Assembly: GCA_949879795.1 (NCBI GenBank)
Contig: CATLBR010000001.1
Span: 124,001 to 188,000 of the forward strand
Origin: an uncultured Hungatella sp.
GTDB lineage: Bacteria; Bacillota; Clostridia; Lachnospirales; Lachnospiraceae
Direction: 5' to 3'
Length of the DNA stretch: 64,000 nt
The translations under genes were made by a program, and so were the position numbers. Shown piece after piece: positions 1-64,000 of this stretch. The number at the start of each line of letters is the position of its first letter. Within the stretch, counting starts at the first letter, position 1. The notes under the pieces were generated by a model. The model did not search any database. It was given only the letters and a program-made list of their open reading frames with translations, and was not told the DNA's origin.

Positions 1-2
1 AT

Positions 3-788
3 GATAAAATTTTTCCTTCAGTTCGGATATCTGGACCTAGAGATGCGTTAAAGTTGAATTTGGGATATGTTTATCAGGTTCCATCAGTCATTTGTCCTCC
101 GCTATTGCAAGACGATAAGATAGATATTGAGTTATTAAAAAAGGTCGAGGAATTTTTTATGTTTTTAAGTAATATAGAAAAATCTTCTTCCGATCTGCCT
201 GGCATTTCGTATACATTGGCTATGCCAAAATGTGATTTTAATATGTTCAATTTTATATGGAATATTCCTGAGTATAAAACACATTTGGATCAACTATATA
301 ATATATGGAAAGATTATTTAGTCAAAGAAAAAGATTGGACAAAAGAAAGAGCAGAAAAAGAGATAGAAAAAGCAAAAAAGGATAGCCTATTTGAAGAATT
401 GCGGGTATGGTGTGAAGATAACGGGGGATACGTTTTTCCTGTGTATAATGCGGAGCTTATGTCCTATATCTTAGAAAAGTGCAGAAATCTGTATGAGGAT
501 GCTTTTTTTGAAATAGATGAGGAGGTTAATTGGGGAGAAATTGACAACAAATTTTTTGACTATACGGTTGAGTTTATGGAGCAAATCTATGAGGTACTAA
601 AAGAACAGGATGATTTTTACGAAAGGGCACGGCGTCAGGGGGAAGAAATTAAGTATCTGGCAGAGATTTTCAGCAGTTGTCCGGTGATTCAGTATATCAG
701 AGAAAAAAAACCGCTGATTCCGCCGGAGATAGCCGTAGCGTTTGATCGGTCAGGTGCTATCAAAGAAGCAAAAGAACAAAGGGACTAA
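3..788 (+). CDS. C-terminal part of an unrecognised protein, possibly RADAR RdrA
   Basis: The frame is open from the first bases of the window and stops with TAA at 786-788, so this is the 3' end of a gene that begins upstream. About 261 residues are visible, acidic and mostly helical, with a Lys/Glu-rich stretch in the middle. No motif that I recognise is present. A TTG at 54 is an internal codon, not a convincing start, because the frame continues upstream without a stop and no ribosome site precedes it. The gene ends 26 bases before the adenosine-deaminase-like gene on the same strand, so the two are likely co-transcribed. In RADAR systems the ATPase RdrA sits directly upstream of the deaminase RdrB. 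That position is the only reason to suspect RdrA; no ATPase motif lies in the visible part. Confidence 0.55.
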   Translation, partial: DKIFPSVRISGPRDALKLNLGYVYQVPSVICPPLLQDDKIDIELLKKVEEFFMFLSNIEKSSSDLPGISYTLAMPKCDFNMFNFIWNIPEYKTHLDQLYNIWKDYLVKEKDWTKERAEKEIEKAKKDSLFEELRVWCEDNGGYVFPVYNAELMSYILEKCRNLYEDAFFEIDEEVNWGEIDNKFFDYTVEFMEQIYEVLKEQDDFYERARRQGEEIKYLAEIFSSCPVIQYIREKKPLIPPEIAVAFDRSGAIKEAKEQRD

Positions 789-814
789 CCAAATCAGATT
801 ATGGGAGAAGTGTT

Positions 815-3800
815 TTGAAAAAGTATACAGAAGCACTAAACATCATGCTGAGGCATGTAGCGGTAAAAGAGATTTTAAACGGAGATGTGACCTACAATAC
901 GTTTGGCAAGAGCGCGTTTGTGCTTCTTGCCAATTCTTATCATTCTAATTATTCCAACGATGAAATAGAAAACCTGTATACTTATTTTGTGGATGAGATG
1001 AATCTGCAGAAAAGCAGGCTGTTTGGTGCTGAATCAGCAGAAGATGCAAAGACTCTGAATGTTTTTGAACTGATTTTGCAGTTTGCGGAGAACGTGCTGT
1101 TGGAGGAGGGAGATACACCTGTTTGTGCTTACAGCAAATTGTTAAGGTGGAGGACTACGGCTCATATATTGGATGAAGACACTTTTTTGGCATCCTTTTT
1201 GGCATATCGGGACTTTCTTCGGCCGGGAAGCAGGAGGGATCTCAGGTGGAATCTGGTGACAGGGTCAAACAATATATCTCTGCGGCAGTTGATAGAAAAA
1301 GGAATTGCCGAAAATCATTTTCATTTAAAGGGTTCTTCGCCTTATTTTCATTTGTCGTGGATTTCTATGATGAATGACATTGATAATCCGCATTTTGCCT
1401 GGATATTGACACAATATGACAACCGAAGACTGAGCAGAAAGATAAACTATAATCCCAGGTATGGGGAAGATTCCCTGTGTTTTATGTGTATGCAGGCTGC
1501 TCTCATCCGGCTGACGCTTTATATGTGGCTTGATGGACAAAGATTTGTTTTAGGTAAATGTGGTGTTGATGCGGGATATGTAAAGACATTTTTTGACTAT
1601 GACATATTAAAAAAGAAAGTTTGGGAAAAGGGGGAACTTTTAGGGCGGCTGAAAGGGGAATTTGGAGATTATAAGCAGATATCTTGTTCCGATTTGCTGA
1701 TGGGCGGAACGAGAAATTTAAATATTCCAAAAAAGGAATATGAAGAGAGATATACTGCAGACCTGATTTTTAACGTACTGGGTAATTTCCAGATCCGAGA
1801 AGAGTTTTTGGGTGCTTTCCAGGATAAAATTACATTGGCAGACATTGTAGAGGCAGTGATGACAGAATACAGAGAGATACCGTTGAGATGTGTGAAAGGA
1901 CTGATTCCAGAGAAAATATATCTGGAATTTGAAGAGAGGGGAACCCTTGACGTGATACACAAGATCCTGCGCCAGCCCGATATGATGGTTAATTATCAAA
2001 GAGAGCTTCAGGATCTTATTCAGATTCAGCGATGGAAGCAGTCTGTAAAAAACGAAGATGGAAAGATGTTGGATTATGCCATACCAAATGAATATAGCGG
2101 AAAAGACGGCGGATATACCGAAGGGAGTCATACCAGCATGGGAGAAGCATATTCGGCAAGGAACGCAAAAAACGTTATTACAGGCGAGAGATGGATCCTG
2201 TATAAGATGTTCCGGGGATACTATGAAAACAAAACTGGTTACTCTGTGTATATGAATTTATTTTACGCATACCTGGTGATAAAAGAGACCATCCGGTCTG
2301 AATTGATTCAGGTAAATGCTGCTATTGGATTCAGCAATTTCAGCTATTATGAATCCCGGAAAGAGGATTTTATTGAGGGAACGCCTTTTGAGGGATATTT
2401 GCTGAAACTGGCTGTCTGGGATATTATGAAGGATAAAAATATCCGTTCTCTGGAGGCAAGGATCTCTCCAAAGATGTCTGCAGCCCTCAATGCAAGTGGG
2501 ATTCAAAAAAATGACAGGCAGATGGAACTGACAGAAGATGAGAAAAAGAGAATGTTCTATGTATACCATTTTGTGAAAGCGCCGGGTAAACCAGAAGAAA
2601 CAGAGAGTGAAATTTTATGCCGTCATGCTTCTTTGAGAAAAACAGTGAAAATTCAGGCTCAGGCGTTTGCAAAGATGAGGGAAGATTATCCGGAAACTGC
2701 TTCGCGGATATTGGGACTTGATGCATGCAATGCAGAGATCTCTTGTAGGCCTGAGGTATTTGCTCAGGCTTTCCGCTTTCTGCGAAATCATATTGTTCAA
2801 GGTGCAGAAGTTCCAATATTGGGAGTAACTTATCATGTTGGAGAGGATTTTTTGGATATCATTGATGGTTTGCGCGCTATTGATGAGGTGTGCCGTTTTT
2901 TGGATTTTAAATGCGGCGACAGGTTGGGACATGCTTTAGTTTTGGGAATCGGCGTAGAGGAGTGGTATGACAGCAAGGACAGGAGAATATTCCTTACAAA
3001 ACAGGCATATCTGGATAATATCGTCTGGCTCTATACAAAGATCCGGGAGATAGGGCTGGTAGGATATGAGGATCTGCTTCTGTACATAGAGAAAGAGTAT
3101 TGGACTCTTTTCCATGATATCTACCTGAAAAACATTAAGGATTCTTATGTGGTTGGCGTATTAAAAAGACATAATAGTAACGAGCCAAGCCGTTTTGCGC
3201 AGTTTAGTATTACAACTTATTATGATGCATGGAAACTGAGAGGAGATGATCCGGAATGTTATATCGACGGTGTATTTAGAGAGCCTAGGTCTTTGGATTA
3301 TAGCTGGGAAGGGTGCCAGATGGATCAGAGATATCCGGAGAATTATAAACTGCGTCATGATTTTGAGACTGCTTTTTTATACCATTCCTATCATTATAAT
3401 CCAGGGATTAAGCGGGAGGGGAGCAAGACCATAGAGGTGAAGATCAATGAAAAGATGATTGAGGTTGCAAAAAGAGTCCAAAAATATATTCAGAGGGAGA
3501 TTGCGGCTATGGGGGTAGGAGTGGAGACCAATCCATCCTCCAATTATTTGATTGGAACGTTCAAACGCTATGATAAGCATCCGTTGCTCCGGTTTTATAA
3601 TATTGGTCTTGCAGCAGATGAAGAAGAACTGAGGGAATGTCCGCAAATTTCTATTTCTATTAATACCGATGATCAGGGAGTGTTTGCTACAAATCTGGAA
3701 AATGAATATGCACTGATGGTATTAGCGTTAGAGAGGATAAAGGATAAGGATGGAAAGATAAAATATCCTCGGGAAAAAATATATAAATGGCTGGACGATA

Positions 3801-3847
3801 TTCGTGAGATGGGTCTTCGCCAAAGTTTTCTTAAAGTGAGGGGATAG
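815..3847 (+). CDS. rdrB: adenosine deaminase-fold protein, RADAR RdrB-like
   Basis: This 1010-residue protein carries the metal and catalytic motifs of the adenosine deaminase superfamily spread over a very long chain: HFH at residues 168-170, HVGE at 674-677, DRLGHAL around H706, NPSSN further on, and NTDD ending at D952-D953. Ordinary adenosine deaminases are about 350 residues. A roughly 500-residue insertion between the first and second motifs and the overall size fit RdrB, the deaminase of the RADAR anti-phage system, which acts on adenosine or ATP. The start is TTG at 815, with GGGAGAAG just upstream at 803-810. It follows closely on the gene that runs in from the window edge. I am confident of the deaminase fold. 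The RADAR assignment is an inference from size, motif spacing and operon order. Confidence 0.7.
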   Translation: MKKYTEALNIMLRHVAVKEILNGDVTYNTFGKSAFVLLANSYHSNYSNDEIENLYTYFVDEMNLQKSRLFGAESAEDAKTLNVFELILQFAENVLLEEGDTPVCAYSKLLRWRTTAHILDEDTFLASFLAYRDFLRPGSRRDLRWNLVTGSNNISLRQLIEKGIAENHFHLKGSSPYFHLSWISMMNDIDNPHFAWILTQYDNRRLSRKINYNPRYGEDSLCFMCMQAALIRLTLYMWLDGQRFVLGKCGVDAGYVKTFFDYDILKKKVWEKGELLGRLKGEFGDYKQISCSDLLMGGTRNLNIPKKEYEERYTADLIFNVLGNFQIREEFLGAFQDKITLADIVEAVMTEYREIPLRCVKGLIPEKIYLEFEERGTLDVIHKILRQPDMMVNYQRELQDLIQIQRWKQSVKNEDGKMLDYAIPNEYSGKDGGYTEGSHTSMGEAYSARNAKNVITGERWILYKMFRGYYENKTGYSVYMNLFYAYLVIKETIRSELIQVNAAIGFSNFSYYESRKEDFIEGTPFEGYLLKLAVWDIMKDKNIRSLEARISPKMSAALNASGIQKNDRQMELTEDEKKRMFYVYHFVKAPGKPEETESEILCRHASLRKTVKIQAQAFAKMREDYPETASRILGLDACNAEISCRPEVFAQAFRFLRNHIVQGAEVPILGVTYHVGEDFLDIIDGLRAIDEVCRFLDFKCGDRLGHALVLGIGVEEWYDSKDRRIFLTKQAYLDNIVWLYTKIREIGLVGYEDLLLYIEKEYWTLFHDIYLKNIKDSYVVGVLKRHNSNEPSRFAQFSITTYYDAWKLRGDDPECYIDGVFREPRSLDYSWEGCQMDQRYPENYKLRHDFETAFLYHSYHYNPGIKREGSKTIEVKINEKMIEVAKRVQKYIQREIAAMGVGVETNPSSNYLIGTFKRYDKHPLLRFYNIGLAADEEELRECPQISISINTDDQGVFATNLENEYALMVLALERIKDKDGKIKYPREKIYKWLDDIREMGLRQSFLKVRG

Positions 3848-3986
3848 GCTTGTGGAAAACGTACACTTGTGATGGATTTATGGATAAGAAGGAAAACAGT
3901 ACAGATAGATCTGGACTTTGAGGGATATGATAAACCTGGTGTCCGGCAGTGACAGGATCAATATACTGAGAAAGAAACTGGGATTC

Positions 3987-4035
3987 AGGGGCTGTTGCAA
4001 AAGTAGAAAAATAATCTACCGGAGCAACAGCCCCT
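3987..4035. repeat. perfect 12-bp inverted repeat, IS-end-like hairpin
   Basis: AGGGGCTGTTGC at 3987-3998 is matched by GCAACAGCCCCT at 4024-4035, with an inner GTAGA/TCTAC pair at 4003-4007 and 4014-4018. The outer arm resembles the terminal repeats of several IS families that begin with GG..CTGTTGCAAA. It sits exactly where homology of the neighbouring broken ATPase gene fades out. It could be a remnant IS end, a small MITE, or a terminator; there is no clear T-tract on the plus strand. Confidence 0.5.
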
Positions 4036-4353
4036 AATACCATAAGATATGTCGTAAGTGCCTCACAATCTGTTTCCTTTATATCGACGAAGGACAGGCT
4101 GATGACCGGGTATGTTCCCTGGAGCCTTCTGAATTTTTCACTTTTCCAGACATTCAAATATATCTGATTGAAAAGAATGTTTCTATTATACTTATGGTCA
4201 AAGTTTTACCAAATCTTCTCGGGCGGGTGATGAGAGTTACTTCGTCAGACTGTTCCACCATTCCACAATAAAATTGCTTTTATCTATATAAAAATTATCG
4301 TGAGTTCTCAATTTTTCAAAATCTTGATAACCTATCCCTACGGTCCGCGCCAT
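4036..4353 (-). pseudogene. broken AAA-ATPase-like gene (PF09820 type), N-terminal part
   Basis: Read on the minus strand from ATG at 4353 (with AGGAGAAGGG upstream), the frames in turn give MARTVGIGYQDFEKLR, then FYIDKSNFIVEWW, then after a frameshift TLITRPRRFGKTL, and after a second frameshift KFRRLQGTYPVISLSFVDIK. These pieces lie in the order seen at the N-terminus of the large clostridial/Bacteroidetes 'AAA-ATPase-like' family (PF09820, with a C-terminal PD-(D/E)XK domain). The RPRRFGKT segment is the Walker A equivalent. At least two frameshifts separate the pieces and nothing of the C-terminal nuclease part is present. The homology stops at the inverted repeat at 3987-4035, which suggests truncation by an insertion or deletion. 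Confidence 0.75.
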
Positions 4354-4444
4354 AACTTTCCCTTCTCCTTTCCCCTCTCCGCAGATGCTGTCTATACATT
4401 CTGTTGATGCCTTGACTTCTCAACTGCAAGACGTCCAATTCCGT

Positions 4445-5350
4445 TCAAAAGATTGTCTTCATAAGATCAATAAAGGCCCGCTCGGTTCTGTCCAGGTAGC
4501 AGTCCGCCTTGTAGACCACGTTCACGTCCCAGGCGTCGGGAAGGTGGGAGTACTGATAACAGCAGAAATGCTCGTGCCCGCCTAAGGAGTCCAGGGCTCG
4601 CTGGGGGACGATGGTGATCCCCAGGCCTGCGGCGGCCAGCTGGACGGCGGAAATACAGCTTGAAACTTCCATGGAGAACTCCGGCGAGAGCTTCATCCTC
4701 CTGAAGACAGAGTCCACTTTCTGACGGATGGCGTGCCCTTTCTTTAAGACGATGAATGGGTGGCGGCGAAGGAAATTCTCGTTCACCTGGAGTTTTTCAG
4801 GATTGACAAAATCATCTTCCTGAACCACACCGGGAGCGGCCACCAGATAGAGCCGTTCCCTGTAGATGAGTTCCGTCTTCAGCCCCTGGGGGAGATCCTG
4901 AAGGTCTCTGGGGATGATGTAGAAATTGATCTCGTCTTTCTGCAGGGAGGCCAGAAGGTCGTCGGACATGGCCTCGTAGATTCTCACGTCCACTTTCGGA
5001 AACTGTTTTTTGTAGGCGGGAATGACTTTAGGCAGCATGTAGCCGGCCCGCTCCGTGGGGATGCCGAATTTGATCTTTCCTTTTTCCCCCAAACCGATGT
5101 CAACCAGTTCCCTGCGGAGATTGTCGCTGAGCAGAAGAATCTTCCGGGCAGTGTCCACGTATTTCTCGCCGGCGTAGGTCAGTGTCAGAGGATAGCTGCG
5201 CCGGTCAAAGAGCTGGGCGCCCATGTCCTGTTCTACCTTGGAGATGATGTGGCTCAGGGAGGGCTGGGAGATGAACAGCTGCCTGGAGGCTTCGGTGATG
5301 CTGCCGCAGTCGGCGACCTTGGTGATGTAGGTCAGTTCTCGAAAATCCAT
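4445..5350 (-). CDS. LysR-family transcriptional regulator
   Basis: A 301-residue protein of the usual LysR length. The N-terminal winged helix-turn-helix (about residues 1-60) has the family pattern, with SITEASRQLFISQPSLSHII as the recognition region, followed by a periplasmic-binding-like co-inducer domain to the C-terminus. It is divergent from the RraA/aconitase/transporter operon, the standard arrangement in which a LysR protein activates its neighbour in response to a pathway compound. A dyad at 5465-5482 and a promoter at 5506-5534 lie in the shared 216-bp intergenic region. An analogous set in E. coli places LysR YbhD beside the PrpF-like YbhH, transporter YbhI and hydratase YbhJ, which supports this pairing. 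Confidence 0.93.
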   Translation of the reverse strand: MDFRELTYITKVADCGSITEASRQLFISQPSLSHIISKVEQDMGAQLFDRRSYPLTLTYAGEKYVDTARKILLLSDNLRRELVDIGLGEKGKIKFGIPTERAGYMLPKVIPAYKKQFPKVDVRIYEAMSDDLLASLQKDEINFYIIPRDLQDLPQGLKTELIYRERLYLVAAPGVVQEDDFVNPEKLQVNENFLRRHPFIVLKKGHAIRQKVDSVFRRMKLSPEFSMEVSSCISAVQLAAAGLGITIVPQRALDSLGGHEHFCCYQYSHLPDAWDVNVVYKADCYLDRTERAFIDLMKTIF

Positions 5351-5464
5351 GAGAGTGCTCCTTTCGTGGGAAGATGAGGGGCGGGAAAGCCGAAATCATC
5401 GGGAAGATTCTGACGGCTTGGTTAAGAGTAAGTATAGCAGAAGAATGGGGGGCACACAAGGAGA

Positions 5465-5482
5465 ATATAGAGAAAACTATAT
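5465..5482. promoter_or_regulatory. candidate LysR-type binding dyad
   Basis: ATATAG-N6-CTATAT is a perfect inverted repeat that contains the T-N11-A spacing of LysR boxes. Its centre is roughly 65-70 bases upstream of the expected start point of the promoter at 5506-5534, the usual place for a LysR recognition site. Confidence 0.5.
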
Positions 5483-5505
5483 AATCATTATGTCTATATA
5501 TGTAT

Positions 5506-5534
5506 TTTACTTATGGGATGGGAACTTCTATAAT
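5506..5534 (+). promoter_or_regulatory. sigma-A promoter for the tricarboxylate operon
   Basis: TTTACT at 5506-5511, 17 bases, then a consensus TATAAT at 5529-5534. It lies about 30 bases upstream of the first gene of the operon. The weak -35 box fits a promoter that needs an activator. Confidence 0.6.
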
Positions 5535-5566
5535 GTACATAGAAATGGAGAAAGTGAGAGGATAAA

Positions 5567-6211
5567 TTGGGGAGAGTGAACAAAAACAGAGATAAATTGT
5601 CCGGAATCGTGGAACAGATCAGGTGCTTTACCACCCCGGAACTGTGCGATGGGGCGGGGCTTTACCGCTCAATGGACTGGCGGATCAAGCCGTGGGTAGG
5701 GGAACGTGTCTGCGGCATCGCGGTGACTGTGGATGTGCCCAGCGGGGAGGGTGGTCTGATAGCGGACGCCATACTTGAACTGGCGGAGGGGGACGTTCTG
5801 GTGGTAGCAGGGAAGGGCAACTGCGGATGTTCTTACTGGGGAGACCATAGAAGCACCTGCGCCGCGATGAAAAAGGCTGCCGGCGTGGTCATCGACGGGG
5901 CCTTCAGGGATGTGGAGGGATGCGAGAAAGCTGGTTTACCTGTCTTTGCCAGAGGTCTGACCTGCGGGACGGCGGGAAAGAGCGGCGTGGGTGCCGTCAA
6001 TGTTTCGGTGAGCTGCGGGGGCGCGGCGGTGAATCCGGGAGATATCATCGCAGGCGACAGAAATGGGGTGGTGGTGATCAGACCGGATGAGGCTGAGGAA
6101 ATCATGGCTCGGGCCATGGAGAAACGCCTGAGACAGGAGGCAGTGATAAAGAGGATGAAGGAGATGGGGCAGGTCATCCCAAAGATTCCGAAAAACATAG
6201 AGAATCTGTAG
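5567..6211 (+). CDS. RraA-family aldolase/decarboxylase
   Basis: 214 residues of the RraA fold, a family that includes 4-hydroxy-4-methyl-2-oxoglutarate and 4-carboxy-4-hydroxy-2-oxoadipate aldolases. Visible signatures are GIAVTVDVPSGEG near residue 50, GDVLVVAGKGN, the GD...R segment, DGAFRDVEG, and the C-terminal PGDIIAGDRNGVVVI. In the aldolases these residues bind the divalent metal and pyruvate enolate. It is the first gene of an operon with two aconitase-like hydratases, a PrpF-like isomerase and a decarboxylating dehydrogenase, so cleavage of a carboxylated hydroxy-oxo acid to pyruvate or oxaloacetate plus a second acid is a reasonable role. The start is TTG at 5567, with AGAGG about five bases upstream. 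A GTG at 5576 is less likely because its only Shine-Dalgarno is too close. RraA proper, the RNase E inhibitor, is not expected in this context. Confidence 0.8.
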   Translation: MGRVNKNRDKLSGIVEQIRCFTTPELCDGAGLYRSMDWRIKPWVGERVCGIAVTVDVPSGEGGLIADAILELAEGDVLVVAGKGNCGCSYWGDHRSTCAAMKKAAGVVIDGAFRDVEGCEKAGLPVFARGLTCGTAGKSGVGAVNVSVSCGGAAVNPGDIIAGDRNGVVVIRPDEAEEIMARAMEKRLRQEAVIKRMKEMGQVIPKIPKNIENL

Positions 6212-6285
6212 TCACATGGTTCAAAAACAAGACATAAGCGAAAGGCTGGTATAAACACAGAAAACATAAAAAGGAGAGAGAAGCA

Positions 6286-8253
6286 ATGGCACAGAATTTG
6301 TCACGGAAGATTTTGGCGGCGCATTTGGCGAAACCATCGGATATGGTTCCGGGTGAGGAGATTTATCTGAAGGTAGACCAGACGCTGACTCACGATATCA
6401 ACGCGGTTATGACCTACCTGGCCTTTGAACATATAGGGCTTGACAGGACTCAGGTGGAGACCAGCGTCAGCTATCTGGACCACAACCTGCTGTATCTGGA
6501 CCACAAGACGCCGGACGACCACATCTATTTACAGTCTGTGGCCAAGAAGTACGGGGTCTATGTGTCCAGGCCCGGCAACGGGATCTGCCATGCGGTTCAG
6601 GTCGCCCGCTTCGGAGCGCCGGGAAAGCTGTCCATGGGCGGCGACAGCCACACCCCCCACGGAGGCTCCGTCGGCATGATGTGTATCGGAGTGGGAGGGA
6701 TGGATATCGCCACGGCCATGACGGGGGTTCCCATGAGATTGAAAATGCCTGAGATCATCAAGGTGAATCTCATCGGGAAATTGAGGCCGGGATGCAACGC
6801 AAAGGAAGTGATTCTTGAGATGCTCCGCCGCAACACGGTAAAAGGCGGGCTTGGGAAGATCTATGAGTATGTGGGGCCCGGCGCGGCTGCCCTGGAGGTA
6901 TCTGACCGGGTGACCATCACCAACATGGGCGCGGAGATGGGAGCTACTACATCCATCTTCCCCGCAGACGACATGGTGCGCAGGTTCATGAAGGCTCAGG
7001 GGAGAGAAGACGAGTTTACAGAGCTTGGGCCTGACGAGGGCTGCGCCTATGACGGTGAGATTGAGATCGACTTGAGCCGTTTAGAGCCTCTCATCGCATG
7101 TCCCCATCAGCCGGACAATGTGACCACCATCCGCCAGGTGGAGAAAAAGAAGGTTCAGCAGGTGCTCATCGGCGGCTGCACCAACGGAAGCTACAAAGAT
7201 ATTGCCAGGGCTGCCATGGTCCTCAACGGCCGTCATGTTCACGAGGACGTGAGCTGTACCTGCGCCATCTCCTCCAAGCAGATCTATAAACAGCTCCTCA
7301 GAGACGGCTACATCGAGATGCTCATCGACGCGGGAGTGAGGCTGCTGGAACTGGCCTGCGGCCCCTGCTGCGCCATCGGACAGTCTCCTGCCACAGAGGG
7401 AGTGGCGGTGCGCACCACCAACAGGAACTTTAAGGGCAGGGCGGGGAATCCCACGGCCCATGTGTATCTGGTAAGCCCGGAGAGCGCGGCGGCCAGCGCC
7501 GTTACGGCCACATTTTCCACGGCCGAGGAGATCATGGGAGAAGACGTGGCAAAACTGGGGGAGATCACGGAGCCGGATGTGTACCCGGTAGACGACTCTC
7601 AGCTGATCAGGCCGCTGCCTCTTGAAGAGGCGAAAAAGGTGGAGATTGTGAGAGGGCCCAACATTGCCCCTCTTCCCGTGCCGGACGTGCCGGAACAGCA
7701 TCTGGAGTGCAAGGTAAGCCTTAAGACGGCGGACAACATTACCACAGACGACATTACGCCTGCAAGCGCGGAGTTTTCCAGCATGCGTTCTAATATTCCT
7801 CTCATGAGCAGGTACTGCTACCACCGATATGACCCGTCCTTTGCGGCAAGGGCGAAGGAACTGGGAAGGAGCATCATCATCGGCGGCGACAATTACGGTC
7901 AGGGCTCTTCCAGGGAGCATGCGGCCATCAATCCCATGTACCTGGGAGTGAAAGCGGTGATTGCCAAGAGCATGGCCCGCATTCACAAGGGAAATCTGGT
8001 GAACCATGGCATCATTCCCATGATTTTTGAGGATCCTGCAGATTATGACAGAATCTACCAGATGGACGACCTGGAGATCGAGAATCTCCGGGATCAGATA
8101 GGGAAGCGGAAGGTTGTGGTGAGAGATAACACCAGGGGATTTTCTTTTGAGACAAAGCTGGAGCTGTCTGACAGCGAACTGGAAGTGATTCTCTGCGGCG
8201 GCCAGCTGCGGTATCTGAAACATGAATTAGAGCAAATGGGAGTGATCAAATGA
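6286..8253 (+). CDS. aconitase-family hydratase (about 650-residue bacterial type)
   Basis: 655 residues with the full aconitase/isopropylmalate isomerase layout: the [4Fe-4S] catalytic domains followed by a swivel domain from about residue 470 (TTDDITPASAEF, GGDNYGQGSSREHAA). Cluster ligands are C298 in GGCTNGS, and C358 and C361 in ACGPCC, with the usual spacing of about 60 then 2. DSHTPHGG near residue 120 is the substrate-site motif. Aconitases interconvert citrate, cis-aconitate and isocitrate or related tricarboxylates. The presence of a second, divergent family member directly downstream suggests that the pair handles a non-citrate substrate or two successive hydration steps. The stop overlaps the next start by four bases (ATGA), indicating translational coupling. 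An AGGAGAGAG site precedes the ATG. Confidence 0.88.
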   Translation: MAQNLSRKILAAHLAKPSDMVPGEEIYLKVDQTLTHDINAVMTYLAFEHIGLDRTQVETSVSYLDHNLLYLDHKTPDDHIYLQSVAKKYGVYVSRPGNGICHAVQVARFGAPGKLSMGGDSHTPHGGSVGMMCIGVGGMDIATAMTGVPMRLKMPEIIKVNLIGKLRPGCNAKEVILEMLRRNTVKGGLGKIYEYVGPGAAALEVSDRVTITNMGAEMGATTSIFPADDMVRRFMKAQGREDEFTELGPDEGCAYDGEIEIDLSRLEPLIACPHQPDNVTTIRQVEKKKVQQVLIGGCTNGSYKDIARAAMVLNGRHVHEDVSCTCAISSKQIYKQLLRDGYIEMLIDAGVRLLELACGPCCAIGQSPATEGVAVRTTNRNFKGRAGNPTAHVYLVSPESAAASAVTATFSTAEEIMGEDVAKLGEITEPDVYPVDDSQLIRPLPLEEAKKVEIVRGPNIAPLPVPDVPEQHLECKVSLKTADNITTDDITPASAEFSSMRSNIPLMSRYCYHRYDPSFAARAKELGRSIIIGGDNYGQGSSREHAAINPMYLGVKAVIAKSMARIHKGNLVNHGIIPMIFEDPADYDRIYQMDDLEIENLRDQIGKRKVVVRDNTRGFSFETKLELSDSELEVILCGGQLRYLKHELEQMGVIK

Positions 8254-10541
8254 TACGTTTAACAGGACACGGGGTATTTCTGGACAGCAGATTCCAAGTC
8301 ATGGACTGTCCGGCCGACGGAGAGTCGGTGGCCGACGGACGTACCCGGACCATGGCGTACAGGATTTTGAAAAGCCACAATCAGTCCGGGGATATGGAGA
8401 ATCTGCAGCTGAAATTTGACGCTCTGGTATCTCCGGACAATAACTATGTGAGTATCTTGCAGACAGCCAGGGCCAGCGGCATGGAGAAGTTCCCTGTGCC
8501 CTATGTGCTTTCCAACTGTCACCATACCTTGTGCGCCGTAGGGGGGACCATCAATGAGGACGACCATGTGTTTGGCCTGGGCAATGCCAAAAAGTACGGC
8601 GGAATCTTTGTTCCCCCCTACAGGGCAGTGCTGCACCAGTATATGAGGGAGATGATGGCCGGCTGCGGCTGCATGATCCTGGGTTCTGACAGCCATACCC
8701 GCTACGGCGCTCTGGGAACCATGGGAATCGGGGAAGGCGGAGGGGAAGTGGCAAAGCAGCTTCTGGGCCAAGCCTACGCCGTCTCCTGTCCCCAGGTTCT
8801 GGCGGTGAAATTGACAGGGAGGCCCCGGCCGGGTGTAGGGCCTCAGGATGTGGCCCTGGCCCTGATAGGAGCCACCTTCAAAAACCAGTTTAACAAGAAC
8901 AAGATTCTGGAGTTTGTGGGTCAGGGAGTCCACGATCTCACCGTGGAATACCGTATGGGCATCGATGTGATGACCACAGAAAGCGGCGCCCTCTCCAGTA
9001 TCTGGTGTACAGATGAAAAAACGGAGGAGTACCTGGCAGACCATGGCAGAGGGGACATGTACCGGAAGCTGAGGCCGGAGGCGGGGGCTTATTATGACGG
9101 GATGATCGAGATTGATCTGTCGCAGGTGGAATGTATGATTGCTCTGCCGTTTCATCCCAGCAACGCTATGCCCATCAGGGAGTTTAAAGAGCGCATGCAG
9201 GAGCTTTTGAAGAGCGTGGAAGAGGAAGGACAGAAGATCAAAGGGCAGAGGGGAAAGCCGTTTTCGGTCATGTCCCATATGAGAGACGGAGAGTTCTATG
9301 TGGATCAGGCCCTGGTCAGCGGCTGCAGCGGCGGACTTTTTGAAAATATTGTGGCAGTGGCCGATATTATGAAGGGCTTTGCCATTCCGGGAGACGGCCT
9401 GAACCTTGGGGTGAATCCGGCCAGCATGCCTGTGATGGCGGACCTTATGGCTCAGGGGATTGCCGGTGAGCTGGCAGTCGCGGGAGTGACGCTGCGGCCG
9501 TGTATCTGCGGCCCCTGCTTTGGGGTTACGGACGTTCCGGCTGACAATCAGATCAGCATCCGCCACATGACCCGCAATTATCCCAACCGGGAAGGCAGCA
9601 AGCCGGGCCAGGGACAGATGGCAGCGTCCTGCCTTATGGATGCCCGGTCTATAGCGGCCACGGTGAGAAACGGCGGCAGGCTTACGGCGGCCACGGAGCT
9701 GGAGGGCGTGGAGTACAGGAACCTGCGCCATCATTTTGATCCGGTTATCTACGAGAAGCAGGTGTTTGACGGCTGGGGAAAAGGTGATCTGTCACAGGAA
9801 CTGGTCATGGGGCCCAATATTGCGGACTGGCCGGAGATGGCTCCCCTGGGCAGGCATTTGCTTTTGAAGGTGTCCGGCGCCTATGAAGGCTCCATCACCA
9901 CAGATGAGCTGACGCCCTCCGGGGAAGTTTCTTCTTTCCGCTCCAACCCTGAAAAGATCGCAGACTACACCATGGTCAGCAGGGACAGCAAGTTTGTGAG
10001 CAGGGCCAAGGCCGTAAGGACCCTGGAAGAAGAAAGGCAGAGGGAGGGGCGCATCGCCAGTGACCCCCAGGCCTCCCGGGTTCTCCAGGCGCTGTGTGAC
10101 ATGGCAGATTGTCAGGCCCTGGATGTGCGCATAGGCAGCCTCCTGGTGGGGGAACAGATCGGAGACGGTTCTTCCAGGGAGCAGGCGGCCAGCAGCCAGA
10201 AGGTGCTGGGAGGCTTTGGGAATCTGGCAAGGGAGTACGCCACCAAGAGGTACCGGTCCAACTTGATCAACTGGGGGATTCTGCCTCTCAGGACAGAGGA
10301 GCCTCTGGCTCTTCGCGAGGGGGACTATGTGTGGATCCAGGATGTGAGGAGAGTGATCCAGGCGGGAGAAGACAGGGTGGAACTGGAGATTCTAAAGTGC
10401 CACGAGGACGGTTCGGTGGCGGAAGGCGGAAAACTTGCCTGCACTATGGACAGCCTGACAGACGAGGAGCGCAGGATCCTTCTGGCAGGATGCCTGATTA
10501 ATTATTACAGAGAGCAGCAGGAGGGGAGGAGAGTCGAATGA
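8250..10541 (+). CDS. YbhJ-like aconitase-family hydratase
   Basis: 763 residues, close in length and organisation to E. coli YbhJ, an aconitase-superfamily hydratase of unproven substrate. Cluster cysteines are C359 in SGCSGG, and C420 and C423 in CICGPC. SDSHTRYG is the active-site counterpart, and GDGSSREQAASS lies in the C-terminal swivel domain. The protein is more diverged from true aconitase than the gene before it. It is joined to both neighbours by ATGA overlaps (8250-8253 and 10538-10541), so the three proteins are probably made in fixed ratio. E. coli keeps ybhH (PrpF family), ybhI (carboxylate transporter) and ybhJ together with a LysR gene. The same four functions occur here, plus an aldolase and a dehydrogenase. 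Confidence 0.82.
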   Translation: MIRLTGHGVFLDSRFQVMDCPADGESVADGRTRTMAYRILKSHNQSGDMENLQLKFDALVSPDNNYVSILQTARASGMEKFPVPYVLSNCHHTLCAVGGTINEDDHVFGLGNAKKYGGIFVPPYRAVLHQYMREMMAGCGCMILGSDSHTRYGALGTMGIGEGGGEVAKQLLGQAYAVSCPQVLAVKLTGRPRPGVGPQDVALALIGATFKNQFNKNKILEFVGQGVHDLTVEYRMGIDVMTTESGALSSIWCTDEKTEEYLADHGRGDMYRKLRPEAGAYYDGMIEIDLSQVECMIALPFHPSNAMPIREFKERMQELLKSVEEEGQKIKGQRGKPFSVMSHMRDGEFYVDQALVSGCSGGLFENIVAVADIMKGFAIPGDGLNLGVNPASMPVMADLMAQGIAGELAVAGVTLRPCICGPCFGVTDVPADNQISIRHMTRNYPNREGSKPGQGQMAASCLMDARSIAATVRNGGRLTAATELEGVEYRNLRHHFDPVIYEKQVFDGWGKGDLSQELVMGPNIADWPEMAPLGRHLLLKVSGAYEGSITTDELTPSGEVSSFRSNPEKIADYTMVSRDSKFVSRAKAVRTLEEERQREGRIASDPQASRVLQALCDMADCQALDVRIGSLLVGEQIGDGSSREQAASSQKVLGGFGNLAREYATKRYRSNLINWGILPLRTEEPLALREGDYVWIQDVRRVIQAGEDRVELEILKCHEDGSVAEGGKLACTMDSLTDEERRILLAGCLINYYREQQEGRRVE

Positions 10542-11680
10542 GGAAATTCAGGACTGTGTTTATGAGGGGAGGTACCAGCAAGGGCTGTATGTTTTGCAGG
10601 GAGGATCTTCCCGAGGACAGATCCCAGTGGGACAGTATCTTCCTTCAGGCCATGGGAGATCCGGATCCCAAGCAGATCGACGGCCTGGGCGGCACGGTTT
10701 CTTCCAACAACAAGATTGTGATTGTCTGGAAGAGCCAGGAGCAGGACGTGGATGTGGAGTATCTGGTGGGACAGGTGATCGTAGGCAAGAGCCAGGTGGA
10801 TTACAAGTCAAACTGCGGGAATATGACTGCGGCGGTGGGGCCGTTTGCGGTGGAGGAGGGGATGGTGGATATAGTAGAACCCATTACTACCGTGAGACTG
10901 CTGAACCGAAACACAGACAAGCATATCGATGTGACGGTTCCCATCGATCCGGAGACCCATACCTTTGCGGCCGAGGGAGACTGCTCCATCGCGGGAGTTG
11001 ACGGCACGGCGGCAGAGCTGAAGGTGAACTTTTTAAACCCTGCGGGGGCCAAGACGGGAAAACTGCTTCCCACAGGAAAAGTGATGGACGTTTTGGAGAT
11101 CCCGGGATTCGGGGAGGTAGAGGCGACGATTCTGGATGTGTCCAATCCTATGGTCCTGGTCAGAGCCGAGGATATAGGCATGACGGGGACGGAGCTTCCG
11201 GAGGAGGTGAACGGAAATAAGGAAATTTGTGATCTTCTGGAAAAGATCCGGGGGAAGGCGGCCTGTATCATGGGATTTGCCCGGGATCTGGAGGACGCTG
11301 CGGCCAATTCTCCCGCAGTGCCCAAGGTTGGCTTTATCACCACGCCGAAAACCTACAAGGATATCGCAGGACAGACGGTGAAGGCGGAGGAGATGGATCT
11401 GTGTGCCCGGGTGATCTCTGTGTTTAAATGTCACAAGGCATGTCCCCTTACCTCTTCCAGCGCCATCTCGGTGGCGGCTTTTCTGAAAGGTTCCGTGGTG
11501 GAGAAGACCGCGGGGAGCGTGAGAGAGGGGCAGGAGACGGTGAGAATCGGACACCCCAGCGGTGTGATGACTATGGTTCCCCAGCTTGTCATTGAGGGAG
11601 ACGAAATCCTGCTTCCCGGCGTGGCGGTGCAGAGAACGGCCAGGCGCATTATGGAGGGGACTTTGTATATACGCAGATAA
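10538..11680 (+). CDS. PrpF-family isomerase/tautomerase
   Basis: 380 residues of the PrpF family (diaminopimelate-epimerase-like fold). It opens with RTVFMRGGTSKGCMF, has GLGGTVSSNNKIVI and the catalytic-loop NCGNMTAAVGPFAVEEG around residue 90-110, and ends with RTARRIMEGTLY. Characterised members are 2-methylaconitate cis-trans isomerase (PrpF) and 4-oxalomesaconate tautomerase (GalD); E. coli YbhH is also in the family. These enzymes move a double bond or a proton in unsaturated tricarboxylates and so supply the isomer that an aconitase can hydrate. With two hydratases and an RraA-type aldolase alongside, a route over an aconitate-like or oxalomesaconate-like intermediate is suggested. 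No prpB, prpC or prpD is present, so this is not a standard methylcitrate operon. Confidence 0.87.
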   Translation: MRKFRTVFMRGGTSKGCMFCREDLPEDRSQWDSIFLQAMGDPDPKQIDGLGGTVSSNNKIVIVWKSQEQDVDVEYLVGQVIVGKSQVDYKSNCGNMTAAVGPFAVEEGMVDIVEPITTVRLLNRNTDKHIDVTVPIDPETHTFAAEGDCSIAGVDGTAAELKVNFLNPAGAKTGKLLPTGKVMDVLEIPGFGEVEATILDVSNPMVLVRAEDIGMTGTELPEEVNGNKEICDLLEKIRGKAACIMGFARDLEDAAANSPAVPKVGFITTPKTYKDIAGQTVKAEEMDLCARVISVFKCHKACPLTSSSAISVAAFLKGSVVEKTAGSVREGQETVRIGHPSGVMTMVPQLVIEGDEILLPGVAVQRTARRIMEGTLYIRR

Positions 11681-11728
11681 ATGGTGATTGAAGACAGCGA
11701 AGCAGAATAAAGAGAGGAGTGGTTTGTG

Positions 11729-12895
11729 ATGCGCGAGGAGATAAGAAAGGCCCAGGAGAAGTTTGGGGAGCTGATCGAGTCTGAGTACGGACGGATTGAG
11801 CGGATGAAGGCGGACAGGGAGATCACGGATTTTGGCAAACTTGAGAAGATCGTGATTGGAGTGCTGCCGGGGGACGGGATCGGACCCATTATCATGAAGG
11901 AGGCGCTGAGGGTGCTGCACAACCTTCTCCAGCCGGAGATTCAGGCGGGGAAGGTGGAGATCCGGGAGATTCCCGGGATGACCATAGAGAACCGGGCGGC
12001 AAAGCTGCAGTCTCTGCCGGATGAGGTGTTCGAGGAGATCAAGAAGTGCAATGTGCTGATCAAAGGGCCCATGGTTACGCCCAGGGCCGGGGAGCCGTGG
12101 CCCAACCTGGTGTCGGCCAACAGTCTGCTTCGCCGCGGGCTGGAGCTGTTCGCGGCGGTCCGTCCCATCAGGATCTCCCATAAGAACATTGACTGGACGT
12201 TTTTCAGGGAGAACATTGAAGGGGAGTATATCTGGGGCAACAAGGGGATCCAGGTAAATGAGGATCTGGCCGTGGATTTTAAGGTGCAGACGAGACAGGG
12301 CTCCGAGAGGATCGCCAGGATGGCCTTCGACTATGCCAGGAAGAACGGAAAGAAGAATGTGACCATCGTCACCAAGGCAAATATTGTGAAACTGGCCGAC
12401 GGGAATTTTATCAAGGCGGTTCGAAAAGTAGGGGAAGAATATCCGGATATCCAGATCCAGGAGCGGCTGGTGGACGCCATGTGCGCCAAGATGCTGGATC
12501 CCGAGTTTAACAAGGGGATAGAGGTCATTGTCCTGCCCAATCTGTACGGAGATATCGTGACGGATGTGGCGGCGGAACATCAGGGAGGACTGGGAACCGC
12601 GTCCTCGTCCAACCTTGGAAATAAGTATGCCATGTTCGAGGCGATTCATGGTACGGCTCCGTTCCTGATCAATCACGGAAGGGGCGATTACGCGGACCCC
12701 TGTTCCCTGATTCGGGCAGCGGGGATGCTCATGGCCCACATCGGCTACGGCGACCGGAAGGCCGTTCTGGATGAGGCCCTGGATATCTGTACCGTCACGG
12801 AACGGAAAAAGGTGGTAACCACCGATAGGGACGGGGCGACGGCGGCGGAATTTACAGATTATCTGCTGGAAACTATTGATAGATTGAAGAAATAA
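11729..12895 (+). CDS. isocitrate/isopropylmalate dehydrogenase-family enzyme
   Basis: 388 residues of the decarboxylating beta-hydroxyacid dehydrogenase family. Visible are GVLPGDGIGP (about residue 50), the substrate-binding FRENIEGEY, KANIVKLADGNF with the catalytic lysine, PNLYGDIVTDVAAE with the metal-binding aspartates, and FEAIHGTAP of the cofactor pocket. The family oxidises and decarboxylates isocitrate, isopropylmalate, tartrate or homoisocitrate. The N-terminus is about 45 residues longer than a minimal isopropylmalate dehydrogenase. It lies about 45 bases downstream of the PrpF-like gene and 24 bases upstream of the carrier, so it may decarboxylate the hydroxyacid that the hydratases produce. 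ATG at 11729 is preferred, preceded by GAGGAG; GTG at 11726 is a possible alternative. Confidence 0.85.
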   Translation: MREEIRKAQEKFGELIESEYGRIERMKADREITDFGKLEKIVIGVLPGDGIGPIIMKEALRVLHNLLQPEIQAGKVEIREIPGMTIENRAAKLQSLPDEVFEEIKKCNVLIKGPMVTPRAGEPWPNLVSANSLLRRGLELFAAVRPIRISHKNIDWTFFRENIEGEYIWGNKGIQVNEDLAVDFKVQTRQGSERIARMAFDYARKNGKKNVTIVTKANIVKLADGNFIKAVRKVGEEYPDIQIQERLVDAMCAKMLDPEFNKGIEVIVLPNLYGDIVTDVAAEHQGGLGTASSSNLGNKYAMFEAIHGTAPFLINHGRGDYADPCSLIRAAGMLMAHIGYGDRKAVLDEALDICTVTERKKVVTTDRDGATAAEFTDYLLETIDRLKK

Positions 12896-12919
12896 ATTTG
12901 CGAAGAGGAGGGAATTGTT

Positions 12920-14230
12920 ATGGCGGCAAATGGAGAGAAGAAAACGTTTCACCTTGGCGGGCTTCCCTGGTGGCAGGCGGCTGCGGCCATTGTACTTTGC
13001 GGAATAGCGATGTACTGGGGAATACAGTCCAGCAGTATCACAGGCACCTTGTGTTCCTGTTTTGCCCTGGCGGTTGTGCTGTATGAGCTGGGGGAGCGCC
13101 TTCCTGTGTGGAACAGCTACATAGGCGGCGGGCTCTTGATGGCGTTTTTTGGGGTTGCACTTCTCAAATATTTCAACATGGTTCCGGAAAAAACCATCGA
13201 CAGCATCAACTTCATTATCTCCGGCGATGAGGTGAATCTGCTGGAACTGTACATCGTGTTTCTGATTGTGGGTTCCGTTCTGTCTCTGGACAAGGACATT
13301 CTTTTAAAGTCCTGTGTCGGATATATCCCGGCGATCCTGGGCGGACTGGTGGCAGCTTCGGTTCTGGGTGTTGTAGCGGGGCTGATCTTCGGGGTGAATC
13401 CCACCACCACCATCATGAAGTATGTGCTTCCCATCATGGGCGGCGGCAACGGGGCGGGGGCGGTTCCCCTGAGCAATATCTATGAGACCATCACCGGGGA
13501 CGCGGCAGCCAATTTCTACGGGTTTGCCATTATTATTTTGACCATCGGAAATATTTTCGCCATCATCGGTTCGGCGACCTTAAACACCGTCGGCAAGAAA
13601 TTTCCGAAAATGACCGGAGACAAGAAGACGCTGGTTCGGGGCGGGGAGAATATCGCCCGGGACGACGCCAAGATAAAGACCAACATGCAGGACATGTTGG
13701 GGGCCATGGTGATCGCCTGCGGCTGCTACAGCGTGGGGCGCATTATGAGCAAGAAGATTCTTCCCACTATCGCGGGGGCGTCCATTCACGCCTACGCCTA
13801 CATGATCATCTTCGTGGTGATTCTGGCGGCCACAGGCCTGATTCCCGCCAGCGTGCGGGCCGGGGCCAAGCGGCTTCAGTCTTTCTGGACAGGGGTTATG
13901 GGAATGGTGATCATGGTAGGCATGGGAGCTGACTTTGACATCGCGGAGCTGTTTACCGTCATGACGCCGGGCAATGTGGTGATGGCCCTTATGATCGTCA
14001 TCGGAGCCATCATAGGAGCCGGCGGCGTAGGGTATCTGGTAGGCTTCTATCCGGTGGACGCAGCCGTGACGGCAGGTCTCTGTATGGCTAACCGGGGCGG
14101 TTCCGGCGACCTGGCCTGCTTAGGCGCCGCCGACCGTATGGAACTGATGGCCTACGCGCAGCTCTCCTCCCGTCTGGGCGGCGGCATCGTGCTGATCATC
14201 GCTTCCTTCCTGTTCTCCTTCTGGCTGTAA
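12920..14230 (+). CDS. 2-hydroxycarboxylate transporter (CitS/CitN family)
   Basis: 436 residues, very hydrophobic, with about 11 predicted membrane spans. It has the two hallmark loops of the 2-hydroxycarboxylate transporter family: GGGNGAGAVPLSNIY in the middle, and ANRGGSGDLACLGAADRM close to the C-terminus, followed by ELMAYAQLSSRLGGGIVL. Known members carry citrate, malate or lactate with sodium ions or protons, or in exchange. It lies at the end of the enzyme operon with GGAGGG upstream of ATG 12920, so it most probably imports the operon's substrate. The C-terminal arginine of the LGAADRMEL segment corresponds to the substrate-carboxylate-binding arginine known in CitS. Confidence 0.92.
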   Translation: MAANGEKKTFHLGGLPWWQAAAAIVLCGIAMYWGIQSSSITGTLCSCFALAVVLYELGERLPVWNSYIGGGLLMAFFGVALLKYFNMVPEKTIDSINFIISGDEVNLLELYIVFLIVGSVLSLDKDILLKSCVGYIPAILGGLVAASVLGVVAGLIFGVNPTTTIMKYVLPIMGGGNGAGAVPLSNIYETITGDAAANFYGFAIIILTIGNIFAIIGSATLNTVGKKFPKMTGDKKTLVRGGENIARDDAKIKTNMQDMLGAMVIACGCYSVGRIMSKKILPTIAGASIHAYAYMIIFVVILAATGLIPASVRAGAKRLQSFWTGVMGMVIMVGMGADFDIAELFTVMTPGNVVMALMIVIGAIIGAGGVGYLVGFYPVDAAVTAGLCMANRGGSGDLACLGAADRMELMAYAQLSSRLGGGIVLIIASFLFSFWL

Positions 14231-14245
14231 GTCTGAAACCAAGTT

Positions 14246-15073
14246 ATGATCGGATATTTCAGAAGGCAGAACAACCTGTTTATGGCCTGGGGCGCTGTGG
14301 GAGTTCTCCTGGCGCTGACCCCCTTCTATATAAAATGGCTGCCGGCACAGGAATTTTATATGAAAGCCTTCTATGTTGCCCTTCCCGCTTTCCTGGGAGT
14401 GGTTGCGGGGCGTGTGTTCTCTTCCTGGTGGGCCGCCAGGAAGCTGAGGCAGATGGACCTGCTTTTATATGAGCAGGAGGAGCCGGAAGAATTTATCCGT
14501 GTATTTGCTCCTCTTGTGAGGAGAGCTCCTGTGAATACCATTGAGTATGTGAACGGCTGTGTAAAGCTGGCTTATGCCTGCGAGGCCATGGGCCGGTTTG
14601 AGGAAAGTCTGCTTTGGCTTCAGGATGTAAAGCCGGAGCAGCTTCAGCTTCACGGGCTGGCGGCCAGAGCTCTTGTGGCAAACCAGAGGGCCAGAGATTA
14701 TCTGCTTCTGGGAGACACACAGCAGGCGGGTATCTGTCTGGCGGAGCTGAGAGAACTTTGGGAGACGGCAGACGGGAGGGCTCCGGCCCTGGCTTCCGGT
14801 CTGAAAGAATGTGTCCGTCTGGTGCAGGTGTGGCTGGATTTCCTCACGGGGGAGGACCAGGATGAGGCGTATATCTCTGAGGAGATGGAACTGGCAAAGA
14901 ACAGGATCTACAGGGCAGAGATGGGGCTGCTCCTTGCGAGGATGAAGATGGTCAAGGGGGACAGAGAAGAATCAGAGAGGCTGCTTGTGGAGCTGACAGA
15001 GATGAAGGACGTGTTTTACACGGGAAGAGAAGCGGCAAGGCTTCTGGGCCGGCTGAGAGACAGGGAAAACTGA
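14246..15073 (+). CDS. membrane-anchored helical-repeat protein of unknown function
   Basis: 275 residues. Two hydrophobic segments near the N-terminus (about residues 12-28 and 41-58) form a hairpin anchor. The rest is a soluble, Leu/Ala/Glu-rich helical domain with TPR-like spacing, for example the ALVANQRARDYLLLGDTQQA region and the C-terminal KMVKGDREESERLLVEL. I do not recognise a named family. It begins 15 bases after the transporter, with no strong ribosome site, and is the last gene before a strong terminator, so it is co-transcribed with the carboxylate operon. A scaffolding or sensing role is possible, but nothing in the sequence shows it. Confidence 0.65.
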   Translation: MIGYFRRQNNLFMAWGAVGVLLALTPFYIKWLPAQEFYMKAFYVALPAFLGVVAGRVFSSWWAARKLRQMDLLLYEQEEPEEFIRVFAPLVRRAPVNTIEYVNGCVKLAYACEAMGRFEESLLWLQDVKPEQLQLHGLAARALVANQRARDYLLLGDTQQAGICLAELRELWETADGRAPALASGLKECVRLVQVWLDFLTGEDQDEAYISEEMELAKNRIYRAEMGLLLARMKMVKGDREESERLLVELTEMKDVFYTGREAARLLGRLRDREN

Positions 15074-15079
15074 GCAGCG

Positions 15080-15123
15080 GCAGGGCAAGAGAGGGATAGT
15101 TTTTCCTCTTGCCCTGCTTTTTT
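15080..15123. terminator. Rho-independent terminator between convergent operons
   Basis: A GC-rich stem, GCAGGGCAAGAGAGG (15080-15094) with CCTCTTGCCCTGC (15105-15117), followed by six T residues. It ends the tricarboxylate operon. The A-rich flank on the other side is weak, so use by the minus-strand operon is less certain. Confidence 0.9.
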
Positions 15124-15176
15124 CATCAGAACTGTCAGAACTCAGAGGGAAACTGCAGATTCGCCGGGCTGTTTTG

Positions 15177-15680
15177 TCAAATACATGCCTCAACGGGCAC
15201 CTTGATCACGATCTTTCTGATGTACGCCGCAGCATCTCCTGCCTGCACACCTGGAATGTGAATATCCCAAGGAAAGTAAACCGCGTATGTGCCAGCAGTA
15301 AAGCGGATTGTCCCCTCTGGTGCATTGGGATTTGGTGCGTAAAACAGAACATCCCTTGATTCGATCAGATCCTCGGTGACGACGTTTGTACCGTCATCGT
15401 CATAGTACACCGCAGATTCCGGGCCACCGGCGGCTAAAAACTGGACATCAATATATTTGCGGTGGATCTCCGGGCGAATCTGATTCTTTGGGGCTGTATC
15501 CTGATCAATTACCTGCAAAATCATAGGCACTTCACCCAGCTCGATGGGAAACTTCCCCACTATATGTGTGATTAATTCGTTCTGGTGATCCCTCAAATAA
15601 TGAAGCGCCAGGTTGATGGGCCTCGCCAGAACAGCTGCCTGATTCTCAAAAAATTCATTATTAATATTTCCGTAAATCAT
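15177..15680 (-). CDS. YhcH/YjgK/YiaL (EbgC-type) cupin-like protein
   Basis: 167 residues matching the DUF386 family (YhcH/YjgK/YiaL; beta-galactosidase beta subunit EbgC). The family pattern EIHRKYIDVQFLAAG lies in the middle, with VYYDDDG, FYAPNPNAPEG and the C-terminal KIVIKVPVE. These small beta-sandwich proteins bind a metal and act as sugar mutarotases or isomerases; YhcH is tied to sialic acid use and YiaL to 2,3-diketogulonate use. It is the last gene of a seven-gene minus-strand sugar operon, with AAGGAGG before ATG 15680. A role in processing the sugar or sugar acid brought in by the ABC transporter is likely, but the substrate cannot be read from the sequence. Confidence 0.88.
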   Translation of the reverse strand: MIYGNINNEFFENQAAVLARPINLALHYLRDHQNELITHIVGKFPIELGEVPMILQVIDQDTAPKNQIRPEIHRKYIDVQFLAAGGPESAVYYDDDGTNVVTEDLIESRDVLFYAPNPNAPEGTIRFTAGTYAVYFPWDIHIPGVQAGDAAAYIRKIVIKVPVEACI

Positions 15681-15713
15681 AATATATCCTCCTTCAGATT
15701 GTTTTCCGAGGCA

Positions 15714-16871
15714 TTATCTGCCTACATCACGGCCAAGAGAAATTTCTGTTTTTTTGAAATTTTCAACGCTGGTTGTCTTTTGGTGGAATTTGGGCATGTG
15801 GCTTAAGACACCCTCTTTCTTATAAAAATCATCGTCATCAGAAATCGGGAGCACAACCCTTTTCCTCAGCACGCTGGCTTTATAAATCGCGGTGATTATC
15901 TCAAGGGTCTTTCTTCCCTCTTGTCCGTCTGTCATAAGTTCTTCCTTTCCCAGGATTGCCATCAGCATATTGCGGATATGTGCGGGATGCCCCTCCAGAT
16001 CAAGAGCGGGAATTGACTTATAAAGTTTGTCAATTCTTGCCTCATATTCTGTATATTCTGCCCGATATCCGTTTGGAAGCGCGTAATCAGCTTTCGGATT
16101 CCATGGGATATTCAGCTTTGCCTTTTCTGTCTGAAAGATCATTTCCTGCTCTTCGCCATGGTCCACGATGGAGGAGACAATATGTGCCAGTAAATCAGGG
16201 TATTCCAGAATTGCCACCCCCACATCCTCCACCTCAGAATTGCTGTGGGCAACATTTTTTATAACCGACGTCACAGCGGATGGCATTCCCAGCATCCAGA
16301 TCATCAGGTCAATGTGGTGTACTGTCTGGCTTGTAAAGCATCCGCCGCCTTCTTTTTCCCAGGTTCCCCGCCACCAAAGATCATGGTAATGCTCTCCCCG
16401 CCACCAAAGAGAGTTGATCATCACATGTTTTACCTTGCCCGCTGTTTCATCCTTGATCAGCTGGCGGATTCTCTTCATGGGAGTTTTAAAACGGTTTTGG
16501 CATACAACACTGAGAAGTTTTTTATTTTTCTCGGCCGCTTTCAGCATCATGTCGCACTCCTCCAGAGAGGCTGCCATGGGTTTCTCCACCAGAACATGAC
16601 AGCCTGCGTTCAGCGCTTTGGCTGATGCTTCTGCGTGCAGGGCAGGGGGCAGGCATATGGATACCAAATCTATTTTTTCCTCCTGCAGGACATCCTCCAT
16701 GGTTTTATAAGATTTCGCGTGTTCCAATCCTTTCCTGCAGATAATGTCCTTTGCTTTGTCCTGGTAAATGTCGGCAATTGCTTTTATGCGGCAGATATCC
16801 GGAAACATCAAAAAGGAATCTGCATGCACCTCAGCGATATCCCCGGCGCCTATGATTGCTATATTGATCAT
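15714..16871 (-). CDS. Gfo/Idh/MocA-family oxidoreductase
   Basis: 385 residues. The N-terminal Rossmann motif is IAIIGAGDIAEVHADSF, followed by the family's LVEKPMAASLEECD (catalytic EKP lysine around residue 96) and, later, GGGCFTSQTVHHIDLMIWMLG with the conserved HxxD. Members oxidise or reduce hydroxyls on sugars, inositols and sugar acids with NAD(P). It lies between a broken zinc-type dehydrogenase and the YhcH gene in the sugar operon. With an aldo-keto reductase in the same operon, the pathway appears to contain successive redox steps at different carbons. Confidence 0.9.
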   Translation of the reverse strand: MINIAIIGAGDIAEVHADSFLMFPDICRIKAIADIYQDKAKDIICRKGLEHAKSYKTMEDVLQEEKIDLVSICLPPALHAEASAKALNAGCHVLVEKPMAASLEECDMMLKAAEKNKKLLSVVCQNRFKTPMKRIRQLIKDETAGKVKHVMINSLWWRGEHYHDLWWRGTWEKEGGGCFTSQTVHHIDLMIWMLGMPSAVTSVIKNVAHSNSEVEDVGVAILEYPDLLAHIVSSIVDHGEEQEMIFQTEKAKLNIPWNPKADYALPNGYRAEYTEYEARIDKLYKSIPALDLEGHPAHIRNMLMAILGKEELMTDGQEGRKTLEIITAIYKASVLRKRVVLPISDDDDFYKKEGVLSHMPKFHQKTTSVENFKKTEISLGRDVGR

Positions 16872-16882
16872 CTATATTCTCC

Positions 16883-17638
16883 TTAAATTCTGGCAGCGTG
16901 ATTCAGCAGATAGACTTCTGCTTCAGGATTCCATAAGCCGTTATGCCCGCTGCAGATCTCATGGAGACCCTTCATCAGCGGGTCGTCGCTTAGGCCAAAA
17001 CTGCTGATTGCTGTCAGAGGAAATGACAAGTGGGAATAAAACAATTTTTGCCCCGGATCGCTATCCTCTGTTAAAAGTTCCTTTGCCTCGGAGTCAATTC
17101 CCCCGATATGGGTGACAAATACTGCCGGTTCCAGGACGCCTGACGCTGCCAGGGAAACGGCTTTCCTTATGTCTTCCAGGCTGCAGCCCCATGCCTGCCC
17201 TTCTCTGCTTTTCATTCCCGCGGTCAACGCGTTGGCAGTGGGAACCGCCAGAGCGCCATAATAAAAAGCGCTGTGATCATAAGAAATCACTTTCCCGGCC
17301 TGTATATAGGATTCCGGAATGACGGCATACTGAGAACATCCTCCCAGATACCGGAAATCGGAATTCTTTCGATCCTCATCGCTCAGGACAATCGCGATTC
17401 TTTCTCTGATTTTGTATTGTCCTTCCAGATTCTTTCCGATGCCGACCACCTTTCCTCCAAATTCTCTTCCTAGGATATAGGGAATATCTTCTGGGTCAGA
17501 TGTTTTCTCCCTGTCAATTTTTTTAGGCGAGTTTACGACTACCTCCATCAAAAGTTCGTTATCCTGAATCTCAGGCAATTCTAATTCTACCTGTTTTATC
17601 TCATTCTTTCCAGCCAGTTCCAGTGCCTTTGTAATCAT
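16883..17638 (-). pseudogene. sorbose-1-phosphate-reductase-like dehydrogenase lacking its Rossmann domain
   Basis: An open 251-residue frame with a GroES-like N-terminal domain of the medium-chain dehydrogenases (PYILGREFGGKVVGIGKNLEG around residue 55) and a C-terminal part like L-sorbose-1-phosphate reductases (GVLEPAVFVTHIGGIDS, HNGLWNPEAEVYLLNHA). Intact relatives are about 400-420 residues and have a nucleotide-binding Rossmann domain between these parts. Here residue ~140 (LAVPTANALTAGMK) joins almost directly to the C-terminal helix near residue 155, so the GxGxxG coenzyme site is missing. The reading frame is kept and a ribosome site is present, so a product may be made, but it should not bind NAD(P) in the normal way. 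I call it a probable pseudogene by in-frame deletion. Confidence 0.7.
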
Positions 17639-17736
17639 TGTTTTCTCCTTGGATTTTAAAATATTATGGGCGTTTGCCGCTTCTGGCGATAACCAAAAGC
17701 AGCAAATACAGCCCTATTGCTTACAAGCATCTGAAT

Positions 17737-18588
17737 TTAATATGTAAAGAATGTAGGATCCATGCAGTTGGGGGCGAAATTGTTGACGCTGCGTTCTACA
17801 TTCAGCCCATTCAACGCGATCATGTCGTCGGTATCCAGCTCAAAATCGAATATATCGATATTTTCTTTCATGTGACCGGCGCTGGTGGAACGCGGGATCG
17901 GAACGATTCCTGACTGCAGGTGCCATCTGATGACCACTTGGGTCGGTGTCTTCTCATGTTTGGCGGCGATGCCAGCCACCGTCGGATTGTCCAGATAGAG
18001 GCCATGGGCAAGGGGCTGATATGCCTCTAAGAAAATGCCATGTTTCTGGCAGTAATCTCTGATTAGGAGGCGCTGGTACGAGGGATGGCATTCCATCTGG
18101 TTAACCGCTGGAATCACTGTTGATTTCTCATAAAGAGTTTCCAGCTGTTCAATATTAAAGTTGCTGACGCCGATGGCGCGGGCTTTGCCGGCTTCGTAAA
18201 TTTCAATCATTTTCTGCCATGTGATGAGATATTTATGGGGAGCCGGCCAGTGAATCATATACAGGTCGACATAATCCGTCTGAAGTTTCTCCAGACTTTC
18301 CTCGAAGGCTTCTATGACACGATCCTTTCCCATATCCGTCGACCAGATTTTCGTGCCGATGAAAAATTCCTCGCGGGGAATCCCGCTCTCCTTGATGGCT
18401 GCGCCCAAGGCCCGCTCGCTGTCATATCTTGCGGCAGAATCAAACTTCCTGAATCCTGTTTTGATGGCTTCCAGAATAATTGCCTTCTTCTCGTCATCTG
18501 TCTGGGCAAGGCGCACGGTTCCGAAGCCGAACTGCGGCATTTTGATGCCGTTATTTAATGTGATGGTTGTGTTAAGACTGCGTCTCAT
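17737..18588 (-). CDS. aldo/keto reductase (2,5-diketogluconate reductase type)
   Basis: 283 residues of the aldo-keto reductase barrel. The catalytic tetrad is visible: D50 and Y55 in FDSAARYDSE, K80 in GTKIW, and H113 in YMIHWPAP. GVSNFNIEQL and the coenzyme-binding IPRSTSAGHMKENIDIFDF near residue 235-255 follow. The family reduces aldehydes, ketoses and keto-sugar acids with NADPH. It is the gene after the solute-binding protein in a minus-strand operon, with CAGGAGG just before ATG 18588. It is likely a pathway enzyme for the imported sugar or sugar acid. Confidence 0.92.
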   Translation of the reverse strand: MRRSLNTTITLNNGIKMPQFGFGTVRLAQTDDEKKAIILEAIKTGFRKFDSAARYDSERALGAAIKESGIPREEFFIGTKIWSTDMGKDRVIEAFEESLEKLQTDYVDLYMIHWPAPHKYLITWQKMIEIYEAGKARAIGVSNFNIEQLETLYEKSTVIPAVNQMECHPSYQRLLIRDYCQKHGIFLEAYQPLAHGLYLDNPTVAGIAAKHEKTPTQVVIRWHLQSGIVPIPRSTSAGHMKENIDIFDFELDTDDMIALNGLNVERSVNNFAPNCMDPTFFTY

Positions 18589-18639
18589 ATGATCCTCCTG
18601 AAAATTATATATTTGTGTTTTATTAAAACCATAATATTG

Positions 18640-19974
18640 TCAATAGGCCTCTCCATAAGCGGCATAGGCCTCGCCCAGGGCTGCGAGAGCCTCATCCCTT
18701 GTCATGTCGCCGGCCAGGAATCTCTGAACCTTTTCTACGATTTCGTTATTTACCGATGCGTTGGTAAGGGCGCGCATAACATGGGAATTATTGTTTGCGA
18801 CTCCTTCAATAGCCGCATAAGAATATTCGTCGACCATATCCCTGGTGATCTTAAAATTCTCAACTACAGGCAGGCACCCCACCTCTTCCGTCAGTATTGC
18901 CGCCACCTCCGGACTGGTAAAGAACCAGTCCAAAAGTTCTCTTGCCGCCTTATTCGTCGCTTCATCAGAAGTGTTGGAAAGACCGAATCCTTGGATATTT
19001 ACTGTATAGTAAGAGCCGCCGGAATCGTTTACACAGTAGGGCCCGATCCTGTACTTTGAAATCCAGTTTTCATTATATTTCTGTGAAGCTGCCGCCAGAT
19101 TTGTGCCCCCTGTGGTATAATACGAGTATTGTTCATTAAACAGATTCATTTCACCAGTCGTCTTATCGATCTGGAATACATCATCTACTGCATGGTCCTT
19201 ATTAAACATCATCCAATCAAAATACTCGTTCCATCCCTGATTGCTGACGACATCAACATTTCCTTCCACCAGGTCATTGTAAGCTGCAACGGCATCGTCA
19301 TGATTGAGATACAGCGGTACATTTCCCAGATGGTCGTAAAGAAGATGGGTATTGGTTATCAGGTCAAGCCCTCCGGGAAGCCCGGCGGCCTCCATCTTGG
19401 CGACGGCGTCTTCCATCTCGGATCTAGTTTTCGGAACGTCTTCATATCCTACCTTTTGGAGATTCTCGATATTCCAGACAGTGCCGTGGATCTCATAATT
19501 ATAAGTAATCCCATATATGCCTCCGTCCCAGGTATAGGGATCAAGATATTCCGCTTTAACGTTCTTGGCGGCTTCTGTGTCGCTGACTTCCTGCAGGTAT
19601 TCTTTCCATTCCTTGCCGGCAACATCCGTGCTTAAATTAAATATATTCGGAAGTGTTCCAGCCGCCAGCATAGCTTTTAGGTTTGTATTGTATTCGGAGG
19701 AGTTTGCGGTGTACACATTGATCTCCTTAATTTCCGGGTGATCTGCCTTGTATATATCGAAAATCTTCTCGTAGGCATCCGCCCAGTCTCCCTTGTAGCT
19801 TGCCCACGTCAGGGAAATTTCCCCCTGCCGCGGCGTTTCTGATGTTGCTGCCTTATCCGCTTTTCCAGCCTTTGCCGGTTCCGTATCCGGGATGCCGGGG
19901 GAGGGTTTTTCACATCCGGCAAGCATTGCTGCTATAAGTAATCCTCCCATTAGCTGTTTTACGGTTTTTTTCAT
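18640..19974 (-). CDS. ABC transporter sugar-binding lipoprotein
   Basis: A family 1 extracellular solute-binding protein of about 444 residues. A lipoprotein signal peptide ends in LAGC, with the lipid-attached Cys at residue 21. The mature protein has the alternating-lobe pattern of CUT1 sugar-binding proteins (AKMEAAGLPGGLDLI, YYTTGGTNLAAASQKY, AARELLDWFFTSPEVA). ATG 19974 is chosen over an ATG 21 bases upstream because AAAGGAGG lies at the right distance only for the inner codon. It is followed by the aldo-keto reductase and preceded by two permease genes. No ABC ATPase gene is in the operon, as is usual for CUT1 systems that share an MsmX-type ATPase. Confidence 0.93.
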   Translation of the reverse strand: MKKTVKQLMGGLLIAAMLAGCEKPSPGIPDTEPAKAGKADKAATSETPRQGEISLTWASYKGDWADAYEKIFDIYKADHPEIKEINVYTANSSEYNTNLKAMLAAGTLPNIFNLSTDVAGKEWKEYLQEVSDTEAAKNVKAEYLDPYTWDGGIYGITYNYEIHGTVWNIENLQKVGYEDVPKTRSEMEDAVAKMEAAGLPGGLDLITNTHLLYDHLGNVPLYLNHDDAVAAYNDLVEGNVDVVSNQGWNEYFDWMMFNKDHAVDDVFQIDKTTGEMNLFNEQYSYYTTGGTNLAAASQKYNENWISKYRIGPYCVNDSGGSYYTVNIQGFGLSNTSDEATNKAARELLDWFFTSPEVAAILTEEVGCLPVVENFKITRDMVDEYSYAAIEGVANNNSHVMRALTNASVNNEIVEKVQRFLAGDMTRDEALAALGEAYAAYGEAY

Positions 19975-20050
19975 TTTGGATCCTCCTTTTTTCATTTTAT
20001 AAATTTAATTATGGGAATTTAAATTAAAATTTTATGTATGGCGACAGCAT

Positions 20051-20878
20051 TCAGCCTTTCACGGCTCCAGAAACCATGCCGTCTATGATGCTTCTCTGGC
20101 AGATAATAAACACGGCGACCGGCAATATCATAGCTAGGACCACTGCCGGAAGCAGATAATCCCACCGAACCAGATATTCTCCGCTGAACACTTTTAACGC
20201 GATCTGCATGGTGTACATGGACTTTTTTGTTCCCAGCATCAGCTGCGGCGTCAGGTAGTCATTCCAGAACCAGAATACGTTTAAAATCGAGTATGTCAGC
20301 ACAATAGTGCGCAGCAGCGGAAAGATTACCAGGAAATACATGCTGAAAGGTGTACATCCATCCATGATGGCAGCCTCTTCAAGCTCTGTGGGGATCGATT
20401 TTACGGCTCCGTATGTCAGAAAAACTACTGTGGAACATCCCATTCCCAGATACACGAAACTGATTCCCAGCAGGCTGCCATGTAGATGGAACCATTTCGT
20501 GATTGAAATTACAGGAATCATAATTGACTGAAACGGTACAGCCATCGCCGCGATCAGCAGAAAATAAAGTAGATTATTCAGCTTTCCCGGATGCCTGATC
20601 AGCCAGTATCCAGCCATGGTAGCAAACAGAATATGGAGAAAACTGGCGATAAACGTTATAACCAGCGTATTCATCATTGTATGCCAGAAATTCATTTTCT
20701 CCATAGCCCGTGCATAATTCTCAACATGCCAGATTTTAGGGATGCTCATGATATCTTCACCGATTTCCGGCAGTGTCTTAAATGAATTTACCAGCACCAG
20801 ATAGAACGGAAGCAGCACGATTGCCGCCATCAGAACCATAACGGCTGTCAATAAAATGTTCTTTTTCTTCAGATTCAC
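20051..20878 (-). CDS. CUT1 ABC sugar permease, MalG type
   Basis: 275 residues with six hydrophobic segments and the permease EAA loop (LEEAAIMDGCTPFSMYFLVIFPLL). The start is GTG at 20878, which overlaps the stop of the upstream permease by four bases (GTGA) and has AAGGGAGGTG in front. A longer open frame to 20965 lies wholly inside the other gene and has no ribosome site. With the preceding permease it forms the membrane channel for the sugar delivered by the lipoprotein encoded next. Confidence 0.92.
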   Translation of the reverse strand: MNLKKKNILLTAVMVLMAAIVLLPFYLVLVNSFKTLPEIGEDIMSIPKIWHVENYARAMEKMNFWHTMMNTLVITFIASFLHILFATMAGYWLIRHPGKLNNLLYFLLIAAMAVPFQSIMIPVISITKWFHLHGSLLGISFVYLGMGCSTVVFLTYGAVKSIPTELEEAAIMDGCTPFSMYFLVIFPLLRTIVLTYSILNVFWFWNDYLTPQLMLGTKKSMYTMQIALKVFSGEYLVRWDYLLPAVVLAMILPVAVFIICQRSIIDGMVSGAVKG

Positions 20879-21753
20879 GCCTGCACCTCCCTTCGTGATG
20901 TTATCGATACCTGAATCAGAGAAATCACAAGAATTACCGCTATAAAAATCAGGGACTTTGCACATCCGTATCCCATGGCATTCTCATCAAAAGCTGTTTT
21001 GTAGATGTTATAGGCAATAGATTCCGACGACCTGTAAGGATTGCCGTCTGTCAGTGAAAGATTGACGTCATAAACCTTCATGCAGGTTAGAAAACTGATA
21101 AACAGGCATCTTGTGATTGTGGACATCAGAAGGGGAAGGATAATCCGGAAAATAACTTGTATGGCGTTTGCCCCGTCAATTCTTGCAGATTCTATTATAT
21201 CCACAGGGATCACGGAGATTCCTGCTATATACAAAAGCATCACATATCCAAGAATTGACCAAACCTGTACGATCACCATGGCCCCAAAAGCAGTTTCTGT
21301 TGTTCCCAGCCAGCTTAGTCCGAATAAGTCGATTTCCGTCGTTTGATGCAATACAGGAAAAAATTTCAGGAATATGAATTTCCATACAAACCCAAGCACC
21401 AGCCCTCCCAACACATATGGCAGATAAAATGCGGCCCTCAGGACATTTCTGCCAGGTATTTCCCTGGACAGTGCATACGCTGTGATAAAACCCAATATAT
21501 TCGCGAATACTACGGAAAGCAGCGAAAACATCAGTGTGAATTTCATGGAATACCAGTAATGCTTATCGGCTGCCAACACCGCAAAATTATGGAATCCTAC
21601 GAATTCTTTAACAGCTGAAATGCCGTTCCAGCTTGTCAGGGAATACCAAACAGCAGATAACATCGGCAATATTTTTACGATTGTGAAGAAGGCTATGGTC
21701 GGCGCGACAAATATCACTTCATACATTATTTGTTTTCTTCGATAAGTACTCAA
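20875..21753 (-). CDS. CUT1 ABC sugar permease, MalF type
   Basis: 292 residues, about six membrane spans, with the inner-membrane permease signature ESARIDGANAIQVIFRIILPLL (EAA loop) near residue 200. It is the first gene of the minus-strand operon that continues with the second permease, binding protein, aldo-keto reductase, dehydrogenase remnant, Gfo/Idh enzyme and YhcH protein. The divergent YesM/YesN pair across the 328-bp gap is the likely regulator. Confidence 0.92.
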   Translation of the reverse strand: MSTYRRKQIMYEVIFVAPTIAFFTIVKILPMLSAVWYSLTSWNGISAVKEFVGFHNFAVLAADKHYWYSMKFTLMFSLLSVVFANILGFITAYALSREIPGRNVLRAAFYLPYVLGGLVLGFVWKFIFLKFFPVLHQTTEIDLFGLSWLGTTETAFGAMVIVQVWSILGYVMLLYIAGISVIPVDIIESARIDGANAIQVIFRIILPLLMSTITRCLFISFLTCMKVYDVNLSLTDGNPYRSSESIAYNIYKTAFDENAMGYGCAKSLIFIAVILVISLIQVSITSRREVQA

Positions 21754-22081
21754 CTGTAGTCACCTCCTCTCTGTTTTTTGCATATCCTTTTGATGCTCCA
21801 TGTTGTCTGTTTATGACATAATTATAGCTCTATATTTTGCGTTTATATATAAATATTCCAAACATTCATATGCCTCTGTTCACTAATGGTTGTATATTTT
21901 TCACATTTTTATGAGCTGTATTTCCACAAAAGTTGATTTATTATATAATCGAAAATTGATTATATATACTTTTTATAGTAAAATTATTATATGATCTAAG
22001 AAGCAAAAGCAGCTGTTTATAGTCGGGGCGACAGAGCGAAAAGCTGTGTTGAAGTAAAAAGGCAGGAAAGGGGATATTGTT
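21754..22081. other. AT-rich divergent intergenic region
   Basis: 328 bp without a gene, strongly AT-rich, between the divergent sugar operon and the two-component genes. It holds the plus-strand promoter annotated at 21956-21984 and must contain the minus-strand operon promoter, for which only a lone TATAAT (minus, 21826-21821) could be found without a good -35 box. Such a weak promoter would fit control by an activator. Confidence 0.6.
21956..21984 (+). promoter_or_regulatory. putative promoter of the two-component genes
   Basis: TTGATT at 21956-21961, 17 bases, TAAAAT at 21979-21984. It lies about 100 bases upstream of the kinase start. The surrounding DNA is so AT-rich that chance matches are possible. 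Confidence 0.45.
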
Positions 22082-23908
22082 GTGGATGTGGTTTACAATA
22101 ATTTTCATTTGTCTGACTGGATGCATAGCATTCAAAGCAGATTTTATTTTTCCAATATCATAGCAGCTGTTTTTTTTACCATATTTGCATTGTTTTATTG
22201 GAATATTATTCTGTTTTCCGAACGGATAGACAATCAGATTGATACGGTATCACAACTTTCCGATCAAATAGATTACACGGTTACCTCACTGAACGCTAAT
22301 TTGAACGGCATCTTCTATTATCATAATGCTGATTCAAATCTTAGAGACGCCTATAGATATTTCTCAGAAATCGACGGTGGTCTTGTTGGCTCCGATATGC
22401 ATATAAGAGATGATCTTCAGAAGACTCTCGATATGCTGGTTTACCTGAACACGCACATTTCTGCTGCTGTTTATGTAAATAATCAGGAGTCAGTTTATAT
22501 CTACTCCTCTGGTTTTTACGAACAGCCGGAGATTCTAAAAAACTGTATCAGGAGCCACGTCGCCAGCATCAGAAAACATTATGGGTCTCCGGTGGAAATC
22601 ATGGTAAACCGTGAAAGGCGCAAGCTGCTCCCCATCGTTAAGCGGATTACAGATCTGAACACAGGTAAAGGGATTGGGTATCTTGCCGTATATGTGGATA
22701 TCAATATGTTTTTTCCCGAATTAGATGCCAAAACAGGAGTTTCTTCTGGATATAATACGGCGATTTTCTCTGCCGCAAATGGAGAACTTATTTATACAAC
22801 GAATATCAGCCCGAACTACTTTTCCGACAGTGGAGACTTTCAGTCTGTTTATGACCTATATCAGTATGTGACAGACCATATGGATTCTTCAAGAGGCTGC
22901 AGTGCGTATCATTCTGGGATCATATTGTCCTCTGAAAAAAATAACTCCTCTGAATGGCAGATTATAAAATTTTCCAAAGATTTATCAAATAAATCTTCCT
23001 TAAGTGTATCGGTTCTTCATTATTTATATTTATGTGTTTTATTTTTGACATTTTTAATGATATTCAGCTTTTTCATTTCCAAAGCTATCACAAAGGATTT
23101 ACGGGAATTCTGCAGGCTGATTAAAAAAGTGGATCTCCACAAAATGAATGAGATTCATCTCGAGCACAGAACCTATATTGAATTAGAAGACTTGATTAAA
23201 GGTTATAATCGCATGATCCAGAAACTGAATGAGGGCATTCAAAAAGAATACCTGTATGATCTCCGTCAGAAAGAGATGCAGATCAAAGTGCTGAACTACC
23301 AGATCAATCCTCATTTCCTCTACAACGCGTTAAACCTGATCAGTTCTCTGGCAGTTTTACATCATATACCGACTGTCAGCCAGATTTCTGTTGCGATGAG
23401 CGATATGTTCCGATACAGTATTTCCAACAGGCAGTTTGTGACGATTGAAGATGAATTAAATAATTTAAAGCGGTATATCTTGATTCAGGATCTGCGGTTT
23501 CCGGGGAAATTTGATGTGATGTATGATGTGGAAGATGGTGTGCTTTCAAACTTCTGCGTCAAATTTCTTATGCAGCCTTTGGCGGAAAATTGCTTTAAGC
23601 ACGCTTTTCATTTCAACGGAGACCATAAAGGCATATTTCTGATCGAAGTAAGAATCAGGCGAGACCAGAACATTGTCCGTATTTCCATAACCGATAATGG
23701 CTGTGGGATAGATGAAGAATGTCTTCAAAAGCTGAATGACCGTTTGCAAAGCGCTGAAAATTATGTACAGGCTGCGGACTGCTGCATTGGACTCTGGAAT
23801 GTCAGCAAGCGGATTGCCGCATATTATGGGAGCCAATACGGAATCCTTGTGTCAAGCAAAAAGGGCTTTTATACAACGGTTGCCCTGACGATACCATATA
23901 TTGAATGA
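22082..23908 (+). CDS. YesM-type sensor histidine kinase
   Basis: 608 residues. An N-terminal membrane span (about 23-45), an extracytoplasmic sensor region of roughly 250 residues, and a second span (about 310-335) precede a HAMP-like linker and the His_kinase domain with the phospho-accepting H-box QINPHFLYNALNLISSLA. The ATPase domain has ITDNGCGIDEECL and a G-rich end. This is the class that pairs with AraC-type response regulators and senses extracellular sugars or binding proteins. The start is GTG 22082 after GGAAAGGGG. The partner gene follows by 51 bases, and the divergent ABC operon is the expected target. Confidence 0.93.
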   Translation: MDVVYNNFHLSDWMHSIQSRFYFSNIIAAVFFTIFALFYWNIILFSERIDNQIDTVSQLSDQIDYTVTSLNANLNGIFYYHNADSNLRDAYRYFSEIDGGLVGSDMHIRDDLQKTLDMLVYLNTHISAAVYVNNQESVYIYSSGFYEQPEILKNCIRSHVASIRKHYGSPVEIMVNRERRKLLPIVKRITDLNTGKGIGYLAVYVDINMFFPELDAKTGVSSGYNTAIFSAANGELIYTTNISPNYFSDSGDFQSVYDLYQYVTDHMDSSRGCSAYHSGIILSSEKNNSSEWQIIKFSKDLSNKSSLSVSVLHYLYLCVLFLTFLMIFSFFISKAITKDLREFCRLIKKVDLHKMNEIHLEHRTYIELEDLIKGYNRMIQKLNEGIQKEYLYDLRQKEMQIKVLNYQINPHFLYNALNLISSLAVLHHIPTVSQISVAMSDMFRYSISNRQFVTIEDELNNLKRYILIQDLRFPGKFDVMYDVEDGVLSNFCVKFLMQPLAENCFKHAFHFNGDHKGIFLIEVRIRRDQNIVRISITDNGCGIDEECLQKLNDRLQSAENYVQAADCCIGLWNVSKRIAAYYGSQYGILVSSKKGFYTTVALTIPYIE

Positions 23909-23959
23909 ACTCGGACGGATGAAAAACGGATTTTATAATGAAGCGAGGAGTGAACATAT

Positions 23960-25075
23960 ATGAAAATTATGGTTGTAGACGATGAATATTATGCCCGCGA
24001 AGCATTAGTCAATGTTATAGAGCGTTCACTCTCAGGCCAAACAGATACGTTTATTCAGGCTTTTGATTCCGCACAAAAGGCTATTGAAGCCATGCCGGGC
24101 TTTGTCCCGGATATCCTTTTTACAGATATTCGCATGGACGAAATGACCGGCCTTGAGCTATGTGAATTTGTACATCATAATTTTTCATCCGTTACTTTGG
24201 TCATTATCAGTGGTTATGCCGATTTTGGCTATGCTCAGAAGGCAATCCGCTTCAATGTGAGCCGCTATCTCACCAAGCCTGTCAGCGAAAGCGATATTCA
24301 GGAAATCCTGCAGCAGTTCGTCTTTAAATCTCGGACAAATCCATCAGGCTCGTTTCACCCGAATGATATCCCTGCACCGGACAGCAGTTCGACCCCTGTC
24401 AGTTCAGATGAAATAACAAACATAATCAATGTTTCGTCCTGCCGCCTGATTCGCCATTATATGACAGAGAGGAATCTTTTTTCTCTCATGGAAATACTAA
24501 GGGAATCTTTTGATATTTTCTTGGCTGATTATGGGTGCGGCAAAGCCATGTCCAAAAAATATTTTTCCAGCATTTTCGGACTGCTCCAAAGCCACGAAAC
24601 AAAACTGGAGCAAAATGAGGAATTCGCCTTTTTTAAAAAGGATGTGCTAGAGAAATCGAACCAGATATCCGACACGGCATCAGCCTATGAATTGATGAAT
24701 GAGGTTCTGCGTTATTTAGAAGTTGCTTTGACAGACAATATAAAGCAGGAGGCCTCGTTGGCAGAAAAGATAATTGCTTATATAGAAAATCATTATTTTG
24801 AAGATCTCAACATGAATGACATTGCGAAAAATGTTTTCTTTATCAGCCCCAATTATTTAAGCAAGCTGGTGAACGATGCGACCGGCTTGAGATTTTCGAA
24901 ATATTTGCTGAAAATCCGTATGGAAAATGCTCGGAAAATACTTGCGCGTGAGGATCTGAGTATTTCTGAAGTGGCTCAGCTGACGGGATACAACTCAGAG
25001 TCACATTTTATTCAGCTTTTTAAAAAATATTACGGAAAGACTCCGAAGCACTATCGGTCTGCATTATTGAAGTAA
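23960..25075 (+). CDS. YesN-type AraC-family response regulator
   Basis: 371 residues. The receiver domain has the acidic pair D7-D8, the phosphorylation site D56 (FTDIRMDEMTG) and the conserved lysine in RYLTKPV. The C-terminal 100 residues form an AraC DNA-binding domain with two helix-turn-helices (YFEDLNMNDIAKNVFFISP and ISEVAQLTGYNSESHFIQLF). It is the partner of the upstream kinase and is likely to activate the divergent sugar operon. Confidence 0.94.
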   Translation: MKIMVVDDEYYAREALVNVIERSLSGQTDTFIQAFDSAQKAIEAMPGFVPDILFTDIRMDEMTGLELCEFVHHNFSSVTLVIISGYADFGYAQKAIRFNVSRYLTKPVSESDIQEILQQFVFKSRTNPSGSFHPNDIPAPDSSSTPVSSDEITNIINVSSCRLIRHYMTERNLFSLMEILRESFDIFLADYGCGKAMSKKYFSSIFGLLQSHETKLEQNEEFAFFKKDVLEKSNQISDTASAYELMNEVLRYLEVALTDNIKQEASLAEKIIAYIENHYFEDLNMNDIAKNVFFISPNYLSKLVNDATGLRFSKYLLKIRMENARKILAREDLSISEVAQLTGYNSESHFIQLFKKYYGKTPKHYRSALLK

Positions 25076-25092
25076 ACTTTCTTATTTTTCTG

Positions 25093-25121
25093 TTGACTTC
25101 CGCACAGATATTTTGTACAAT
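25093..25121 (+). promoter_or_regulatory. sigma-A promoter for the altronate dehydratase gene
   Basis: TTGACT at 25093-25098, a 17-base spacer, and TACAAT at 25116-25121. It is a near-consensus promoter about 200 bases ahead of the start codon, leaving a long leader. The operator at 25123-25140 overlaps the transcription start. Confidence 0.75.
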
Positions 25122-25122
25122 G

Positions 25123-25140
25123 AATGTAAGCGCTTACATT
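25123..25140. promoter_or_regulatory. 18-bp perfect palindrome, CcpA cre or LacI-type operator
   Basis: AATGTAAGCGCTTACATT is fully self-complementary. Its core TGTAAGCGCTTACA matches the catabolite-responsive element consensus of CcpA and the central-CG operators of other LacI-family repressors. Lying directly after the -10 box, it would block initiation when bound, giving glucose repression of hexuronate use or control by an unlinked LacI protein. Confidence 0.8.
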
Positions 25141-25320
25141 TGCGAGAGCAGCAGTAAAAACGCTTTATTTCGGCATACTAGGAGTCAGAGAACTCTGCCT
25201 GCAGAGATAAGACGGAAATTTGAGGCGCCTGAATTCTGGTTTTGGGCAGTTTCGGGTTTGCGTGTGGGAAGAATGCCGTGAAGACGTTTTCCATAATAAT
25301 AAAATGAGGAGAAAGAGAAG

Positions 25321-26802
25321 ATGCAGGATGTCATAAGGATCAACCAGGAGGACAACGTAGCAGTTGCCCTGCGCCCTGTGGCCAAGGGAGAGACCCTTGA
25401 GATCGGGGACATTTCAGTGACCGCCGTCGAGGAGATTCCGCAGGGGCACAAGGTGGCCCTCAGGCAGGTGAAGGCGGGGGAAGAAGTGGTGAAGTACGGG
25501 TTTCGTATCGGCTTTGCCAAGGAGGATATCGCCAAAGGACAGTGGGTACATGTTCACAATCTCAAGACGGCTCTGGGTGACCTGCTCACCTATGAATACC
25601 GGCCCACCCACCCTGCGGTAGCCCCGTCAGACCGGGCCGTTTTCAAGGGATTCCGCCGCACGGACGGCAAGGCGGGAGTGAGAAACGAGATATGGATCAT
25701 TCCCACCGTAGGCTGTGTCAACTCCATCGCCAAGGCTCTGGAGCGGGACGCACAGAAGCTGGTGGGCGGAAGCCTTGAGGAGATCGTGGCATTTCCTCAC
25801 CCCTACGGCTGTTCCCAGATGGGGGACGACCAGGAGCACACCAGGACCGTTCTGGCCGACATGATCCACCACCCCAACGCAGGCGGTGTCCTTGTCCTGG
25901 GTCTGGGCTGCGAGAACAGCAACATTCCCGTGTTGAAAGAGTACATCGGGGATTACGACGAGCAGAGGGTGAAGTTCCTGCAGTGCCAGGATGTGGAGGA
26001 CGAGCACCTGGCGGCCATGGCCATCCTGGAGGAGCTGGCAGTGTATGTGAAGGGATTTACGCGGGAACCCATGGACGCGGCGGAGCTGGTCATCGGTATG
26101 AAGTGCGGAGGGTCTGACGGACTGTCGGGCATCACAGCCAACCCGACGGTGGGAGCTTTCTCCGACATTCTCATCTCCAAGGGCGGCACTACCATCCTCA
26201 CCGAGGTCCCGGAGATGTTCGGAGCGGAGACCATTCTCATGAACCGCTGCGAGACGGAGGAGCTGTTTGACAAGACTGTGAATCTGATCAATGATTTTAA
26301 GAATTATTTCACCAGTCACAACCAGACTATCTATGAGAACCCGTCGCCGGGCAACAAAAAAGGAGGCATCTCCACGCTGGAGGACAAGTCCCTGGGCTGC
26401 ACTCAGAAGTCGGGAAGCGCCCCGGTAAAGGGAGTCCTTTCCTACGGCGAGCAGGTGAAGGTGAAGGGGCTGAATCTGCTCAGCGCTCCGGGCAACGACC
26501 TGGTGGCTTCCACCGCCCTGGCCGTATCCGGCGCCCAGATCGTTCTGTTTACCACGGGGCGGGGTACTCCCTTCGCGTCGCCGGTGCCCACGGTGAAGAT
26601 CTCCAGCAATTCCGTCCTGGCAGGGAAGAAGGACAACTGGATCGATTTCAACGCAGGCCGCATGGTGGAGGACAAGTCCAAGGAGGAGCTGGCACAGGAA
26701 CTGTTTGACTATGTCCTGGAGGTGGCCTCCGGCAGAAAGGTGAAGGCAGAGGAGGCAGGGTTCCACGACATGGCCATCTTTAAGCAGGGTGTGACCCTGT
26801 GA
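25321..26802 (+). CDS. uxaA: UxaA-family altronate/galactarate dehydratase
   Basis: 493 residues, close to the 495 of UxaA. A SAF domain (about residues 1-95, with VAKGETLEIGDISV and IPQGHKVAL) is fused to the dehydratase core, which has GYRRTDGKAGVRNE-type sequence near residue 110, PHPYGCSQMGDD, LGLGCENSN, GMKCGGSDGLSGITANP and the late ISSNSVLAGKKDNWIDFNAG. The enzyme removes water from D-altronate (or galactarate) using an iron centre, giving 2-keto-3-deoxygluconate. Downstream genes supply the kinase and aldolase for that product. No uxaC or uxaB lies in the window, so D-altronate must come from genes elsewhere. Confidence 0.87.
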   Translation: MQDVIRINQEDNVAVALRPVAKGETLEIGDISVTAVEEIPQGHKVALRQVKAGEEVVKYGFRIGFAKEDIAKGQWVHVHNLKTALGDLLTYEYRPTHPAVAPSDRAVFKGFRRTDGKAGVRNEIWIIPTVGCVNSIAKALERDAQKLVGGSLEEIVAFPHPYGCSQMGDDQEHTRTVLADMIHHPNAGGVLVLGLGCENSNIPVLKEYIGDYDEQRVKFLQCQDVEDEHLAAMAILEELAVYVKGFTREPMDAAELVIGMKCGGSDGLSGITANPTVGAFSDILISKGGTTILTEVPEMFGAETILMNRCETEELFDKTVNLINDFKNYFTSHNQTIYENPSPGNKKGGISTLEDKSLGCTQKSGSAPVKGVLSYGEQVKVKGLNLLSAPGNDLVASTALAVSGAQIVLFTTGRGTPFASPVPTVKISSNSVLAGKKDNWIDFNAGRMVEDKSKEELAQELFDYVLEVASGRKVKAEEAGFHDMAIFKQGVTL

Positions 26803-26839
26803 TTTGAGAGCAGGGTTTCCCGGAAGGGAGGCATAAGCG

Positions 26840-27604
26840 ATGAAACTGAACCGCACGACACAGAGAACCGTGGAGATATTGAAACTGATTTCCAAAAATC
26901 CGGAGGGGATCACCCTGGATGACATATGCCAGCAGCTGTCCCTTCCCAAGACCAGCGGCTATGATATCGTCACCACCCTGGTGGAGATGGGCATGGCCAA
27001 CGTGCAGAAGGGGCAGAAGCAGACCTACACCATCGGTCTGACCGCCTACCGCATCGGCATCAACTACACCAACAATCTGGACTTCCTGGGAGTGATCGAG
27101 CCGGAGCTGAAGGCCTTCTCCAGGTCCGTGGGAAAGACGGTGTTCTTCGGGGTGCGATCCGACCATGAGGTGGTGTACATCTGCAAGTTTGAGCCGGAGA
27201 ATCCCATCATCACCACCGCCACCGTGGGGACCAAGAACCCTATGTACTGTACTTCCCTGGGAAAAGCGATTCTGGCCTACAGCGATGAAGAGGACAGAAG
27301 ACAGGTGATAAACAGGATCACCTTCCGCAGGAAGACAGAGAACACCATCATGACCAGGGCCGCCCTGGAGGAAGAGCTGGAGAAGGTGAAGCAGCAGGGC
27401 TATGCTCTGGATGCCAGGGAGATGGAGGAGCACATGGAGTGTGCGGGGGCGGCGGTATTCGGCCCTGACGGCAGCGTTATAGGGGCTATCAGCGTGTCCA
27501 GCCTGTACAAGCCCGGGGAGGATTACGATGCTCTGGGATGTCTGGTCAGAAAGAAAGCGGAGGAAGTGTCTGGATTGCTTGGATTTTTGGGAAAAATATC
27601 CTGA
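26840..27604 (+). CDS. IclR-family transcriptional regulator
   Basis: 254 residues: an N-terminal winged helix-turn-helix (GITLDDICQQLSLPKTSGYDIVTTL, here split over about residues 23-47) and a C-terminal effector domain with YCTSLGKAILAY and the closing ECAGAAVFGPDGSVIGAISVS. KdgR, the 2-keto-3-deoxygluconate-responsive repressor, belongs to this family. Its place between the altronate dehydratase and the aldolase, and the twin palindromes in the promoter just downstream, make it the likely local repressor. Confidence 0.93.
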   Translation: MKLNRTTQRTVEILKLISKNPEGITLDDICQQLSLPKTSGYDIVTTLVEMGMANVQKGQKQTYTIGLTAYRIGINYTNNLDFLGVIEPELKAFSRSVGKTVFFGVRSDHEVVYICKFEPENPIITTATVGTKNPMYCTSLGKAILAYSDEEDRRQVINRITFRRKTENTIMTRAALEEELEKVKQQGYALDAREMEEHMECAGAAVFGPDGSVIGAISVSSLYKPGEDYDALGCLVRKKAEEVSGLLGFLGKIS

Positions 27605-27611
27605 AAGGCTA

Positions 27612-27640
27612 TTGACAAACAGACAGGAAACAGGTAAGAT
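27612..27640 (+). promoter_or_regulatory. sigma-A promoter for the KDPG aldolase/kinase genes
   Basis: Consensus TTGACA at 27612-27617, 17 bases, and TAAGAT at 27635-27640. It lies about 65 bases upstream of the aldolase start, with the twin operators in between. Confidence 0.75.
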
Positions 27641-27653
27641 TCTAGTATAACAA

Positions 27654-27684
27654 TCGTGTTTACGAAGATGAATCGTATATACGA
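27654..27684. promoter_or_regulatory. two tandem palindromic operators
   Basis: TCGTGTTTACGA at 27654-27665 and the perfect palindrome TCGTATATACGA at 27673-27684, 19 bases apart start to start, placed between the promoter and the aldolase gene. The spacing puts them roughly two helical turns apart on one face of DNA, as expected for cooperative binding. The neighbouring IclR-family protein is the obvious candidate ligand. Confidence 0.55.
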
Positions 27685-27704
27685 ATTATAAAGGAGAGAA
27701 AGCC

Positions 27705-28355
27705 ATGAAAAAAGAACAGGTATTAGCAAGAATGAAGGAAGACTGCCTTGTGGCCGTAGTGCGCGCCAAGAATCTGGAGCAGGGCGAGAAGGTGGTTGAC
27801 GCCATCATCGAGGGAGGCATCAATTTTATCGAGATCACCATGACTATGGATGAGGGCAACCCTATCGATTTCATCGCGGCTATGGTGAAGAAGTACAGGA
27901 ACAACGACAAGGTTGTGATCGGCGCAGGCACGGTTCTTGATCCGGAGACGGCGAGACAGGTGATTCTGGCGGGCGCTAACTATGTGGTGAGCCCGGGCCT
28001 GAACGTGGAGACCGTAAAGCTGTGCAACCGCTACAGAGTTCCCATGCTTCCCGGCGTCATGACGCCCACGGAGGCTATCACGGCCATGGAAGCAGGATGC
28101 GACATCATCAAGATCTTCCCGGGCAACATCGTGGGACCTGCGGCCATCAGCTCCTTCAAGGGCCCCCTTCCCCAGGGCGAGTTCATGCCCTCCGGCGGAG
28201 TGGACGTGGACAACGTGGACAAGTGGATCAAGGCAGGCGCCTATGCTGTGGGAACCGGTTCCAGCCTGACCAAGGGTGCCAAGACCGGCGATTTCGCGGC
28301 AGTGACAGCCAAGGCAAAAGAGTTTGTGGAGGCAGTGGCAGCGGCGAGAAAGTAG
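27705..28355 (+). CDS. eda: 2-keto-3-deoxy-6-phosphogluconate (KDPG/KHG) aldolase
   Basis: 216 residues, a normal length for the class I KDPG aldolase barrel. E43 in GINFIEITM is the catalytic acid/base, and K136 in CDIIKIFPGN is the Schiff-base lysine. Also seen are GAGTVLDPETARQ, the phosphate-binding SSFKGPLPQGEFMPSGGV and the final GTGSSL. It splits KDPG into pyruvate and glyceraldehyde 3-phosphate. The KDG kinase follows 129 bases later. AAAGGAGAG precedes ATG 27705. Confidence 0.94.
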   Translation: MKKEQVLARMKEDCLVAVVRAKNLEQGEKVVDAIIEGGINFIEITMTMDEGNPIDFIAAMVKKYRNNDKVVIGAGTVLDPETARQVILAGANYVVSPGLNVETVKLCNRYRVPMLPGVMTPTEAITAMEAGCDIIKIFPGNIVGPAAISSFKGPLPQGEFMPSGGVDVDNVDKWIKAGAYAVGTGSSLTKGAKTGDFAAVTAKAKEFVEAVAAARK

Positions 28356-28386
28356 TCCTCTGAGAGATCATGAGATAAAGGCGGCT

Positions 28387-28428
28387 GGGGACAGGGAGAG
28401 GGCAGGAAAAGCAGGATCCTGTGTCCCC
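28387..28428. other. GC-rich hairpin in the aldolase-kinase gap
   Basis: GGGGACA (28387-28393) pairs with TGTCCCC (28422-28428) across a 28-base loop. There is no T-tract after it, so it is not a simple terminator. It could slow or stabilise the transcript between the two genes. Confidence 0.3.
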
Positions 28429-28484
28429 GCCGGGATGCAAGAAAGTCAAAAATATAAAAGCAATATAAAAAGGAGAAAGAAACG

Positions 28485-29516
28485 ATGGCAAAAATTGTAA
28501 CCATGGGCGAAATCATGCTGAGACTGTCCACACCGAACAACGAGAAATTTATTCAGGCTGACGAGTTTGACGTAAACTACGGCGGCGGCGAAGCCAATGT
28601 GGCCGTGTCCCTGGCCAACTACGGCCACGATGTTGAGTTTGTGACGGCAGTTCCCTCCAACCCTATCGGCGACTGCGCGGTGGCGGCTCTGAGAAAGTAC
28701 AATGTAGGAACAAAACACATCGCCAGAAGCGGCGAGCGTCTTGGAATCTATTTCCTGGAGACAGGCTCTGCTATGAGAGCTTCCAATGTAGTTTACGACA
28801 GAGCACACAGCTCCGTCTCCACGGCGACTCCCGACGAGTTCGATTTTGACGAGATCTTCAAGGATGCCGACTGGTTCCACTTTACAGGTATCACTCCTGC
28901 CGTCAGCGATGCGGCTATCGAGCTGACCGAGGCCGCTCTGAAAGCAGCAAAGGCTCACGGCGTGACCGTGTCTGTGGACTTAAACTTCCGCAAGAAACTG
29001 TGGTCTTCCGAGAAGGCCCAGAAGGTTATGACCAACCTGATGCAGTATGTGGATGTGTGCATCGGCAACGAGGAGGATGCGGAGAAGGTTCTGGGCTTCA
29101 AGCCAGGCAACACCGATGTGACCTCCGGAGAGCTGGAGCTGGCGGGCTATGTTGACATTTTCAACCAGATGGCTGACAAATTCGGCTTCAAGTACATCAT
29201 CAGCTCTCTGAGAGAGAGCTTCAGCGCTTCCGACAACGGCTGGTCCGCCTGCATCATGGACGGGAAGACCAGGGAGTTCTATCACTCTAGAAAATACCGC
29301 ATCAGTCCCATCGTGGACCGTGTAGGCGGCGGCGACTCCTTCGCGGGAGGTCTGATCTGCGGCCTGGCGGACGGCAAGGATATGAAGGCGGCTCTGGAGT
29401 TCGCGGTGGCGGCTTCCGCTCTGAAGCACACCATCCCCGGCGACTTTAACCTGGTTACACGGGCCGACGTGGAGAGCCTGGCAGGCGGCGACGGCTCAGG
29501 ACGTGTTCAGAGATAA
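28485..29516 (+). CDS. kdgK: 2-keto-3-deoxygluconate kinase (PfkB family)
   Basis: 343 residues of the ribokinase/PfkB family. The N-terminus has GEIMLRLSTPNNEKF and the glycine-rich FDVNYGGGEANVAVSLANYG substrate loop. The C-terminal catalytic signature is VDRVGGGDSFAGGL, with the aspartate base, followed by ALKHTIPGDFN. KDG kinases of clostridia share these features. It phosphorylates 2-keto-3-deoxygluconate to KDPG for the aldolase encoded just before. The ribosome site AAAGGAGAAAG lies upstream of ATG 28485. Confidence 0.88.
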   Translation: MAKIVTMGEIMLRLSTPNNEKFIQADEFDVNYGGGEANVAVSLANYGHDVEFVTAVPSNPIGDCAVAALRKYNVGTKHIARSGERLGIYFLETGSAMRASNVVYDRAHSSVSTATPDEFDFDEIFKDADWFHFTGITPAVSDAAIELTEAALKAAKAHGVTVSVDLNFRKKLWSSEKAQKVMTNLMQYVDVCIGNEEDAEKVLGFKPGNTDVTSGELELAGYVDIFNQMADKFGFKYIISSLRESFSASDNGWSACIMDGKTREFYHSRKYRISPIVDRVGGGDSFAGGLICGLADGKDMKAALEFAVAASALKHTIPGDFNLVTRADVESLAGGDGSGRVQR

Positions 29517-29526
29517 TATAATATGA

Positions 29527-29576
29527 ATGACATGATGTTGGGGTCAAAAGGTCTTTTGACCATGGCATCATGTCAT
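29527..29576. repeat. large near-perfect hairpin 1 between the two kinase genes
   Basis: ATGACATGATG (29527-29537) pairs with CATCATGTCAT (29566-29576), and inside it GGTCAAAAG (29542-29550) pairs with CTTTTGACC (29553-29561), leaving only short symmetrical mismatches. A 50-base fold of this regularity looks like a mobile or REP-like palindrome or a processed RNA hairpin. No T-tract follows. Confidence 0.7.
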
Positions 29577-29591
29577 ATAATTGACAACATT

Positions 29592-29640
29592 GGAAAAGGA
29601 CAGTTCTATGCTCCGGAGAGCATAAAGACTGTCCTTTTCC
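29592..29640. repeat. large hairpin 2 between the two kinase genes
   Basis: GGAAAAGGACAGT (29592-29604) pairs with ACTGTCCTTTTCC (29628-29640), and inside it TATGCTC (29607-29613) pairs with GAGCATA (29618-29624). It begins 15 bases after hairpin 1. The 3' arm contains TTTT, so it may terminate or attenuate transcription from the aldolase-kinase promoter. Confidence 0.65.
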
Positions 29641-29726
29641 CGGCCCTGATTGGGGTCTTGAGACCTGGGACCGGGCGGAGAAGTCCCGGAAGACAGGGAA
29701 GAAGACCGAGAAAGGTGAGGTAAGAC

Positions 29727-30755
29727 ATGAGTGAAAAGAGGACATTTGACCTGCTGACCCTGGGACAGCTTCTGCTGCGGCTTTCACCGCCGGACAACGA
29801 CCGCCTGGTGAGAGGCGATACCTTTGTGAAGCAGGTAGGGGGAGCAGAGCTGAACGTGGCCGTGGGAGTTGCCCTTCTGGGACTCCACACTGGTATCATC
29901 TCCAAGCTCCCGTCTCACGACGTGGGCAGTTTTATGAAGGGAAAGATCCGTTCCTACGGTGTCAGCGACGATTTTTTCCTGTACGACAGTTCCCCCTCCG
30001 CCAGAGTGGGAATCTATTATTATGAAAACGGAGCCTATCCCAGAAAACCCAAGGTGATCTATGACCGCAGTAACAGTTCTTTCTATTCTCTGAATATTGA
30101 CGAGATCCCCCGGGAGGCATACAGTGCCAGCAGATGTTTCCACACCACGGGAATCACCCTGGCTCTCAGCCAGAATCTGAGGGATACCACCATAGAGATG
30201 ATGAAGCGGTTTAAGGAGGCAGGCACCCTGGTATCTTTTGACGTGAACTTCCGGGGCAATCTGTGGAGCGGGGAGGAGGCCAGGGAGTGTATCGAGAAGA
30301 TTCTTCCCTATGTGGACATTTTCTTCTGCTCCGAGGACACGGCCCGTCTGACCTTCAATAAGACGGGGACAGCCAGGGAGATGATGAAGAGCTTTACAGA
30401 GGAATACCCCATCTCCATCGTGGCGTCCACCCAGAGGACGGTTCACAGCCCCAAGAGGCACACCTTCGGCTCCGTGATATACGATGCCAGGAAGAAGGAG
30501 TACTACGAGGAGGAGCCTTACCGGGACATCGACGTGGTGGACCGCATCGGCAGCGGCGACGCTTACATCTCAGGCGCTCTCTACGGACTGTTGACCAGCG
30601 ATTTTGACTGCGCCAGGGCCGTGAGATACGGCAACGCCACCAGCGCGGTAAAGAACACCATACCCGGCGACCTTCCCTCCTCCAACTTAGAGGAGATCGA
30701 GACCATCATAAAGGCTCACAACCACAAAGGGCATCAGAGCGAGATGGCCAGGTAG
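29727..30755 (+). CDS. second PfkB-family sugar kinase, KdgK-like
   Basis: 342 residues, the same family as the preceding kinase and clearly related to it: LGQLLLRLSPPDNDRL at the start, QVGGAELNVAVGVALLG for the sugar loop, and DVVDRIGSGDAYISGALYG at the catalytic end. The two proteins differ widely outside the motifs, so this is an old duplication or a separate acquisition, not a recent copy. The catalytic segment reads GSGD in place of the more common GAGD or GGGD. The substrate may be KDG again or another 2-keto sugar acid. Two big hairpins separate it from kdgK, suggesting separate control. Confidence 0.85.
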   Translation: MSEKRTFDLLTLGQLLLRLSPPDNDRLVRGDTFVKQVGGAELNVAVGVALLGLHTGIISKLPSHDVGSFMKGKIRSYGVSDDFFLYDSSPSARVGIYYYENGAYPRKPKVIYDRSNSSFYSLNIDEIPREAYSASRCFHTTGITLALSQNLRDTTIEMMKRFKEAGTLVSFDVNFRGNLWSGEEARECIEKILPYVDIFFCSEDTARLTFNKTGTAREMMKSFTEEYPISIVASTQRTVHSPKRHTFGSVIYDARKKEYYEEEPYRDIDVVDRIGSGDAYISGALYGLLTSDFDCARAVRYGNATSAVKNTIPGDLPSSNLEEIETIIKAHNHKGHQSEMAR

Positions 30756-30910
30756 AAGAGAGACAGAGGTGAGAGAACAGGCTGCTGCATGGACATATGG
30801 AGCAGCCGGCAGAGGGACAGCCGGGCACGCAAGGGGGAAGCACTTTAAAGCGCGCGGCGGCGAAAGCAGAGAGGAAAGTGAGCACCAAATAATATACTCA
30901 GGAGGTTTTT

Positions 30911-32152
30911 ATGTCAACATCAATGAAAGGCAATGTAATCGTAGGGCAGTCCGGCGGGCCTACCGCAGTGATCAATTCCAGTCTGGCAGGCGTCTACAAG
31001 ACAGCCATGGACAGGGGGGCCAACAAGGTTTACGGAATGCTCCACGGGGTTCAGGGGCTTTTGGAGGAGCGGGTGGTGGATCTTGCGGACCACATCAAAA
31101 GTGATCTGGACATCGATCTGTTAAAGAGAACCCCGTCCTCTTTCCTTGGGTCCTGCCGCTACAAACTGCCGGAGATCAAGGACGGCACGGAGCTGTACGA
31201 CAAGATTTTCAGGATTTTGGAGAAGCTGGAGATCCAGTACTTTTTCTACATCGGCGGCAATGACTCCATGGACACTATCAAAAAGCTGTCCGACTACGCC
31301 CTGTTAAACGGCAGCCAGATCCGCTTTATGGGTGTTCCCAAAACCATCGACAACGATCTGGCGGTGACGGACCACACCCCCGGTTTCGGAAGCGCTGCCA
31401 AGTACATAGCTTCTATCACCAAGGAGGTGATCAGGGACGGTCTGGTGTACGACCAGGAGCAGGTGACGCTGCTGGAGATCATGGGAAGAAACGCAGGCTG
31501 GCTCACAGGGGCGGCGGCTCTGGCCTCAGGGGAGGACTGCGAAGGGCCGGATATGCTGTTTCTTCCGGAGATCACCTTTGACGTGGAACATTTTATGAAA
31601 AAAGTCACGGATCTCCAGAAGGTGAAAAAGTCTGTGGTGGTGGCTATCTCCGAGGGCGTGAAAGTGGCGGACGGAAGGTATGTCTGCGAGCTGACGGACA
31701 ACATCGACTATGTGGACGCCTTCGGCCACAAGCAGCTGACGGGGACTTCCCGGTATCTGGCGGGCAGGATCTCCAAGGAGATGGGATGCAAGACAAGGGC
31801 CATCGAGTTCAACTCCCTGCAGAGATGTGCATCCCACATCGTGGGCCGCGTGGATATCACCGAGGCCTTCCAGGTAGGCGGCGCCGCGGTGAAAGCGGCC
31901 TTTGAGGGGGAGACGGGAAAGATGATCATTCTGAAGAGAGTCTCCGACGACCCGTACATCTGTGTGACGGACATCTACGATGTACACAAGATCGCCAACA
32001 TAGAGAAGAAGGTGCCCAGAGAATGGATCAATGAGGCAGGCGACTATGTGACTCAGGATTTTGTCAACTATGTGCGGCCGCTGATCCAGGCGGAGCTGAC
32101 GCCCATCATGGTGGACGGCCTGCCCAGGCATCTGCGTCTGGAGGACGTGTAG
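30911..32152 (+). CDS. pfp: pyrophosphate-dependent 6-phosphofructokinase
   Basis: 413 residues of the phosphofructokinase family. Residues 115-119 read GGNDS and 143-149 read PKTIDND. Lys144 in the latter motif, and an Asp in place of the second Gly of GGDGS, mark enzymes that use pyrophosphate, not ATP. VGQSGGPTAVINSSLAGV at the N-terminus, the catalytic TIDND aspartates and EIMGRNAGWLTG complete the pattern. It interconverts fructose 6-phosphate and fructose 1,6-bisphosphate reversibly. AGGAGG lies nine bases ahead of ATG 30911. It ends the hexuronate/Entner-Doudoroff block and could allow triose phosphate to flow back to hexose phosphate. Confidence 0.9.
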   Translation: MSTSMKGNVIVGQSGGPTAVINSSLAGVYKTAMDRGANKVYGMLHGVQGLLEERVVDLADHIKSDLDIDLLKRTPSSFLGSCRYKLPEIKDGTELYDKIFRILEKLEIQYFFYIGGNDSMDTIKKLSDYALLNGSQIRFMGVPKTIDNDLAVTDHTPGFGSAAKYIASITKEVIRDGLVYDQEQVTLLEIMGRNAGWLTGAAALASGEDCEGPDMLFLPEITFDVEHFMKKVTDLQKVKKSVVVAISEGVKVADGRYVCELTDNIDYVDAFGHKQLTGTSRYLAGRISKEMGCKTRAIEFNSLQRCASHIVGRVDITEAFQVGGAAVKAAFEGETGKMIILKRVSDDPYICVTDIYDVHKIANIEKKVPREWINEAGDYVTQDFVNYVRPLIQAELTPIMVDGLPRHLRLEDV

Positions 32153-32197
32153 AGCAGGAAGACAAGTAAAACATAACCTCTGGTTCAGGTTTTGGAG

Positions 32198-32231
32198 GAG
32201 CTGCGGCGAAGGATTTGCCGCAGCTCTTTTT
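32198..32231 (+). terminator. Rho-independent terminator after the PPi-phosphofructokinase gene
   Basis: GAGCTGCGGC (32198-32207) pairs with GCCGCAGCTC (32217-32226), a perfect 10-bp stem with a nine-base loop, followed by five T residues. Confidence 0.92.
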
Positions 32232-32351
32232 CTATAAGAATGTGTGTCCGGCAGAACAAAAACCCTCCGGAGGATGCGCACTACGTGCATAAAGGAAATG
32301 GTTGCTGCCGCAACCGTGCGCCGACTGAAAAATAGAGCCGTTCTCTTCAGC

Positions 32352-33473
32352 TTACGGGACGGCCCACAGCCATGGAATCCTGACGGCGATATTGCGCCGG
32401 ACCTCTTGGTCGTCGGATTCCTGTGGCAGGGATTCGAACAGCCGAAGCAGTTCACGGCGGCCCAGGCTCCAGCCGGCGAACGCCATAAAAGACGCGGCGG
32501 CGGGAAACGCCTCAAAATGAGAGATGTCTTTTCTGTAAGGCCACCGGTTTTTATCCAGGAGGTACGGGGTCAGAAAATCAAGTCCCGTCCGGATGCCGGA
32601 GCCGTTTGGAAGGGTGTAGTCCCACAGATTGTCATCAGGCCTGGACAGGAGATAGCAGAGAGAAACCAGATTGTCCAGGACGAAGATGGAATAGCTGTAT
32701 GGCTTTGTGCGGGCCAGTTCCAGAGGGAATGAGCCGTCCTCGGCCATCTGCGGAAGAAGGAAATGTTTATAGTTATCGCGGCAGAAGTCCGCGATTTTTT
32801 CATTGTCCGTAAACAGGGCGAACACTGCGGCCTGAAGGAAAAAGCAGACGCTGTGGTTATTTTTTTCATTCATCTCGGCCACACCGTTTTTGTCTGTCAG
32901 CATCCAGCCCAGGTAGGCGGCAAACCAGTTTTTCAGCTCCAGATAGATGGTTTTTGTCATGGCCTTTGACCCTCGAAGCCGTTGGACGGCAAAGGGCACG
33001 TCGATGAGATGCAGAGTGTCGATGATGCCGATGCCCCTGCCGTCACAGACACCGGGAATCGCCTGTGCGTAGGACAGGCGGGGATTCATATAGGTGTCCG
33101 GATCGAGGAAAAATTCTTTGAGTATTCGGACGCCCCTGGCGGCGAAGGCTTCGTCTCCCGTAAGACAAAAGCCTGCGCTTAAGGATGTCAGAGCGGTGCG
33201 CATGCGGCGGAGCAGAAGACGATGGTCATTAAAATTGCGGGGGTTGGATACTCCGTCACGGCGGATATAGGGAAGACCGTCAGGCGTGTCCGGGTTGGGC
33301 CACCAGTAGTCACCGTTAGAGTAGTAGTCGTGGACTCCTCCGGGGCTATGGAAGGAGACGGCGTCGGTGATATGGGGGATGGGAAGGGAAAGTGCTTCAC
33401 GGGCCTTTTTTATGACAAAATCTTTGTGAGCCAGCCGGGGCTCTATGGCGTACCTCTTTTCGTAGACAATCAT
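32352..33473 (-). CDS. alginate-lyase-family (alpha/alpha-barrel) polysaccharide lyase-like protein
   Basis: About 373 residues, with no signal peptide. The pattern YSNGDYWWPNPDTPDG followed by PYIRRDGVSNP near residue 60, and MNEKNNHSVCFFLQ near residue 210, match the PF05426 alginate-lyase family, where NNHS carries catalytic residues. Many clostridial relatives act on unknown uronic-acid glycans or oligosaccharides. ATG 33473 is preferred to the ATG 15 bases upstream, because a GAGG lies nine bases before the inner codon and nothing precedes the outer one. Being cytoplasmic, it would act on imported oligosaccharides. It is divergent from the membrane AraC regulator and beside an oligosaccharide ABC transporter. 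Confidence 0.75.
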   Translation of the reverse strand: MIVYEKRYAIEPRLAHKDFVIKKAREALSLPIPHITDAVSFHSPGGVHDYYSNGDYWWPNPDTPDGLPYIRRDGVSNPRNFNDHRLLLRRMRTALTSLSAGFCLTGDEAFAARGVRILKEFFLDPDTYMNPRLSYAQAIPGVCDGRGIGIIDTLHLIDVPFAVQRLRGSKAMTKTIYLELKNWFAAYLGWMLTDKNGVAEMNEKNNHSVCFFLQAAVFALFTDNEKIADFCRDNYKHFLLPQMAEDGSFPLELARTKPYSYSIFVLDNLVSLCYLLSRPDDNLWDYTLPNGSGIRTGLDFLTPYLLDKNRWPYRKDISHFEAFPAAASFMAFAGWSLGRRELLRLFESLPQESDDQEVRRNIAVRIPWLWAVP

Positions 33474-33644
33474 AAATAAATACCTCATTTAGAATATTTT
33501 GTGCCTGGGGCAGGAGCGCGGGCGCCAATATGAGCATCAATACAGAGATGAGTTTTGCCCCCCTGGCATCATCATTTTATAGGACATCCGAGGGGGAATC
33601 AATTGTAAAAATACAGGATCCATAGGAAAAACCGCGGATAGGAA

Positions 33645-33673
33645 TTTACAAATTTTCGAATTTTCTGTACAAT
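33645..33673 (+). promoter_or_regulatory. sigma-A promoter for the membrane AraC regulator
   Basis: TTTACA at 33645-33650, 17 bases, TACAAT at 33668-33673, ending 23 bases before ATG 33697. GGAGAGGGAGGA in the short leader is the ribosome site. Confidence 0.65.
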
Positions 33674-33696
33674 CACACGGAGAGGGAGGACGGGAG

Positions 33697-35967
33697 ATGA
33701 AGAAAAAGTCAAAAGTATATTTACAGATGTTTTTGTCATACCTGTGCATTCTGGTGATACCCATGATGCTGGCCATGGTTCTCTATTTTTATACGTTCCG
33801 TGTGATCCGGGGCCAGGCGGAGGAGATGAATAAAAACCTTCTGGTCATGGTGAGGAACGAGCTGGATTATGAGATCGAGAATGTGAAGAAGATTGCCAGC
33901 CGTCTGGCCCTTGACGACAGAGTTCAGGTCGCCTCCAATGTAAAGGGCGAATTTATGCCCCAGGATCAGATGAATCTCTATTATATATGTTCGGAATGCC
34001 AGGCTATCAACATATCGGAAGATTTTATTGAAGATGTATTTATTGTTTTCAACAAGGCGGGGAAGGTGGCAGGAGTAAACGGAAACATGAAGCAGGACAT
34101 GTTCTACGACCTGTATTATAAGAGCGCAGGATTTTCTTATGACCAGTTTCAGGAGTACATGGGTCAATTTCATTATGGCGACATACTGCCTGTAAAGCTG
34201 GACAGCGGAAAGGAAATATTTTTCTTCACCATGACGACTCTCAAGCCGGATTTCAGGGAGTCATCGGCGGTGGTGGGCATTACCATAGATGCAGAGACGA
34301 TCCGGCGGCGGCTGCGAAGCATGAGATGGTCTGACAATATGGACGTTATGATAGTGACAGATTCTGATTTCAGGGTCAGTGGGGACGCAGAGATATCAGA
34401 CTGCTATGAGTGGAAGTATGATTCCTGGGATCGGGGCAATCATCAGCTGGTCAACAGCCGGGGGGAGAGGCATATAGTATCAGTGCTGCCCTCCCAGGCG
34501 GTGGGGTGGAAGTATCTGAGCGTTATGCCGCTGCGGCAGATGGCCCGTGAAGCAGGGAAAGTGCGGGCCATGGCAGGGGCAGGGCTGTTTCTATGTACGA
34601 TCGCAGGTGTCCTTGTTTCTTATTATATAACGAAGCGCAGCTATAACCCTGTGAAAATGCTGATGGAAAACTTCAAACGCCATGGAAAAGTGGAGATCGA
34701 GGAGGGGGTCAACGAGTATCAGTGGCTCAACAACCAGATAGATCATTTTTTCAGGCAGCATGTGGACGCGGAACAGCTGTTAAGGAAGAATCAGAAAAAC
34801 CTGAAGAATTACTATCTGTATCAGCTGCTGCAGGATTACCATGACGGAGAGGGAAGCGGACAGTACAGGCTGCGGATTGACGGCGGTTATAATGTGGTCC
34901 TGCTGATGATACCTGTGGTAAAGCAGGGGCAGGATATAAAAAATCCGGGATATATCGAAGAAAATGCGCTGCAGAAGTTCGCGGTTATGAATGTGTTTGA
35001 GGAGATGTGTCTGAACTATTTCAACATCGATATGGTGGAGCTGGGGGAGAGGGTGGCGGCTATTGTCAGCCTGCCTGACGAGAGGAGAGAGCATGTTGAT
35101 GTGCTGAAAAATCAGGCGGAGAATCTTCAGCAGATGACGGAAGAGTCCTTTGGGTTTTCGGTTGTAATCCTTTTTGGCTCTATCCGGCAGGGATGGGAGG
35201 GGATCCATGACTCATACCTGGATGCCGTGAAACTGGAGCAATATGCCCGCCTTTTGGATGCGGAACTTTTGACCTATGATGAAGTGAGGAATATTCAGCC
35301 CTATTATCAGTATCCTTTTGATCTGGAGCAGAGGCTGATCAACGCGGTCAAGACGGGAAACAGCAGCCTGGCGTGGGAGACTATAGAGCAGGTGTTTGAC
35401 CGGAATTTTCAGGAGGGAGTGACGGCAAATGTGTACCGCTGTCTTGTATATGGCCTGATGGGGACTCTGCTGGAGGGGGCCAGTCAGGGAGAATATAAGG
35501 AGGCGGCCAGGGAGCTGACCTTTCCTGACGGGGAGATCATGCCTGTGGAGAAGACAAAACAATGTTTCCGCAGGCTGACAGAGGAGATATGCCACAAGGT
35601 CACTGCGCTTCAGAAGGAAAAGTCCCAGGACCGTACGCTGAGCAAAAAAGTCCAGAAGTATATACAGGAGCATTACAGCGACCCGGATCTGAACATTTCC
35701 ATTACCAGTGACCGCTTTGATCTGACTCCTGCATATCTGTCGTCCATCTATAAAAAGCAGACGGGTGAAAGTCTTCTGGAATATATCAATCATGTCCGGC
35801 TCGCTAGGGCAGAAGAGCTTTTGGAACAGGGCTGCAGCGTGGTGGAGGTGGCGGCCATGTCGGGATTTCGGGACAGCAGCACATTTATCAGAGTGTTCAA
35901 AAAAAAGAAGGGCATGACTCCGGGACAGCTGAAGAAAAAACAGGAAATTATAAAAATATCCCATTGA
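33697..35967 (+). CDS. membrane-bound AraC-family regulator with extracellular sensor
   Basis: 756 residues. An N-terminal span (about 10-35) and a second span (about 293-313, GAGLFLCTIAGVLVSYYI) bracket a 250-residue extracytoplasmic sensor of Cache-like make-up. A long cytoplasmic linker follows, then a C-terminal AraC domain with two helix-turn-helices (LNISITSDRFDLTPAYLSSIY and VVEVAAMSGFRDSSTFIRVF). Such one-component regulators of Paenibacillus and Lachnospiraceae normally control the adjacent Lpl-type oligosaccharide transporter. That transporter starts 125 bases downstream here. Confidence 0.92.
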   Translation: MKKKSKVYLQMFLSYLCILVIPMMLAMVLYFYTFRVIRGQAEEMNKNLLVMVRNELDYEIENVKKIASRLALDDRVQVASNVKGEFMPQDQMNLYYICSECQAINISEDFIEDVFIVFNKAGKVAGVNGNMKQDMFYDLYYKSAGFSYDQFQEYMGQFHYGDILPVKLDSGKEIFFFTMTTLKPDFRESSAVVGITIDAETIRRRLRSMRWSDNMDVMIVTDSDFRVSGDAEISDCYEWKYDSWDRGNHQLVNSRGERHIVSVLPSQAVGWKYLSVMPLRQMAREAGKVRAMAGAGLFLCTIAGVLVSYYITKRSYNPVKMLMENFKRHGKVEIEEGVNEYQWLNNQIDHFFRQHVDAEQLLRKNQKNLKNYYLYQLLQDYHDGEGSGQYRLRIDGGYNVVLLMIPVVKQGQDIKNPGYIEENALQKFAVMNVFEEMCLNYFNIDMVELGERVAAIVSLPDERREHVDVLKNQAENLQQMTEESFGFSVVILFGSIRQGWEGIHDSYLDAVKLEQYARLLDAELLTYDEVRNIQPYYQYPFDLEQRLINAVKTGNSSLAWETIEQVFDRNFQEGVTANVYRCLVYGLMGTLLEGASQGEYKEAARELTFPDGEIMPVEKTKQCFRRLTEEICHKVTALQKEKSQDRTLSKKVQKYIQEHYSDPDLNISITSDRFDLTPAYLSSIYKKQTGESLLEYINHVRLARAEELLEQGCSVVEVAAMSGFRDSSTFIRVFKKKKGMTPGQLKKKQEIIKISH

Positions 35968-35971
35968 TTCT

Positions 35972-36022
35972 AAAAAACGCGTATGTTTTGTCCGCTTTTT
36001 GCCGACGAAAAACGCGTTTTTT
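35972..36022 (+). terminator. terminator-like stem-loop after the AraC regulator
   Basis: AAAAAACGCG (35972-35981) pairs with CGCGTTTTTT (36013-36022), with an imperfect inner pair GTCCGC/GCCGAC. A T-run closes the 3' arm. The outer arms each contain the palindrome ACGCGT, so a protein-binding role is also possible. Confidence 0.6.
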
Positions 36023-36092
36023 ACTATATTTTTTGTGCAGAACCGATGATATGATAGGGACACCAACAAGCGAAACGAAGGGAGAAACGACA

Positions 36093-37697
36093 ATGAAAAG
36101 AAGACATTTTGCACTGTTGATGGCAGCTGCCATGACAGCGGGCACGGCTGCAGGCTGCGCGGGGCAGGGCAGCACAGAGACGGAGACGACGGCCGCATCC
36201 GCGGCGGCAGGACAGACGGCCGCGGGGGAGAAGCTACAGTACTGGTGTGAGCTGACGACCACCGTAGCTGCCAACTATACCAATTTAGGAGACACGCCTT
36301 TCGGTCAGGGCTGGCAGAAAAGCACGGGGGTGGAGATCGAGTTCTTACATCCGCCCACCGGCCAGCAGAAGGAGCAGTTCAGCCTGATTCTGGCAGACGG
36401 CAACCTTCCGGATCTGATGGAGTACAACTGGACCGTGGACTATCCGGGAGGGCCGGAGAAGGCAATAAAGGACGGCGTGATCATGCCGCTGAACCAGGTA
36501 TTTGAGCAGTATTGCCCCAATATCACCAAATATCTGGCTGAGCACCCGGAGATCGACCGTATGATCAAGACAGATGAGGGCAACTATTATGTATTCCCGT
36601 TTATCCGGGGCGACGAGAACCTGATGAACACCATCGGCCTCATGGTCCGCCAGGACTGGTTGGAAGAATTGAATATGGAAGTCCCCACTACCATCGACGA
36701 ATGGCATGATGTCTTGACTGCATTTAAGAATGAGAAGGGATGTGTTGCCCCCTACAGTTTTGAGTACACAAACAATCAGTACTTGGGGGCGGATCCGTTT
36801 GTGGCGGCTTTCGGTGTCAACCGCTCCTTCTATCTGGGAAGCGACAACACCGTGCATTTCGGTGCGACGGAGCCGGGATTTAAGGACTATCTGGCCACCA
36901 TGAATCAGTGGTATGAAGAAGGGCTGATCGACCCGGATCTGGCTACCCTGAAAAACGACCAGGTGAGCGCGAAGATCACCAACGGCCAGGCAGGCGCGTC
37001 CATGGGCCAGGCAGGAAGCCGTATGGGTACCTGGACCACGGCGGCAAGGGCTACCACGCCGGAGTTTACCCTGGTCCCGGCTCCTGTTCCCACCTTGGAG
37101 AAGGGGAAACAGGCTGAGATGGGCTATATCGAGAACCCGTTTTCCGGGAGGGCCAGCGTGGCCATCACCACTTCCTGCAAGGATATAGAGCAGGCAGCCA
37201 GGCTGATGGACTGGGCTTATGGGGACGAGGGGCATATGTACTTTAACTTCGGAATTGAGGGTGAGTCATACACGATGGTTGACGGTTATCCCACGTACAC
37301 GGATCAGATCCTAAAGAATCCCGACGGCCTGCCCGTATCCCAGGCAATGTCCGCTTATATCAGAGGCAATTACAACGGGCCGTTTGTACAGGATATCCGG
37401 TATCTGGAACAGTACTATACCATGGAAGAGCAGCGGCAGACACCGATCGTCTGGGGGCAGTGCAACGGCGCCGCCCACACCATGCCGCCGATCACTCCAA
37501 CCTCCGATGAGAGCAAGGAGTTCTCTACCATCATGAACGAGATCAATACATACCGGGACGAGATGATCCTAAAATTCATCTTCGGCACGGAGAGCATTGA
37601 CAATTTTGACACATACGTGAAAAATATCGAGAATATGGGTCTGGCGAGGGCATTGGAAATCGAAAATACCGCACTGGGCAGGTACAACGCCAGATAA
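36093..37697 (+). CDS. oligosaccharide-binding lipoprotein (LplA type)
   Basis: 534 residues, of the long type 1 solute-binding protein class (LplA/YtcQ-like) used by oligosaccharide transporters. The lipoprotein signal peptide MKRRHFALLMAAAMTAGTAAGC ends in a Cys at residue 22 (AAGC lipobox). It is followed by a Thr/Ala/Glu-rich linker. Patterns in the mature part include YNWTVDYPGGPEKAIKDGVI and DQLKNPDG-like sequence late on. ATG 36093 is chosen because AAGGGAGAAACG precedes it; the frame is open further upstream, but that part is the terminator region. It leads an operon with two permeases and an unassigned protein. Confidence 0.92.
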   Translation: MKRRHFALLMAAAMTAGTAAGCAGQGSTETETTAASAAAGQTAAGEKLQYWCELTTTVAANYTNLGDTPFGQGWQKSTGVEIEFLHPPTGQQKEQFSLILADGNLPDLMEYNWTVDYPGGPEKAIKDGVIMPLNQVFEQYCPNITKYLAEHPEIDRMIKTDEGNYYVFPFIRGDENLMNTIGLMVRQDWLEELNMEVPTTIDEWHDVLTAFKNEKGCVAPYSFEYTNNQYLGADPFVAAFGVNRSFYLGSDNTVHFGATEPGFKDYLATMNQWYEEGLIDPDLATLKNDQVSAKITNGQAGASMGQAGSRMGTWTTAARATTPEFTLVPAPVPTLEKGKQAEMGYIENPFSGRASVAITTSCKDIEQAARLMDWAYGDEGHMYFNFGIEGESYTMVDGYPTYTDQILKNPDGLPVSQAMSAYIRGNYNGPFVQDIRYLEQYYTMEEQRQTPIVWGQCNGAAHTMPPITPTSDESKEFSTIMNEINTYRDEMILKFIFGTESIDNFDTYVKNIENMGLARALEIENTALGRYNAR

Positions 37698-37805
37698 TAA
37701 TGAAAAACCACAACGGGACTGCTGCGAAGCCTTACGGAGATCTGCCCTTTCGCGGCAGTCCCATTCTCTGGTTTAAAAGCGGCGCAGGCAGAAAGGAGTA
37801 AGACC

Positions 37806-38729
37806 ATGAAAGAAAATAATTCATTTGGTTATCGACTGAAAAGAGACTGGATCCGAAACCGATCTCTGTATATTCTGGTGGTTCCGGTTTTGCTTTTCTA
37901 TATTTTGTTTCATTACAAACCCATGTATGGAGCGATCATCGCGTTTAAGGACTACACGCCTGCTCTTGGCGTTCATGACAGTCCGTGGGTTGGACTGGCC
38001 AATTTTACCCGTTTCTTCAAGAGCGTTTATTTCGGAAGGCTGATCAGAAACACCGTTCTTCTGAGTGTGTACAATCTGATCTTCGGCTTCCCCGCGCCTA
38101 TAATTTTAGCTCTGCTCCTCAACGAGGTCCGCAATAAGCATTTTAAGAATGTGACTCAGACCATTACATATCTGCCCCATTTTATCTCGCTGATCGTGGT
38201 GACCGGCATGTTGACGGATTTCAGCATGACGTCAGGGCTGTTTAATGATATCATCGAATTTTTCGGCGGCACACGGTCGCCGCTTTTGCAGAATCCTGAT
38301 CTGTACCGCACCATGTATATCGCCTCCGGCATCTGGCAGCAGGTGGGCTGGGGATCCATCATCTACCTGTCGGCCCTGGCCGGCGTGGACCAGCAGCTCT
38401 ATGAGGCCGCCTCCATCGACGGGGCAGGCAAGTGGAAGCAGCTGCTGAACGTGACGCTTCCGGGCATCACGCCTACCATCATCATCATGCTGATCATGAG
38501 AGTGGGGCAGCTGATGAGTATGGGCTATGAGAAAACTATTCTTTTATACAACCCGTCCACCTATGACACGGCGGATATCATATCATCTTACATATACCGG
38601 GTAGGTCTTCTGGAACAGGACTGGAGCTATTCGACGGCGGTGGGGCTGTTTAACTCAGTGATCAATTTCTGCCTGCTGATCTTTACAAACAAGATGTCCA
38701 AGAAGTTCAGCGAGACCAGTCTGTGGTGA
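37806..38729 (+). CDS. ABC oligosaccharide permease, LplB type
   Basis: 307 residues with six spans. The N-terminal YILVVPVLLFYILFHYKPMYGAIIAFKDY pattern (residues about 19-48) is diagnostic of LplB/YtcP partners, and the EAA loop reads LYEAASIDGAGKWKQLLNVTLPGI. AGAAAGGAG precedes ATG 37806. It ends 14 bases before the next permease. Confidence 0.94.
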   Translation: MKENNSFGYRLKRDWIRNRSLYILVVPVLLFYILFHYKPMYGAIIAFKDYTPALGVHDSPWVGLANFTRFFKSVYFGRLIRNTVLLSVYNLIFGFPAPIILALLLNEVRNKHFKNVTQTITYLPHFISLIVVTGMLTDFSMTSGLFNDIIEFFGGTRSPLLQNPDLYRTMYIASGIWQQVGWGSIIYLSALAGVDQQLYEAASIDGAGKWKQLLNVTLPGITPTIIIMLIMRVGQLMSMGYEKTILLYNPSTYDTADIISSYIYRVGLLEQDWSYSTAVGLFNSVINFCLLIFTNKMSKKFSETSLW

Positions 38730-38743
38730 AGGAGGTCTTAACT

Positions 38744-39625
38744 ATGAAGATAAAAAGATCAAAAGGGGAGAGAGCCTTCCAGGTTTTTAATTACGCGTTT
38801 TTGACATTGATCATTGCTCTCTGTTTTTATCCTGTGTGGTATGTGGCCATGGCATCCTTCAGCAACAGCAACCTGCTGACCCAGCACAGCGGGCTTCTGT
38901 TTAAGCCTGCAGGTTTTGGCATTGACGCGTACAAAAAAGTATTTCAGAATCCGATGATCACCAAAGGGTACCTGAATACATTGTTTATCTTGATTGTCGG
39001 CGTCATCCTTGACCTGATCATGACGTCTCTGGGGGCGTATTTCCTGTCGAGAAAGGGTGTGCTCTTCAAAAAGCCGATTATGCTGTTTATTGCGTTTACC
39101 ATGTTCTTTTCAGGGGGCATGATCCCGTTTTATATCAATTTGCGGGAACTTCACCTGACCAACACACTGTGGGGACTGATCATCCCGTTTATGATCAATA
39201 CGTCAAACCTGATTATCCTGCGGACCTCTTTTGAGAGCATTCCGGACAGCCTGATCGAGGCGGCGCAGATCGATGGGGCGGGGCACTTGAGAATTTTGTC
39301 TACAATCGTGCTTCCGCTGTCAAAGGCCATGCTGGCGGTTATGGTTCTGTACTACGGCGTCAGTATCTGGAACTCCTGGTTCTGGGCTTCCGCCATTCTC
39401 CGCAACCGGGAAATGTATCCTCTGCAGATCATCCTGCGGGAGATACTTTTATCCAACGACACCAGTTCCATGACGGCAGGTGCCAGCGCCATGGACACGG
39501 AGGCTATCGGCATGACCATCAAATATGCAACCATCATGGTGGCGACCATACCGATTTTGTGCGTATACCCGTTCCTGCAGAAATACTTTACCAAGGGAAC
39601 CATGACAGGTGCGGTAAAAGAATAA
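38744..39625 (+). CDS. ABC oligosaccharide permease, LplC type
   Basis: 293 residues and six predicted spans. FYPVWYVAMASFSNSNLL near the N-terminus and LIEAAQIDGAGHLRILSTIVLPL (EAA loop) are typical of the second permease of Lpl-type transporters. ATG 38744 follows AAGGAGG at 38729-38735 with eight bases between. The GTG at 38723 overlaps the previous gene's end and lacks a ribosome site. As usual, no ABC ATPase is encoded nearby. Confidence 0.94.
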   Translation: MKIKRSKGERAFQVFNYAFLTLIIALCFYPVWYVAMASFSNSNLLTQHSGLLFKPAGFGIDAYKKVFQNPMITKGYLNTLFILIVGVILDLIMTSLGAYFLSRKGVLFKKPIMLFIAFTMFFSGGMIPFYINLRELHLTNTLWGLIIPFMINTSNLIILRTSFESIPDSLIEAAQIDGAGHLRILSTIVLPLSKAMLAVMVLYYGVSIWNSWFWASAILRNREMYPLQIILREILLSNDTSSMTAGASAMDTEAIGMTIKYATIMVATIPILCVYPFLQKYFTKGTMTGAVKE

Positions 39626-39636
39626 AGGAGAGGATT

Positions 39637-41505
39637 ATGAGCCATATAGCAAAGACATCGATGAGACGGATAGTAGAGGAGGAGCTGCGTCCGATCATGA
39701 TAAGCCTTTTTCGGCGTATACAGGAGGGCGGACCGGAGCTGGTCATAGACGGAATGCCTGCCTACAATGAGAGGGCCCAGTTTGTGGGGGGTAAGGTAAT
39801 CAACCAGGCGTGCTACACGGCCCTGGAACTTTTGAAAACACAGGAGAGCCTGAACCAGCTGGGCCAGATGATCTCCATGGTTTCCCACATGCCTATGGAG
39901 ACCTGGGGAATTTTAAACGGCATCAGCGGTCTCTACCGTCTGAAAAAAGCAGGACTACTGGAAAGAACCGTGGATCCGGAAACACTGGAAACTTTGAAAA
40001 GGTCCATGGACTGGCGTACCTTTGTAGATATTGACAATGACTATTCCCTGATTCACAAGCCCACCAATTACTACGGTGTGGCTTTTGGAATCGCCAGACA
40101 CCGGGAGTTGATGGGCTGGGACGAACAAGGGCACAGCCGCAGGCTTCTGGACCGCCTTTTAGAACATATCCACCGATATTCAGGCGCTTTCTGTTTTATG
40201 GACGAGACCCGGGGTGAGGGGAGATTTGACCGCTACAGTATACTGGTTCCCAGCGAACTGGCCTCTCAGCTGTTGGCCACAGGGTGGGAGGTGCCGGAAA
40301 AGATTCGGGATATGCTTAAGAAATCCGCAGGAATTTTCCTGAAGCTGTCTGACGAAAAGGGGCAGGGTTTTTCCTATGGACGAAGCATAGGCGCTTACGG
40401 AGATACGGCAGCTCTGGAGGTTCTCTCTGCGGCGGCCCGGCTGGACGGAGTTATGACCGAGAACGAAAAAGAGATAGCCTATGGATACAGCGTATTGCTT
40501 ATCAGACATATGATCGATTTCTGGTATGACAGAGATATGGAATCGATCAACATGTGGGAGAAGGGCAGAAAGACAGACAATTACCGGAATAAGTACCGGA
40601 TTCTGGGAGAGAACTTAAGCCTCTGCATGCAGATGGTCAATTCGTTTGAACACTGGGACAGGGCAGGTTACGGAGACCGTAAACCGTGTGAGGATTACAG
40701 AGAGAGAATCGCAGGACTGGACAGATACACTTATGTGCCGTTCGCGGAGGGAAGGTTCGCCAGGGGGCTGGCTATCGCCAGAGACGGCTCCCATGTATGG
40801 TCACTGCCTCTCATCAGCGGAGGCCAGAAGTATTATGACAAAGATCCCTATATGCCGGTTCCCTACGAGAACCTGGTTCTTCAGGGGGGTCCGGAGTACA
40901 GCCATGGACAGCTGGTACCTCAGCTTTTTATGGAAAATGGCGATGTGCTGATGCCCATAGTCTACATGAAGGAGATCACACCGAAGATCGAGGCGGACCG
41001 CATGGCCGTCACCTGCCATGTGGATGCCATGTGTCTCATGGGCGGGGGAATTTTTATAAGCGGAGAGACCAGGCCGGACGATTCCCTGGCGGACAATTCC
41101 GTGGCAGACGACGGCGGGAAAGCGCAGCAGCCCCGGAGAGTGGAAGGGATATCGGACATGGTCACCTATGTATTCGGGAAAAACCAGATCAGGAGAGAGG
41201 ATGTATTTACCGTAGCAGGGAATCTGAGGGTAAAAAAGATTCGTCTGGTGCTGCTGACTTACTCGCATGAGCCTGAGACAGAAAAAAACCTGGTGAGATT
41301 TGACCGGGGGGCGATCGCGTGCATGAGGGCAGAGGGATATGGGGGATGCTCCTGGCGGGAGGCGTCAGACGACGGAAGCCATGACACGCCTCACGGCAGG
41401 CTTGGCGGGGAAGTGATCTGGGAGACAGATCTGCTTTCCCCGACAAAGACACTGGAGGTGAGCTGGATTATCGAATATCGCCAGGGGGAAAAGGACACAT
41501 TATAA
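39637..41505 (+). CDS. large alpha-helical protein of unknown function, possibly glycan-active
   Basis: 622 residues, no signal peptide, translationally close to the ABC permease (11 bases; AAAGGAGAGG before ATG 39637). The first 400 residues are helical with repeated aromatic motifs and a GQGFSYGRSIGAYGDTAAL segment around residue 245 that recalls the alpha/alpha-barrel DUF2264 family. The last 200 residues are more beta-rich. I cannot place it with certainty. Operon position after an oligosaccharide transporter argues for a cytoplasmic hydrolase or lyase acting on the imported substrate. Asp/Glu/His residues in the RGEGRFDRYS and GAYGDT regions would be the first to test as catalytic. Confidence 0.6.
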   Translation: MSHIAKTSMRRIVEEELRPIMISLFRRIQEGGPELVIDGMPAYNERAQFVGGKVINQACYTALELLKTQESLNQLGQMISMVSHMPMETWGILNGISGLYRLKKAGLLERTVDPETLETLKRSMDWRTFVDIDNDYSLIHKPTNYYGVAFGIARHRELMGWDEQGHSRRLLDRLLEHIHRYSGAFCFMDETRGEGRFDRYSILVPSELASQLLATGWEVPEKIRDMLKKSAGIFLKLSDEKGQGFSYGRSIGAYGDTAALEVLSAAARLDGVMTENEKEIAYGYSVLLIRHMIDFWYDRDMESINMWEKGRKTDNYRNKYRILGENLSLCMQMVNSFEHWDRAGYGDRKPCEDYRERIAGLDRYTYVPFAEGRFARGLAIARDGSHVWSLPLISGGQKYYDKDPYMPVPYENLVLQGGPEYSHGQLVPQLFMENGDVLMPIVYMKEITPKIEADRMAVTCHVDAMCLMGGGIFISGETRPDDSLADNSVADDGGKAQQPRRVEGISDMVTYVFGKNQIRREDVFTVAGNLRVKKIRLVLLTYSHEPETEKNLVRFDRGAIACMRAEGYGGCSWREASDDGSHDTPHGRLGGEVIWETDLLSPTKTLEVSWIIEYRQGEKDTL

Positions 41506-41522
41506 AACGAAGAAAACATAAA

Positions 41523-41568
41523 AACGCTGCACAGCCTTTGTTTTTACAGGCAGTGGGGCGTTTTTTCT
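41523..41568 (+). terminator. Rho-independent terminator of the Lpl operon
   Basis: AACGC with GCGTT on the outside, and CACAGCCT with AGGCAGTG inside (one mismatch), followed by a run of six T residues. Confidence 0.75.
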
Positions 41569-41690
41569 TCCCCCGCCGGTCCTATCCGTTTGACCACTAC
41601 ATTGTAAACTGCCAGACACCTGGGCAGTATTTGTCCCTGGGAGCATTTGTACAGGTGATAATTAATATGGCAGGGCTTGAATAATAGTTG

Positions 41691-41719
41691 TTGAAACAGA
41701 CGGAGAAATTGTGTAAACT
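41691..41719 (+). promoter_or_regulatory. possible promoter of the chemoreceptor gene
   Basis: TTGAAA at 41691-41696, 17 bases, TAAACT at 41714-41719. It looks like a sigma-A site and not a sigma-D (flagellar) one. AGAAGGAGTGG at 41759-41769 is the ribosome site. Confidence 0.4.
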
Positions 41720-41772
41720 AGATATATATTTATTCAGGTATATCTTATGACCGCGCACAGAAGGAGTGGCAA

Positions 41773-43458
41773 ATGAAAAAAGCGATAAATCAGTCAACCT
41801 TAAATCAGCTCTTAAACGGCATCTCCATCACGGCTCTTCTGGTGGTGGTGGCACTTGTTTTGGCTTACGGCAGCGTAAACGGCAAGGCAAATCAGGCAAA
41901 CGAGGATCGGTTTAACCTGACATACAATGCCAACCGCTTCATGAACGGTTCTTCATATCTTACCAATGAGGTGAGAGCCTACGCCTCCACAGGGGAGAAA
42001 GAACACTATGACAATTATTGGAACGAGATCAATAATTTAAAAAATCGGGACCTGGGTGTGGCCGCCATGCAGGAGATCGGGATTACGGACAGCGAACAGG
42101 CCATGATAGACCAGATGTCCTCCCTGTCAAACAACCTGGTACCCCTGGAGGAAGGGGCCATGAAGCAGGTGCAGGAGGGGAAGATGGAAGAAGCCCTGGA
42201 CTATGTGTATGGCGAGGAGTACAACAGAGTCATCGGCAGCATCAATGCCCTGAAGGAGCAGTTTTTGGACACTCTGGACCGGCGCACACAGTCCCAGGTG
42301 GATACTCTGGTGCTGGAGGCCAATGTGATCAGGGGAGTCATCTTTTTAGCCCTTGTAGGGGTGGGACTGATGCAGGTGTGTGTCCTCTTTGTGACAAAAA
42401 AGAGGATTCTCAGCCCGATCATAGCGGTGCGGGATCAGATGGGGGAGATTGCCAACGGCAACCTTTCGGCAGAATTTCCTCTGGAGCCGGACACATCTGA
42501 GATCGGGATGCTGGTGGCCTCCATCCATGAGACAAAGAGAGAACTGAAACGTTATATTTCCGATATCGATCAGAAGCTGTCCCAGATGGCGAAGGGAAAC
42601 CTGGATCTGACCATAGGAGCCGGCTACCGAGGAGATTTCCTCTCCATTCAGAAGGCCATGGCTCAGATTCTGGACTCCTTAAACGGAGCCCTGTTCCAGA
42701 TCGACCAGACCTCCGGCCAGGTGTCGGAGGAGTCTGAGAAGATGGCCGCCGACGCCCAGCTTCTCTCCAGCGGAGTGGTGCAGCAGGCCTCGGCGGTGGA
42801 GGAGCTGTCCGCCAGTGTGCAGGCGCTGTCCTCCCAAGTGAGCAGCACCTCCAAGGACGCGGTCAATGCCAGCCGGTCCTCCCAGGAGGCGGCCCGGAAA
42901 CTGCAGATATGCAGCCAGAAGATGGGGGAACTGACTACCGCTATGGGGGACATCTCCAAGTCCTCTCGGGAGATCAGCGGAATCATCAAGACCATCGAGG
43001 ATATCTCCTTCCAGACAAACATTCTGGCTCTCAACGCCGCGGTGGAGGCCGCCCGGGCGGGAGCGGCAGGAAAAGGCTTTGCTGTGGTGGCCGACGAAGT
43101 CCAGAGTCTGGCAAACAAGAGTTCCCTGGCGGCCAAGGATATCGCCAAGTTGATCACCGGTTCTATGAGGCTGGTAGAACAGGGGACCGCTCTGTCCTCC
43201 GACACCACCCAAACCCTGGAGCTGGGGGTCGACGAGGCCAACCGGTCCACGGAGCTGGTAGAGAGGATCGCAGGCTCGGCCACAGAGCAGGCCGAGTCTC
43301 TGAACCAGCTGACTCTGGGCATGAATCAGATCTCCGACGTGGTACAGACCAATGCGGCCACGGCCGAGAAGTCTTCCATGACGGCCCAGGATCTGAGAAG
43401 TCAGGCTGAGGAGCTGAAGCGGTCTACTCAGCGTTTTAAGCTGAGACGGAGAGGATAG
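41773..43458 (+). CDS. methyl-accepting chemotaxis protein
   Basis: 561 residues. Membrane spans at about 15-35 and 190-210 enclose a small four-helix-type ligand domain. A HAMP domain follows the second span ([20 protein letters not shown]), then a second HAMP-like stretch ([14 protein letters not shown]). The cytoplasmic signalling hairpin contains the universal tip [20 protein letters not shown] followed by [15 protein letters not shown]. Such a receptor directs movement toward ligands, here perhaps the sugar of the adjacent transporter. A membrane-level signalling role without motility is also possible. No other chemotaxis gene is in the window. Confidence 0.94.
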
Positions 43459-43470
43459 CACAAGGCAGTC

Positions 43471-43568
43471 AAGGAGGCTGCCGCGAAATTCGGAAATTTC
43501 ACAGTAATGAAGCGGACGTCAGGCCTGCCGTGTATTGTGGAGTTCCGCCGTTTTGCGGCAGCCTCCTT
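43471..43568. repeat. 14-bp perfect inverted repeat bracketing a 70-base loop
   Basis: AAGGAGGCTGCCGC at 43471-43484 is the exact complement of GCGGCAGCCTCCTT at 43555-43568. The loop can fold further (GAAATTCGGAAATTTC at 43485-43500). The outer arm on the 5' side contains an AGGAGG sequence. It lies between the chemoreceptor and the fusion gene and may form a structured leader or an extended terminator. Confidence 0.6.
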
Positions 43569-43599
43569 TACGTATAAGAATAAGGAGGCACGGGATTTT

Positions 43600-45405
43600 A
43601 TGAGACGATTGTCTGTGGCCCTCATAGGGACAGGGCTTATGGGACGGCAGTATGCCGAGATGATAGATGGCGGGGCGGTTCCCCATATGAAACTTGCGGC
43701 AGTGTGCTGCCGAAGTGATCAGGCGCGCCGGTGGGCAGGGGAAACTCTGGACAGATGTGTGAGCGTCTATGGAAGCGCAGAGGAACTGTACGGGCATCCG
43801 GAGCAGTACGAGGGAGTTCTCATCGTGACGCCCCACTGCAGCCACAGGGAGCTGGCGGAGACGGCCTTCTCCCTGGGCAAACATGTATTCTGCGATAAGC
43901 CCACAGGGGTTTCCGTGGAAGAGGCACACAGGATGAACCAGGCAGCCGAAAAGAGCGGCAAAAAATTTGCCGTCATGTTTCACCAGAGGCTGTACGCCAA
44001 AAACAGGAGGATCAAGGAGATTCTGGAGAGTGGGGAGCTGGGGGAGATCCAGAGAATTTCTCTGGAAAACACGGAATTTTACCGCACCCGGGCCTACCAC
44101 GCTTCCGGCAGCTGGCGGAGTACCTGGGGCGGCGAGGGCGGCGGCGTCCTGATCAACCAGGGGCAGCATCTGCTGGATCTGTGGCAGTGGTTTTTCGGTA
44201 TGCCGAAAGAAGTGTACGCTCAGATACAATTTGGCAAATACAACGATTTTTCCGTGGACGACGAGGTGTCTATCGCGATGAAATATCCCGGTCAGGCCAC
44301 AGGCAGCATCTTTCTGTCCACAGGGGAAGCCAGGAGGGAAGAGAGGCTGGAGGTAGTGGGCAGCAGAGCCGCTCTGATCGTGAAGGGGGACTCTATAAAT
44401 GTATGCAGGTATTCCCAGGATTCCCGGGAGTACGGCAAGCACTCCGGATACAAGAGCAGGGAGGGTTTGACTTTCACGGAGGCAGAAGAGGCATGGCCTG
44501 TGAAGAAGGATTACCAGCAGATGCTGGAGAACTTTGCCATGGCGGTTCTGGAGGGAGAGCCCCTGATCGCGCAGGGCGGGGAAGGATACAGGGCACTGGA
44601 ACTTGCCAACAGCGCCTATCTGTCCGCCTGGCTGGGCAGGCCCGTGTCCCTTCCACTGGACCGGGGGCAGTATGAGGAGGAGCTGAGAAAGAGGATAGAA
44701 GAGGAAGAGGGGCGGGGAGTGACAGAGATGGCGGGAGACAAGGACAGGAAGGGGGAGCTGGAGTCACGGGGAGAGGGGGAGATCAGACGCAGGGACTGGG
44801 TGGAGCGGGGGGAGGAGCTGACTCGGGCTGACAGTGACCGTGGCCGTGACAGTGACTGTGGCCGTGATAGTGACCGTGACGGACATGGGAGTTCGGAGCC
44901 GCGGACTTTGAGTTCCGCTTTACGGCCGCAGGCAAGGGTTACGACTCTCTGCCACCTGGAAAAGGACGGCAGATATCTGATGCTCCACCGGGTCTCTAAA
45001 AAGAACGACGAGAATAAGGACAAATGGATCGGCGTGGGAGGCCATCTGGAGGAGGGGGAGAGCCCGGAGGACTGCCTGGTCAGGGAGGTGAGGGAGGAGA
45101 CAGGGCTGACTCTCACATCTTACAGATTCAGAGGGCTGGTGACATTTGTGTCTGATGAGTGGGGGACGGAGTATATGTGTCTGTACACGGCGGACGGCTG
45201 GACCGGAGAACTGACAGAGTGCAGGGAGGGGATTTTGGAATGGGTGGACAAGGATAAGGTTTGTCAGCTGAATATATGGGAGGGGGATAAGATATTTTTC
45301 AGACTACTGGAAGAGGAGAAGCCATTTTTTTCTTTGAAACTTCGGTATGAGGGGGAGGTTTTGAGGGAGGCTGTGGTGGATGGGGAGGTTTTGGAGATTG
45401 GGTAG
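43600..45405 (+). CDS. Gfo/Idh/MocA oxidoreductase fused to a Nudix hydrolase
   Basis: 601 residues in one frame. Residues 1 to about 365 are a complete Gfo/Idh/MocA oxidoreductase: Rossmann ALIGTGLMGRQYAEMI, then FCDKPTGVSVEEAHRM with the catalytic lysine, and GGGVLINQGQHLLDLWQWF. Residues about 370-445 are a charged, low-complexity linker with a six-residue repeat (DSDRGR, DSDCGR). From about 445 a Nudix domain follows, with the full Nudix box: G481, E487, R495, E496, E499, E500 and G502 in the pattern GX5EX7REUXEEXGU. The Nudix part resembles MutT/8-oxo-dGTPase-like proteins. ATG 43600 follows AGGAGG at 43583-43588. Fusion of these two enzymes is unusual; two separate genes merged through the repeat linker is the simplest reading. 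Confidence 0.88.
   Translation: MRRLSVALIGTGLMGRQYAEMIDGGAVPHMKLAAVCCRSDQARRWAGETLDRCVSVYGSAEELYGHPEQYEGVLIVTPHCSHRELAETAFSLGKHVFCDKPTGVSVEEAHRMNQAAEKSGKKFAVMFHQRLYAKNRRIKEILESGELGEIQRISLENTEFYRTRAYHASGSWRSTWGGEGGGVLINQGQHLLDLWQWFFGMPKEVYAQIQFGKYNDFSVDDEVSIAMKYPGQATGSIFLSTGEARREERLEVVGSRAALIVKGDSINVCRYSQDSREYGKHSGYKSREGLTFTEAEEAWPVKKDYQQMLENFAMAVLEGEPLIAQGGEGYRALELANSAYLSAWLGRPVSLPLDRGQYEEELRKRIEEEEGRGVTEMAGDKDRKGELESRGEGEIRRRDWVERGEELTRADSDRGRDSDCGRDSDRDGHGSSEPRTLSSALRPQARVTTLCHLEKDGRYLMLHRVSKKNDENKDKWIGVGGHLEEGESPEDCLVREVREETGLTLTSYRFRGLVTFVSDEWGTEYMCLYTADGWTGELTECREGILEWVDKDKVCQLNIWEGDKIFFRLLEEEKPFFSLKLRYEGEVLREAVVDGEVLEIG
44833..44880. repeat. 18-bp tandem repeat in the linker of the fusion gene
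   Basis: Two full and one partial copy of an 18-base unit based on AGTGACCGTGGCCGTGAC (44833-44850, 44851-44868, 44869-44880). Each encodes six residues (DSDRGR-like). Being a multiple of three, changes in copy number would keep the frame. Confidence 0.85.
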
Positions 45406-45621
45406 AAGTGTTGGGGGATGGATAGTCAGGGTTGTTTCGGCGGATGTCTTGTTGCTGGCGGCAATTTAAAATGGGCATATGTGGTTACGTTGACATGGCA
45501 TCTGTGAGCAGTAAGTGTGCCCGAATTCATAGATGAGACAATACGAAAGAAGAATAAGAGTGGAAATCTTATATAAAGTGTTGTAAAATATGTAGGGTGA
45601 GGGTAAATAGAAAGGGGTATC

Positions 45622-46671
45622 ATGTATCAGGAACGGCTGGAATTGTATAGGAAACTGGAAAAAGAGTATAATAGCAAAATACTTGTTTATATAACAAGTG
45701 ACAGAAATAATATGGAGGCTCAGATTGCTGCTGATGTTATAGATTGTTTTATCAGCCAATTAGATAAAATCGGTGTTTGCAAGAAAATTTCCTTGTATCT
45801 GTACACCAGGGGTGGAGATACGGCAGCAGCTTGGAATATCGTAAACTTATTGCGCATGTATTGTGATGAACTGCAGGTGATTATTCCGCATAAGGCACAC
45901 AGCGGAGGTACGATCATAAGCCTTGGAGCCAATGAGATCATAATGACAAAACAAGCTACATTAAGTCCGATTGATCCAAGCATCAATACATCATTGAATC
46001 CACTTGTACCCAACGGAATGGGAAATACGTTTCCGGTTAGTGTTGAGGCGGTAAAAGGATATCTAGAATTTGCAAAAGAAGAACTGCAGATCAGAGATGA
46101 AGCTGCGTTAGCAAATATTTTGATTAAACTCAGCGATTATGTCCATCCGCTAGTATTGGGACAGGTATATCGATCAAAGGCACAGATTCAAATGCTGGCG
46201 GAAAAACTGCTGCAGAATCAGGTGACCGATCCAGAAGTGACAAAAAAGATCATTGCCTTCCTGTGCAGTGAATCAGGAAGCCATGATTATACGATCAACA
46301 GGCGTGAGGCTGAGAATGACTTAGGATTGAAAGTATCAAAACCGACAGAGTTACAGTACAATATTATAAAAGAAATCTATGACAATATCAGTGATGAACT
46401 GCAGCTTAACAAGGCCTTTGATTTAGTCGAGATCAATGGTGCCTACGCGGTCAGACGATGTTTGCTGGAAAGTCTGCAAGGCGGTGCGGATTATTTTATA
46501 ACGGAGGGTGAATGCCTTCATGGCGAAGACGATCAAGGGCAGCATATGATCCAGAACAGAATCATATTTAATGGCTGGCGTCATGAGGAGAGCAGCATAT
46601 GTAATTTGGAAATGAATGCTTTTGTAAATGAGGAGGGATGTTATGAACGAGACAGTGAATTCCAGACGTAA
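45622..46671 (+). CDS. SDH-family Clp-fold serine proteinase
   Basis: 349 residues of the serine dehydrogenase proteinase (PF01972) family, a ClpP/SppA-like fold. LYLYTRGGDTAAAWNIVNLLR gives the oxyanion-hole glycines, PHKAHSGGTIISLGANEI carries the nucleophile serine in SGGT, and ATLSPIDPSI follows. There is no signal peptide or membrane span, so it is cytoplasmic. It is the first gene of a low-GC group and overlaps the next gene by 29 bases, so the two are translationally linked. In this setting the protease may degrade, or be controlled by, the toxin-antitoxin pair that follows. Confidence 0.85.
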   Translation: MYQERLELYRKLEKEYNSKILVYITSDRNNMEAQIAADVIDCFISQLDKIGVCKKISLYLYTRGGDTAAAWNIVNLLRMYCDELQVIIPHKAHSGGTIISLGANEIIMTKQATLSPIDPSINTSLNPLVPNGMGNTFPVSVEAVKGYLEFAKEELQIRDEAALANILIKLSDYVHPLVLGQVYRSKAQIQMLAEKLLQNQVTDPEVTKKIIAFLCSESGSHDYTINRREAENDLGLKVSKPTELQYNIIKEIYDNISDELQLNKAFDLVEINGAYAVRRCLLESLQGGADYFITEGECLHGEDDQGQHMIQNRIIFNGWRHEESSICNLEMNAFVNEEGCYERDSEFQT

Positions 46672-47233
46672 TCGTATAATAAGCACCGGAAGTTCAAACT
46701 ATTATACTACGGTCACCTCGGCAGTCCCCGGAAACGAACAGGTAATCTTTGTAAATTCATTTCATGAAATGAAGAAGGCAGAGGATGTGGGGCAATATTC
46801 TATATATGAAATTGCGGACTGGTTTTTGAATAAAAGAAGTATGACTCAAAAAAAAATGCAGAAGCTGTGTTATTATGCTCAAGCATGGTGCTATGCATTA
46901 AAAAATAAACGATTAATCAGAACAGATTTTCAGGCATGGATACATGGGCCGGTTTCTCCCGCATTGTATGAGAAATTTAAAAGTTTTGGATATGATACGA
47001 TCAAATTTACCGGTATTTATAATTGTAAGATTGACAGAGAAGATATAAGTCTGCTGGAGGATGTCTGGGAAACTTATGGGGATCAGACCGGCAATTCTTT
47101 GGAGGCGCTTACTCACCGGGAATTGCCTTGGATTGAAGCCAGAAGGGGATATGCCGAAAATGAAAGGTGTACGGTGGCTATTTCACCGGAAACCATGAAA
47201 AAGTACTATAAATCTATCTATACGGGGGAATGA
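46643..47233 (+). CDS. Panacea-domain (SocA/DUF4065-like) antitoxin
   Basis: 196 residues. After a 50-residue basic/Ser-rich N-terminal extension, the Panacea domain (PF13274) begins: SIYEIADWFLNKRSMTQKKM, LCYYAQAWCYALKNKRLI and AWIHGPVSPALYEKFKSFG, then LPWIEARRGYAENERCTVAIS. Proteins of this family act as antitoxins for many kinds of toxin or as ClpXP adaptors (SocA). ATG 46643 is chosen for the AGGAGGG just before it. The gene lies inside the end of the proteinase gene and 17 bases upstream of a small unknown gene that may be the toxin. A link between a Clp-fold protease and this adaptor-type domain is attractive but inferred. Confidence 0.85.
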   Translation: MNETVNSRRNRIISTGSSNYYTTVTSAVPGNEQVIFVNSFHEMKKAEDVGQYSIYEIADWFLNKRSMTQKKMQKLCYYAQAWCYALKNKRLIRTDFQAWIHGPVSPALYEKFKSFGYDTIKFTGIYNCKIDREDISLLEDVWETYGDQTGNSLEALTHRELPWIEARRGYAENERCTVAISPETMKKYYKSIYTGE

Positions 47234-47250
47234 TTTAGAAAATCATAATT

Positions 47251-47568
47251 ATGGCTAAAAGATTAACCAACCAAAAGGATGCACCATTTGAACTGAGTTT
47301 TAAATATCCTCTTGAAAAGGGATATACATTTAAAGAACTGAGTATGCAAAATGTGAAAGAATTTCAGAATTTTTTGGACAAAATATCCCATATGAATGTA
47401 CAGCAGGTGGACAACTTATATGCCAGAAAGCCAGATATGAATGATTCTTATAATGGTATGCAGGTTTATCATTATGGAGTAACAGAGAGTTTTCGGATTC
47501 ATGTGGTGTTGGAGGCGGGGTATTATAAGGTTATCAGGTTGGATCCGAATCATAAGGTACATAGATAA
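47251..47568 (+). CDS. small protein, candidate toxin partner of the Panacea antitoxin
   Basis: 105 residues, basic, with no named domain that I recognise with certainty. The C-terminal half (SFRIHVVLEAGYYKVIRLDPNHKVH) has the strand-strand-His layout seen at the end of RelE/ParE-like toxins. It begins 17 bases after the antitoxin gene and is followed by a terminator, so it completes a three-gene unit. Typical Panacea partners are short proteins that block growth. The toxin assignment rests on position and size. Confidence 0.5.
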   Translation: MAKRLTNQKDAPFELSFKYPLEKGYTFKELSMQNVKEFQNFLDKISHMNVQQVDNLYARKPDMNDSYNGMQVYHYGVTESFRIHVVLEAGYYKVIRLDPNHKVHR

Positions 47569-47602
47569 GTGAGTTCAGTAAAAGATAGACAGCGGATATT
47601 AG

Positions 47603-47636
47603 ACAGCGGGTAATATGAAATTGCCTGCTGTTTTTT
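47603..47636 (+). terminator. terminator of the proteinase/antitoxin unit
   Basis: ACAGCGGGTAAT (47603-47614) pairs with ATTGCCTGCTGT (47620-47631) with two imperfect positions, and six T residues follow. Confidence 0.75.
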
Positions 47637-47882
47637 GTATGCAAATAGGAAAGAATATGTTTCTGTTAACAGTTGATTTAAGAAATAAACAAGAATATTT
47701 TTCTTGTCTATAAATAAGCAAATTTGAATTTTTACCAAAATTACTTTAAATGCGTTAAAACTAAAGACACCATACCTTTTTGGGTGCATACTGTTTTTCG
47801 TTTAAACGCTTATAAGATTACTATGAAAATAGCTAAAAGTCAATAGAAAAGAGTTTTTTTCTTTGGCTATCTTTGCCAATCT
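47637..47882. other. AT-rich intergenic DNA
   Basis: The first part of a 618-bp stretch without an intact gene. It is very AT-rich. I see no convincing gene, RNA or promoter here apart from short A/T palindromes such as the one around 47797-47806. Confidence 0.5.
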
Positions 47883-48095
47883 ATGAATTTATCCAAAAGG
47901 TATGCTTTTTTGACAAAGCGAGCCCAATCTATGGCCTTGAATAAGGATTTTTCAACTAAGAAAGCAATTTATCAAAGGGAAACAGATATGAAATTGACCA
48001 GAGAATTAACTCAATACGAGTGCTGGAATCCGGAAACAATTAAGGAATGTCAGAAAAAAATGACGGATGTGTGGGTTGAATCCATTTCATTTTAA
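47883..48095 (+). pseudogene. C-terminal remnant of a DUF262/DUF1524 (GmrSD-type) gene
   Basis: A 70-codon open frame with no ribosome site. LTKRAQSMALNKDFSTKKAIYQ followed by LTRELTQYECWNPETI and ECQKKMTDVWVE matches the last part of DUF1524 nuclease domains (the 'N..L...F..K..Y' segment, then 'W....I..R'). The normal arginine in the IKERQ-type segment is a cysteine here. Everything upstream of this tail is missing. It lies next to an intact DUF262 gene in the opposite direction, so an earlier type IV restriction gene was probably deleted or replaced. Confidence 0.65.
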
Positions 48096-48136
48096 AAGGG
48101 ATGGAGCGATCTGGCGGATGATATTATAGAAATCAG

Positions 48137-48180
48137 TTCCCAATATAATAGGAGCGTTTAAACCACTATTATATTGGGAA
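48137..48180. terminator. 15-bp perfect stem-loop at the 3' end of the DUF262 gene
   Basis: TTCCCAATATAATAG (48137-48151) and CTATTATATTGGGAA (48166-48180) form a perfect hairpin just beyond the stop of the minus-strand gene. It probably serves as a bidirectional terminator, although it is AT-rich and the T-tract is short. Confidence 0.55.
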
Positions 48181-48186
48181 GGGTCG

Positions 48187-50133
48187 TTACCCCTTTATTT
48201 TTTCAATAACATCATCGAGGACTTTCTTGGCATATTGAATATACAACTCTTTAAAATCACGTGTAAAGAATAAATCCAGATTATCTTTATAATCTGGCTT
48301 AGCCCTTTCTTCAAGTGCTTTACTGAGAGGAGATAAGTTGTGAATAACCATTTTTGAATATTCACATTTAATCGTATTAGTATCTAATTTATCTATCTTT
48401 TCAGGAAGCCAAAAATTTGACAGCATGGAATTTGTCTCCTGGTCGATAAATATAAAATTAAAAAAATTATTTACATACTTATTATAAATGGATCGATCAA
48501 TCTCATATGAATCAAATAAGTTCGAACTCCTAACTAAATGTTCTTTTGATTCACTGATAACAAAATGTTCTACTGAAAAGGAAGTTTCATCAGTAATAAA
48601 TTTGTATAATTGGTTCATCATCCCTTTTCTTATAGTGACCTTTTGGCTTTTTATGCAAAGATAATTATAAATAGTGGCAAGGGATTTGCAGCGGAATCTG
48701 AAGTCTTCTTCTGCTTCGTTTTGTCCCAATTTATATTGAGCCAGGAGACGATTGTCGGTTATTCTGTCCAGTGAAAAATATCCGTTGATTTGTTTTACCA
48801 GTTCTGAGTACCAGGTGTCTTCTTTTGCTTTCAATATGTTCATTAAGGCCTCTGTGCTCTTTTTGTTTTGGAAGATTGTAAACAGTACGGTGAACATATA
48901 TACCGCGTATATTTGTCTCAGATCCTCCTTCTTCTTGTTTTCACTTCTCAAGAGAACTAAGAGAATATACTTCATAACTAATGCTTTTGGCGGGACTTTA
49001 GAATCTTTTAGCATTTTCCCCATTATGTTATGAATAATCTTTAGTTCCGTATTATCTAATGATTTTTTATTGCCATTGGCGTCAATAAAAAAGAACAATT
49101 CTTTTAATGTATCTGTAATGGAGGAACTCCGTACAATTTCTAAGATAATGCTGGCAATTTGATTAATATCATTTAAAGATGATCTCATATAGCTTTTGTC
49201 GTCAATGACCTCGATGATATGAGTTCCTTTTCTGTAGGTGTTGTTGGTATCAGGATCTTTGTGATTTTCCTTTAAAAGAAAATCCGTTCCGAATTCTAGC
49301 CCTCTATATTTGTTGTCTAAATACAGATCACAGTAAAAATAGTGTTCAAGCAATTTTAACAAGGGATAGTCTAAACTACTTTTTTCAATATCGATAGCGT
49401 TTTTCTTTAGGTCATACCATAGTGATCGGATCTCTTGACCAAAATCATTACTAAATAAATAGCTTTTGAAAATGTCTTCTGTATCTAATTGTTTTCCCTT
49501 CAAATTAACGTCTATAAAATAGCGAATTCCTTTGCTGGTATCATCGGATTCATTAATAATAATATTAAAAGAGCTTTCACCCAGATTCCTGAGGAGTTCT
49601 TTGGCCTCTTTTTTTAATTGGATTTCTTCTAATCCAAGAATATAGTTCCATAGTTGATAATACTTTTGTAACTGTTTCAATTTGTCACTTTTTATTATTT
49701 CAATATCGAATTTTTTTTCATCTGGAAAATGTTCGTCCATAAGTTTATGAAATCCTGAAAAGCTTTCAATGGTTAAGGAGCATGGGGTGATTATATCAAT
49801 TTCATTTTGATGCAAATGTTTGATGCAATTCAGAATCATTGTCAAGACAGTGATTCTTTGCTGCCCGTCTATGATGGAATATTTTTTGGGATTATGTTTG
49901 GTCAAGATAATATTTCCTAAAAACTTCGGGCCATTTTTTATGTCTTCTATTAAAACGGATATATTGTCCATATCCCATCGTATTTCACGCTGAAAATCAG
50001 GAATATTATATATTCTTCCCGAGTCAAAGGATAAGATTGGATTTTTCTGGGATTCAACAAACATCATAATCGTTTCATCAGTATCTGATAGAAATTTTTT
50101 AAGCGGGGCGATGATTCCTAATAATTCGGCCAT
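48187..50133 (-). CDS. DUF262/DUF1524 protein, GmrSD/SspE-like restriction factor
   Basis: 648 residues. The DUF262 signatures are near the N-terminus: YNIPDFQREIRWD at 42-54 and IIDGQQRITVLTM with DGQQR at 89-93, the nucleotide-binding part of this ParB-like fold. The C-terminal region keeps a weak DUF1524 pattern: EHFV with H523 and then NFIFIDQETNSMLSNFW, corresponding to the His and Asn of the His-Me (HNH) nuclease core. GmrSD cuts modified phage DNA, and SspE (same two domains) senses phosphorothioate DNA and nicks unmodified DNA. It sits one gene away from a dnd cluster, so a phosphorothioate-linked restriction role is plausible. It is AT-rich relative to the metabolic core, suggesting transfer. 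Confidence 0.8.
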   Translation of the reverse strand: MAELLGIIAPLKKFLSDTDETIMMFVESQKNPILSFDSGRIYNIPDFQREIRWDMDNISVLIEDIKNGPKFLGNIILTKHNPKKYSIIDGQQRITVLTMILNCIKHLHQNEIDIITPCSLTIESFSGFHKLMDEHFPDEKKFDIEIIKSDKLKQLQKYYQLWNYILGLEEIQLKKEAKELLRNLGESSFNIIINESDDTSKGIRYFIDVNLKGKQLDTEDIFKSYLFSNDFGQEIRSLWYDLKKNAIDIEKSSLDYPLLKLLEHYFYCDLYLDNKYRGLEFGTDFLLKENHKDPDTNNTYRKGTHIIEVIDDKSYMRSSLNDINQIASIILEIVRSSSITDTLKELFFFIDANGNKKSLDNTELKIIHNIMGKMLKDSKVPPKALVMKYILLVLLRSENKKKEDLRQIYAVYMFTVLFTIFQNKKSTEALMNILKAKEDTWYSELVKQINGYFSLDRITDNRLLAQYKLGQNEAEEDFRFRCKSLATIYNYLCIKSQKVTIRKGMMNQLYKFITDETSFSVEHFVISESKEHLVRSSNLFDSYEIDRSIYNKYVNNFFNFIFIDQETNSMLSNFWLPEKIDKLDTNTIKCEYSKMVIHNLSPLSKALEERAKPDYKDNLDLFFTRDFKELYIQYAKKVLDDVIEKIKG

Positions 50134-50207
50134 GATTATTACCTCTTCAGTAGATTAATTGAAAGCATTATAGCATATTACGACATATTATCCAAGTATA
50201 AGTCCGG

Positions 50208-51209
50208 TTATTTGTAGGATATTTCAAAATCAATTAGAAGAGACTCGAAATTCTTGACCAAATAACTATATTGGAGTGGGTGGGATTTTTTTAAAAGCTG
50301 ATATCGGTTACTGCCATCGGTTTCCAGGTGTACCCCAAAGCCACAGTACATACACCCATTGCGAGAATAGCCCATGTCATATAATTTTGAAATTCTGACG
50401 GAAAACCGTTCTATGTATTCCAGGATATCCTCATCTGTCCAAAAAGAAAGAGGCTTGCATTGATTATCTTTACGTACATGAAAGACATTACAGCCATATT
50501 CAAGCCAATCTTTTTCTCGTTGATAGCTTTCAGAAGCAAGGATGCCTAAAATGGCGCACTCCATGCCCAATTCTCTTGCTTTTCGTTTCAGAGGCTCCTT
50601 TTTTAGTTTGTCACAGCATTTGTCTGAGATGGGTAATTCTTTATACTTGCTGTACTTTTTGAAATTACGGTTGATGTATTCCAGGGAATTGTTCCTGGTC
50701 TTTTCTGTGATCGTGTGCTGGTAGGTGCGTATTGCGTTGGAGATTCGTTTGGAATACATGGGATACCCATAATGTTCTACTACTTTTTTAAAGGTCCATA
50801 TTTCTCCGTGGACATCTTTCGGGATGACAGTGATGATGTTTGTATGGTTTTCTTCTTGCTCCCATCGGATATGTTCCAGGGTCTCTGGGTATTCGTTGGT
50901 CGTATTCGCGAAAATATGGAGGATATCCGGATAGATACCTTTGGCTATGTGGGAGAGTACCGTGGAATCTTTCCCGCCGGAGTAAGAGATATAGACTTTA
51001 TCCAGGCCAAATTCCCTGACTGCCTCTTTGATCAAAGTTCGGGTTTGGATAATTTTGGATTCCAGGTTCATGCTTCGCATGGATTCCAGAATGATACGGC
51101 GGCCGGTCAGAAATACAGCATGTTTTTGACCACATTTATTACAGTATCTGTGGTCTTGGGGGTAGGTGTTGTCAATGGTGAGTTCGATCTCACATGTCTT
51201 ACATATCAT
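50208..51209 (-). CDS. PAPS-reductase-like PP-loop protein with N-terminal zinc ribbon
   Basis: 333 residues. A four-cysteine ribbon (C3, C6, C23, C26) opens the protein, then an ATP-pyrophosphatase PP-loop SGGKDS at 77-82 of the phosphoadenosine-phosphosulfate reductase family. A later GCMYCGFGV provides a second cysteine pair, which could hold an Fe-S cluster as in DndC. ATG 51209 is chosen for the GGAGGAAAA just before it; an upstream extension of the frame covers the promoter palindrome. It is divergent from the regulator-dndCDEA operon and distinct from dndC itself (long, no zinc ribbon). It may be an accessory sulfur-transfer or nucleotide-activating enzyme of the same system, or an independent defence gene. 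Confidence 0.82.
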   Translation of the reverse strand: MICKTCEIELTIDNTYPQDHRYCNKCGQKHAVFLTGRRIILESMRSMNLESKIIQTRTLIKEAVREFGLDKVYISYSGGKDSTVLSHIAKGIYPDILHIFANTTNEYPETLEHIRWEQEENHTNIITVIPKDVHGEIWTFKKVVEHYGYPMYSKRISNAIRTYQHTITEKTRNNSLEYINRNFKKYSKYKELPISDKCCDKLKKEPLKRKARELGMECAILGILASESYQREKDWLEYGCNVFHVRKDNQCKPLSFWTDEDILEYIERFSVRISKLYDMGYSRNGCMYCGFGVHLETDGSNRYQLLKKSHPLQYSYLVKNFESLLIDFEISYK

Positions 51210-51239
51210 AATTGTTTTCCTCCGGCTTCTTTTTATGAA

Positions 51240-51287
51240 ACTAACAATATATTTGTATCTATTATAATATACAAATATTTCGTTAGT
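51240..51287. promoter_or_regulatory. large dyad over the promoter of the PAPS-reductase-like gene
   Basis: An inverted repeat with outer ACTAAC/GTTAGT arms and inner TTTGTAT (51252-51258)/ATACAAA (51269-51275). On the minus strand it covers a promoter: TTGACT (51290-51285), 18 bases, TATAAT (51266-51261). Half-sites match the second dyad at 51313-51327, so one repressor could bind both. Confidence 0.6.
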
Positions 51288-51312
51288 CAACTTCAAAAAT
51301 ACAAAATTTTGT

Positions 51313-51327
51313 TGTATAATATACAAT
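51313..51327. promoter_or_regulatory. 15-bp operator over the dnd operon promoter
   Basis: TTGTATA-A-TATACAA, perfect arms around one base. It contains the likely -10 box TATAAT of the rightward promoter (weak -35 TTCAAA 18 bases upstream). The nearby XRE-family protein is the expected ligand, giving autorepression. Confidence 0.6.
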
Positions 51328-51361
51328 TAGGTATAGTAGTTGCTTGTGAATGGAGAGTGCA

Positions 51362-51697
51362 ATGCAGGTCGGTAAGCGTTTGGCGGATTTTAGAAAGAAA
51401 AATGGTTATACTCAGGAAAAATTGGCGAAAAAACTCAATGTTTCTCAGCAAGTTATCAGTAATATTGAGAGAAATATGACCGTACCGGACATTAATTTTT
51501 TGAAAGGGGCGGCAGATCTATATGATGTGTCCATAGATGAATTGATCGGAAGAGATTTTTCCGGTGATAAGGGAGACAGCTATGAACATAAGATTATGAG
51601 TATATTGGAAAAAATGGACGATAGAGGAAGGGAACTGAGCTTAGGACTGGTCAGCAAGGTGGCTCAGTATCAGGGTAGTGATGATGGCAATGAATAG
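51362..51697 (+). CDS. XRE-family helix-turn-helix regulator
   Basis: About 111 residues. A Cro/C1-type DNA-binding domain fills the first 65 residues (RLADFRKKNGYTQEKLAKKL, VSQQVISNIERNMTVPDI, LYDVSIDELIG), followed by a short helical tail likely used for dimer formation. GGAGAG lies just before the second ATG, so the start is placed there; an ATG 12 bases upstream is possible. Its stop lies inside the start region of dndC, so it is the first gene of the dnd operon. It probably takes the regulatory place of DndB, which is absent, acting on the two dyads upstream. Confidence 0.88.
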   Translation: MQVGKRLADFRKKNGYTQEKLAKKLNVSQQVISNIERNMTVPDINFLKGAADLYDVSIDELIGRDFSGDKGDSYEHKIMSILEKMDDRGRELSLGLVSKVAQYQGSDDGNE

Positions 51698-53075
51698 TTA
51701 TTTTAATGAAAATACGCTGGACGAGCTGATAGAGGAGATTAAATTTGTATATCAGTCTGATGACAGGCCGTGGGTGATTGGGTACAGTGGGGGAAAAGAT
51801 TCTACGGCCGTGGTAGAGCTGGTATATAAAATGCTTTTGTCACTGCCGGATTGGCAGAGGAACAAGAACGTGTATATTGTGTCTTCGGATACGCTTATCG
51901 AAAATCCGTTGATCAAGATCTATTTGAATAAAATGAATCGTCTGCTGGGGGAGGCGGCTGCCAGAGACGGTCTTCCCATGAAGTCTTCCATGGTAACTCC
52001 GCCGGCCAATAACTCCTTTTGGGCCAATGTCATAGGAAGGGGATTTCCTACACCCAAGATGAACGGGAAGTTCCGTTGGTGTACGGATCGTCTGAAAATT
52101 AATCCCAGCGCTGATTATATCAGGGAAGTGATCAGAAAAGAGGGGCAGGAAGTGGTGGTACTCCTGGGTGTGAGGAAGGACGAGAGCATAGCAAGGAAAA
52201 GGAGAATTGAGGGAAGAGAGCTGTCAAACAGGCTGATGAATCGTCATGAGACGATTCAGGACGCTTATGTATATAATCCTATTGTTGAATTGACGACGGA
52301 AGATGTGTGGGACGTTCTTCTCAATCTGGATGGCGGCGCTACGCCATGGGGTTCTGACAACAACGAACTGGTTAGCTTATATTCTGGGGCGGACAGTGGG
52401 GAATGTCCTTTTGCGGGGACACAGGGAGGAAACCAGACACAGAGCTGCGGCAATTCCAGATTCGGATGCTGGGTCTGTACGGTGGTGAAGGAGGATAAAT
52501 CCCTGAATGGTTTTATTAAAAGCGGTCATCGGGAACTGATCCCTTTATCCAATTTCAGAACCTGGATTATGAGTATTCGGGACAGAGATGAATATCGGGA
52601 AAAAAAGAGAAGAAATGGGACTGTCTATGAGACAAAGACAGGTGAGATGGGGTATGGGCCATTTACCTGGGAGGCAAGGCAGCTGATTCTCAAAGAGCTG
52701 ATTGAGACTCAAAAGAAGATGGGATATGAGTTGATTACTACGGAGGAATTGAAGGCTATTGATGAGATATGGGATCAGGAACTTGATTTCTCCAGAAGGA
52801 CGTTGGTGGAGTTATATGAAGAACTAACCGGCGGGAGACTGCCATGGTATCCCTACAAGGAGCCTTTGCTGGATATGGAAACAGTGGAGGAATTGGAGCG
52901 GTTAGCTGAGGAGAATGAGGTGCCTTTTGACCTGGTGAGAAATCTGATTCTCTCAGTGTATCACAATAAAAATTATTCGAATCAAAAAATTATGAAGGAA
53001 GCCATGGAGCGTCTGCTGAATCAGCAATGGCTCCATTATGATGTCTTGAAGGAGATTGAAGATGAAGATAAATAA
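51681..53075 (+). CDS. dndC: DndC, DNA phosphorothioation sulfurtransferase
   Basis: 464 residues. The PP-loop SGGKDS is at about 36-41. NKNVYIVSSDTLIENPLIKIY, FRWCTDRLKI and GVRKDES follow, and then the cysteine set SGECPFAGTQGG...CGNSRFGCWVC, which holds the [4Fe-4S] cluster. These are the hallmarks of DndC, which activates the DNA backbone for sulfur insertion together with DndD and DndE. The start could be ATG 51681 or ATG 51690; both overlap the end of the regulator gene, so translation is coupled. The length is slightly under the 500-530 of Gammaproteobacterial DndC. Confidence 0.94.
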   Translation: MMAMNSYFNENTLDELIEEIKFVYQSDDRPWVIGYSGGKDSTAVVELVYKMLLSLPDWQRNKNVYIVSSDTLIENPLIKIYLNKMNRLLGEAAARDGLPMKSSMVTPPANNSFWANVIGRGFPTPKMNGKFRWCTDRLKINPSADYIREVIRKEGQEVVVLLGVRKDESIARKRRIEGRELSNRLMNRHETIQDAYVYNPIVELTTEDVWDVLLNLDGGATPWGSDNNELVSLYSGADSGECPFAGTQGGNQTQSCGNSRFGCWVCTVVKEDKSLNGFIKSGHRELIPLSNFRTWIMSIRDRDEYREKKRRNGTVYETKTGEMGYGPFTWEARQLILKELIETQKKMGYELITTEELKAIDEIWDQELDFSRRTLVELYEELTGGRLPWYPYKEPLLDMETVEELERLAEENEVPFDLVRNLILSVYHNKNYSNQKIMKEAMERLLNQQWLHYDVLKEIEDEDK

Positions 53076-55221
53076 AATACTGTTGTATAATTTTAACTCC
53101 TTTGAGGGATTGAATGAGCTTGATTTTTCGGGTACGACACAGGACAGGAATATTGTTCTCATCGGAGGGAAAAACGGAGCGGGAAAGACTTCGCTGTTTA
53201 CGGCGATTAAGATTGCTTTATATGGTCCTTTGGCTTTCGGATATGTGGGAATCAACCCTCATTACATAGCTAAGATAAAAGATTGTATTAATTCAAAGGC
53301 ATTTCAGAAGAATAAGGTGGAGTCAAAGGTTCAGATAACCATCTCCCTGATGGTGGAGAGGGAGGTGAAAGAGTATGAGATAACCAGGGAGTGGGATTAC
53401 AGCAGACAAAAACTTATAGAAAAGTATTTTGTAAAGATGGATGGGAAATTGTTAAATGATGATGAGCTGTCCTACTTCCAAAATTATCTCCAAAGTATTG
53501 TTCCGCCGGATTTATTTGAGTTCTTTTTGTTTGACGGGGAGGAAGTGGGAAGTATTTTTTCTACCAGCGCCTATAATACCTATGTTAAAAACGCGGTGTA
53601 TACCTTATGTGGCCTGGATACCTTTGAGATTATCAGAAAATATACAGGGAGTTATATTGGGAAAGCTGTTGGCGAAGATGAGAAAAAACTTCATAGAGAG
53701 TACGAAAGTGTAAAGGAGTCCGTGGAAGCACTGGAGGTCCTTGAAAAAAAATTGGGGGAGCAGATAACACAGGAGAAAGAGGAACTGGAGCAGGTTGAGA
53801 CAGATTTAACGGAGCTGGAGACTGCTTTTAAAAAAGCAGGAGGAATTACGGAGAAGGAGAGGAAAAGGCTGGCAAAGGAGTTTGAAGAAGCAGAACGGGC
53901 AAAGGCGGAATCTACGGCAAAGCTAAAGTTGTTTGTCGAGGGGTTAATGCCATTTTATATGTTGAAGGACTTTGCCGAAGGGGTTGTCATACAGCTGGAG
54001 AAGGAGGAGCAAAGCAGGCTCTTTTACTATATACAGGAGAAATTGAACCGGGAGGATATCCGACACAGTTTTGAGGGAACCAATATTACAGAGACAGGTA
54101 TTGAGTCTTTTATCGGGAAGTTTCTTGAGCGATTTAAGCCAGGGGGATTTGTGGAGGGGGAAGAACCGCTCCATGATCTGTCCAGGGAAGATACGGCCAG
54201 GGTTCATGCTATGATTACCAGTGTTAAAGATTTTGATTCTCAGGCTATGGTTGAGACGGTATACAGGAAGCAGTGGGCTTCTGAGCGCACTTCGGAGATC
54301 AATAAAGTTTTGAGGAATGCCATGGCAGATGAGGATATGGCAGGATTTGCGGAGAGGGAAAACCGTTTACTGAAAAGAAAGGAAGAATTGGTCACAAGAC
54401 TTGGGGAGAGTCAGAGGCAGCTAAAAGAATTAGAGGAGAAGAAGACAGCGGGAATACAGCAGAGAGACAGGACGCTGCAGAGATTAAGAGAGAGTGTTCA
54501 AAATAAGCATGTTTTGGAACTGAGCGCAGGTTTGTCTCAGATGATGGGAAGATTTTTGACGGATAAGACAGAAGCTGTGAGAAGAGAGCTGGAGGCTTTG
54601 ATTGTAAAAAATCTTCAGCATATTTACCGAAAAGATAATCTGATTACCCATATTGAGATTGATGAGGATTTTGAGTTTCATCTTTACCAGGATGCTGTGT
54701 ATAGTGTGACAGAACTGGCATACTTGATACGGAATTTGGGAAGAGAGGCTTTTTCTCTGGAAATAGGAAAAAAGGGCCAGATGTTTTTGTGTGAGAAATA
54801 TGGGGTCAGCAGTCTGAAACAGCTTCAGAAGATCCTGGTGGGGGGAGAGGGACAAGAAGAAGTAGATTTATATAAAAAGATTGATATTAGCAGGCTCTCC
54901 AAAGGGGAGCGGCAGATTTTTATTTTGTCACTGTATTGGGGCATTATCAAATTGTCGGGGCAGGATATTCCCTTTATTATCGACACTCCATATGCTCGAA
55001 TCGATGCCAATCATCGAATGGAGATATCGGAAAAATTCTTTCCCAATATCAGCAGACAGGTGATTATTCTTTCTACTGACGAGGAGATTAATGATGAGTA
55101 TTATCAGATTTTGAAGCCCCATATTGCCAGGGAATTTTTATTGGTGAATGATGAGAATCAAAACAAGACTTCTATTGAACAACATTACTTTTTCTTTTTT
55201 AATGATGAGGAACAGCCATGA
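53062..55221 (+). CDS. dndD: DndD, SMC-like ATPase of DNA phosphorothioation
   Basis: 719 residues. Walker A GKNGAGKT is at 36-43. Two long coiled-coil arms follow (about 215-300 and 420-500, Glu/Lys/Leu-rich), and a C-terminal ABC half has LSKGERQIFILSLYWGI (signature) and DIPFIIDTPYARIDANHR (Walker B/D-loop). This is the DndD layout, an SMC/Rad50-type ATPase that acts with DndC and DndE on DNA. ATG 53062 is chosen because AAGGAG lies seven bases upstream; the TTG six bases before it has no such site. It overlaps dndC by 14 bases and dndE by four. Confidence 0.94.
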   Translation: MKINKILLYNFNSFEGLNELDFSGTTQDRNIVLIGGKNGAGKTSLFTAIKIALYGPLAFGYVGINPHYIAKIKDCINSKAFQKNKVESKVQITISLMVEREVKEYEITREWDYSRQKLIEKYFVKMDGKLLNDDELSYFQNYLQSIVPPDLFEFFLFDGEEVGSIFSTSAYNTYVKNAVYTLCGLDTFEIIRKYTGSYIGKAVGEDEKKLHREYESVKESVEALEVLEKKLGEQITQEKEELEQVETDLTELETAFKKAGGITEKERKRLAKEFEEAERAKAESTAKLKLFVEGLMPFYMLKDFAEGVVIQLEKEEQSRLFYYIQEKLNREDIRHSFEGTNITETGIESFIGKFLERFKPGGFVEGEEPLHDLSREDTARVHAMITSVKDFDSQAMVETVYRKQWASERTSEINKVLRNAMADEDMAGFAERENRLLKRKEELVTRLGESQRQLKELEEKKTAGIQQRDRTLQRLRESVQNKHVLELSAGLSQMMGRFLTDKTEAVRRELEALIVKNLQHIYRKDNLITHIEIDEDFEFHLYQDAVYSVTELAYLIRNLGREAFSLEIGKKGQMFLCEKYGVSSLKQLQKILVGGEGQEEVDLYKKIDISRLSKGERQIFILSLYWGIIKLSGQDIPFIIDTPYARIDANHRMEISEKFFPNISRQVIILSTDEEINDEYYQILKPHIAREFLLVNDENQNKTSIEQHYFFFFNDEEQP

Positions 55222-55598
55222 TATTTCGATTAAAAACGTCAAAGCAGACCCAGGAGATTTTTCAGCAGCTGGAGAGTAAAACGAATTATAAGCCATATAC
55301 GTTAGTAAAGCATGCCATCGCATGGTCTTTGAAGGAACATACTTCTGTGAAAGACTTTCGATCGGATTCGGAGGGGCTGGATCTGAACAGGCAGACCATA
55401 ACGGGGGATTATGAGGTGTATTTTAAGGTCCTGATAGAGGAGGTGGAGGGAAGATATCTTCCGGAGGAGGAGTATTTTCCAAAGTATGTGAAGGCTCATA
55501 TTGATCGTGGAAGCAAGCTGCTTTTTGACATGTATAAACATGCGGGAAGTGTGGATAAGTATATTTTACAGGTTTTGGGAGTGGGGGATACGGTATGA
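55218..55598 (+). CDS. dndE: DndE, DNA-binding phosphorothioation protein
   Basis: 126 residues, the expected small size. MIFRLKTSKQTQEIFQQLES at the start and LVKHAIAWSL with DFRSDSEGLDLNRQTITGDY match DndE, a tetrameric protein that binds nicked DNA and is needed for sulfur modification. The basic N-terminal surface would contact DNA. It overlaps dndD and dndA by four bases each (ATGA type), so the four proteins are closely coupled. Confidence 0.93.
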   Translation: MIFRLKTSKQTQEIFQQLESKTNYKPYTLVKHAIAWSLKEHTSVKDFRSDSEGLDLNRQTITGDYEVYFKVLIEEVEGRYLPEEEYFPKYVKAHIDRGSKLLFDMYKHAGSVDKYILQVLGVGDTV

Positions 55599-56788
55599 TC
55601 TATTTTGATAACAGTGCTACTTCTCCTATCGATGGAGAAGTGCTGGAGGCCATGCTGCCTTATCTGAGGGAGGAGTATGGGAATCCTTCCAGCAAGTATT
55701 ATGGTAAGGCGGTGAATGCCCGCAATGCGGTTGAGGAGGCCAGAGAGGCAGTAGCCAGGCTTCTTGGGGCAAGGCCGGAGGAGTTGGTGTTTACGGCCGG
55801 GGCAACGGAGAGCACGAATTTTATTATAAAAGGATATATGGATTATCGCCGGTATTATGGGGACGGGAAAAATCATATTATTACGTCAGTGGCGGAGCAT
55901 AAGGCCACACTGAATACGTGTAAGTATCTGAATGGGGAATTGTATTCTAATAATGACCCGACTATCAGCCTCTTTGGGGACAAGAAACGGGTGGACCGGG
56001 GGTATGAAGCCACTTTTGTCGGGATTACGGAGTACGGGGAGATTATGCCTGAGGCTGTGGAGGAGGCGATTCGGGATAATACGGCCATGGTTTCTGTGAT
56101 CTATGTGAATAATGAGGTGGGTACAATCAGTGATGTGGGAAAGATCGCAAAACTGTGCGGCAAGTGTGGCATAGGGATTCATTCGGATATCACCCAGGCT
56201 TTGGGTAAGATCAAGGTTGATGTCCATGGTTTGGGGCTGGATTATGCTTCCTGTTCGGCTCACAAAATCTATGGGCCTAAGGGAATCGGGGCAGCGTTTC
56301 TGAAGAGTGACGCTTATGGCATAGAGCCGATTACGGCGCTTTTACATGGGGGGGAACAGGAGTCGGGATTTCGGGGGGGAACTCTGGCTGTCCATGATAT
56401 TGTTGGGTTTGGAAAGGCAGCGGAGCTGGCGGTCAGAGATATGGACAAGAATGAGGCTTTATTAAAGAGTCTGGATGACAGGCTGGTGGGAAAGCTTCTT
56501 GGTATACCGGATATTTTTTTGACCAATGAGTCAAAAAAGAGGGTTCCGGGGATTGTGAGTATTCTTGTTAACAAAAAGGATTTTCACAATGAGCGTTTTA
56601 TTAAAAGGGTAAGTGATCAGCTTGCCATTTCTACAGGTTCTGCCTGCAGCGCGGGGGAGCCTTCTTATGTGATTGCCTCTCTGGGTAAGGCGGATAAGGT
56701 GTCGAAAGTATTAAGAATCTCCATTAACAAATTTACTACACAAGAGGAGATTGATCAGCTTGTTCAAATTTTTGCGGATCATCTATAA
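55595..56788 (+). CDS. dndA: DndA/IscS-like cysteine desulfurase
   Basis: 397 residues of the class V aminotransferase family. MIYFDNSATSPIDGEV at the start, K224 in SAHKIYGPKG for pyridoxal phosphate, and C351 in TGSACSAGEPS as the persulfide cysteine are all present. It draws sulfur from L-cysteine and hands it to DndC. The gene is the last of the four and overlaps dndE; in many dnd clusters dndA is divergent or replaced by a chromosomal IscS, so this order (C-D-E-A) is worth noting. It lies 11 bases before the helicase gene, so one transcript may cover both modification and the next genes. Confidence 0.93.
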   Translation: MIYFDNSATSPIDGEVLEAMLPYLREEYGNPSSKYYGKAVNARNAVEEAREAVARLLGARPEELVFTAGATESTNFIIKGYMDYRRYYGDGKNHIITSVAEHKATLNTCKYLNGELYSNNDPTISLFGDKKRVDRGYEATFVGITEYGEIMPEAVEEAIRDNTAMVSVIYVNNEVGTISDVGKIAKLCGKCGIGIHSDITQALGKIKVDVHGLGLDYASCSAHKIYGPKGIGAAFLKSDAYGIEPITALLHGGEQESGFRGGTLAVHDIVGFGKAAELAVRDMDKNEALLKSLDDRLVGKLLGIPDIFLTNESKKRVPGIVSILVNKKDFHNERFIKRVSDQLAISTGSACSAGEPSYVIASLGKADKVSKVLRISINKFTTQEEIDQLVQIFADHL

Positions 56789-56799
56789 GGATAACTGAT

Positions 56800-59700
56800 A
56801 TGGCAATGATGATAGATAAAAGACCTCAGTTTGAGGGAGAGAAAGTTACGTGGGACAGTTTTTCTAAAAATCTACCAAATGATGTGGTGGTGTACACTCA
56901 CAGGGAGGTTTTAGGCGGGGATGAGTGTGATTTTGCGCTGCTTATAAAGAACCGGGGGATTTTGATTGTGGAAGTGAAGGGGTGGAGCGCAAAACATATC
57001 TATGAGGTTATGAGTGATGGACAGGTGGTCTTGACAAATGATTCATCAGAGCCGGAAAAAACACAAGGGTCTCCCAGGGAGCAGGCGAGAAAATACAGGT
57101 TTCAGTGGCTGAATTTTATTCAGGACCGTCTTGGGTTCAGCCCTTTGGTACTCCATATGGTGTGTTATCCTTTTTTGTCTGAGAGGGAGTATTGGGAGAA
57201 GAGGCTGGATATTATTTCGGAGAAGGGAATTACTTTGTTCAGGGAGGACTTAAGAAATCCTGTAAAATTGGGCCAGAAGATAGATAATTGGTTTCATGTG
57301 AAAAGAGGAATTTCGTCCGTTGATTTTGATGATACCAAGATGGCATTGGTGAGGCAGGTATTGGAACCTTCTTTTCAGGGAAAGCAGGGGGAAGTAAAAG
57401 AGATTTTTGGCTCTTATTCTCTGCTGAAAGTGTTTGACAGAGAGATTAAGTCAGATCAGGATCTGGAGGAATTAACAGCCGCGTATTTTCAGGGTACAAA
57501 AATTTTTTTATTTGTCCGGGAGGAAGAAGAACTTCAAAGGCTGGGGGATAAGCTGAGGGAAGGGTTTCACAGAAGAAATATTGTGGCAGAGCATGGAAAT
57601 ATAAGATTTTCCAAAGTGGGAGAAAAGCAAAGAGCTGTTTATGAAAAGGGCAAGGGTGAATTGCGTCTTTTCAATTTTGAGGCATATTGTATAAAGGAAG
57701 ATTTTACAGATGGGGAAGATATCTGTGTGCTTGAAGGTCAGGTCAATGGGGTACAGGATAGAATTTTGAGGCGGATAGAGGGGGAGACAAACTTTAATTA
57801 CGGGCAGTTTTTGATTGAGCATACGGATATTCGAAGAAATGTGCTTGTGAGGGCCGGAGCCGGAACAGGAAAAACCTATTCGATGGTTTCGAGAATCGCC
57901 TTTTTGTGCAACAACAGAGAGGGAACGGTCTGTAATCTTGTAGAAGATGTCGCAATGGTGACCTTTACCAATGAGGCAGCGGATAATATGAAGGTAAGGC
58001 TCAAGCAGGCTTTTATGAATTATTATCTGCTCACAAGAAATAAAAGGTTTCTTCGCAAGATAGAGTCTGTAGATCTGATGCAGATTTCAACGATTCATAA
58101 GTTCGCTAAGTCGGTGATTCAAAATTTGTCTTTGGGATTTGGCGTAGGACATGATGTTGCTATTACTTCCAGCTCTTATGAAAAGGAACGGATTTATGAA
58201 AAATATTTAAATGACTATCTGGTCAGGGCGGAGGAAAAAAATCCTGATGTTGCCAGTAAACTGTGGATGCCGGTGCATAAGTTCAGAAAGATTCTGATAA
58301 ATTTCGCGAAACAGCTTTATGATAAGAGCTGTGACATAAAAACCATTCTCCCGGAGGAGATGGGAGATTTTCGTGAGATACCATTTTTTAATGAGATGAT
58401 CAATCAGGTTATCATTCCTGCTGAGAGGGAGTACCATGATGAGCTCTTGTCAAAAAATAAGATTGACCTGAAGGAGTGTATGATATTTCTTCAGCGTGCT
58501 TTGAAGGATATTGGCGCCAATAAATGGAGCATTGGCTATAAATATCTGTTTATTGATGAGTTCCAGGATACAGATGATGTTCAGATTGATTCATTTTTGA
58601 AGCTGCTGGAAAAGGCAGAAGGGTTGAAGCTGTTTCTCGTTGGAGACATTAAACAGAGTATTTATCGGTTTCGGGGCGCTACAGACAGCGCTTTTGAGAG
58701 AGTGAAAAAAGGGGGAGTTGATTGGAGTGAGTATTCACTTTCCAGAAACTATAGGACAGACGCCAAACTTTTGGAGAGCCTGGATAAATTTTTTTGTAAA
58801 ATGGGGAACAGAGGATATTTAAAGTTTGTGAAAGGTCAGGATACTTTGAAAAGCAATATTGTCGGGGGACTGGACAAAAGTCAGCTTATCAGAAAGGTGG
58901 AATATTCCGGTCGCCAAAATGGAACTTTGATGGAGGTTCTGTTTGGAGAAATTCAACATCAGAGAGATATAATTGAACATTTGAAGGCTGCCAGAACGTT
59001 GGAGCCGAAAGAAAAGATCATTGTTCTTCTGGTCAGGGAGAACTGGCAGATAGAAAAAATTTTGCTTGAATCCAGAAAAAGAGGGTGTTATATGGAGACG
59101 GAGGTTGGAGGGGATTTGTATCAATTGACTTCAACGATGGATCTGTATAAACTGGTAATGGCCCTTATGAACCCAAAGGATCCGGTATTTCTCTTTAACT
59201 TGATGAAGTCGAATTATGTTAATCTGCAGTTGGATATACAGGGGCTTCGCGGTATAGGGAAGGATCAGAAGGCAGAAATTTTGATTGGAATTTTGAATCA
59301 GTATTTTGATGAGAATCTTGGAAAAACCTGGGAAGAAGTGATAAGGGAACTTTACAGAAAACCCGTTCTGGCAGTGCTGCGTGATATTTATGAGGGCACA
59401 CAACCTTGGCAAAATTATGATCAGGGAGAGTCCGGACAAAAATTTTACAGGGCTAATTATGATCTGGTACTTGAGAAGATGATAAAGGCATATAGTGTGG
59501 ATTATTTGTCGTTGAGTGTGATTGAAAACAGCCTGCATATTAATATTCTTACTGGCCAGGAAGACTTGGCAAGAAATGTAAACAGGGAAACAGAGGATAT
59601 CAGGATTGTCTGCACGACAGTACATAAGGCGAAAGGTTTGGAATATGGGACGGTGATTCTGCCTTACTGTGACTGGAATATGGGAACTACGGATAAATCT

Positions 59701-59940
59701 CCTTTAGATGTGAATTACTCTGATCATAAGCTGTCATATGGAATAAAAATCAAGAAGTTTAAAAAAACACAAAAAGTGTACAATTCCAATTATGATGTAA
59801 AAGAGGAAAGTTCCCAAAGAATTCAGGAGGAATCCAGAGTACTGTATGTGGCTTTGACAAGGGCAATCCGCAATATTGTCTGGCTGAAAAATGCAGATGT
59901 TCATGAAGAAAATTCCTGGCAGGAATTTATGGAGGGATAG
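56800..59940 (+). CDS. NERD-nuclease/UvrD-type helicase fusion
   Basis: 1046 residues. Residues about 1-150 form a NERD (PD-(D/E)XK-like) domain with D44 in GGDECDFALL and E58-V-K60 in ILIVEVKGW. From about 330 a superfamily 1 helicase follows: Walker A RAGAGTGKT with K358, motif Ia VTFTNEAADNMK, Walker B LFIDEFQDTDDVQ (D586, E587), GDIKQSIYRFRGA, TTVHKAKGLEYGTVILP around residue 942, and a last VLYVALTRAI motif. It resembles AddA/UvrD enzymes, but with an N-terminal nuclease in place of AddA's C-terminal one. It follows dndA by 11 bases and abuts the AddB-like gene, so the two probably form a complex that processes DNA ends or phosphorothioate-lacking DNA. Confidence 0.88.
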   Translation: MAMMIDKRPQFEGEKVTWDSFSKNLPNDVVVYTHREVLGGDECDFALLIKNRGILIVEVKGWSAKHIYEVMSDGQVVLTNDSSEPEKTQGSPREQARKYRFQWLNFIQDRLGFSPLVLHMVCYPFLSEREYWEKRLDIISEKGITLFREDLRNPVKLGQKIDNWFHVKRGISSVDFDDTKMALVRQVLEPSFQGKQGEVKEIFGSYSLLKVFDREIKSDQDLEELTAAYFQGTKIFLFVREEEELQRLGDKLREGFHRRNIVAEHGNIRFSKVGEKQRAVYEKGKGELRLFNFEAYCIKEDFTDGEDICVLEGQVNGVQDRILRRIEGETNFNYGQFLIEHTDIRRNVLVRAGAGTGKTYSMVSRIAFLCNNREGTVCNLVEDVAMVTFTNEAADNMKVRLKQAFMNYYLLTRNKRFLRKIESVDLMQISTIHKFAKSVIQNLSLGFGVGHDVAITSSSYEKERIYEKYLNDYLVRAEEKNPDVASKLWMPVHKFRKILINFAKQLYDKSCDIKTILPEEMGDFREIPFFNEMINQVIIPAEREYHDELLSKNKIDLKECMIFLQRALKDIGANKWSIGYKYLFIDEFQDTDDVQIDSFLKLLEKAEGLKLFLVGDIKQSIYRFRGATDSAFERVKKGGVDWSEYSLSRNYRTDAKLLESLDKFFCKMGNRGYLKFVKGQDTLKSNIVGGLDKSQLIRKVEYSGRQNGTLMEVLFGEIQHQRDIIEHLKAARTLEPKEKIIVLLVRENWQIEKILLESRKRGCYMETEVGGDLYQLTSTMDLYKLVMALMNPKDPVFLFNLMKSNYVNLQLDIQGLRGIGKDQKAEILIGILNQYFDENLGKTWEEVIRELYRKPVLAVLRDIYEGTQPWQNYDQGESGQKFYRANYDLVLEKMIKAYSVDYLSLSVIENSLHINILTGQEDLARNVNRETEDIRIVCTTVHKAKGLEYGTVILPYCDWNMGTTDKSPLDVNYSDHKLSYGIKIKKFKKTQKVYNSNYDVKEESSQRIQEESRVLYVALTRAIRNIVWLKNADVHEENSWQEFMEG

Positions 59941-59941
59941 C

Positions 59942-62611
59942 ATGTCATTATCGATCTATACATACAGCAATCCTTATGATATCAGCAATGAGCCTTATTG
60001 GGACTCCATGAAAGACTCTGCTCATTTTTGTGTGTCTCAGACCATGGTAAATGGACTCTGGTCCGTTTATCCGGAATTGAGACATGGGCAATTGGGTACA
60101 GTAGAAGCCTTAGTGAAGACATTGTATCCTGCGTGGAATGACACAAAGACTTATATTAAACAATACGCAGCCGTTTCTAATATATTAAAAGGTCTGGAGG
60201 AGGCTCGCTATAATGGAAGTGACAGGGATAAGTGGAGGGTGCTTCAGGGACTTGGGTTTGACAAGACACATATATTGGACAGCATTCGGCTGCTTTGTGA
60301 GATGAATATTTTGTTTGGAAAGATAAAAACAAGGTATCTTACAGAGGAACAGAAATATCTGGCCGTTGTGTATCGGGAAATCCTGAAAGGAGAGTACCGG
60401 GAATTGTTTTCTTTGAAGTCTTGTTTTTCGGAAAGGGAAATAGACGGCGTGATCAGGGAAGCCCTTAAAAAGGCGGAAAATACGGTCGATTTTCGGACAA
60501 TTGTGTTTCATGGGATTCATCAGTTTACACCGGGGATTTTAAATGCTGTTGAACAGATTTCAAAGTACAGAAGGGTGGTCATGCTTTTTAATTATCAGGC
60601 CCAGTATAAGGAGATTTATCAGACATGGCTGGACGTATATTCCTGTTTTGATCTGACCATAAAGAGTCAGACAGATCATGAGTTTAGTCCCAATACCTTG
60701 CTGCAGGCAAGTTATAGAAGTAATTTGCTGGCAGATACACTTGCCAGGCTGGCTGAGGGGGAGTTGATCGAGGCAAGAGAGGAGCTGAGCGGTACAGAAA
60801 TTTTAGAGTTTGACAATATCACTGAGTTTTCCGGATATGTGGCTAAACGTTACGAGGAGGCGAAACAGAAACATGACAGGGATGAGGGCACAAAAAGATC
60901 GGTTTTATCCTATATGGGTGAGCAGTTTTATGGTGCCGAGAATTCCGTGAATGATATTTTGAAGGTGTATTTTCCGGAACAGTTTAAGGAGCGGCATTTT
61001 TTGGCGTATCCAATCGGGCATTTTTTCGTGGCTGTTACAAATATGTGGGACGCCGAGAAAGGCGGAATCAATATCCGAGATCTCAACGATGTGGCGGAGT
61101 GCCTGTACTCGGAGGTATTGCCGGAGAAGAAACCAGGAGCGTTGATGACTACTTTTCATGGAGTGAAAAGCTACTTTGATCATGAAAAGGTAAAGTCTAT
61201 CCAGGGAATCATGGAACTTCTCAGGGAGCTTTCAAGGCAGAAGCAGAGAATTGAAGCCGGAGACCGTGAGAGATCCCTGCGGAGACTGGGGTATTTTCAT
61301 GTGTCTCAGGAGGAGATAAAAGACCTGATTGAGGCTTTGGGGATATTGGAGCGGATCACTGAATTTTTCTACAGTGATTTTGAGAATGAGGAAAATGATT
61401 TCAGAAATTTTTATGAAAAGATCCGTAGATTTGTGGAAGAGCAGATTTTGCCGGGGGCAGATACAGAAGATGAGTTCAGGGCTATGATTGAGCGGCTTCT
61501 GATACGTCTGGAAGAAATGGACGATATGGATATTCCAGGTTCTTTTGACTGCCTGAAAGAAACGATGAGTTATTATCTGAAGCAGAGGAGTGAGGAAGAT
61601 AACAGCGCTCACTGGATTGTAAGAGATTTTCAGCAGATTGATGGAGATATTCTCCAGAGTTCCAATCAGGAGGGAAAGGTAGTTTACCATTTTGCCTGTG
61701 TGTCGGATACGGATATGAACATAAAGAATGAGGAACTGTTTCCCTGGCCTCTTAACACAGACTTTTTTGAAAAGGCCTATGAGCCTTTGGATTGGAGGTA
61801 TCAGGTCTACTTGAAGTCCAGAAGAGAATTTAAACATTTTAAGAGATATGCCCTGATCTATGGACTGGAGTTTAACCGATGTGATTTCAAAATCAGTTAT
61901 GTAAAGAACAGCAATGGGAAAGAGAATGAGATGTATTATCTTCTGAAATTGCTGGGAATGGAGACCAAAGAGTATTTGCACGATACCAAGCCCGATAAAG
62001 TCATTCAGTCAGTTCCCATTACCATAGACTTACAGAACAGTCAGTATACGTCTATGGACGGTTACAGAAGGAAAATATGCGCATATAAGTTTGCATTGGA
62101 GTCTATTATAGAAGGGGATACTTATTATAAGGATCATTTTTTACAAAAGAAGTATTATGAGGTGGTTTTAGTGAATAAGGTCCGCCGAAATCTTCAGGGG
62201 CAGATGAATTCCCCTGATATTCTGGACAGAGAGTTGAGGGGGGAGGCAGAACGGCTGGGGAGATATTTTAAATTTGTCATTGATTCGGAGCGAATGGATA
62301 TCATCAGCAGTGCCAGAAACTATATTAAGTCTGCTGTATTGAAAAATGGTCAGATAAAGAGGTTCCCTAAAATCGACAAAACAGATGAGGAGCGAATGAA
62401 AAAGAAAGAGATCTTTTTGCTCCTCCGGCTGGAAAATGAGGAAGGGAAAAATATATTGGATGGTAAATTTGAGATGAGCCCTGGGGAACAGCACAGGCTT
62501 TTGTCACCAGAGCTGTTGAAAAATGAGGTTTATGAGAAGAGCAGAGATTTATGGTGTCAATGGTGCGCAAACAGGGAAATTTGTCTGGAGTCTTACAAAA
62601 CCTTGGCATAA
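59942..62611 (+). CDS. AddB-like Fe-S protein, helicase-nuclease partner
   Basis: 889 residues. The C-terminus ends in C872-x2-C875-x5-C881 (WCQWCANREIC), the same spacing as the iron-sulfur cysteines at the end of AddB. The middle has the weak helicase-like fold of AddB (IVFHGIHQFTPGILNAVEQI, LLQASYRSNLLADTLARL). I see no Walker A motif and no clear PD-(D/E)XK nuclease motif, so it is likely a structural, non-ATPase subunit, like the AddB proteins that scan DNA. It starts two bases after the NERD-UvrD gene, with GGAGGG as ribosome site. An inactivated AddB beside a nuclease-bearing AddA-like protein would keep a two-subunit motor with rearranged nuclease activity. Confidence 0.75.
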   Translation: MSLSIYTYSNPYDISNEPYWDSMKDSAHFCVSQTMVNGLWSVYPELRHGQLGTVEALVKTLYPAWNDTKTYIKQYAAVSNILKGLEEARYNGSDRDKWRVLQGLGFDKTHILDSIRLLCEMNILFGKIKTRYLTEEQKYLAVVYREILKGEYRELFSLKSCFSEREIDGVIREALKKAENTVDFRTIVFHGIHQFTPGILNAVEQISKYRRVVMLFNYQAQYKEIYQTWLDVYSCFDLTIKSQTDHEFSPNTLLQASYRSNLLADTLARLAEGELIEAREELSGTEILEFDNITEFSGYVAKRYEEAKQKHDRDEGTKRSVLSYMGEQFYGAENSVNDILKVYFPEQFKERHFLAYPIGHFFVAVTNMWDAEKGGINIRDLNDVAECLYSEVLPEKKPGALMTTFHGVKSYFDHEKVKSIQGIMELLRELSRQKQRIEAGDRERSLRRLGYFHVSQEEIKDLIEALGILERITEFFYSDFENEENDFRNFYEKIRRFVEEQILPGADTEDEFRAMIERLLIRLEEMDDMDIPGSFDCLKETMSYYLKQRSEEDNSAHWIVRDFQQIDGDILQSSNQEGKVVYHFACVSDTDMNIKNEELFPWPLNTDFFEKAYEPLDWRYQVYLKSRREFKHFKRYALIYGLEFNRCDFKISYVKNSNGKENEMYYLLKLLGMETKEYLHDTKPDKVIQSVPITIDLQNSQYTSMDGYRRKICAYKFALESIIEGDTYYKDHFLQKKYYEVVLVNKVRRNLQGQMNSPDILDRELRGEAERLGRYFKFVIDSERMDIISSARNYIKSAVLKNGQIKRFPKIDKTDEERMKKKEIFLLLRLENEEGKNILDGKFEMSPGEQHRLLSPELLKNEVYEKSRDLWCQWCANREICLESYKTLA

Positions 62612-62672
62612 GTTAAGGTTGACGGAAAAGAACTTGAAGTATATACTATTTGATTATTAAAGGTGAAAAACA

Positions 62673-64000
62673 ATGGCTGCGGAACTTCAGAAAAATATGT
62701 ATGTCAGGTGCCCTTTTGACAGAGAATACCCGAGAATTCCCAGAGATTTTATAACAGGGCAGATTATAGAGACAGATACCATTGCCAATACCGTGACACT
62801 GGTATTCAGGGACCCGTTTCATTTCAGGGAATATTATGAAAGAGTTCCATCGGAACCGATTGTGTGTCAGACCCAACTGTTGAGCCGTGTCACTGCGTAT
62901 CGGGAGACAGAAGTCCTCTATAATGGAAAGAGGCATGTGGTGGTATCCGTTTCGAAGGAAGGAGACTGGTATTTTTATTATATACAGAATGGATTGACAG
63001 GGGACGATCTCCGGGTATGTGAGAGTGAAATCGTAATTCCATTTACTGCCGGGAGAGTGTCTCCTGTGGAACAACTGAGAAGGTATGAATTTCAGAATCC
63101 GGTGTGGTACCTGGGGAGGGCTGTGGTCAGCAAGACAGTAAAGATTCTGGAAAATTCTGTTTACGGATTTAAGGAGTTGGCGGGCTGCAAGATTTATCTG
63201 CTGCCTCACCAGCTTCATACAATCATGCGCTGCCTCCAGGAGGAAACTTGTCGGTATATGCTTGCGGATGAAGTGGGAATGGGAAAAACGATTGAGGCGG
63301 CAGCTGTCCTTAAAATTTATCTTCTTCACAATTCCGGGAAGAGGGCATTGGTGGCAGTTCCCGGACCGCTGCTTGAACAGTGGAAGACAGAACTGTTTTT
63401 CAAATTTGATGTGGAAGAGGGCACGGATAAGAGGAATAACCATTTATATGTGACGGCTCTGGAGCAGATAGGGAGTTACTGCGGCGAGAATTGGGATTTT
63501 GTCGTGCTGGATGAGGTACATAAACTTTTAGGAAATACCGCGGCCTATCAAAGGTGTCACAGGTTAAGCAGAAACGCGAAAAATGTGCTGCTGCTTTCTG
63601 CCACGCCAGTACAGCAGAAGGAGGAACAGTATCTGGAACTTCTCAGGCTGATTCTTCCCCAAAAGTATGACAGAGTTTCCATGGAAGCCTTTAGGGAACA
63701 GGTTGGGAAACAAAAAAAGATAACCCGATCCATGTACAATATTCTGGCAGATTTGGAAGACTTGATTGAAAGTATGGAAAAGGCAGCGGAGAAGAAGACG
63801 GCTTATGATGAGGATGATGACTGTGAATCCATTTATGAAGATATTCTGGATGGTCTGGATGGAGTCAAGGCATTTATTCATGACGAGTTCTTGGACAGGC
63901 TCTTGGAGTCTGTAGATCAGGAATGTACAGAGCAGGGAAAAGCGAAGATCCAGGAGGCTGTGATTTATATCTGTGAGAATTATCAGTTGGAGAACAAGAT
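62673..64000 (+). CDS. SNF2/RapA-like DEVH helicase, 3' end beyond the window
   Basis: The frame is open from ATG 62673 to the window edge, giving at least 442 residues. Motif I is LADEVGMGKTIEA (K205). Motif II is VVLDEVHKL (D280-H283). Motif III is LLLSATPVQQ. The preceding PHQLHTIMRCLQEE is the Q-like motif. This pattern belongs to SNF2/RapA ATPases, which move along duplex DNA. An N-terminal 170-residue domain precedes the ATPase. AAAGGTG lies before the start and 61 bases separate it from the AddB-like gene. SNF2-family proteins accompany several defence systems (DISARM, Dpd), and here it completes a run of three DNA motors next to dnd genes. Confidence 0.85.
   Translation, partial: MAAELQKNMYVRCPFDREYPRIPRDFITGQIIETDTIANTVTLVFRDPFHFREYYERVPSEPIVCQTQLLSRVTAYRETEVLYNGKRHVVVSVSKEGDWYFYYIQNGLTGDDLRVCESEIVIPFTAGRVSPVEQLRRYEFQNPVWYLGRAVVSKTVKILENSVYGFKELAGCKIYLLPHQLHTIMRCLQEETCRYMLADEVGMGKTIEAAAVLKIYLLHNSGKRALVAVPGPLLEQWKTELFFKFDVEEGTDKRNNHLYVTALEQIGSYCGENWDFVVLDEVHKLLGNTAAYQRCHRLSRNAKNVLLLSATPVQQKEEQYLELLRLILPQKYDRVSMEAFREQVGKQKKITRSMYNILADLEDLIESMEKAAEKKTAYDEDDDCESIYEDILDGLDGVKAFIHDEFLDRLLESVDQECTEQGKAKIQEAVIYICENYQLENK

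What the first reader, a model, noticed from the sequence alone, without database searches (positions are those of the whole stretch)
51362..64000. dndCDEA linked to a NERD-UvrD / AddB-like / SNF2 module instead of dndFGH: possible new phosphorothioation-dependent defence system
Seen: regulator, dndC, dndD, dndE and dndA overlap or abut, and 11 bases later a NERD-UvrD helicase, an AddB-like protein two bases further and then an SNF2-like helicase continue on the same strand. Known: Dnd systems restrict with DndFGH, and relatives use PbeABCD or SspE. None of dndB, dndF, dndG or dndH was found here. Inference: the three motor proteins are the restriction or repair arm of this Dnd cluster, with the NERD nuclease as the cutting domain. 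I do not recall a named system with this composition.
Basis: partly seen in the sequence, partly recalled or inferred. Interest (0 to 1): 0.85.

Follow-up and report, generated by a model that had tools for sequence, protein, structure and literature searches.

The report
Sulfur-DNA marking joined to Dpd effectors
A bacterium carries one long gene cluster that joins the enzymes putting sulfur into the DNA backbone to a set of DNA motors and nucleases known from a different, base-modification defence system, which suggests one restriction machine can be plugged into quite different DNA marks.

Summary
Observation confirmed. HTH-dndCDEA runs straight into a NERD-UvrD helicase, an AddB-like protein (best fold match AddB of AddAB) and an SNF2 gene. 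The window cuts the cluster short. It continues as DpdE (the SNF2 gene), DpdF, DpdG, DpdH, DpdI and an HNH nuclease: thirteen same-strand genes with gaps of at most 61 bases. No dndFGH or PbeA follows.

NERD-UvrD/AddB-like/DpdE-F-G-H-I is a conserved seven-gene module. Strong DpdH occurs in 9 of 299 same-family genomes, all with dndC on the same contig; dndC occurs in 16 of 299. The other seven dnd loci carry DndH (4), PbeA/C (2) or PbeC-like plus Orf5 (1) genes instead. Of 78 DpdH loci from public genomes, 47 have the AddB-like gene: 42 are dnd-linked on the same contig, none shows DpdJ. Nine other loci show DpdJ and no dndC.

Best reading: a phosphorothioate restriction-modification-like system whose restriction arm is the Dpd effector core plus an AddAB-like helicase-nuclease. 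I found it in no paper that my searches listed. PT chemistry, self/non-self discrimination and phage defence are inferred, not shown. One Neobacillus locus carries both this module and DndF/DndG, so exclusivity is not absolute.

The parts
51362..51697 (+). HTH (Cro/C1-type) regulator, first gene of the operon
   Evidence: PF01381 58 bits; homolog before dndC in G262 (96 bits)
51684..53075 (+). dndC, PT sulfurtransferase (divergent lineage)
   Evidence: TIGR03183 414 bits, cut-off 290; trees
53062..55221 (+). dndD, ABC/SMC-like ATPase
   Evidence: TIGR03185 353 bits, cut-off 246; PADLOC DndD 403 bits, next best PbeC 365 bits
55218..55598 (+). dndE
   Evidence: PF08870 88 bits, cut-off 25; TIGR03184 45.7 bits, below cut-off 71.85
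55595..56788 (+). dndA, cysteine desulfurase
   Evidence: PADLOC DndA 393 bits, SspA 389; TIGR03235 341 bits, below cut-off 480
56800..59940 (+). NERD nuclease fused to UvrD/RecB-like SF1 helicase
   Evidence: PF08378, PF00580, PF13361; D44, E58, K60 of a PD-(D/E)xK-type site invariant in 10 of 10 aligned (motif reading is mine)
59942..62611 (+). AddB/RecC-like partner; Fe-S-type cysteines kept, no conserved nuclease core seen
   Evidence: Foldseek best hit AddB chain 3u4q_B, E 3e-11, TM 0.43; C730, C889, C892, C898 invariant in 9 of 9; CxxCx5C in 47 of 48 rows, some the same contig twice
62673..64000 (+). dpdE, SNF2 translocase (cut by window end; whole gene C1:186673-190035, 1120 aa). Downstream on the contig: dpdF C1:190025-192502, dpdG 192503-193309, dpdH 193313-196393, dpdI 196397-197065, HNH 197080-198276; then, not counted as a part, Drt2 RT 198820-200166
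   Evidence: NF041062 383 bits, NF041063 473, NF041065 304, all below equivalog cut-offs 500/550/450; DpdG by hhalign 100%, E 1e-38; DpdI hhalign 98.9%, E 3e-17; HNH_4 47 bits

Best explanation
It is a phosphorothioate-based restriction-modification-like defence operon whose restriction arm is the effector core of the Dpd (7-deazaguanine) systems plus an AddAB/RecBCD-like helicase-nuclease. Steps. (1) DndA mobilises sulfur and DndC/D/E place phosphorothioates at a short motif in host DNA (known function of the families; not measured here). (2) DpdE (SNF2 translocase), DpdF (RecQ-like helicase), DpdG, DpdH (P-loop ATPase) and DpdI form a DNA-scanning and deciding complex that is held off by host marks (inferred). 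(3) On DNA without the mark it commits; a first nick or cut is made by the HNH protein here, by an Mrr-type enzyme in some relatives, or by NERD itself (inferred). (4) The NERD-UvrD/AddB-like pair unwinds and degrades the DNA from that point, as AddAB/RecBCD do, with NERD as the nuclease and the AddB-like subunit as a nuclease-dead partner (inferred from fold, pairing and conserved residues).
For: Thirteen genes overlap or follow one another on one strand with gaps of at most 61 bases. The seven-gene order is kept in 8 of the 9 other family genomes with full-length NERD-UvrD, the ninth being cut by a contig end. All 9 family genomes with strong DpdH have DndC on the same contig, against 16 of 299 with DndC over cut-off; hypergeometric 2.5e-13 (298 genera among 299 genomes). 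Linkage survives three arrangements: dnd before, dnd behind, dnd behind and convergent. The 7 dnd loci of the same sample without the module have DndH (4), PbeA and PbeC (2) or a PbeC-like protein plus Orf5 (1) beside dnd. Of 78 loci from named genomes 47 carry the AddB-like gene; 39 have dndC within 10 kb of DpdH and 3 more upstream on the same contig; 9 others carry DpdJ without dndC, and no locus shows both AddB-like and DpdJ. DndC of module loci lies in several far-apart lineages, and the control loci nest inside one of them. NERD and HNH active-site residues are invariant; Walker-type motifs are invariant in the DpdE, DpdF and DpdH alignments.
Against: No phenotype or PT measurement. Neobacillus drentensis locus L098 has the module, dnd, and also DndF (548 bits) and DndG (305 bits), so replacement is not absolute. 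G007 has NERD-UvrD and AddB-like but its contig ends in dpdE and no DndC was found in that genome. L105's genome has no DndC hit (its contig ends just after DpdI), and L109's dnd is on another contig, not at a contig edge. In Cyanobacteria bare operons of the DpdE-I kind exist without dnd beside them; DndC is in 119 of 148 genomes of that order, so 7 of 7 co-occurrence says nothing. Own Dpd proteins score below the equivalog cut-offs. L062 and L083 have dnd but lack the AddB-like gene and carry a shorter NERD-helicase in its place. On the DndC tree module and control labels are clustered more than shuffled ones (1 of 500 as low; 4 changes, 2 forced by starred branches), so exchange of arms is real but not rampant.
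Confidence: 0.72

Rival explanations
1. PT-sensing rather than PT-protected: as with SspE or DndI, the mark on DNA activates or licenses the effector, which acts on phage DNA or shuts the cell down, instead of shielding host DNA.
For: Such PT-sensing effectors exist (starts of the abstracts of PMC11662687 and PMC8092258 seen in listings). A DUF262/GmrSD protein with a weak SspE match (33 bits) diverges from the operon next door.
Against: No SspE match among the operon's own proteins in the lists shown (DndI was not searched for by name). dpd genes, of another chemistry, are reported to lower transformation (PMC12707154 passages), which favours protection by the mark.
Confidence: 0.15
2. Repair or processing arm: the NERD-UvrD/AddB-like pair and Dpd motors mend breaks at PT sites or oxidised PT DNA and do not restrict.
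For: AddAB/RecBCD-like architecture.
Against: NERD is a nuclease family with an intact site, HNH or Mrr enzymes ride along in many loci, and the slot is taken by restriction modules in sister loci. DpdE-I belong to a presumed restriction operon elsewhere (PMC11888242 passages).
Confidence: 0.07
3. Defence-island neighbours: separate systems that happen to be adjacent.
For: Drt2 and a DUF262 plus PAPS-reductase pair flank the operon. L098 has extra DndF/G.
Against: Order and linkage are kept in many genera and in three relative arrangements, with overlapping genes; dnd lineages differ while linkage stays.
Confidence: 0.06

Closest known systems
Dnd / DndABCDE-DndFGH
   Same: dndC, D, E, A modification genes in order; a multi-gene motor/nuclease restriction arm beside them
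   Different: DndFGH replaced by NERD-UvrD, AddB-like and DpdE-F-G-H-I; no dndB found in the own genome, though present in all 15 other dnd genomes searched (in G114 on another contig, in G262 a distant one)
Dpd (7-deazapurine in DNA) system
   Same: DpdE, F, G, H, I in the same order as on Enterobacter plasmid pPOL9A ('I' by place)
   Different: no DpdA, B, C found among the genes scanned and no DpdJ, K, D; coupled to backbone sulfur genes instead of base-modification genes
Pbe (dnd-pbeABCD) and SspE systems
   Same: alternative restriction arms that share a PT modification module; the own DndD also resembles PbeC (365 against 403 bits)
   Different: no PbeA-type helicase-nuclease and no SspE in the operon; PbeB not tested
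AddAB / RecBCD
   Same: SF1 helicase-nuclease paired with an AddB/RecC-fold subunit
   Different: nuclease is an N-terminal NERD domain; AddB-like subunit shorter, conserved nuclease core not seen; dnd-linked
BREX-related capture (BRC) system (PMC12839542, passages)
   Same: precedent of Dpd parts built into another defence system
   Different: there a TGT (DpdA-like) with BREX and HerA/FtsK parts; no DpdE-I with dnd in the passages read
AddB-like/UvrD pair beside Dpd on Paenibacillus plasmid pART37
   Same: AddB-like homolog (hhalign 96.6%) and a UvrD near DpdE-I
   Different: UvrD apparently without NERD; TGT and DpdJ/K present; no dnd among the annotated genes, a table that may be incomplete

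Membership tests
Dnd PT modification module | dndC, dndD, dndE in one operon with a cysteine desulfurase | tested here: met
   all four adjacent, DndC and DndD over curated cut-offs
Dnd PT modification module | phosphorothioate in DNA | not testable with these tools
   needs iodine cleavage or LC-MS
Dnd-DndFGH restriction system | dndF, dndG, dndH present | tested here: not met
   DndH absent from the own genome and from 9 of 9 module genomes bar a 19-bit scrap in G262; none among genes scanned past the window
Dpd system | dpdA (TGT) and dpdB/C modification genes | tested here: not met
   none among the operon genes and neighbours scanned; the own genome as a whole was not searched for DpdA
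Dpd system | dpdE, F, G, H effector genes | tested here: met
   homologous and in order, but below equivalog cut-offs for E, F, H; G by profile comparison
Dpd system | dpdJ, dpdK, dpdD | tested here: not met
   no such gene in the own cluster; DpdJ in 0 of 47 AddB-bearing loci within the fetched flanks
Pbe system | PbeA (HKD-SF2 helicase) with PbeC/D | tested here: not met
   only helicase-level PbeA matches, best 47 bits, against about 650 bits for true PbeA in control loci
AddAB/RecBCD | SF1 helicase plus AddB/RecC-fold partner encoded side by side | tested here: met
   (model pLDDT 72, TM 0.43, so the fold match is moderate)
AddAB/RecBCD | RecB-family nuclease domain at the C-terminus of the helicase | tested here: not met
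   NERD at the N-terminus; UvrD_C match runs to residue 1025 of 1046
Cas9-type HNH (HNH_4) | D-H, N, N catalytic residues at Cas9 spacing | tested here: met
   D262, H263, N277, N286 invariant in 17 of 17 rows, two of them the same contig; Cas9 HNH chains matched by sequence; Cas9 numbering recalled

The most novel reading that the evidence does not exclude
DpdE-F-G-H-I is a chemistry-agnostic restriction engine: one scanning and deciding complex that has been exchanged between backbone sulfur (Dnd), deazaguanine bases (Dpd) and, in Selenomonas and Cyanobacteria, perhaps other or distant marks, with the cutting part (NERD-UvrD/AddB, DpdJ/K, HNH, Mrr) swapped as needed. It would then sense some feature shared by protected DNA rather than one chemical group.
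Probability: 0.45. Interest if true: 0.88.

Novelty: new variant of a known kind. Interest (0 to 1): 0.78.

Why it matters
Dnd and Dpd are studied as separate systems. Finding the same five-gene effector core wired to sulfur in the backbone in one place and to a modified base in another makes a direct experiment possible: does one effector complex read two unlike marks, and which subunit adapts it? It also gives dnd loci without dndFGH, which PMC10853773 (section 17) says are common, a candidate restriction arm in Clostridia, and adds a NERD, AddAB-like machine to the PT world.

Tried and rejected
Cyanobacterial co-occurrence as support: 7 of 7 cyanobacterial DpdH genomes tested have DndC, but 119 of 148 of the order do, so dropped as evidence. 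Drt2 as a part: 543-base gap and no Drt2 match reported in the other annotated loci. DUF262 plus PAPS-reductase pair upstream as a part: opposite strand, only a fragment of the reductase seen in G262. Viral carriers: 0 of 52 pattern matches confirmed. Plasmid carriers: 10 records match DpdH; four regions were read: three show Dpd genes including DpdA/TGT and one (Nostoc) DpdE-K without DpdA in the stretch; none had dnd annotated. Class-wide survey: of 361 genomes only the own one has strong DpdH (four others at 30 bits or less), so the system is rare and no second co-occurrence test was made. Insertion site: the downstream flank lies on contigs other than the system's in G114 and G299, the upstream flank is barely conserved, so no clean empty site. 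HNH structure: the job was never accepted. No solved relative by sequence for the AddB-like profile; one marginal DnaA-like match for DpdH.

Limits and corrections of counts: the 78 loci come from two peptide patterns of a Clostridia-weighted alignment; 111 relatives were found, 80 kept, 78 distinct. Labels are by best phmmer/hmmsearch hit within 10 kb of DpdH, so genes further off are missed. Seven of the nine module genomes of the 299-set (G262, G159, G067, G297, G081, G032, G253) look like the same contigs as L057, L072, L078, L088, L065, L090, L115 by equal contig length, so the two sets overlap. In the first DndC tree display I had given five module rows other labels, which made the label changes look larger (9); with right labels it is 4, of which 2 are forced by starred branches. 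Trees are 'quick' with long branches flagged. My motif search missed 3 of 11 NERD proteins though the printed letters keep D..E-x-K. G120 has a 20-bit DpdH match that I did not count.
Full report
WHAT IS THERE. The window is C1:124001-188000 of an unnamed 2.63 Mb, 65%-complete genome. The genes listed in the finding are present and open and family scans agree with their names. I then read past the window: the fetched stretches L006/L007 reach C1:205000. The operon goes on: dpdE 1120 aa, dpdF 825, dpdG 268, dpdH 1026, dpdI 222, HNH 398, with gaps of -11, 0, 3, 3 and 14 bases, then 543 bases before a Drt2-type reverse transcriptase and after that a PTS gene and stomatin/HflK-like genes (the HflK/C name is mine, from the sequence). 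That makes thirteen genes from the regulator to HNH. G+C of the system is 42.5% against 49.8% for the first 48 kb of the window and 54.5% behind it, as expected of acquired DNA.

NAMING THE DOWNSTREAM GENES. NCBIfam gives DpdE 383 bits (model positions 38-1027 of 1048), DpdF 473 (131-694 of 813), DpdH 304 (7-912 of 1014), all below the equivalog cut-offs; PADLOC agrees. The 268-aa protein matches DpdG only weakly (15.5 bits), but its alignment of eight matches an alignment of eleven DpdG from Dpd-type and cyanobacterial loci at 100% probability, E 1e-38. The 222-aa protein sits where an unnamed 282-aa gene sits in the order dpdE-F-G-H-x-J-K-D of plasmid pPOL9A; I call that gene DpdI from its place, and the two profiles match at 98.9%, E 3e-17, over their C-terminal halves.

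THE NERD-UvrD / AddB-LIKE PAIR. The NERD domain (residues 11-123) keeps D44, E58 and K60 in 10 of 10 aligned proteins. The next gene matched no Pfam, PADLOC or NCBIfam model at E 0.01. Four cysteines at AddB-like places are invariant in 9 of 9; the motif CxxCx5C is kept in 47 of 48 rows, some of them the same contig twice, the exception being L109. I see no conserved acidic/lysine nuclease core between them, so I take it as a nuclease-dead partner; that step is my reading of the alignment. The HNH protein has D262, H263, N277, N286 invariant in 17 of 17 rows, two rows being one contig, and matches Cas9 HNH chains by sequence.

CONSERVATION AND LINKAGE. In 299 genomes of the family (298 genera), full-length NERD-UvrD is in 10. 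In 8 of the 9 others the seven-gene order NERD-UvrD, AddB-like, DpdE, F, G, H, I is there (DpdE lies in two frames in G159); the ninth, G007, ends in dpdE at the contig end and has no DndC hit. A tenth weaker match, G291, lacks the Dpd genes and dnd in its flanks. DpdH above 250 bits is in 9 of 299 (a tenth match has 20 bits), DndC over cut-off in 16 of 299, and all 9 are among the 16, on the same contig; hypergeometric 2.5e-13. dnd lies before the module (own, G262), behind it (G159, G067, G297, G081, G032) or behind and convergent (G253, G185). The other members carry dndB. An Mrr-type nuclease sits between dndA and NERD in G262.

THE SLOT. The seven DndC genomes without DpdH were read as controls. 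Four have DndH over 1880 bits with DndG/F-sized neighbours, named in L160. L159 and L161 have PbeA at 655 and 650 bits and PbeC at 268 and 257 bits. L158, from the own genus, has a PbeC-like protein and an Orf5/DUF262 protein. No module genome has DndH beyond a 19-bit scrap. A search with one DndF, DndG and DndH over the module loci found one exception, Neobacillus drentensis L098, which has DndF (548 bits) and DndG (305 bits) next to its dnd genes.

WIDER SEARCH. A scan of 84,980 genomes with the DpdH alignment gave 78 loci. I labelled genes with phmmer/hmmsearch: AddB-like plus dndC 39; AddB-like without dndC in the flank 8; dndC without AddB-like 2; DpdJ 9; neither 20. Of the 8, L055, L057 and L103 have dnd upstream on the same contig; L096 and L106 end at a contig edge and their dnd lies at the edge of another contig; L109 has dnd on another contig away from its edge; L105's genome has no DndC hit; L070 ends within DpdH and its genome was not searched. 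'Neither' holds 12 bare loci of the DpdE-I kind (11 cyanobacterial plus L132, a Tatlockia MAG; DpdE not seen in L119, L120, L123 and L132, the last three cut by contig ends), five contig fragments (L056, L059, L064, L079, L117) and three Selenomonas-type loci (L077, L087, L116). Dnd-linked carriers include Catonella, Eubacterium, Sellimonas, Papillibacter, Moorella, Desulfosporosinus, Pectinatus, Faecalicoccus, Neobacillus, an actinobacterial MAG and an alphaproteobacterial MAG; MAG binning errors are possible. Catonella (L062) and the alphaproteobacterial MAG (L083) have a shorter NERD-helicase and no AddB-like gene.

TREES. On the DndC tree (48 module rows, 7 control rows) the module rows span far-apart lineages, the own one (with G262 and L165) among the most distant, and the controls lie inside one lineage; 4 label changes are needed and 2 are forced by starred branches, fewer than in nearly all shuffles. 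The DndC of a Pbe locus (L159) and of a DndFGH locus (L164) are nearly identical (end branches 0.012 and 0.019). On the DpdH tree dnd-linked (45) and DpdJ (13) rows need 2 changes: seven Bacilli/Dethiobacter-type DpdJ loci form one clade (99) within the Firmicutes branch near dnd-linked L092, L095 and L098. Both fit exchange of whole arms, a few times rather than often; the trees are quick ones with long branches and midpoint roots.

WHAT DID NOT HELP. Cyanobacterial co-occurrence is uninformative (base rate 119 of 148). A class-wide draw of 361 genomes found no second strong DpdH: the system is rare.

LITERATURE. Full-text searches listed no paper that shows dnd with dpdE-H in one system; several lists were capped at 10 to 30 rows. 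PMC10853773: abstract, section 17 and passages read; it lists NERD, HNH and REase genes near dnd and says DndABCDE is often decoupled from DndFGH, with no 'dpd' in the held text; its supplements, which may contain such loci, could not be read. PMC12839542: passages, part of the abstract among them; a BREX/HerA/Dpd hybrid. PMC11888242: passages; dpdA-C synthesis and dpdD-K restriction operons. PMC12707154: passages; says dpd genes lowered transformation. PMC11931770: passages; PT at G*AGC/G*CTC confirmed in a Lachnospiraceae gut isolate, whose restriction genes are not stated there. PMC8569181: term search only, no hits. Three Dpd papers I asked for were not held. So 'not in print' means not found in these searches.

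VERDICT. A real, conserved, probably functional pairing of PT modification with a Dpd-type effector core and an AddAB-like NERD helicase-nuclease. Shown: gene content, order, linkage, intact catalytic residues, slot replacement with one exception. Inferred: PT chemistry, discrimination, order of events, defence.

Noticed in passing
window 48187-51326 (-): DUF262/GmrSD-type protein (PADLOC Orf5/HEC-06 about 57 bits, SspE 33 bits) and a PAPS-reductase-family protein diverging from the operon; a fragment of the reductase also lies before dndC in G262 (L048:4804-5268).
   Followed up: partly
L007:13820-15166 (C1:198820-200166): Drt2-type defence reverse transcriptase 543 bases after the HNH gene; no Drt2 match in the other annotated loci.
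   Followed up: partly
L118-L126, L128, L131, L132: Bare operons of the DpdE-F-G-H-I kind in Cyanobacteria (and one Tatlockia MAG), in the loci read set among ordinary genes, without DpdJ/K or dnd in the fetched flanks; 119 of 148 genomes of the cyanobacterial order have DndC.
   Followed up: partly
L077, L087, L116: Selenomonas-type loci: DpdE-I kind (L087 truncated) followed in L077 and L116 by a helicase, an MZB-domain protein and a UvrD- or NERD-helicase, no DndC over cut-off in the genomes; L116 has a C5-cytosine methylase nearby.
   Followed up: partly
L098:20224-23051: Neobacillus drentensis carries DndF and DndG genes next to the dnd genes of a DpdE-I module: apparently two restriction arms at one dnd locus.
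   Followed up: partly
L134:31318-36392: Paenibacillus plasmid pART37: AddB-like plus UvrD pair beside a Dpd-type cluster with a TGT and two DpdJ genes.
   Followed up: partly
L072 and L024: dpdE of Eubacterium ramulus ATCC 29099 lies in two overlapping frames, so this strain may be a poor test organism.
   Followed up: no
window 43507-47233: GFO/IDH/MocA oxidoreductase fused to a NUDIX domain, then a ClpP-like SDH-type protease and a SocA/Panacea antitoxin-like gene.
   Followed up: no
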